Origin: a virus | Strand: one strand, 5' to 3' | DNA: 22,167 bases | Virus record (IMG/VR): IMGVR_UViG_3300043540_000288 | Coordinates: 1-22,167 of that record | Part shown: piece after piece, positions 1-22,167 of the stretch | Layout: the number at the start of each line of letters is the position of its first letter | How positions within the stretch are numbered: the first letter of the stretch is position 1 | Position numbers and translations under genes: made by a program | Notes under the pieces: generated by a model | The model's input: the letters and a program-made list of their open reading frames with translations, nothing else | Databases searched by the model: none | Told to the model about the DNA's origin: nothing

Positions 1-694
1 ATGGTTTACTTGATAAGAATAAAGAATAATTAACATCTTGAATACCTGATAAATTACTCCCATCACCATAATATGTTGCATTCAAAATATTATTTCCACC
101 CATATTTAAATTTCCACTCATTGTATCGCCTGCTTTTAAGACATAATTACTTGCAGTTATATTATCTGGAATATCGCTATCTGTTAGTTGTAAATTAGCC
201 GATGGAACATATCCACCATCATTTAATTTAAGCAATTTATTAGCAGTATTAAAAGTATTGCCTTGTAAAGTAACGCTTGAAACGATTAAATTTAAAGGAT
301 TTGTCAAACTTCCATTTCCAAAAAATTGATTAGTATTAACTTCTATTGCTATTGAACCACTTCCAGCACTTGTCATTGAAGTCCCATCTTGAAATATAAT
401 TCCGTGCGAACCTGTTGTTGTTGAAAATATTAAATTTCCATTAGTTATCATTACATAATTGCTATAACTATTAACACAAAACAAAGGATTTAATATACAT
501 TGCTGATATTCTGGTGGGACATCCCCTTGTGATAGCATATCTGTATTATTTTGTAAGAACCTAAAATTCTGGTTAATACCGCTTATGTCTTTTTGGCTAT
601 CTTTAATATAATAAGGTGCTTTAATATCCAAAGCAAAAAGGTTAATCAATGTTAAAAGGTTAACTAATGTTAACTTTAATAATAATTTTTTCAT
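1..694 (-). CDS. Tail fibre-like protein, N-terminal part (cut by window edge)
   Basis: An open frame of 231 codons starts at ATG 694 and runs off the left edge, so the C-terminus is missing. The first ~22 residues (MKKLLLKLTLVNLLTLINLF) are a basic end followed by a long hydrophobic run, as in a Sec signal peptide. Further on are the phrases AGDTMSGNLNMGGNNI and YYGDGSNLSGI. Both are typical of phage tail-fibre and side-tail-fibre shafts, the latter often upstream of an S74-type chaperone domain, which would lie outside the window. The body is rich in N, G, S and T and predicted beta. The start overlaps the stop of the ATP-grasp gene in an ATGA junction, so translation is probably coupled. 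It is the last visible gene of the operon, fitting a receptor-binding protein. Confidence 0.75.
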   Translation of the reverse strand, partial: MKKLLLKLTLVNLLTLINLFALDIKAPYYIKDSQKDISGINQNFRFLQNNTDMLSQGDVPPEYQQCILNPLFCVNSYSNYVMITNGNLIFSTTTGSHGIIFQDGTSMTSAGSGSIAIEVNTNQFFGNGSLTNPLNLIVSSVTLQGNTFNTANKLLKLNDGGYVPSANLQLTDSDIPDNITASNYVLKAGDTMSGNLNMGGNNILNATYYGDGSNLSGIQDVNYSLFLSSKP

Positions 695-2031
695 AAATAT
701 TCTTTTAAAAACGAATAATCTTCTAATTGCTTTACTACTCTATCTGAAATATCGGTTCTATAATAACTTTTTGGAACATAAACTTTGGTTAAAACATTAT
801 TATATAAATTATATTTCGCATTTTCAATTGTCTTACCTTTGGCTGTTGCTACCAGAACATAAGCGCCAATGGTTAATATATCATCACCATTTTTTATAAC
901 TTCGCAAAAGTGTAAATTATCCTTTATCTCCTCATCGTATATAACAGGGATATATTTCATCCTTTCTTTTGCTTCATCTGTTGGAAATCCTTCGCCTAAT
1001 AAGACCGCTCCAATAGCCCATTCATCATAGAACTCAACTTCTAAATCCTCACCGCTGGCAATAGTGTATAAGAAATCAGTCCATCTTGTTTTATGAAGTT
1101 CTTGCTCTATATATATACTTGGATAACCACAGCGGGGAGTAAATTCCAATGGATATATATCACCATTTTTATCTATGATAGTATTTATATCCAAATTTCC
1201 CCTGAAATCCACTTCTTTTAGCCAATCTGTCATTTTATATAATGTTTCCCTGAATAGTTTATTATCCTTGCCAACTTTTTTAATTATGGTCCCCATTTCT
1301 CCCGTGCTAAATCCCTGTCCTTCTATATTATTTTTATTACCTGTAGCAAATTTCTTATGCTCAAAATTTATATCCAAAGCAAGCCAATCTTTGCCATTAA
1401 AAAATCCGCCACAAGCAATCTCGCAACAACCTAAAATTCTTTTCTCTAATTCTATCTTGTTTATTATTCCTATTTCTTTTCTTAATTTTAATCCTTCCAG
1501 ATAGATTATGGTATCCCTATTATCTTCCATTTCGCCAATTAAAGTTAAAGAACTATCTATTGGTTGCTTGCTTTCTGGCTTAATAACATAGGGTCCATTA
1601 TGATTATTTAAATAATCTATTGCTTTATCTATATTGTTAAACTCAACCATTTCAAATCTTTTGCCTATTCCAAAATGCTCAAATAACTTATGTCCAAATT
1701 TTCTGTCCTGCTCTAATTGCTCACCAAATTCATAACCATTAAATGTCTTGCCTAATATACTAATTCTATTCTTATAAGCAATGCCAAATACAGGTTTTTT
1801 GCTGTTTTTAGCAAGTCGTTTTTCTGTTTCTAAATCGTTAGTATCAAATATAATCAAATCAGCCCATTGAATAGATGGGATATAGTTATTGACTTTTTCA
1901 ATAGGAAACCCATCATATTGCTGGCGTTCTTCTTTTTCTTCAATATAGAACCTAATAAAATTACCTTCTTTATATAACCTATATGCTAAATCTAATGCAT
2001 CGCCTGACTTGGATATGAATAAGATTTTCAT
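691..2031 (-). CDS. PurD-like ATP-grasp carboxylate-amine ligase
   Basis: 446 residues, about the length of phosphoribosylamine-glycine ligase (PurD, ~430). Visible ATP-grasp elements: a Rossmann-like start (MKILFISKSG), a central HFGIGKRFE segment resembling the GIPT region, VIKP with a candidate ATP-contacting Lys151, GQGFSTGEMG at 238-247 matching PurD GPNTGGMG, and PLEFTPRCGYPS at 294-305 matching EFNxRFGDPE, with Glu296 as likely metal ligand. The usual Asn of EFN is Thr and the GDPE end is CGYPS, so the substrate is probably not the PurD one. Family knowledge: ATP-grasp enzymes join a carboxylate to an amine through an acyl-phosphate. No other purine gene is near. It sits between the large ejection-like protein and the tail fibre with ATGA overlaps on both sides, so it is made with virion proteins. 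Start ATG 2031 follows AAAGG. Substrate unknown; a tailoring enzyme for nucleotide, DNA, peptide or cell wall are all possible. Confidence 0.72.
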   Translation of the reverse strand: MKILFISKSGDALDLAYRLYKEGNFIRFYIEEKEERQQYDGFPIEKVNNYIPSIQWADLIIFDTNDLETEKRLAKNSKKPVFGIAYKNRISILGKTFNGYEFGEQLEQDRKFGHKLFEHFGIGKRFEMVEFNNIDKAIDYLNNHNGPYVIKPESKQPIDSSLTLIGEMEDNRDTIIYLEGLKLRKEIGIINKIELEKRILGCCEIACGGFFNGKDWLALDINFEHKKFATGNKNNIEGQGFSTGEMGTIIKKVGKDNKLFRETLYKMTDWLKEVDFRGNLDINTIIDKNGDIYPLEFTPRCGYPSIYIEQELHKTRWTDFLYTIASGEDLEVEFYDEWAIGAVLLGEGFPTDEAKERMKYIPVIYDEEIKDNLHFCEVIKNGDDILTIGAYVLVATAKGKTIENAKYNLYNNVLTKVYVPKSYYRTDISDRVVKQLEDYSFLKEYL

Positions 2032-5000
2032 TTTATTACCTTTCCTTTTCTTTTTAAATGATATTCTAAATATCTTTGCTGTGCTTCTTTAACTAATATT
2101 TTATATTGAATATCCGCTATTTTATCCATTTTCCCTGTTTGATATGGCAAATATAATGCTGAAGGCGGTCTTTTGGCTTTTAATCCCGGCAATTTTTCAT
2201 AATAAGGCAAATTCTCCGTAGCAAATGGCAAGTTCTTTTTCATTTCTTGAGAAAAAGTTGTTGATTTTCTATACACCGGGTCGTATATATTATTAACATA
2301 TCTAATAAGCCCTTCAAATGGTATCATTTGCCCTAATGGATATGCTAATGTATTACCAAAGTTTTCAGTTATACTAATTCTACCGCTAATAGCGTCCATA
2401 AAATCCTTTATTCCAGACAATGGAGTTTGCTCTGTTATTAACCTAATAGAAGATATAACTGCTTTAGAAATAACTCCTATTTCACTATCTGCTAATGCTT
2501 TTTTTTGCTCTTTCATATAATAATGTAATGCTTCTGGCATTATTAAGGATATAGCATAAGGTCCAAAATACCACATAGGTATCCAATGCCCATTTATTTC
2601 AACTGACATTGGTCTTCTGCCAGAATTATAAAATGCTTGTTTTTCTTTATCGTCTATAGGCGGTAGCCAGGTTACTTTACCTTCTGAAGCCAATTTAGCG
2701 CCTAATACAAACAATTGACTACCCATTAAAGCGTGTCCTATTTGCTCTTTACTATATTTACCGCCAATAAACCCTAATGGACTTCTTTCTATTCCTAATT
2801 TTGCTATATTTATAGGCGTAGTAACAAATGGAGCAAAGAAACTTGCCACAGGACCAATAACAGGTTTCCTTCTTAATTCTAATATCATTTTACCTAATTC
2901 GTCTAATGCTCTAACAAAAACTGGTTCATCTTTAATATCAGTTCCTAATTTTTCCCTAAAAAGCAATTTTTCAGCAGTTTTCTTTGCTAATTCTTCCGCT
3001 TTATCTTCTGCTATTCCTTTTCTCATTAGCCATGCTTTTTCGCCAGAAGCAATTAAAACACTAAAAAATTTATCCGATGCTTCCATAAGATTTGGAATTA
3101 CTCTAAAAGCAAATGGCATTTTAGCCCTCATCATTTCTGTTAAATAATCTTGTCCTGTTACTGGTCTATCAATTATTTTAGTTGAAATATTTCCACTTCT
3201 AAATGCTTCTAAAAACGCTGTTGACGCTTCTGGTATTGTTTTAGCGATGCTTTGATAATATTTTGGTATATCCATTAACTTAATATCTCTGGCTATTGGA
3301 TTAAAGAGATGTCTAAACATATCATATTCCCATTCTCCAATCATATCTAAAGGTTTTGTCATAATTGCTTGACCTAAATTTCCTGTTAAATTTCTTTCGT
3401 GCGTTAGTGGATTAGATAGCATATTATTATATCGGTATCCCTCAAACCAAGTTTTTAATTTTGCTCTTAAAGGAAGTTTATCATATACCGAATTTAATAA
3501 TTCCAATGTCGCTTTTGTCTTTTCTTCACCATCTGGCATTTTACCTATTTTCAGCATCCCTTTAGTTAGCATATCTTTTAATTCTGGTTCTAATTTAACT
3601 CCCATTTTATTAACTGTTTTATCTATACTATTTACAAATCCTCTGGGTGATAATCTATTCCATAAAGTAGCAAGTTGAATTTCTCTACCTGCTTTCCTAA
3701 ATTTATTATCAAATTTATCTATTAAATCCACTACTTTATCATAATCTCCAATTGCTTCATATTTCTTCATTAACCTAATTCCAACTGCCATATTAACTGG
3801 AGTTGATGGTTCTGCTAAAGCGTCTTCTATTGCTTTATCCGCTCCTTTTTCTTTTATTATTTTATCTGCTTGCTTTAATACTTCTTTATTAGGCAGTTGT
3901 GTATAATCCTGCGGCTTAATATCCTGAACTTTTTCTTTTAATCCTTCTGGCGTTACTTTTGATGTTTCAACGGTTTCAATAAACCCTCTTTTTCTCTTGC
4001 CTGGCATTTCCGTTGGTTTTTCGCCAATTCCTTCGGTAGGTGGCTCTTTTATCCCTTTATAAAATTCAAATCTATTTTTATTTGCTTCCCACCATTTTTG
4101 TGCTTTTTCTTCTGGCATTATATTTTTATCAAATCTTATTGCTTGAATAACTTCTTTGCCCGTTTCCTTATCTTTACCAACTATATAGGATACTCCTGGC
4201 GTAGTTGATTTTCGTCTAAAATATCCTTCTACTTTTTCTGGTGGATATAATCTAAATCTACCTTCATTTTTAGTTGAATTTGGGTCAAAAGAAAATGGTC
4301 GTTCTTCGCCAATACTCCATTGTGGCTCTATTGGTTTAACTTCTGGTTTAGCAACTTCTGGCTTGGCTTCTGGTTTTACTTCTGGCGGTGGGACAACTCC
4401 TTCTTTTGCCGATTTATTTATTGCTTCATTTATAACATTTTCTGCTTCTGTCTCTTTTATTGGTATTTTCTTTCGCTTAAACAAATCTTTTATATACATT
4501 TTTACACCGCTAATATCATCAAAACTTCTGACTATTTTATTGCTAATTGCCGCTTTTATAATAAAATCTGCCAAATTAAAACTATCTCTAACCCAATCTG
4601 GGCTTGATTTTGGGATAATGCTATCTACATTAAACAATTTATCTAATCCCATAAATACTGCTGTTTGCTTACCTGCTTCTGCCAAAAACGGGATTAACCT
4701 TCCTGCTGCTACCGCTTCTCCACCAGTATAAACAAAAGCACCCATCATTCCTGCCTGTAATGCTTTGGCTGGAATATCTTTACCTGCTGTTGGAATACCT
4801 CTTTCTTGTAAGTATCTGGTAGTATATTCATTAAAATTCTTTTCTACTTCCTCGTGGCTTACTCCATATTCTTTTGCTAAATTAGAAACTATTTGAAATC
4901 TGTTTATTTCTTGTGAAGATGGCTCATAAGCAGGTGGTTTTATTTCTGTTGCAGTAGCAGTTCCTCTTGTTGCCACTTCAAATTCTGGTCTTGTTGGCGG

Positions 5001-5198
5001 TGGCTGATAAGCGCCTATGGTTGGTTCTTTTGTTGGAATATTAGGTGTCGTTTGTAAAGTAATATCAGGTTTTTGAGGAATAATAGGTTTTGTTGGTTCT
5101 TGTAATTTTTGTTTTCTAATTAAAGATAGTTTTTCTTCAATTGTTAATTTTTGCTTTTTTTGTTCTCTTATTTGTGCTAATTTTTCTTCTATAGTCAT
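2028..5198 (-). CDS. Large putative ejection/internal virion protein
   Basis: 1056 residues. Order of parts: two tandem copies of TIEEKLxxIRxQK (residues 2-14 and 19-31); a Pro/Thr-rich linker; a Gly/Ala-rich hydrophobic stretch near 150-190 that could contact membrane; a second Pro-rich linker (EVKPEAKPEVAKPEVKP); a region ending in KWWEANKNRFEFY; a helical region with QLATLWNRLSPRGF and YNNMLSNPLTHERNLTGN; and a later hydrophobic segment (GPVASFFAPFVTTPINIAKL). The LSNPxTHxRNxxGN phrase recurs in very large phage polyvalent or internal virion proteins. It follows two smaller genes in the position of the P22 ejection proteins gp7, gp20 and gp16. Inferred role: carried in the particle and delivered with DNA across the envelope. 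No lytic transglycosylase signature was recognised. Start ATG 5198 overlaps the upstream stop (ATGA) and has only a weak Shine-Dalgarno, so coupling is likely. Confidence 0.6.
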   Translation of the reverse strand: MTIEEKLAQIREQKKQKLTIEEKLSLIRKQKLQEPTKPIIPQKPDITLQTTPNIPTKEPTIGAYQPPPTRPEFEVATRGTATATEIKPPAYEPSSQEINRFQIVSNLAKEYGVSHEEVEKNFNEYTTRYLQERGIPTAGKDIPAKALQAGMMGAFVYTGGEAVAAGRLIPFLAEAGKQTAVFMGLDKLFNVDSIIPKSSPDWVRDSFNLADFIIKAAISNKIVRSFDDISGVKMYIKDLFKRKKIPIKETEAENVINEAINKSAKEGVVPPPEVKPEAKPEVAKPEVKPIEPQWSIGEERPFSFDPNSTKNEGRFRLYPPEKVEGYFRRKSTTPGVSYIVGKDKETGKEVIQAIRFDKNIMPEEKAQKWWEANKNRFEFYKGIKEPPTEGIGEKPTEMPGKRKRGFIETVETSKVTPEGLKEKVQDIKPQDYTQLPNKEVLKQADKIIKEKGADKAIEDALAEPSTPVNMAVGIRLMKKYEAIGDYDKVVDLIDKFDNKFRKAGREIQLATLWNRLSPRGFVNSIDKTVNKMGVKLEPELKDMLTKGMLKIGKMPDGEEKTKATLELLNSVYDKLPLRAKLKTWFEGYRYNNMLSNPLTHERNLTGNLGQAIMTKPLDMIGEWEYDMFRHLFNPIARDIKLMDIPKYYQSIAKTIPEASTAFLEAFRSGNISTKIIDRPVTGQDYLTEMMRAKMPFAFRVIPNLMEASDKFFSVLIASGEKAWLMRKGIAEDKAEELAKKTAEKLLFREKLGTDIKDEPVFVRALDELGKMILELRRKPVIGPVASFFAPFVTTPINIAKLGIERSPLGFIGGKYSKEQIGHALMGSQLFVLGAKLASEGKVTWLPPIDDKEKQAFYNSGRRPMSVEINGHWIPMWYFGPYAISLIMPEALHYYMKEQKKALADSEIGVISKAVISSIRLITEQTPLSGIKDFMDAISGRISITENFGNTLAYPLGQMIPFEGLIRYVNNIYDPVYRKSTTFSQEMKKNLPFATENLPYYEKLPGLKAKRPPSALYLPYQTGKMDKIADIQYKILVKEAQQRYLEYHLKRKGKVIK

Positions 5199-6169
5199 TT
5201 TATTACTTCATATTTATCTAAAATTTCTTTTTCTGAAGTTCCCATTGCTTTTAATTGATTAAACTCGTCTTGAGTAATTTTTTCTTTTGTTTTCTTGGTA
5301 GTTTCTTCTTTTTTTGGTAAAATACTACTTTTTAATGATTTTAAAAAGTTTGAAATTTTAGTATAAATCTTTTCTTTATCTCCTTCGTTTCCCTTTTTAA
5401 TTGGTTCTAATATTTCAAACTTTAATTTAGAATTGCTTGCATTTATTTGTTTAGCATAGTTATTATAATTTTCAATTTGCTGATTGATATAATTAACATT
5501 TTCTTCATCATCAACATCTATTCCACTAACAATATTCTGAATATTTAATCCCATTTTCATAACATCATCTATTATTCCTGCTATTTCTTTTGGAACTTCG
5601 CCTGCTTTTTGCTGTGCCATTTGGCTTATTTTAGAATAATATTTATCTTTTATATCTAATCCTTTAACTTTAGTATATTCATCCACAGTCATCTGGGAAA
5701 CTCCCCATTTTTTTTGTTCTTCTGGAGATAATGTTATTAGCGTTGGAGTTGGTTTTGTCGCTTGATAATATACTTTCCCTAATTTTTCTATATCGGACGC
5801 AATATATTCTTTTCCCACTTCTAAAAATGGATATATTTTTTTAAGTTCTTCTGTTGCTGTAAATTTCTGTTCTGGCTCTTTTTTAGTTGCTAAACTTAAA
5901 AAATCAGAAATAGGTATACTTTTCCCTTTTAATGGCGATAATTTGGTCTTTAATTCATCGGGTAATGTTCCTAAAAATTCATCATTTATTGGTATAGTAT
6001 ATTTTTCCCACTCTTTCTGTTTTTGTTTCTTTTCTATCATCCCGCCAATACCTTGTGATAAACCTTGAATAGCGGACAATGCTCCTGATGTAATTCCGCC
6101 ATATTTAGTTCTTATCGCTTCCATCGCTATATCTTCAAACCTTCTCGGTCTTGGTATAAATTCTGGCAT
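5195..6169 (-). CDS. Putative internal virion/ejection protein
   Basis: 324 residues, not recognised as a named family. The N-terminus has a Gly/Ala/Ser-rich amphipathic stretch (GALSAIQGLSQGIGGM, about 27-43) followed by a basic KKQKQKEW segment; the middle is mixed and Lys/Glu-rich. The C-terminus ends in EFNQLKAMGTSEKEILDKY, a small helical phrase I associate with the tails of phage internal proteins. It lies between the 199-aa Ala/Gln-rich protein and the 1056-aa protein, matching the three-gene ejection cassette of P22-like phages, with ATGA overlap to the next gene. Start ATG 6169 is well supported by AAGGAGG seven bases upstream. The role is inferred mainly from position. Confidence 0.5.
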   Translation of the reverse strand: MPEFIPRPRRFEDIAMEAIRTKYGGITSGALSAIQGLSQGIGGMIEKKQKQKEWEKYTIPINDEFLGTLPDELKTKLSPLKGKSIPISDFLSLATKKEPEQKFTATEELKKIYPFLEVGKEYIASDIEKLGKVYYQATKPTPTLITLSPEEQKKWGVSQMTVDEYTKVKGLDIKDKYYSKISQMAQQKAGEVPKEIAGIIDDVMKMGLNIQNIVSGIDVDDEENVNYINQQIENYNNYAKQINASNSKLKFEILEPIKKGNEGDKEKIYTKISNFLKSLKSSILPKKEETTKKTKEKITQDEFNQLKAMGTSEKEILDKYEVIK

Positions 6170-6190
6170 AAATCCTCCTTATGGTATTTA

Positions 6191-6790
6191 TCATTTCCCT
6201 AATATACTCCCTACTCCACTTATTATTCCGCCGAATATATTCCCCCACATACTTGTCTTTGCAGCTGACTTCATTGCTTTTAATTGTTCTTTTAACATTC
6301 TCTCTTCTTCCTGCATTGCCAATTGCTGACCTAATGCTTGTGCTAAATTTAAATACATCTGTTGATTAGCCTGGACATCTACGCCCCACGCTTGCATTAA
6401 CGCTTGTGCCATTGTCTCTGCTTGCTTTTGCGCTAATGCTCCCCTTACCTGCGCTTCCTGTTGCAATGCTCCTAATCTTGCTCCAAGCATACCAGCGGCT
6501 TCTATATCGCTACCTCTTAATCCCCTTGCTCCTGCTTCACTTTGGGCTATTGCCGCCTGTTGTTCTCCTGTTTGTCTTATCGCTTCTAATTGCGGTTGAA
6601 TATATTGACCCTCTGTAGAAACCTGTTGCTGAATATAAGGCAGAATGCTTGACATTGTCTGCGAGGTGCTTTGCCTGATTAAATCTAATATATTACTCGT
6701 TGTTGGTGCAAGATTTGTCAACTTGCTATAATCAATATTCAATGTAGGTAAGTTTGGTAAACCGCTTGGGCTTCCTGTTCCATTGGGCAT
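6191..6790 (-). CDS. Ala/Gln-rich putative DNA ejection protein (P22 gp7-like in position)
   Basis: 199 residues, very rich in Ala and Gln in the middle (for example GARLGALQQEAQVRGALAQK), consistent with long helices. The N-terminus is Pro/Ser/Thr-rich and disordered-looking. The last ~18 residues (SMWGNIFGGIISGVGSILGK) form a Gly-rich hydrophobic tail ending in Lys, which could insert in membrane. This layout resembles small injected proteins such as P22 gp7 or T7 gp14, but I see no identity strong enough to name it. It is the first of three consecutive ejection-like genes. Start ATG 6790 has a strong AAAGGAGG site. Confidence 0.55.
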   Translation of the reverse strand: MPNGTGSPSGLPNLPTLNIDYSKLTNLAPTTSNILDLIRQSTSQTMSSILPYIQQQVSTEGQYIQPQLEAIRQTGEQQAAIAQSEAGARGLRGSDIEAAGMLGARLGALQQEAQVRGALAQKQAETMAQALMQAWGVDVQANQQMYLNLAQALGQQLAMQEEERMLKEQLKAMKSAAKTSMWGNIFGGIISGVGSILGK

Positions 6791-6800
6791 ATTTCCTCCT

Positions 6801-9734
6801 TTAATCCCATCCTATTTCACGATAAACTGCAAGAATATTATATAAATGTATTGGTCCCTGCTTTCCTTGATTATTGGCTATTTCAAATTTAATCCAATGA
6901 AAAGCAGTAGCAGTTGCTACAGATGGGAAAAATTTTGCTACAAAATAACCTTTTTCTTTTGCCTCACTTAATCCAACCGTTCCCATACTATAAGCAGTAG
7001 TTGAACCATCTATATAATATTTTACACTTAAATCAATATTTTGTCCACTTATTTCTTCTGATTTCAGGACTAAATAGACACGCTTCAATATCTTTTTAGA
7101 ATACGGATTGCCAAAATCATTATCATTGGTAATCAATTTATAATCAAACGAATTTCCATTATCGTCTAACCCTACATCTTGCTTGTAAATATAACCCGTA
7201 TCCTGACTATCTCCCGTATATAATTCCCTATTATAAATAACCGCAGAGTAGGCGTTGATATCGTCAAATAAAGTCCATTTATCATTACTATCAAGGACCA
7301 GAACGCTATCATTATGTGCCTCTGTAGCGGTATTTGTTGTATAGAATAGCCAATATCTATCCCTATAAACCGAACTTGCTACAGGTGGTCTTTGCTCGCC
7401 TTCGTTCCATTCCAAAGTTAAAGCATCTAATTTTATTGTTTCCGTTGTTGATGTTGGGGTAAATTCAATTTTAGTCCCCAAATATGGTGCAGTGTCAACT
7501 GCTATTTTAATATTTGGCGATTGCTCTGTCCAGGAAGCAGTTGACCTTGTTACCTGATTACAGGAATTGCCAGAAGTAACATAATATTTTAATGTGGCAT
7601 TGCCATTTAAATTATAAGTTGGTCTATAATTGCCCCAAGAAGTTACCCCTGTAGTTTCTATGCAATCAGGGATATAATATCCTGTTGAGGTCGCATTAAG
7701 CGTAACATCGTCTATTTGTGGCGTAACCGTGCTATAATTGGTATAAAAATTTGCTTTATACTGCCAATATTGTTTAGGCGCTACAATTCTTAAAGTATCC
7801 GAAGTTGCTGTCCAATCTGACCAGGTCCCATAAGGTGAACTTGCATATCTGACAAAATAGTCAATCTGCGTCTCTGCTGGAGTTGAATATGTAACATCAA
7901 AAGGACCGCCTACAGGTGTTGGAATACCTGTGTTAAAAACTTGAGAAGTAAATGTGCCTGAAAAATAATACATTGGTGTATAAATACTATCAAAAGTAAT
8001 ATAATCTTGAGGATATCCAGAAACAACACAATATAGTAAAATATAATTACTCTCATTATAAGTGGTATCAGTAACACTTTGTGTTATAGTCCCTAATGTT
8101 ATAGTAAATTTCCCATTCCTGTCTCGTTCAATATACCATAAATTACTATCCATATTATCTTTTGTTGTTTGAAAAGTTAATAATGTTGTTGGTGTTCTAC
8201 TCGCTACTTTTTTAAGTGATATAATATAAGTATTAAGTTCATACTGTTTTGATTGGATGTCTAATAAATATCCATCAGTATTAGCATATTGGTTTAAATA
8301 ATTTACCCCCTCTTGAAAAGAAACATCATTACCTTTTGATATAAAATATAACCTACTATAAGTCATAACATTATCTGCGTGTCTGTAATGAGTAAGTTTA
8401 AAAGACCACTTTCCCATTGTTAAAGTTGATGTGGAAGTATATAGATAACCACCATATACTCCCGTTTGATTAAGTTGAAAATTAACGGCATAATTAGAAA
8501 CTGACCAGGGATTATATGAACCACCATTAAGAATATTCCAAGTGGGATTATTCGTATAATTACCATCATCAAAGTTGTCTAATAAATTCATATTATAACT
8601 CAATATTAAACTTCCATCAATTATAGTAGTTGACACATTAACCAAAGTTCCATATCCAAAATCAACAGCCGTAGTATCTGTCTTTGACCAAGTAGAGGGG
8701 ACAACATTACCAGGGTCTATGGTAGTTGAAGTCCATTCGCCATTAGTCAATCCCGCTTCCCATTCCGACTGCGTGTCATAAGTTTTAGTCCTTTTATTGC
8801 CCGCAGATTTAATAATCTCATCAACATTTGGTCTAATAGGGTCAGAAACCCTTTCAATAGAAGTTCCAGACATTCTTTCTATTCCCCTTTTAGATAGCCA
8901 ATATAAAGCATTATTCTTTTCTTTTACGCTATTTTGGTCTATACATCCAATTTCATTGGATAATTTAACCAAACTGAAATTACGCCTATCATAACCATAT
9001 AAAGCATATAAATCATCTTCCCTGCCTATTAAATAAGCGCCTTGATAAGTTCCCATTAAGCAGGTTATTCTTTTACCATCATTAGTTCCAGATATATCTA
9101 TACTTGCCGGCGATGTTGAATATCCAGGTATTTCTAATGTCCAATCAGTTCCATTTCCTTCGCCAGATAATCTTATTCTTGATAACTCGCCAGATATATT
9201 GCCAACAATTAACCTATTAGCAAAAGTATCAATTAAAGTCGGTTTAGCATTTGAAGGTAAAGTAAATGTTCCTGTAGATGTTCCGTCCCAATAGAAATTA
9301 TTATCAACGCCATTAACACACCATAATTTGCCTAATGATTGAACGCATTGCATATCATTAGTAGCATTTAGCCCTGATATAATAGCAGTGCATTGCCCAT
9401 CGCCTTTTGAATAATAAAGTGTCTGGCTTGCTAAAAATACCATATATTTTTGATTATCGGTAGCGTTAAATGTCCACATCCCCCTTATTTTCTTGCCATC
9501 GCCACAAGGGGATGAATTATATTTAGAATACCCATTTCGTCTTAAAATAGAAGCATCTTCGTCAAATACTATATTCTTAATATCGGTAAGGCATTCAAGA
9601 TTTATTTTATTAGAAGCATATCTGGTAACCAAACCACATTTACCAAAATCAGGATATTGGAATACCTTTTCGTCTTTTGTAGGAGTTTGAGAAAAAACAT
9701 TTATCGCAAATAAAAATATTGGCAATAATTTCAT
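6801..9734 (-). CDS. Large beta-rich tail protein, nozzle/stopper-like, with signal peptide
   Basis: 977 residues. A signal peptide is likely: MKLLPIFLFAINVFS then QTPTKDE. Shortly after comes FDEDASILRRNGYSKYN, followed by strand-rich repeats around bound-looking phrases (YMVFLASQTLYYSKGDG, LWCVNGVDNNFYWDG). This opening (V/F-D-E-x-x-S-xx-RR-x-GY) is common in phage tail proteins with a beta-propeller, such as podovirus nozzle or stopper proteins. The middle holds lectin-like beta segments (residues about 380-590), then Trp/Tyr-rich sheets. Its start overlaps the stop side of the next gene leftwards only by spacing of ten bases, while its own start (ATG 9734) overlaps the adaptor stop in ATGA. 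It directly follows the adaptor gene, the usual place for a nozzle gene. Contains many Cys for a cytoplasmic phage protein, for instance near residues 33, 49 and 77. Confidence 0.6.
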   Translation of the reverse strand: MKLLPIFLFAINVFSQTPTKDEKVFQYPDFGKCGLVTRYASNKINLECLTDIKNIVFDEDASILRRNGYSKYNSSPCGDGKKIRGMWTFNATDNQKYMVFLASQTLYYSKGDGQCTAIISGLNATNDMQCVQSLGKLWCVNGVDNNFYWDGTSTGTFTLPSNAKPTLIDTFANRLIVGNISGELSRIRLSGEGNGTDWTLEIPGYSTSPASIDISGTNDGKRITCLMGTYQGAYLIGREDDLYALYGYDRRNFSLVKLSNEIGCIDQNSVKEKNNALYWLSKRGIERMSGTSIERVSDPIRPNVDEIIKSAGNKRTKTYDTQSEWEAGLTNGEWTSTTIDPGNVVPSTWSKTDTTAVDFGYGTLVNVSTTIIDGSLILSYNMNLLDNFDDGNYTNNPTWNILNGGSYNPWSVSNYAVNFQLNQTGVYGGYLYTSTSTLTMGKWSFKLTHYRHADNVMTYSRLYFISKGNDVSFQEGVNYLNQYANTDGYLLDIQSKQYELNTYIISLKKVASRTPTTLLTFQTTKDNMDSNLWYIERDRNGKFTITLGTITQSVTDTTYNESNYILLYCVVSGYPQDYITFDSIYTPMYYFSGTFTSQVFNTGIPTPVGGPFDVTYSTPAETQIDYFVRYASSPYGTWSDWTATSDTLRIVAPKQYWQYKANFYTNYSTVTPQIDDVTLNATSTGYYIPDCIETTGVTSWGNYRPTYNLNGNATLKYYVTSGNSCNQVTRSTASWTEQSPNIKIAVDTAPYLGTKIEFTPTSTTETIKLDALTLEWNEGEQRPPVASSVYRDRYWLFYTTNTATEAHNDSVLVLDSNDKWTLFDDINAYSAVIYNRELYTGDSQDTGYIYKQDVGLDDNGNSFDYKLITNDNDFGNPYSKKILKRVYLVLKSEEISGQNIDLSVKYYIDGSTTAYSMGTVGLSEAKEKGYFVAKFFPSVATATAFHWIKFEIANNQGKQGPIHLYNILAVYREIGWD

Positions 9735-10439
9735 TTTTTACTCCCTACGAGTGAAGGTGCGTAATTAGGCATATTTATACATTGATTTTTACCTATTGTC
9801 ATTATCGCTTGATATTGCGATATGAATACATTAGCAAGGTTATCCCTTTCATCTATTAAAGAGCATTTATAAGCCGCATAATAAACCAATGCATAAGAAT
9901 ATGCTTCAAATTCTTTATAACCATCAAAAGGTTTATCAGTATCATTAGATAAATCAGTTGAATAAGAATAATAATCAATTCTAATAGTTCCTGTATCAGA
10001 TGAGGTCTCTGGAAATGGGGCAAATCCAATAACTCCTCTTGTTGAAAAATTTATAAAATAATAAGTTGGAAGTCCGCTTTGAACTTCCCATTCACTTCCC
10101 CTGCTATCCAATGCAGCAACCGATAATTCAGTTAAAACATAATAATCCCTTGTAACCCGTCTTATTGATAGAAAATCATCTGGCAATTGATAATAAGTTG
10201 TATTTGTTTCTAATTCAAATGAATATTGCTTTAGGTTGCAAAGCGTAGTAATATCCCATAATTTTTGTCCTTCATTTATAAATTGATTTAATTGACTATC
10301 TGAAAACCTTTGCCTTGCTGTAACCGTGTCATTTATTAGGACCCTTACTTGATTTCTTATTTCGGATAATGTTAATGAGTAGACATTAGGAAGGAATAAA
10401 CTTAAAAAAAAAAGCCAATAAAGATATTTTTCTGGTCAT
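9731..10439 (-). CDS. Head-tail adaptor (SU10-type), frame interrupted at a T10 run
   Basis: The body reads LSEIRNQVRVLINDT, RFSDSQLNQFINEGQKLWD, YYQLPDDFLSIRRVT and a C-terminal EFEAYSYALVYYAAYKCS, a pattern I associate with podovirus adaptor proteins that dock under the portal. No ATG exists in this frame; the first usable start is TTG 10186, which would remove the N-terminal helices. However, ATG 10439, behind AAGAGGTAATT, opens a 17-codon frame (MTRKISLLAFFFFKF...) that stops at 10386. If one T of the run at 10404-10413 is skipped, the two frames join into 235 residues beginning MTRKISLLAFFLSLFLPNVY, a textbook signal peptide followed by LTLSE. So the gene is either frameshifted by a sequencing or real one-base insertion, or expressed by slippage on the run. 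The stop overlaps the nozzle-like gene's start in ATGA. Confidence 0.7.
10404..10413 (-). other. T10 homopolymer at the adaptor frame break
   Basis: Ten consecutive A on the plus strand (T10/U10 in the mRNA), inside the hydrophobic core of the adaptor's predicted signal peptide. Removing one base joins the frame starting at ATG 10439 to the adaptor body. Runs of nine or more A/T are known sites of polymerase slippage and also of sequencing length errors. Confidence 0.85.
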
Positions 10440-10441
10440 AA

Positions 10442-10591
10442 TTACCTCTTTTTTCGTTTCGCTTTTTCAGGCAAACTCTTAAATCTCTTGGTATGTTTTA
10501 GCCATCGTTCAGTCGTTCCTTTTGGCAATTTACCTTTCTTTTCCTGAACTGCGAAAAATCGCATTTGCTTTTTACTGCGAAATGGACTCAT
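10442..10591 (-). CDS. Small basic phage protein, 49 aa
   Basis: A 49-residue frame from ATG 10591, eight bases after AAAGGAG, to TAA 10442-10444, three bases before the adaptor start. It begins MSPFRSKKQMRFFAVQEKKG and ends TTERWLKHTKKFKSLPEKAK plus a run of basic residues. The pattern SKxQxRFxxA ... WxKHTxxxKxLPE is widespread in small proteins encoded in phage head-tail regions; no function is established to my knowledge. The high positive charge (about one-third Lys/Arg) is compatible with binding DNA or the acidic faces of connector proteins. Its fit to the operon and good ribosome site make it a real gene. Confidence 0.75.
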   Translation of the reverse strand: MSPFRSKKQMRFFAVQEKKGKLPKGTTERWLKHTKRFKSLPEKAKRKKR

Positions 10592-10603
10592 TATAATCTC
10601 CTT

Positions 10604-11017
10604 TTAATCTTTACTATCGTATTGAATTTCGCCTACAATATAAACACTTCCAGCAATTCCATCCTGTAATCTGGCATATATAGGCGCTTCATTATAGTCC
10701 TCAATATAATATTTAACAAGTCCTAATTTCTGTCCATTACTTGAATTAGTGCAAGTAGTTCCTGAAGTTGTAGTCGTAGATAAACAAATAAAGCCAGGCA
10801 AAGCAGTAGAAGTGGTTTCTATTATAGAATATCGTCTTGTATCTTGAGTTGATAAAACAGCGGTCCAAGAAGTTGAGGCAACAGAAACACTAAAAGGAAC
10901 TCTTGTATTTCCATTATTTATATATGTCTTTGTAACCGAATAATCCTGTCTTGGTGCTGATTTAATAACGCCATATAAAGCAATTATGCCTATGAATATT
11001 ATTATTATTTTTCTCAT
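10604..11017 (-). CDS. Small beta-rich virion protein with signal peptide
   Basis: 137 residues. The N-terminus (MRKIIIIFIGIIALYGVIKS then APRQDYS) is basic then strongly hydrophobic, with an Ala-containing possible cleavage site. The rest is Thr/Ser/Tyr-rich and predicted beta, with two Cys (FICLST and GTTCTNSS). The family is not recognised. It lies between the capsid block and the adaptor, where many phages place head-fibre, decoration or connector-associated proteins. It has an AGAGGAT site before ATG 11017. Next to it is another small protein of similar size with the same kind of N-terminus, so the two may form a pair. Confidence 0.5.
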   Translation of the reverse strand: MRKIIIIFIGIIALYGVIKSAPRQDYSVTKTYINNGNTRVPFSVSVASTSWTAVLSTQDTRRYSIIETTSTALPGFICLSTTTTSGTTCTNSSNGQKLGLVKYYIEDYNEAPIYARLQDGIAGSVYIVGEIQYDSKD

Positions 11018-11028
11018 AAATTATCCTC

Positions 11029-11439
11029 TTATGAGCAAGCAGTTGTAGATGAAGTTATTGCTGAAAAATCACCAGCGTCTGTTCCTGTGGAGATGCAAAC
11101 AGGAACTGAACAATTGCTACAATAATAAATTTCACCGACAGATGCTGGAGTGATAGCAGCAATTTCCGTTTTTGTTTTTGAATAAAGTTTTATTGCCCCA
11201 GTCATTGACACATAGTCAGTATATACAGAAGCAACCTTATAAGTAGCATTTCCTATCTTATAAGTGCTTGCCGCTCCAGGTATAAAGTCGCCACTTGAAT
11301 TGACACGCCAGAAACTATATTTGCCTGACATATTATACCCCAAAGTCGCATAATCGCCCTTTTCAGCAACAACTTGATAGCCAAAATCCATTACAATTGC
11401 TAATATAGATATAACAATGGCTATTTTAATAAACTTCAT
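11029..11439 (-). CDS. Small fibre/decoration-like virion protein with signal peptide
   Basis: 136 residues. It starts with a hydrophobic stretch (MKFIKIAIVISILAIVMDFG) that could be a signal peptide or anchor. The body contains DYATLGYNMSGKYSFWRVNS, GDFIPGAASTYKIGNATYKV and, near the end, YYCSNCSVPVCIST. Such W-R-V-xx-x-G-x-F-x-P ... STYxxGN phrases occur in short phage fibre or decoration proteins. The clustered Cys near the C-terminus could form disulfides if the protein is exported, or bind metal. ATG 11439 follows GGAGGTTATT. It is placed between the capsid-side helical protein and a similar-sized exported protein. Confidence 0.55.
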   Translation of the reverse strand: MKFIKIAIVISILAIVMDFGYQVVAEKGDYATLGYNMSGKYSFWRVNSSGDFIPGAASTYKIGNATYKVASVYTDYVSMTGAIKLYSKTKTEIAAITPASVGEIYYCSNCSVPVCISTGTDAGDFSAITSSTTACS

Positions 11440-11472
11440 AATAACCTCCGAATATAAGATAATCTTTAAATA

Positions 11473-11958
11473 TTATCTATCTTTTCGGATATAATTAAGG
11501 TCTGATATAAACGGGTCGTCAGGTTCAAGCAATCTTCCTAATCTTTTCCATTCCTGAATAGCAGCCTCTATTTTAGTATTACTTAACCTTTCAGTTGCTT
11601 TTCTTACCGCTGTAGTAAATTCGGGGTCAGACCTATCGTATATATGTAATTCTCGTCTGGTTTCAAGATAAGGCATAAATATTTTCTCAAGTTCTTCCCT
11701 TCTTTTCTTTATCTTATCTCTTTTAGCAGGGTCAGTAACTTTTTGAGGCGAATGCTCTTCAAGTTGCTTTTCAAGTGTCTTTATTTGTTCTCTTATTTTA
11801 GCCCTATCTATGCTTATTTCGTCAAGTTCCACAGTTGTGAAGTCATTAGTTCCGAACTCTTTAGAAGCGTTTTGCAATTCCTTTAATTCCTGAATATCAC
11901 GCTTCTTTTGTTCTATTTCCTGTGGGGTTAACAATGGTTTGTTATCTTGTCTTGTCAT
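11473..11958 (-). CDS. Uncharacterised helical, charged phage protein
   Basis: 161 residues, dominated by Glu, Lys, Arg and Leu, with a coiled-coil-like first half (PQEIEQKKRDIQELKELQNA; REQIKTLEKQLEEH) and a second half ending in DPFISDLNYIRKDR. No family was recognised. It follows the major capsid gene at 29 bases, with a strong AGGAGG before ATG 11958. By position it may be a capsid- or connector-associated protein, but nothing in the residues shows this. Its stop codon lies in a short AT-only inverted repeat (11457-11478). Confidence 0.75.
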   Translation of the reverse strand: MTRQDNKPLLTPQEIEQKKRDIQELKELQNASKEFGTNDFTTVELDEISIDRAKIREQIKTLEKQLEEHSPQKVTDPAKRDKIKKRREELEKIFMPYLETRRELHIYDRSDPEFTTAVRKATERLSNTKIEAAIQEWKRLGRLLEPDDPFISDLNYIRKDR

Positions 11959-11987
11959 TTATATCCTCCTGATAGATAATATAATTA

Positions 11988-12881
11988 TTAGCTCGGATTA
12001 TTCCCGTATACCCATCTCCACTCTACCGTAGAGACAGCACAAGAGAAATATCCAGCTAATTTAAGAACCATAGTATCAAATTCACCGCTTCTATAGAACT
12101 GAACCGGCTCCCATTCTCTAAATATTAAATGGTCTTTCATCATCTCGCTATTTACCAAGAACCAAGCGGAAGTTGATGTTAAAAAGTTATCCCATATAAT
12201 AGCATTATATCTACCTTTTAGATAGTTTCTATTATTGAAGTCAGTATCAACTTTTCCAGCTGATTTGATAACTTCATAAATATCCTGTTCAAGGTCCATA
12301 GGGGCAATTATCGTATCTGGAATATTCCACATTATCTGGTCGGCATTGGTCTTAAATTTCTTAAAATAATTCTGGACGGTAAATAGATTTGCCGCGGAGA
12401 AAGCCAATGAACCAGTATTACTTTGATTAGACCCGCCAACTTTAGAGGTATGGGCGGAATAACAAAGAGGGTTGCCATCGCCAACCGTAAAGGTAGTAAA
12501 AGCATTATTAAATACCTGTGCGCCAAGTATTTCCCTTTTTGCTCTTGCAGCTTCGGCTAATCTCCTCACTGCCGCTTCCGCTACTCCATAAAGGTCATTT
12601 CTCAAAAACCTTCTCGTAAACTTAAGACCTTTAGAATATTCAACTTCGGTTACTGACTTTTTATAGCCCTCTTTCCAATCTGAATATTGAACCTCGCCAT
12701 TAAACTCCTCAAACTCACCTATATCGCCTGTCTCAAGGTCATATTCAGTTCCCTGTTCCGCATCTTTGAACTGAAATATATACGGAAGCATTGATTTAAA
12801 GTCCTTATATTTTTTTAAGAATATAAGACTTAAATCTTTCTGAACAACTGAGCCCCAATTTCCTACGCCTATTGTAGCCAT
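11988..12881 (-). CDS. Major capsid protein
   Basis: 297 residues. The sequence has the look of an HK97-fold capsid protein: a short N-arm, an acidic EFEEFNGEVQYSDWKEGYKK segment compatible with the E-loop, a long helix EAAVRRLAEAARAKREILGA (spine helix), a NPLCYSAHTSKVGGSNQSN loop, and a C-terminal A-domain half (NADQIMWNIPDTIIAPMDLE, WFLVNSEMMKDHLIFREWEP). The LxxxxH...GGxxxSN phrase recurs in Mu gpT-like and related phage capsid families. No protease or delta-domain-like extension is visible; assembly is presumably guided by the separate scaffold gene upstream. It lies directly after a putative decoration gene, with AAAAGGAGTATAAT before ATG 12881. Confidence 0.85.
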   Translation of the reverse strand: MATIGVGNWGSVVQKDLSLIFLKKYKDFKSMLPYIFQFKDAEQGTEYDLETGDIGEFEEFNGEVQYSDWKEGYKKSVTEVEYSKGLKFTRRFLRNDLYGVAEAAVRRLAEAARAKREILGAQVFNNAFTTFTVGDGNPLCYSAHTSKVGGSNQSNTGSLAFSAANLFTVQNYFKKFKTNADQIMWNIPDTIIAPMDLEQDIYEVIKSAGKVDTDFNNRNYLKGRYNAIIWDNFLTSTSAWFLVNSEMMKDHLIFREWEPVQFYRSGEFDTMVLKLAGYFSCAVSTVEWRWVYGNNPS

Positions 12882-12936
12882 ATTATACTCCTTTTAAATA
12901 ATAAATTTATAATCTTGAGAAGTTATATCTTGCTGG

Positions 12937-13725
12937 TTAATCTATTGGATGAAGCGCAGTATTAACTAACTGCAATAAATAGTAAATGCTGAATTGAGAA
13001 AGGCTATTAAGCCCTGTCAATCCACCGTGATTATTCGGGTCAAGCATTTCATCAAGCCCATTTCTCTTGATATATCTTGCCAGAATATTGCACCTTCCAG
13101 TTCCAACTGCGGCAGTCGTTCCAACTTTTGTTCCTGCCGTCGCCGAAGGCGCAGTCCAAACTATTGCCTGATGAAATAACGGCAATATTTTGCAGACATA
13201 AGAAGTGTTATCTATTGCCGTTGAAAATGCTGTTGGAATAGTGCAAGAGCCAGAAGCAGAAGTATTTATAAACTCTATCTGCCCAGCGCCAGCGCCAGAG
13301 GCAACATATAAAAAGCCAGTATCTATATTATCCTCAAGGGAAGTTATAGTTACGGTTTTCGTTCCAGCATTATATCCAGCAACAGCAATTTTTGAAGTTA
13401 AATCCTGCTCTATTCTGACTATCGTATGGGCATCGCAAATCTCAACTAATCTTGACGGATATGCTAAATCATTTCCGCCAGCAGGTGCGAACCAACTAAC
13501 AGAACCATCTACAAGCGCATCGCCTGTTTCCGAATAATCGTGAAGTTCTGCAAGAATACCAACCACATCAGCATTTGAAGCCGCAGTATTTTTTATAAGA
13601 ACGCCATCATCTGTTTCGGCAGTTACGCCAGGCATAACAAAAGAGCCAGGAAATATATCCGCTCCACCGCCATAAATAGGCATTCTGATTAACCTTGACT
13701 TTAATGATTGAACTACTTCAGCCAT
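12937..13725 (-). CDS. Putative capsid decoration/structural protein
   Basis: 262 residues, Gly/Ala/Thr/Ile-rich and predicted beta throughout (for example GTKTVTITSLEDNIDTGFLY). The part near residues 25-60 (PGSFVMPGVTAETDDGVLIK, then NADVVGILAEL) resembles small beta-barrel decoration proteins, which often precede the capsid gene. The remainder (residues about 110-190) looks like a second beta domain, and the C-terminus (GLTGLNSLSQFSIYYLLQLV) is helical. It lies between the scaffold block and the major capsid gene with TAAGGAG before ATG 13725. An identity as decoration or head-associated protein follows from position and composition only. Confidence 0.5.
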   Translation of the reverse strand: MAEVVQSLKSRLIRMPIYGGGADIFPGSFVMPGVTAETDDGVLIKNTAASNADVVGILAELHDYSETGDALVDGSVSWFAPAGGNDLAYPSRLVEICDAHTIVRIEQDLTSKIAVAGYNAGTKTVTITSLEDNIDTGFLYVASGAGAGQIEFINTSASGSCTIPTAFSTAIDNTSYVCKILPLFHQAIVWTAPSATAGTKVGTTAAVGTGRCNILARYIKRNGLDEMLDPNNHGGLTGLNSLSQFSIYYLLQLVNTALHPID

Positions 13726-13780
13726 ATAAAACTCCTTAATTCTAAAATTTAAAATCTTGGATGAAGTAACTCTTGAATGT

Positions 13781-14212
13781 TTATAATTTTGGTGTATTTT
13801 TGGTTTCTACGGAGGGTATGTCTTGAATTTTTATCTTGGATGAGTGTTTACTAAAACAAAGAGGACAACCAGCATTCTTGCTATATTTTTGGTCAGGAAC
13901 ATATTCAGTTCCTATAACATTACCATCTTTATCTTTAATGTCATTAGTCGTTACGGTTATTTTACCGCCAGCGCCGTTGCCATCATCAGAACCGCCGCTA
14001 TGGTCAACTTTTTGAATATCAACAAGATGACCACATATCTGACATTTTACTTTTCGCTTAAAAGAACCTGGTCCCTGTAATGCTCCTGTTCTAATATTAT
14101 TCTTTCTTAATAATCCATCGCCTTTTGTCTCACTTGGGAATGCATCTTGGCATTCAGAGAACAACTTCTTTTCTGGTATCTGTCCTGGAGCATCACCATA
14201 ATTTTTTAGCAT
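13781..14212 (-). CDS. Small protein with two CxxC pairs (probable zinc ribbon)
   Basis: 143 residues. Two Cys pairs, CQICGHLVD at 57-60 and CPLC at 116-119, could make one split zinc ribbon; a Gly/Asp-rich insert (HSGGSDDGNGAGG) and a beta hairpin separate them. The N-terminus contains KKLFSECQDAFPSETKGDGL. No family name can be given. It is between the scaffold and the decoration-like gene, so a role in head assembly is possible. ATG 14212 is preceded by AAAGG at nine bases. A TTGACA lies at 14226-14231, but no -10 box places a start before this gene. Confidence 0.6.
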   Translation of the reverse strand: MLKNYGDAPGQIPEKKLFSECQDAFPSETKGDGLLRKNNIRTGALQGPGSFKRKVKCQICGHLVDIQKVDHSGGSDDGNGAGGKITVTTNDIKDKDGNVIGTEYVPDQKYSKNAGCPLCFSKHSSKIKIQDIPSVETKNTPKL

Positions 14213-14239
14213 ATTTTTAAACCTTTGTCAATAGGCAAC

Positions 14240-15034
14240 CTATTTTCCTTTTTGCAATTCCTTTAAATCATCTTTACAACTTATTTCAATTCCATTGCCA
14301 TATCTTTTATAATCATCTAATACTTTTAAGTTTTCATTTTTTAATTTATTAACTTTTCTTTCAATTGTTAATCTCTCAAAGTCACGCATATCGCTTGTAT
14401 CAACTTCAAGTTCATCAACTTCTTCTCTTTCTTCTCCTTTATTAAATTTCTGGCTTGAGTATGATTTATCTGTCATCTTATCTCCCACTTTTCCTTTAAC
14501 ATATGTTTCAGCTTTAGCAAGCAATGATTTTAATTTTACAGGGTCTTTCTTAACTTCTTCTGGATAGTCATTAAGAAAATCCTGTATATCTTTTTCATAT
14601 CTCAAAAAAGCAGGTTTACTTTTGAAGTAATTATAAATTTCTTTTTCATAATTTGATTTCTTTTCAAATTCCTCAAGTTTTTTATGCGCTTCAAGAGCCT
14701 TATTTTCTGTTTCCTTTAATTTCTTTTCCCACTCTTGTTCTTTAATTTTAAAAATATTATCAATGACCATTAACTGCTCTTTAGTCATTCCTGTTTTTTC
14801 AGTAAACTCCTGCCATTGTTCTTCAGTCCAACTCTGCTGTGCCTGTTGAGGCGTTGTATCTTTTTGACTTAAAAAAGATTTAGCTGCCTCTAACTGCCCT
14901 TCAAGTTTCGCTTTTTCTTCCCTTAATTTTATTATCTCTTCCTGATTATCTGTTTTGCTATCTTGCTTTTTATCCTGCTCATTAGCCAGTGTGTTATTAT
15001 CCTGCTCGTTATCTTTATTTTCTTCTGTAATCAT
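14240..15034 (-). CDS. Capsid scaffolding protein
   Basis: 264 residues, hydrophilic and acidic, with a Glu/Asp/Gln/Asn-rich disordered start and long Lys/Glu coiled-coil stretches (IIKLREEKAKLEGQLEAAKS; WEKKLKETENKALEAHKKLE). The C-terminus is Lys-rich (DDYKRYGNGIEISCKDDLKE), as expected for the capsid-binding end of scaffolds. Size, composition and place between portal and capsid genes fit a classical scaffold that is lost on maturation. ATG 15034 shares one base with the preceding gene's stop (TAATG) and has GAGGAGG at a good distance, so translation is coupled. Confidence 0.75.
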   Translation of the reverse strand: MITEENKDNEQDNNTLANEQDKKQDSKTDNQEEIIKLREEKAKLEGQLEAAKSFLSQKDTTPQQAQQSWTEEQWQEFTEKTGMTKEQLMVIDNIFKIKEQEWEKKLKETENKALEAHKKLEEFEKKSNYEKEIYNYFKSKPAFLRYEKDIQDFLNDYPEEVKKDPVKLKSLLAKAETYVKGKVGDKMTDKSYSSQKFNKGEEREEVDELEVDTSDMRDFERLTIERKVNKLKNENLKVLDDYKRYGNGIEISCKDDLKELQKGK

Positions 15035-15411
15035 TATTCCTCCTCTTCAATTGTATTTTCTTTTGCTGTATCTATCTTGGCTGATAATTCCGATAATTTG
15101 GCTTTTGCCTCTTCTAATAAGTCCTGCGACTTATTAATATGCTCTTTTAAGTCCTTTAAGACAAAAACGGCGCCGTAATACATTTTCAGATTTGCCAGAA
15201 CAATATCAGATGCATCAACTATATTTTCACTTAAAACATAATCAATTCTATTCTGATATGCTTTAATAGTATTATCAATAAAGGTTAAGACGCCTTGTTT
15301 ATAATCTTCTATTTTATCCGATTGGAATTTAGATAAAGCATCTATATATTTTTTTACTAATTCCTTTTGCTGGACTAATTTTTCTATATCTTTTTTGGTA
15401 TATTTAACCAT
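15034..15411 (-). CDS. Small helical protein, first gene of the head operon
   Basis: 125 residues, Lys/Glu/Leu/Ile-rich and almost wholly helical (YTKKDIEKLVQQKELVKKYI; LLEEAKAKLSELSAKIDTAK), ending in an acidic EEEE tail. No family was recognised. It is the first gene downstream of the consensus promoter at 15442-15470. ATG 15411 lacks a clear Shine-Dalgarno; a second -10-like TATAAT lies six bases upstream of it. It is coupled to the scaffold through TAATG. A cofactor of scaffold or portal is plausible from position only. Confidence 0.7.
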   Translation of the reverse strand: MVKYTKKDIEKLVQQKELVKKYIDALSKFQSDKIEDYKQGVLTFIDNTIKAYQNRIDYVLSENIVDASDIVLANLKMYYGAVFVLKDLKEHINKSQDLLEEAKAKLSELSAKIDTAKENTIEEEE

Positions 15412-15448
15412 AATAAAATTATACTAAAAAACCATAATAAAATTATAC
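15406..15448 (-). repeat. Tandem 19-bp repeat duplicating -10 box and ATG
   Basis: GTATAATTTTATTATGGTT occurs exactly twice, at 15430-15448 and 15406-15424, period 24. Each copy contains TATAAT, six bases, then ATG. The upstream ATG (15435) opens only ATG GTT TTT TAG; the downstream ATG (15411) starts the 125-aa gene. Confidence 0.9.
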
Positions 15449-15470
15449 ATTAAAAAACAAACAATGTCAA
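15442..15470 (-). promoter_or_regulatory. Consensus sigma70-type promoter of the head operon
   Basis: Reading the minus strand: TTGACA (15470-15465), a 17-base spacer, TATAAT (15447-15442). All twelve consensus bases match. The -35 box overlaps the portal stop codon (TGA inside CTTGACA). The predicted start is near 15435, at a decoy ATG, giving a leader of about 24 bases before the 125-aa gene. Confidence 0.8.
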
Positions 15471-17470
15471 GTCCTAACTTGCCCTGGCGTTACTGCTCCT
15501 GGCATAGGTTGCTGTGCTTGACCTTGTAATAGCGCCATAATATTTTGACCTTGTTGATTTATTGGAACATTTGACTTTGGCTTAACCATTAATTTTTCAC
15601 TATCTGGCTCACCTGAAACTTTAACCATTCTATTCCATAAATCAATAACTTTTTCATCGCCCATCATTATCAATTTATACATTTGCATATACAATTGAAA
15701 TAGACCGCCAATTCTTTGCATTGAAAATTCGGGCGACAAGGTTAAAGAGCGTTTTTTAGAATACCAATAAATATCTTTTGTTAATAAATTTTTATCAATT
15801 GATTTAGTTACCAATTCGCCATTTTGCTCAATATGATATTTTATTTCCTCATTTGAATATTGGGATAATAAAGAAAAATTCAGATTTGCCAATTCCGGCA
15901 CAGAGGTAGCAAATTCTGTTATATAATCCTCAATTCTTTGATTTGCCTGTTGAAGCAAGGCAATTGTCTTGCCCATTGGCGAGCGTGGGTCTTCTGGAGT
16001 TGATTTTCCAGATAAACCCTGTGAAGCGCCAATAGATAATTCTATATATCTATTTAAAAGATTTTCCTCGTCAAGCGAATTGCCAGGCTGGTCAAGGTTC
16101 TGTAAGACCAATTGTTTTACTCCACTATTTATATCGTTCACCCAAAAAGTTACACCTGGTCTTATCAGATTTTTATCAGCCCAAAAGTCCAAATCATCTT
16201 TTAGTGATTTATTAGCAAGCATAATTGGACTTGTAACCAATGTTCTTATATTATTTCTATTTCTATGTAAGGTGTCTATTTCAATAAAATTATTATAATT
16301 TTCGCTTAATAATGAAACGCCCAAAAATCTATTATCTCTGGAAACAAATTTAAATGGAACACAGAAATCAATATTCCTTCGGAACAAATACGGCTTAAAT
16401 GACAATATCTTTTTAAAGGTTGGGTTAAATGTAACAAAATATTTTTCTCTAATTCCATCTCCATCTAAATCTGTTTTATAAACGCAATCAACTATTAAGT
16501 ATGGTTCTTTTTCTTTGCCTTCAACTCTTGCGGCTAATCCTTCAATAAAATTTCTACTTGCTGACCAAACATCTTTTACATTTTCTTTTTGTTCCAATAA
16601 TTCATTAACCTTCTTTTGATAAAACTCGCCTCGCTTTGCTTTTTCTGTTAATTCGCTTTCTGATAAATAATATTCGCTACCATACATTTCTAATTCTGAC
16701 ATTTCGGTAGCGTGGAATGGATAGAAAATAAATTTAGCCAGAGGGATAATTTCATATCTTGGACCTTCATATTTAACAAAATCGTAATAATAACTTACAT
16801 TAACTTCTGTCTCTGGATCAATAATAAAACTATCCATTATTTTGTCATATTCTTCCTGTTCTATTCCCGCATCTTCAGCGGTAGGATAGTCCCTAATAAA
16901 ATCCTCTGCTGAAGTATAATTTTTATAATCATATGCTCTTTCTATTTGTCTCTCCCAATAGCCAGATATTATAAGCGTTCCATCTCTAAAGCAAGGTATA
17001 ATTCCTTTTCTTAATATATTAAGCCCATTGCTTTTGGTATGGAAACTATAATTATTTATCTCTTCAATTTTAGTTAATTCCTCTTTTGAAATATTTTCGC
17101 TTTTAGAAACAGCGGAGAATATATTTGGGTCTGAAAACATTGCTTTATTAAAGACGGCTTTAAATATTCTTGCTATACCTGAAACATAATTAGTTCTAAT
17201 ATTAGAAGCGCCTTCAAAAGGGAAATCAACGCTTTCGGTAACTCCTTCTAATAAATCATTGTTTTCAATTAACTTCTGTCTTAATGCTTTAGTTTTCTTT
17301 TTCCAGATATCATATTTTTCTTTCAAATCATCCGCTATCTTTTCTAAACTTTCATCTGATTTTCTTAAATTGGAATTTTGAAAACTAAACTTAACTTTAG
17401 AAATTTCTTTAGATAATTTATCTGAAATATCTTTAGGCGGTTTTTTGACAATAATGTTTATTACTTGCAT
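15467..17470 (-). CDS. Portal protein
   Basis: 667 residues, in the size range of podovirus portals. Visible features include EGVTESVDFPFEGASNIRTN near residues 75-95, IARIFKAVFNKAMFSDPNIF, the DLDGDGIREKYFVTFNPT beta segment at about 340-355, and a C-terminal region with STPEDPRSPMGKTIALLQQA (helix entering the channel) then a Gln/Pro-rich end. The Y(F)DFPFEGASNxR start is typical of SU10/phiEco32-like and related portal families. The portal forms the dodecameric DNA channel at one capsid vertex. It follows the small basic gene by 13 bases and precedes the head operon promoter. ATG 17470 has no obvious Shine-Dalgarno, unusual among these genes. Confidence 0.85.
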   Translation of the reverse strand: MQVINIIVKKPPKDISDKLSKEISKVKFSFQNSNLRKSDESLEKIADDLKEKYDIWKKKTKALRQKLIENNDLLEGVTESVDFPFEGASNIRTNYVSGIARIFKAVFNKAMFSDPNIFSAVSKSENISKEELTKIEEINNYSFHTKSNGLNILRKGIIPCFRDGTLIISGYWERQIERAYDYKNYTSAEDFIRDYPTAEDAGIEQEEYDKIMDSFIIDPETEVNVSYYYDFVKYEGPRYEIIPLAKFIFYPFHATEMSELEMYGSEYYLSESELTEKAKRGEFYQKKVNELLEQKENVKDVWSASRNFIEGLAARVEGKEKEPYLIVDCVYKTDLDGDGIREKYFVTFNPTFKKILSFKPYLFRRNIDFCVPFKFVSRDNRFLGVSLLSENYNNFIEIDTLHRNRNNIRTLVTSPIMLANKSLKDDLDFWADKNLIRPGVTFWVNDINSGVKQLVLQNLDQPGNSLDEENLLNRYIELSIGASQGLSGKSTPEDPRSPMGKTIALLQQANQRIEDYITEFATSVPELANLNFSLLSQYSNEEIKYHIEQNGELVTKSIDKNLLTKDIYWYSKKRSLTLSPEFSMQRIGGLFQLYMQMYKLIMMGDEKVIDLWNRMVKVSGEPDSEKLMVKPKSNVPINQQGQNIMALLQGQAQQPMPGAVTPGQVRT

Positions 17471-17483
17471 ATGACTTTATTTT

Positions 17484-17750
17484 TTACTTTTTGCTTCTTT
17501 TCTTTTTTCTTAATTTGCTTTTTTTAGCATCTCTTTTTTGTTCAGCAAATTCTCGTTTAACTTCGCCTCTTTTTCTACTTTTAGCACCTCTTTGTGCCAT
17601 CCAAGTTGCAAGAGCATATGGTTCTTTGACTTTACTTTTATGTTTTTCAAGTCCTCGTGCAATAATATCTCTTTCATCTCTTGCAGGACTTCCTCTCTTC
17701 ATACTTAATTTTTTCCAATCTTCTTTACCGCTAATAGAAACAGTTTTCAT
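17484..17750 (-). CDS. Small very basic phage protein
   Basis: 88 residues, with 30-40 percent Lys/Arg. The central phrase VKEPYALATWMAQRGAKSRK resembles the short 'xxPYALAxWM' segment of many small phage proteins next to portal genes; the function is not established. The C-terminal third (EQKRDAKKSKLRKKKRSKK) is almost pure charge and could bind nucleic acid. ATG 17750 has AAAAGGAGAT seven bases upstream. It sits directly between the zinc-ribbon gene and the portal. Confidence 0.65.
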   Translation of the reverse strand: MKTVSISGKEDWKKLSMKRGSPARDERDIIARGLEKHKSKVKEPYALATWMAQRGAKSRKRGEVKREFAEQKRDAKKSKLRKKKRSKK

Positions 17751-17752
17751 AT

Positions 17753-17980
17753 TTATCTCCTTTTAAGATATTGTTCTGGAATTGGTTTTATTTCAGCCAT
17801 AGTTTTTTGTGTTAAGCCTTCTCGGGAGCAAAACGGGCAGAAACGACTTTTTTCTTCAAACAAGCGACCACATTTAGTGCAAGTGAACAATCGTTGATTT
17901 GGTTTTATTTTTTCTAAATCTGAACTTCTTATTTCGCTTTCTACCCGTTCTCTTCTAATATCTTCTTCGTATCTTGACAT
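17753..17980 (-). CDS. Small zinc-ribbon protein
   Basis: 75 residues. Four Cys in the order C34-x2-C37-x10-C48-x2-C51 (FTCTKCGRLF ... RFCPFC) make a compact zinc ribbon. The N-terminal 30 residues are charged and helical (RYEEDIRRERVESEIRSSDL). Such ribbons bind nucleic acid or proteins; no specific family is recognised. ATG 17980 lacks a clear Shine-Dalgarno, but the stop of the previous 55-aa gene (TAA 17986-17984) is only three bases upstream, suggesting translational coupling. Confidence 0.7.
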   Translation of the reverse strand: MSRYEEDIRRERVESEIRSSDLEKIKPNQRLFTCTKCGRLFEEKSRFCPFCSREGLTQKTMAEIKPIPEQYLKRR

Positions 17981-17983
17981 TAT

Positions 17984-18151
17984 TTATTCAATAGTATGAC
18001 CTTTGACTTTAGGAAGATGTTTGGCTGTCTTCGCAGGATTTTCAGTATCTGTAACCTTTGGTTCTTTCTTTGTTGGCTCTTCACCTTTAATGAAGACCTC
18101 TTTTTCTTTTCCTTCATCTTCTTTGAACTCGGAATATCTTTTATTAGGCAT
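17984..18151 (-). CDS. Small charged protein, 55 aa
   Basis: A 55-residue frame from ATG 18151 to TAA 17984. It begins MPNKRYSEFKEDEGKEKEV and ends KTAKHLPKVKGHTIE, rich in Lys, Glu, Pro and Thr and probably disordered. GGAGG lies four bases before the ATG. A longer overlapping frame from about 18186 has no ribosome site and unconvincing Lys/Arg-only sequence, so this one is preferred. It is the first gene after the putative promoter at 18178-18206. Function unknown. Confidence 0.7.
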   Translation of the reverse strand: MPNKRYSEFKEDEGKEKEVFIKGEEPTKKEPKVTDTENPAKTAKHLPKVKGHTIE

Positions 18152-18177
18152 ATAACCTCCTTATACTTTATAAAAAA

Positions 18178-18206
18178 AGAATACAATATTTTTAAGACAT
18201 TGTCAA
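18178..18206 (-). promoter_or_regulatory. Possible sigma70-type promoter upstream of the small-gene/portal block
   Basis: On the minus strand: TTGACA (18206-18201), a 17-base spacer, TATTCT (18183-18178; four of six consensus bases). The -35 is preceded by C, as at the two stronger promoters. It lies in the 62-base gap between the 98-aa and 55-aa genes, and its predicted transcript would carry the GGAGG of the 55-aa gene. Confidence 0.5.
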
Positions 18207-18213
18207 GCCCCTA

Positions 18214-18510
18214 TCAAGCATTTTTTAATTTTCTTAAAAGATTTTTAATAGGATTGCCTTCATTTGGTTTTATAATCTTGCTATTATTCTGAATAGTTAT
18301 AATAAAACATTTTACTATATCAGTTTTAAGTCCATCCATTAACAAAATAATATCAAGTGGATTAACGAACTTATCCAATGGCAAGCCAATCCAAAACATT
18401 TTCTTTTCCTTATCAAACTGAACCATTGGATTTTCAATTCTTGGCAAATCTAATGGTTTTTGCTCTGTATCTGCATTTTGATTTTCTGGCTTTATTTCTT
18501 TCTCTTCCAT
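18214..18510 (-). CDS. Uncharacterised small phage protein
   Basis: 98 residues: an acidic, Gln/Asn-rich disordered first 25, then MVQFDKEKKMFWIGLPLDKF (about 29-48) and a helical IILLMDGLKTDIVKCFIITI, ending in a basic LLRKLKNA. No family was recognised. It lies two bases after the co-chaperonin-like gene, and before a possible promoter. ATG 18510 is supported by AGGAGA seven bases upstream. Function unknown. Confidence 0.7.
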   Translation of the reverse strand: MEEKEIKPENQNADTEQKPLDLPRIENPMVQFDKEKKMFWIGLPLDKFVNPLDIILLMDGLKTDIVKCFIITIQNNSKIIKPNEGNPIKNLLRKLKNA

Positions 18511-18511
18511 A

Positions 18512-18817
18512 TTATTCTCCTATCGCCCATATATCATACTCTCGGACTATAACATATTCCTCGTCATCTATAATAACGCTTGGACATTTTCTCGTTACTG
18601 GGTCAAGATGGACTACATCTCCAACTTTAAATGGCGGGTCTATAACTTTATCTGACATATCAATAACTTTTGCTTTCCAGCATTTGCCTTCTGTTTTTTT
18701 CTTGCTATCTTCAATTACCGAAACAGGGACATATAATCCCTTTTTCTTTTCTGGTTCGGTAGCAAGAGGTAAGACCAACACTTCATCGTTTAGTAATTTT
18801 ATTTTGTCTTTTATCAT
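18512..18817 (-). CDS. GroES-like co-chaperonin
   Basis: 101 residues, the length of GroES (97). The alignable pattern: IKLLNDEVLVLPL (first strands), a flexible Lys-rich segment at 20-42 with GLYVP at 27-31 in the place of the GroES mobile-loop tripeptide, KVIDPPFKVGDVVHLDP at 57-73 (GroES 'VKVGDIVIF'), and the end IIDDEEYVIVREYDIWAIGE matching GroES 'IDNEEVLIMSESDILAIVE'. Family knowledge: phage GroES-like proteins such as T4 gp31 replace the host co-chaperonin so that GroEL can fold capsid protein. It lies between the large terminase and the portal, so it is likely expressed with virion genes. ATG 18817 has TAGGAGGAG. Alternative: another beta-barrel of the same fold, but the C-terminal match is strong. 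Confidence 0.8.
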   Translation of the reverse strand: MIKDKIKLLNDEVLVLPLATEPEKKKGLYVPVSVIEDSKKKTEGKCWKAKVIDMSDKVIDPPFKVGDVVHLDPVTRKCPSVIIDDEEYVIVREYDIWAIGE

Positions 18818-18825
18818 TTCTCCTC

Positions 18826-20451
18826 CTATACAACTCCGTATGGTTTTGATTTATAATTTGGATATGATATATTTTCGCTTTTATTTACAGCATTAAATAT
18901 TTTCAGGTATGCTTTTTTGGTATTATTGGGGTCATATCCAAATTGCTTAACAAGATAGCAAGCAATAGCACAAGCGATTACTCTATCTGAAAAGCAACCT
19001 TCCTGAACATCTATGACATCATCATTTAAAACAATTGACCGCATTTCATAAATCAAGTCCTTTGATTTTATAGTAATCTCATAATTTTTAAGCATTGAAT
19101 TTAGATTATAGAACATATCTCTTTTAGTTCGCCTATTTGTTTCCCAGCCATATAATTGTTCTTGTTTTTTTTGCGAATGTGGTCCTTTTTCCCTGATATA
19201 GATATTGCTATAGCCTGTCTTAATAATATTATCTATTGTTACCTGACCGGGACCAGGCCAGGCTTCTGGAGCGAGCAAAGCATTATTATAATATCTGGCA
19301 AGGTTGACAAGTATTTCAGCAAAATCATCTGGCTGGATATGTCCGTGATATTCTGCTACTTGTGACATTGTATTAACATCAAGAACAAAGGCAGTTGAAT
19401 AGGCGCCATCTTTTAATCCCTCTGCAATATCAGAACCGATGATATAGATATGTTTAATATCAGGTGTCCCCCATATTTTTAATCCACTGCCGGACTTTGG
19501 GACAAAATAGACGCCTTTCTCATCGCCATTATCTTTAAGAAAGCCAATAAGTTTTGGCGGGGTGGTAATTTCCTCGTGTTTAGAAAGTATTATCCAATCA
19601 AAGAAAAGTTTTCCAGATGAAATAAACGCGGTAACAGATGAACTTGGATATTCTTGTTCGAAAAGTTCTGGATTAGACATATCTTGAATTTTCGCTCTAC
19701 GCCAGGCAAGTTGTTCAAAATCAAGATTATATTTTTCTATTAGTTCTTTTTCCTCTTTTGTTAAATCAGGCAAATTGGTAATTCCTTTAACTCTATATGT
19801 CTCATCAAAGAACCAGGGAATAAATATTGGCTTATATTTTGACTGACCTAATTCTGCTCTTTGCCACAAATGATAAAAGAAGTTTATTCCATTTGCAGTG
19901 GTCTCAATAGTTCCTTCCGCATCTTCCATACACGCTTCTTCAATAGCGGTTAAAATATCAATAGATTTATAGAATGAAAATTCGCTCAAGTGAAAATCGG
20001 TCACGTCGGACCCACGCCCAAAAGTTAGCGACCCAGCAGTTCCAACTCTAAATGTTGAATTGGTTGCTGGAAATTCTATATATCCATCTGCTTTATTTAT
20101 ATGATGTGGTATTTTAACTACGCAAGATGTTAATATTGGAATTACTCTTTTTAAGAACATTTCCTTTGTAGCATCATCATTTTGACAGAGCAGAACGCAT
20201 CTTTGATTGCTTTTAAACAGACATTTCCATAATGCTCTTGCTATTTTATAAGTTGAAATACCGCCCTTTCTACTTTTCAAGACGATATTAAATTTAGAAT
20301 AATTTTGCGAAAAATATTTCTGAATTTTATTTAACTTAAACGGAATAACCTTATTTGTTGATTTATCTATAACTGAAAGGGTTGTTTCAATAAAAAAGTC
20401 AGGCTTATCTATTAGTTGGGCTAATATTTCTTTGTCCGTCATCTTTGGCAT
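18826..20451 (-). CDS. terL: Terminase large subunit (packaging ATPase/nuclease)
   Basis: 541 residues from ATG 20451. The frame extends to ATG 20472 (548 aa), but AGGAGA at 20458-20463 lies seven bases before ATG 20451, so that start is preferred. Numbering from 20472: Walker A-like SRKGGIST at 67-74; Walker B VTDFHLSEF with Asp159 and Glu164; coupling motif ETTANG at 190-195; nuclease (RNase H-like) acidic residues Asp348 in IGSDIAEG, Glu403 in APEAWPGPGQ and Asp496 in FSDRVIA. All key elements are present. It cuts and translocates DNA into the capsid through the portal, with the small terminase encoded upstream. It overlaps the SpoVG-like gene by 47 bases. Confidence 0.93.
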   Translation of the reverse strand: MPKMTDKEILAQLIDKPDFFIETTLSVIDKSTNKVIPFKLNKIQKYFSQNYSKFNIVLKSRKGGISTYKIARALWKCLFKSNQRCVLLCQNDDATKEMFLKRVIPILTSCVVKIPHHINKADGYIEFPATNSTFRVGTAGSLTFGRGSDVTDFHLSEFSFYKSIDILTAIEEACMEDAEGTIETTANGINFFYHLWQRAELGQSKYKPIFIPWFFDETYRVKGITNLPDLTKEEKELIEKYNLDFEQLAWRRAKIQDMSNPELFEQEYPSSSVTAFISSGKLFFDWIILSKHEEITTPPKLIGFLKDNGDEKGVYFVPKSGSGLKIWGTPDIKHIYIIGSDIAEGLKDGAYSTAFVLDVNTMSQVAEYHGHIQPDDFAEILVNLARYYNNALLAPEAWPGPGQVTIDNIIKTGYSNIYIREKGPHSQKKQEQLYGWETNRRTKRDMFYNLNSMLKNYEITIKSKDLIYEMRSIVLNDDVIDVQEGCFSDRVIACAIACYLVKQFGYDPNNTKKAYLKIFNAVNKSENISYPNYKSKPYGVV

Positions 20452-20770
20452 TGGCATTCTCCTGATTGGCATTATCTTCTGTTTTAAATAGTTCCGCTTT
20501 TAGCATATGCATAAAAGTCCCCAATATTACTTCATTGATTTGTTTTCTTGTTTGTTGATTTATAGGATGGCAAATATCCAGAAACTCGCCATTTAATTTT
20601 GACTTATAACTTGGCATACAGACTCTAAAACTTTTATTCTTTCCTTCAACTATTCTAACTTTATGGACGGCAAAACAATTATTGATAACAAACGAACAAT
20701 AAGCCATAACTGGCTTTTCTTCCTTAACCATTTTAATTTGGACATTACCGATTGTTATTCCCATTGTCAT
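20405..20770 (-). CDS. SpoVG-like nucleic-acid-binding regulator
   Basis: 121 residues. Residues 5-85 follow SpoVG closely: ITIGNVQIKMV, CFAVHKVRIVEGKNKSF (33-48; SpoVG FVVHDIRVIDGNNGLF), VCMPSYK (50-56), GEFLDICHPINQQTRKQI (61-78; SpoVG GEFRDITHPINSSTRGKI). The last ~35 residues are a hydrophilic Asn/Asp/Glu tail. Family knowledge: SpoVG binds DNA and RNA and regulates genes in Firmicutes, Spirochaetes and others. Here it overlaps both the small terminase and the large terminase genes, so all three are made together. It could adjust packaging timing or bind phage DNA or RNA. ATG 20770 follows GAGGACGATA; a second ATG at 20764 is also possible. Confidence 0.8.
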   Translation of the reverse strand: MTMGITIGNVQIKMVKEEKPVMAYCSFVINNCFAVHKVRIVEGKNKSFRVCMPSYKSKLNGEFLDICHPINQQTRKQINEVILGTFMHMLKAELFKTEDNANQENANAKDDGQRNISPTNR

Positions 20771-21209
20771 TATCGTCCTCCAATTCTAATCTTTGTCTAA
20801 TCGCTTGAATGTTAATATTTAAATCAGACGTTTTATCCTCTAATTGCGCTATCTTATCAAGAAAGACCTTCTGCGCTGAAGTATCTCCAGCCTCCGCATT
20901 GGCTATCAATGACTTAACGACATTTGGCGTCTTTCTTTTCGCCCATTCTACAGTATCCTTAACTATTTGCTCCGATTTTATCTGCGTATCCCAATATTGC
21001 AGTCGTTGCGGAGTTATTCCGAACTTCCTTGCAAATTCGGACTTTGTCCTTAACTTCATCAACTCTATTTGCTCTTCGGTAAAAAATCTCAAATCATCTC
21101 TATCTATTTTTTGCGGAAGTGAAAGCCAGATTTCATATTTTCTTTTAATATCTTTTATCTCTTCTGGCAAGTGTGGATTCTGTTGCATTCCTTTACATCT
21201 GGGTTGCAT
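20745..21209 (-). CDS. terS: Terminase small subunit
   Basis: 154 residues from ATG 21209. The middle contains a helix-turn-helix, KSEFARKFGITPQRLQYWDT, typical of DNA-recognition domains of small terminases. The following helices (VKDTVEWAKRKTPNVVKSLI; DTSAQKVFLDKIAQ) fit the oligomerisation part, and the Asn/Asp-rich end is disordered. A longer frame begins at TTG 21245, but that lies inside the promoter, so it is unlikely. ATG 21209 is seven bases after the -10 box, implying a leaderless or near-leaderless mRNA; ATG 21188, preceded immediately by AAAGGA, is the alternative start. Recognises the packaging site and hands DNA to TerL. Overlaps the SpoVG-like gene by 26 bases. Confidence 0.82.
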   Translation of the reverse strand: MQPRCKGMQQNPHLPEEIKDIKRKYEIWLSLPQKIDRDDLRFFTEEQIELMKLRTKSEFARKFGITPQRLQYWDTQIKSEQIVKDTVEWAKRKTPNVVKSLIANAEAGDTSAQKVFLDKIAQLEDKTSDLNINIQAIRQRLELEDDNDNGNNNR

Positions 21210-21216
21210 ATTTAAA

Positions 21217-21245
21217 ATTTTACATAAATTTAATTGGCTTGTCAA
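21217..21245 (-). promoter_or_regulatory. Sigma70-type promoter of the packaging operon
   Basis: On the minus strand: TTGACA (21245-21240), 17 bases, TAAAAT (21222-21217). Eleven of twelve bases match the consensus. ATG 21209 follows the -10 box by seven bases, so the start is expected at or next to the A of the ATG. The -35 box overlaps that of the plus-strand promoter. Confidence 0.8.
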
Positions 21246-21267
21246 GTCTTATTTTTTTTAGTATAAT
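21239..21267 (+). promoter_or_regulatory. Divergent sigma70-type promoter of the plus-strand gene
   Basis: TTGTCA (21239-21244), 17 bases, TATAAT (21262-21267), then six bases (ATTTTT) to ATG 21274. Eleven of twelve bases match the consensus. The -35 box lies in CTTGTCAAG (21238-21246), a 9-bp palindrome centred on T21242 that also holds the opposing -35. Confidence 0.82.
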
Positions 21268-21273
21268 ATTTTT

Positions 21274-22011
21274 ATGCAAGCAATTAACCCAGATGAAGTA
21301 ATTGATACCAGGTCGGAAATATTTGATAGAAAAATATTAAAGATAATTGATACCGGCGAAAGTATTCTATGTATTTCAATAGCAAAAAACAAAAAGAAAT
21401 ATAATACCTCTTCCTTTAAAACAACTTCGCCAATTTTTGATATTAGAAGAATTAACTTCAGGAAAAAATATAATCATTTTGTATTAGATACATTATTTGG
21501 AATTTCATTTTCACTTCAGGATGAGGCAACCCAATTTGCCAACATATTGGCTCAAATACCACAAAACGATGAAATTAAACTTTTGGATTATGCCAAATTA
21601 TTCCTTGAGCCCGCCTATAATTCCGACCCTAAAATACTTGATATGCTCGGTTCTAATAACCAAAAAGATATAGAAATTGCTAAAAATTCACTTAACTATT
21701 CAGAAGTTATAATCGCTAAAATTGATGTAAATTACTTCGTTAAATATTTCGTTACCATCAGATTAGCCGATAATGAAAAACCAGCAATTGTCTTGCATAA
21801 ATGCCCGGTAACACCTTCTTATTACGGATTTATAACTTCTTCTGTCAGAATACCATATCCATATCTGCCAAATTTCATTACCGACTTATATCAAACAATC
21901 CCAGAATATAAAATCCAATTTAGCGAATTTTTAAAAGCAATAGAACAATATAAACAAAGAAATAAGAAAATACCTCACCTTCCTTTTAAAATAAAGAACC
22001 TTTTAAAATAA
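21274..22011 (+). CDS. Unidentified protein, possibly with PC4-like fold
   Basis: 245 residues, the only gene on the plus strand, not confidently recognised. The first half has ILCISIAKNKKKYN (31-44), FDIRRINFRKKY (55-66) and FGISFSLQDEATQFANILAQ (75-94). The spacing strand-strand-DIR-strand-GISxSxxE-helix recalls PC4-type transcription coactivators that bind single-stranded DNA. The second half (145-210) has strands and a helix in a similar order (VKYFVTIRLADNEKPAIVLH; YYGFITSSVRI; LPNFITDLYQTI), so it could be a duplication, weaker. The C-terminus is basic (KKIPHLPFKIKNLLK). ATG 21274 lies six bases after a perfect TATAAT, so the mRNA probably has no leader and no Shine-Dalgarno. Diverging from the late genes, it could be an early or regulatory protein. 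Confidence 0.4.
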   Translation: MQAINPDEVIDTRSEIFDRKILKIIDTGESILCISIAKNKKKYNTSSFKTTSPIFDIRRINFRKKYNHFVLDTLFGISFSLQDEATQFANILAQIPQNDEIKLLDYAKLFLEPAYNSDPKILDMLGSNNQKDIEIAKNSLNYSEVIIAKIDVNYFVKYFVTIRLADNEKPAIVLHKCPVTPSYYGFITSSVRIPYPYLPNFITDLYQTIPEYKIQFSEFLKAIEQYKQRNKKIPHLPFKIKNLLK

Positions 22012-22019
22012 AGAATAAC

Positions 22020-22032
22020 CTTTTGTCAAAAG
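22020..22032. repeat. 13-bp palindrome CTTTTGTCAAAAG
   Basis: Perfect inverted repeat CTTTTG-T-CAAAAG just after the plus-strand gene's stop. Its core TTGTCAA is the same as that of the -35 palindrome at 21238-21246. No T-run follows on the plus strand, so a rho-independent terminator is not supported. Confidence 0.7.
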
Positions 22033-22063
22033 CAAAAATTGCGAAAAAAAAGAGGGCCCACTG

Positions 22064-22145
22064 TACTAAGACTATACCTGAGTCTTAGTCTTAGAAGACT
22101 TAGACAGTCTACAGTCTTAGTATTAATACTATAGGCTTATAGTAT
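22064..22145. repeat. Cluster of nested inverted repeats
   Basis: Within 82 bases: ACTAAGACT (22065-22073) pairs with AGTCTTAGT (22081-22089) over a 7-base loop, and also with AGTCTTAGTA at 22113-22122; AGTCTT-AG-AAGACT at 22087-22100; AGACT/AGTCT at 22096-22110; the 14-bp palindrome TAGTATTAATACTA at 22118-22131; and ATACTATA-GGCT-TATAGTAT at 22126-22145. The remaining bases of the 156-base stretch after 22011 hold no gene that I can see. Confidence 0.8.
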
Positions 22146-22167
22146 AGTGTATTATTTTGACTGTGTA

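Follow-up and report, generated by a model that had tools for sequence, protein, structure and literature searches.

In a lineage of uncultured short-tailed phages the proteins of the tail region carry N-terminal sequences with the character of cleavable Sec-type signals, while those of the head do not. From comparative sequence analysis, export of tail parts by signal peptides is strongly supported. We propose that heads are built in the cytoplasm, while the tails would be exported through Sec, trimmed and oxidized in the periplasm and joined to the heads later; we put the probability of this reading at about 0.7. The assembly of tailed phages is taught as a wholly cytoplasmic process. The head genes, the adaptor and the nozzle are all recognizable tailed-phage genes, and assembly in two compartments, if shown, would add a new way of building virions.

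The structural module and its N-terminal sequences

The window, by which we mean the whole stretch of DNA analyzed, is a virus record of 22,167 bases that encodes the structural module of a short-tailed phage on its minus strand. The genes run in the order terminase, GroES-like, portal, scaffold, decoration, capsid, proteins A and B, adaptor, nozzle, three internal-protein genes, ATP-grasp and fibre. Membership of the Caudoviricetes is indicated by PHROG or Pfam hits for capsid, portal and terminase alike. Profile hits underlie the names of the terminase, portal, capsid, adaptor and GroES, while the scaffold, decoration, nozzle and fibre proteins are named from position, size and homologues, and the largest internal protein from a PHROG hit. 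Neither protein A nor protein B has a family hit, and 'tail-region' describes their position only.

Signals were scored with a rule that requires a basic end, an uncharged core of eight residues and a cleavable end, tuned on Escherichia coli K-12 alone. Using annotated starts, 23 of 24 secreted K-12 proteins pass, and 2 of 60 cytosolic ones. An initial threshold of 2.2 recovered only 17 of 26 E. coli positives; thresholds from 1.2 to 1.8 are equivalent in result, and 1.8 was retained from the E. coli data alone. Four proteins were dropped from the calibration set: sfmH and csgC, which are secreted and had been missed earlier, and rrrD and ycdU, which were listed as cytosolic and passed. We take rrrD for a signal-anchor endolysin and ycdU for a probable membrane protein. 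The gene lists for E. coli and the phages were picked by hand from annotation, as were the 'tail' and 'other' labels of the control phages, some 'tail' labels in unannotated control records being guesses from position. Head genes and controls were given equal freedom of start codon.

A sequence-only reading of the window had proposed signals on five proteins, and all five genes are found on the minus strand where it placed them. Three of the five pass the rule. These are the tail nozzle-like protein of 977 amino acids (6801–9734, signal ∼9690–9734), for which the predicted signal and cleavage point are MKLLPIFLFAINVFS|QT, tail-region protein B of 137 amino acids (10604–11017, signal ∼10958–11017) and tail-region protein A of 136 amino acids (11029–11439, signal ∼11365–11439). 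The other two fail. The fibre-like protein (2–694), incomplete at the contig end, has the signal-like N-terminus MKKLLLKLTLVNLLTLINLFA (∼632–694) with polar residues within its core, followed by a conserved INQNFR stretch. The adaptor (9731–10439) is interrupted, its ATG half and its conserved half lying in different frames that are joined in a T-run inside the signal-coding part (10376–10439). The ATG half starts MTRKISLLA; the other half reads LSLFLPNVYS and then the conserved LTLSEIR, with its first own start codon only ∼60 residues in. The frame break may be a sequencing error, slippage or a real mutation. Relatives have intact adaptors, and in the set of eleven contigs described below the other 12 copies all pass.

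The absence of signals from the remaining virion proteins, also part of the earlier reading, holds throughout the window. None of the following minus-strand genes passes: the terminase large subunit (18826–20472), the portal protein (15467–17470), the scaffold-like protein (14240–15034), the decoration-like protein (12937–13725; this and the scaffold named by position), the major capsid protein (11988–12881) and the three ejection or internal virion-like genes (2028–6790; 1056, 324 and 199 amino acids). Applied to all window ORFs the rule is passed by 5 of 24. Two of these lie outside the original five, namely 17491–17763 on the plus strand, which overlaps genes on the opposite strand, and 20408–20770 on the minus strand, which is weak with a score of 1.95.

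Several other genes of the module merit description. A GroES-like co-chaperonin gene (18512–18817) adjoins the terminase gene and is retained in several relatives. Between the scaffold and decoration genes lies that of a small protein, p143 (13781–14212), with two CxxC motifs that are invariant in 10 of 10 homologues; it is probably a zinc ribbon. The ejection-like protein (2028–5198) matches the plant BRX domain (Pfam E 6.4e-7, above the cut-off), which is hardly a functional hint. The ATP-grasp gene (691–2031), between the fibre and internal-protein genes, resembles phosphoribosylglycinamide synthetase, with one Pfam domain scoring barely above its cut-off and one barely below. It occurs also in contig G008, and in the signal-less relative G012 it adjoins the terminase gene.

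Tail and head genes in related contigs

Do relatives keep the signals? A search with the nozzle led to contig L001, which is GC-rich and keeps the gene order of the window, and alignments then gave further relatives. The resulting set of eleven contigs, several of them fragments, spans GC contents of 0.33–0.61 and was fetched via tail proteins. Across it the signals are kept, with 39 of 44 tail-region proteins passing against 3 of 91 head and other proteins (Fisher p = 8e-25, not corrected for relatedness). Protein A passes in 8/8, protein B in 6/6, the adaptor in 12/13 (the window copy being the miss), the nozzle in 10/11 and the fibre in 3/6. There are no passes among terminases (0/8), portals (0/9), scaffolds (0/10), capsids (0/11), p125 (0/6), p143 (0/10), p161 (0/10), ATP-grasp (0/2), GroES (0/3) and p98 (0/3), nor among the eight homologues of the ejection and internal proteins (ejection 0/1, p324 0/1, p199 0/6). 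All three passes outside the tail region are decoration proteins (3/11, scores 1.81–2.45). We read these as false positives, because the scores are low and a long N-terminal part lies ahead of the core.

Since these relatives had come via tail proteins, a second set was fetched by capsid or portal alignments alone, giving 27 loci in 25 contigs, some of them near-copies. Here 30 of 34 tail-region proteins pass (protein A 8/8, B 7/8, adaptor 8/9, nozzle 7/8, fibre 0/1) against 6 of 129 others (decoration 5/17, GroES 1/8, the remainder 0/104). In the four tail misses, three of which are in contig L089, a hydrophobic N-terminal stretch is still visible by eye.

Nine records served as controls: P22, T7, SU10, CRP-7, VPMS1, MaAM05, two Manatee Spring phages and Hydrogenobaculum phage 1 (HP1). 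The rule is passed by 2 of 27 tail-labelled proteins, both of them SU10 fibres (2.09 and 2.11), and by 2 of 76 others, both from HP1. The 27 tail-labelled proteins come from eight records, HP1 having no tail-labelled gene tested. HP1 was considered as a relative, its terminase being 27% identical, and was kept as a control; of its 15 genes tested, none of which is tail-labelled, two pass.

These distributions leave a negligible probability that chance, the choice of start codon or a biased fetch has made ordinary N-termini look like signals. The rule does fire on decoration proteins in both sets, and 4 of 60 cytosolic E. coli proteins pass when any start is allowed, but the head genes and controls enjoyed that same freedom of start, the fetch by head genes repeats the split, and the adaptor sites described below were fixed by alignment. 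Alternatively, the N-termini might have nothing to do with export and serve in phage assembly or as prodomains, to be clipped off by a protease or retained as part of the structure. Such processing has a parallel in P22 gp7, which loses 20 residues to a host protease (P22 record note). Yet the combination of basic end, hydrophobic core and small −1 residue is repeated in five different tail-region families that share no other motif by eye, and terminase, portal, scaffold and capsid together give 0 passes in 38, so that we regard this explanation as very improbable.

Elsewhere in the family contigs the rule picks out additional signal-bearing ORFs, some in the tail cluster, as it would be expected to do in any phage. 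A Pfam search of 10 such genes gave no chaperone or disulfide-enzyme domain. A single query of viral contigs with the window terminase returned no relative, and bacterial and archaeal genomes, scanned twice with the nozzle and adaptor alignments, yielded no prophage, and hence no host.

A signal in front of a normal adaptor

The adaptor gene lies downstream of the capsid gene and immediately ahead of the nozzle gene. Its product is a normal head-to-tail adaptor by both Pfam profile (SU10_adaptor, PF24175; E 5.8e-17, 63.2 bits against a curated cut-off of 27) and fold. The structural model has a pLDDT of 82.6, and its top fold matches are tail entries of SU10, GP4, Pa223, VP1 and KHP30, the hits including 7z47_A (E 1.1e-8), 8jov and 7wmp.

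The junction between signal and adaptor was located by aligning 22 family adaptors on the conserved first helix, together with signal-less adaptors. An earlier version of the test, on 13 adaptors, relied on motifs written by hand, two of which were tailored to the G007 copies; the alignment of 22 gave a less perfect result, and it is this that is given here. The residue at −1, immediately before the point at which signal-less adaptors start, is A, S or C in all 22 family copies. With A, V, S or G demanded at −3, 17 of 22 fit a cleavage site (13/13 of the first set and 4/9 of the second), and if I, L, C or T are also admitted there 21 of 22 fit, the exception being L085. Three adaptor relatives from outside the clade have neither a signal (0/3) nor a fit to the cleavage site (0/3). 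Two of them start at or beside the landmark (MATLSSIR and MTLTEL), and the third, G012, starts within two residues of it. In a tree of 32 adaptors only one change of signal label is needed, with a support of 75/87 for the clade branch; several control branches are long, and the rows are labelled by clade, such that the window and L089 adaptors carry the label 'signal' while failing the rule. Taking the aligned junction, the signal-less outside relatives and the single label change together, the signal seems to have been added once, ahead of an otherwise ordinary adaptor.

The sequence-only reading had left it open whether the tail parts are exported or held in the membrane. Export is well supported, by signals that are conserved throughout a deep clade and lacking in the three adaptor relatives outside it, by the adaptor site and by the cysteines discussed below, while retention in the membrane is less likely because removal of the signal leaves a normal adaptor start. 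In a scheme of the latter kind the tail parts would be tethered to the inner membrane, on its outer face, by uncleaved N-terminal anchors and would wait there for a head to dock. Some of the signals are indeed long and hydrophobic, for example MKFIKIAIVISILAIVMDFGYQVVA of protein A. Against this stand the cleavage-type residues at the normal adaptor start, small at −1 in every copy and acceptable at −3 in all but one under the wide set; moreover, it is hard to see how a portal-bound ring could accommodate a retained helix on every one of its copies. We therefore consider anchored assembly unlikely.

Tandem pairs of adaptor genes, all signal-bearing, are found in three contigs (L018 9273–10696, L019 9285–10750 and L091 12511–13931).

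Paired cysteines in the tail proteins

If tail proteins form disulfides, their cysteines should be gained and lost in pairs, and this is seen in the nozzle and in proteins A and B. Aligning the nozzles of the eleven contigs gives 19 variable cysteine columns, of which 12 match another column exactly in their pattern of presence. In the window protein, covarying pairs fall at about residues 33/48, 77/115, 130/139, 225/264 and 691/725. Two more pairs differ only in the distant G006 or the shortened G003, and three columns are unpaired. Ten nozzle cysteines are common to the window, L001 and L008. Variable columns are paired in 4 of 7 cases in protein A, 2 of 2 in protein B (which has an invariant pair in addition) and 2 of 6 in the fibre. 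Among head proteins the count is 0/10 for terminase, 0/5 for decoration, 0/2 for capsid and 0/1 for p161, with none variable in p143. In the portal 3 of 7 columns share patterns, through the sister contigs G005 and G010 only. In total 20 of 37 tail columns are paired against 3 of 25 in the head, with scaffold, p125 and p199 left out of the count (Fisher p = 0.001, the columns not being independent). The suggestion that cysteines in several of the signal-bearing proteins would fit an oxidizing compartment is borne out for the nozzle and for both protein A and protein B, but not for the adaptor, where none of three variable columns is paired. Total cysteine content gives no separation of tail from head (terminase 1.32%, nozzle 1.28%, adaptor 0.72%), and a nozzle model built from six sequences has a mean pLDDT of 40, too poor to measure cysteine distances.

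Paired cysteines by themselves do not prove a periplasmic location. The main text on Agrobacterium phage Milano, which differs in having a contractile tail, describes disulfides that join tail and baseplate proteins; the words 'periplasm' and 'cytoplasm' do not occur in that text, and the disulfides are presented there without any claim of export (PMC10811340).

The pairing bears on a further explanation, that the signals are inefficient or bypassed, so that a cytoplasmic share of each protein builds virions while the exported share acts otherwise, for example by blocking receptors. The adaptor and portal must meet, which such a division would allow, and in 6 of 13 adaptors a start codon falls within six codons of the junction. 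However, such a start is absent from the other seven, and an internal translation start as a route round export is thus not conserved. Nor did the search of the eleven contigs, fragments among them, turn up a second adaptor or nozzle lacking the signal, and the paired cysteines suggest that the functional nozzle is the oxidized form. Overall this dual localization is decidedly improbable.

A possible scheme of assembly

Under the preferred reading, of exported tails and cytoplasmic heads, the capsid, scaffold, portal, terminase and internal proteins would remain in the cytoplasm. Precursors of the adaptor, nozzle, proteins A and B and fibres would cross the inner membrane via the host Sec channel. 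Signal peptidase I would then remove the signals, leaving the tail proteins to fold in the periplasm, with disulfides forming in the nozzle and in proteins A and B. We infer Sec and signal peptidase as the machinery and the periplasm as the site, assuming a diderm host. Unless export leaks, virions would be built from exported copies, given that the eleven contigs, some incomplete, showed no spare signal-less adaptor or nozzle and that seven of 13 adaptors have no nearby start.

Where do the two halves meet? The tails would encounter filled heads once the inner membrane opens, most simply at lysis, when the compartments mix; that joining takes place at lysis is a guess. The Amidase_2 proteins of L001 and L014 fit with exit by lysis. 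We lean slightly towards the strict form of the scheme, in which DNA-filled heads would form in the cytoplasm and disulfide-bonded tails in the periplasm. The two would join only at failure of the inner membrane, and the cytoplasm would never contain complete virions.

In ordinary phages the adaptor seals the portal directly after packaging. An exported adaptor would leave the retention of DNA unexplained, a point against the scheme. Our guess is that a separate head plug keeps the DNA in until joining, and p161, a protein of 161 amino acids without a signal, encoded between the capsid and protein A (11473–11958, minus strand) and conserved in 10 of 11 contigs, is a candidate for a cytoplasmic plug.

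If the scheme is true, an exported adaptor and nozzle break the wholly cytoplasmic rule, and how the head keeps its DNA becomes the question. It would also offer a route to disulfide-hardened tails and, more speculatively, could hide the tail proteins from antiviral sensors in the cytoplasm.

Relationship to other phages

The closest structural counterparts are the SU10/GP4/KHP30-like short-tailed phages, which share the adaptor profile and fold of the window. The difference lies in the N-termini: 25 of the 27 tail-labelled proteins from the control records fail the rule, and the two SU10 fibres pass weakly. Of 30 genes in Helicobacter phage KHP30, a phage with a close adaptor fold, two trigger the rule, and the adaptor-like ORF12 is not one of them.

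Virion proteins with Sec signals are familiar from the inoviruses, in pIII and pVIII, and pIII has disulfides. These filamentous phages are tail-less, contain single-stranded DNA and are extruded through the membrane, whereas the lineage described here has a double-stranded DNA head with terminase and portal. The presence of the latter two makes extrusion of the inovirus type unlikely.

Other phage proteins that use Sec signals are the SAR endolysins, the antiholin RI and the spanins; these have roles in lysis or exclusion and are not parts of virions. T4 RI is given as such a Sec-signal protein in PMC8385771. No Pfam lysis domain was found on the five window proteins proposed to carry signals; residues 811–914 of the nozzle match phrog_5107 ('amidase'), with no Pfam amidase on the nozzle. 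In open-access literature, covered mainly as titles and the starts of abstracts, no precedent for exported or signal-bearing tail proteins was found. On this weak evidence exported tail proteins are not known for tailed phages, the nearest cases being the inovirus coat and phage lysis proteins.

A signal-bearing protein of ∼1100 residues in the tail gene cluster of L018 (10701–14012) has YadA head repeats, a trimeric adhesin motif, and one in the G007 contig (L053 5938–6921) has a C1q domain. The record of Microcystis phage MaAM05 (L074, MW495066.1) carries lepA, proS, ftsH and hppA near a nozzle-like gene, and may be a piece of bacterial chromosome with a prophage rather than a phage genome.

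Follow-up and report, generated by a model that had tools for sequence, protein, structure and literature searches.

A family of PurD-derived ATP-grasp ligases in the late operons of phages and in archaea and bacteria

In phosphoribosylamine-glycine ligase (PurD), ATP is bound by Lys103, Lys143, Glu185, Glu192 and Lys214, glycine by Asp212, Arg287 and Glu292, and magnesium by Glu100 and Lys214 (PMC8880213). PurD-like proteins that depart from this scheme have been described in cells. Indeed, in a 2011 curation study two haloarchaeal PurD-like proteins were not accepted as GAR synthetases, one ground being a missing Asp (PMC3261824). In viruses, purD of phages has been listed as an auxiliary metabolic gene (PMC11097641) and purD has been counted among the proteins shared by vent viruses (PMC12043954). 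Modification roles have also been proposed for other phage ATP-grasp ligases, such as the R2K clade and the ATP-grasp/amidoligase cluster of Pa11virus.

Here we describe a ligase encoded in a 22,167-nucleotide stretch of viral DNA (IMG/VR record IMGVR_UViG_3300043540_000288), hereafter the window, the name standing for the whole stretch that was analysed. Compared with PurD (TIGR00877; structures 2yw2, 2xcl and 1gso), it has the same full-length fold, domain order, GARS_A and GARS_C homology, ATP and metal residues and Arg287, but Asp212, Glu292, Asn285, Asp290 of the PROSITE PS00184 motif and the GGREHA loop are all replaced, the enzyme stands on a separate branch supported at 100/100, and its gene lies in a late phage operon. 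With the haloarchaeal "extra PurD-like" proteins Hlac_1553 and rrnAC0307, likened here by their published description (PMC3261824), it shares the lack of the conserved Asp of R[LF]GDPE and a divergent N-terminal loop, although those proteins are cellular and not from phages; both likely belong to the same ligase family. A family member on a Halarchaeum plasmid, with an EFTPRFGYP motif and 54% identity to another member from archaea, fits the altered motif and the similarity of this haloarchaeal group. In contrast to the R2K clade and the Pa11virus cluster, the family is of PurD type, and ATP-grasp matches in a viral fold library were weak (query TM at most 0.43). The phage ligase neighbourhoods showed no evident amidoligase or glutamine amidotransferase partner, and no description of this family was found in the open-access library searched.

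Gene, fold and active site

The ligase gene (691-2031, minus strand) is an intact open reading frame of 446 aa with an ATG start, predicted to encode a PurD-derived ATP-grasp ligase. The curated families that match it are of PurD type only: the TIGR00877 purD model, a curated equivalog model with a cut-off of 288 bits, scores 80 bits (E 1.5e-22), and the Pfam domains GARS_A and GARS_C are each found near their cut-offs (GARS_C at E 9.6e-8). Among solved structures, PurD 2yw2 matches its sequence at E 4.7e-12. The same model scores about 75-124 bits across the family, always below 288, matching 23 of 23 members in one set of relatives (75 bits in one example) and full-length archaeal members at about 93-124 bits. 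PHROGs assigned no family to the window protein and gave a single weak match among 46 relatives. In an AlphaFold model built on 45 aligned relatives (pLDDT 88.9, pTM 0.88), the window protein shows the PurD fold complete, with all four domains and so also the C domain, and all top matches in the fold comparison are PurD, with Z of 30-32 over about 390 residues and an rmsd of 3.3-4.3, against Z of at most 24 for carboxylases, the next class. Curated models, GARS domains and fold agree with the first-pass annotation, which had read the gene as an ATP-grasp enzyme of PurD length.

In order to compare active sites, 143 family members and 12 PurDs were aligned and tabulated with 2yw2 numbering. Glu283 and Asn285 were included as presumed metal ligands of PurD, following general knowledge of ATP-grasp enzymes. 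Glu100, Lys143, Glu192, Lys214, Glu283 and Arg287 are retained in all 143 members; the ATP ligand position Lys143 is Lys151 in the window (1579-1581, minus strand). Lys103 is Arg throughout (143/143), and Glu185 has become Gln in all but a few members, the window clade being among those that keep Glu. Substrate positions follow a different course. The glycine ligand Asp212 is Glu in 143/143 (Glu224 in the window; 1360-1362, minus strand), Asn285 is Thr in 143/143, Asp290 is Trp, Tyr or Phe in 141/143, and the glycine ligand Glu292 is lost in nearly all, being Ser in the window and mostly Leu, Thr or Ala elsewhere. Hence the window motif EFTPRCGYPS (residues 296-305, set against 2yw2; 1117-1146, minus strand) keeps the metal residue Glu296 and the carboxylate ligand Arg300 but has Thr298 for Asn, Tyr303 for Asp290 and Ser305 for Glu292. 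The PS00184 motif R[LF]GDPEx[EQIM] occurs in none of the 143 members compared with 11 of 12 PurDs. At the N-terminus, the GGREHA-type loop reads SKSGDALDLA in the window and is missing from the other family rows inspected. Furthermore, two acidic residues are new: an Asp at window position 281 (96% of the family) where PurD has Tyr, and a Glu at position 245 (100%) where PurD has Gly.

Since the ATP residues are retained while the substrate positions are replaced, the ATP chemistry would be largely kept and both substrate sites altered, as far as can be judged from sequence. The departure from the PurD motif EFNxRFGDPE that the first-pass annotation had pointed out is real, being fixed in 143 relatives, and its suggestion of a new substrate is borne out as likely by replacements that run throughout the family. 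Catalytic residues of the ATP site are kept, with one exception in the window copy: the glycine-rich phosphate loop with its Lys, present in about 95% of the family, is divergent there, the Gly and Lys that PurD and most of the family conserve both being Ser (positions 154 and 160), and this particular copy could be weakened.

Relatives in phages and cells

A search of IMG/VR with the window protein alone found no close relative. With tblastn against GenBank phages one good relative was found, the complete circular genome ct2os315 (MW202796), in which the PurD-like gene (20001-21332; an intact ORF of 443 aa, our locus L002) sits at the end of the structural operon and is absent from the GenBank annotation. 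Searches with the ct2os315 protein and with alignments yielded 49, 201 and 26 IMG/VR loci in overlapping sets, and the family is present in over 200 IMG/VR contigs. Among GTDB genomes 24 loci were found, part of them in phage-like regions (Paraburkholderia, Rhodanobacteraceae) and the others chromosomal (DPANN archaea, Omnitrophota, Steroidobacteraceae). In one archaeal phylum, about 10% of the 279 genomes sampled have a member. The PurD-derived ligase is a large, unrecognised family found in phages, prophages, DPANN and haloarchaea and some bacteria. In one contig (L199), a second gene near the family member (3753-4880) appears by eye to be ATP-grasp/PurD-like.

As PurD controls we used true PurD genes from the phage collection (L003-L007); several of their records resemble host DNA. 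In both trees PurD is split from the ligase family at 100/100, and a grouping of the window protein with PurD is absent. Its nearest relatives are only 36-37% identical. In the larger tree it groups with those of two phage contigs, L191 and L192, at 100/99, and the three share a common gene order; this trio joins other phages with moderate support (94/78). A cellular clade, which itself contains four phage members, lies close to the trio. The first tree had placed the window protein with this cellular clade, a sampling effect: adding L191 and L192 moved it to them and, more loosely, to the phages.

Stand-alone archaeal and bacterial members keep the altered active-site residues of the phage type. 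Two sets of cellular genomes with a family member, all drafts, were searched for purine genes. Canonical PurD above the cut-off is also present in 6 of 13 genomes in one set and in 8 of 26 in the other, 14 genomes in all. In 13 of the 26, canonical PurD above the cut-off and PurM matches are both absent, and one of these 13 has a PurD fragment. Given that members often occur beside canonical PurD or without PurD and PurM, purine synthesis is not their explanation. Cellular neighbours differ between lineages, and no conserved neighbour that would name a pathway was found; over 26 archaeal loci a single partner recurred weakly, at 5 loci, and by eye it resembles an acetyltransferase gene. The FAD monooxygenase and methyltransferase genes beside the Steroidobacteraceae members were considered as partners and set aside, since they are not common to the archaeal members, although Roseomonas has similar genes nearby.

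A fixed late position in phages

The structural genes of the window lie on the same strand as the ligase gene, and PHROGs recognises among them terminase, portal, major capsid and internal virion protein. Upstream of the ligase gene lies a gene for an ejection-type internal virion protein of 1056 aa at the position of T7 gp16 (2028-5198, minus strand; PHROG 6651 "internal virion protein", E 1.3e-12), and downstream a fibre-like gene (2-694, minus strand) that runs off the window. Each shares 4 nt with the ligase gene, the sequence being ATGA at the two junctions, as had been noted at first reading. The first-pass placement of the gene between an ejection-like gene and a tail fibre is confirmed on the ejection side by the PHROG match, whereas the fibre label rests on position and on homologues in L191, L192, L311 and L312, the product having no Pfam match. 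Further along the operon, candidate internal virion proteins occupy the positions of T7 gp15 (5195-6169, minus strand; by position and syntenic genes in L191 and L192) and T7 gp14 (6191-6790, minus strand; homologues in L191, L311 and L312), followed by a tail stabilisation protein at the gp12 position (6801-9734, minus strand; 37-40% identical to proteins of L191 and L192).

Several other features of these operons were observed. The tail stabilisation and fibre-like proteins of the window, L191, L192, L311 and L312 begin with apparent Sec signal peptides, with a hydrophobic stretch and small residues ahead of the cleavage point, which is unusual, tail proteins being assembled in the cytoplasm; such N-termini are absent from the portal, capsid and ejection proteins and also from the L185 homologue. 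Two small genes of the structural run (10604-11017 and 11029-11439, minus strand) have strongly hydrophobic, signal-like starts. A GroES-like (Cpn10) gene recognised by Pfam lies between portal and terminase (18512-18817, minus strand), and ct2os315 also has one beside its portal gene. Residues 333-376 of the ejection-type protein match the plant BRX Pfam model (29 bits against a cut-off of 24.5), which probably reflects a short common motif and not a plant domain. Near the ligase gene, some of the phages have a recurring small Lys-rich protein that bears a KTVSxNIxTEM-type motif (L189, 6795-7034; L022, 3375-3521; and others).

The position of the gene is widely conserved. Over 78 non-redundant phage loci its typical place is behind a large ejection-type gene and ahead of a fibre-type one, often with lysis genes thereafter; in T7-like phages this site is flanked by the gp16-like and the gp17-like gene. 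In 67 of 73 phage loci the gene upstream has the same orientation and a product of at least 400 aa, and the overlap with it is exactly 4 nt in 57 loci, with starts chosen mechanically. In L187 and L189 the gene adjoins a portal gene instead, named by eye from position and sequence. The structural-operon setting noted at first reading therefore holds, the gene lying in the virion (late) operon of nearly every phage relative. Starting from the tail protein, the ligase gene was found in 20 of 27 loci with enough sequence, some contigs overlapping, and was absent from seven; in all six inspected of these seven, the ejection-type gene is immediately followed by the fibre-type gene, and two of the six, L311 and L312, are related to the window phage. 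Given these empty sites with the same flanks, the ligase gene is, by its gene order and overlaps, an accessory single-gene cassette, late and with predicted translational coupling, at a fixed late position. No purine gene was found among the window ORFs scanned, in line with the first reading, and none is listed in the annotation of ct2os315 (43.8 kb), which also misses the PurD-like gene itself.

Substrate and role

The explanation that we favour, with a probability of about one half, is that the family consists of PurD-descended carboxylate-amine ligases that no longer make glycinamide ribonucleotide, act on a substrate shared with cells and are carried by phages as a late accessory cassette. 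Judging from the retained residues, a carboxylic acid would most likely still be phosphorylated with ATP and its acyl group passed to an amine. The acid pocket would have been rebuilt through the changes from Asp to Glu, from Asp to an aromatic residue and from Asn to Thr together with the loss of Glu, and the amine pocket through loss of the phosphate loop of the N domain. With both pockets rebuilt, neither glycine nor phosphoribosylamine would be expected as a substrate. The substrate would most likely be a small metabolite or conserved cell constituent common to cells and not a virion protein or DNA, since archaea and bacteria that have no virions keep the same altered residues.

The late locus could mean a virion-specific role, although the evidence lowers this. 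The main rival is a late ligase from which an ejection, fibre or head protein would receive an amino acid or another acyl group during assembly. The gene stays in the virion operon even where the gene order differs, at the gp16/gp17-like site as well as beside the portal gene in L187 and L189, and it is translationally coupled to the ejection gene. However, close relatives without the gene keep the same flanking genes, the identity of the neighbour differs among phage groups, and chromosomal members keep the altered residues in the absence of virions, so that we consider this rival unlikely. Slightly less probable still is a late modifier of the host envelope or another host target, acting for instance in superinfection block or adaptation of lysis. 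The accessory presence of the gene and its place just ahead of a lysozyme/holin/spanin cluster in many loci are consistent with this, as are other phage ATP-grasp ligases proposed to modify host proteins (PMC7824862; PMC4431377), but no conserved envelope-linked partner gene was seen and a PADLOC search of the ligase gave no match.

Modifications that carry amino groups are known in phage DNA generally, and a ligase for hypermodification of nucleotides or virion DNA would follow that precedent; we regard it as improbable, given that no DNA-modification genes lie nearby, the operon is a late and not a replication one, and the cellular members stand alone. Late expression had led the first-pass annotation to propose DNA, a virion protein or the host surface as the target, a proposal that is not favoured here: nothing points to DNA, and the empty sites and the virion-less members weaken the rest. 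Finally, a working GAR synthetase serving as an auxiliary purine gene, the reading that an automatic purD label invites, is very unlikely from the sequence evidence, for although fold and all four domains are those of PurD and phage genes annotated as PurD do appear in lists of auxiliary metabolic genes (PMC11097641), the 143 relatives have lost the glycine ligands and the PS00184 motif, those inspected also lack the GGREHA loop, members coexist with canonical PurD or occur without PurM, and similar haloarchaeal "extra PurD" proteins were rejected partly for the same missing Asp (PMC3261824).

The family is a defined enzyme at a fixed late locus, common to phages and small-genome archaea. More tentatively, phages, DPANN archaea, haloarchaea and some bacteria may share an undescribed amide-forming reaction carried out by a PurD descendant, which phages would express late and whose product would be a metabolite or a modification; many purD genes of viral metagenomes may then belong to it. 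As at least one large phage family that resembles purD is very unlikely to make glycinamide ribonucleotide, viral purD calls need to be checked for the motif E-x-T-x-R-x-G-x-P.
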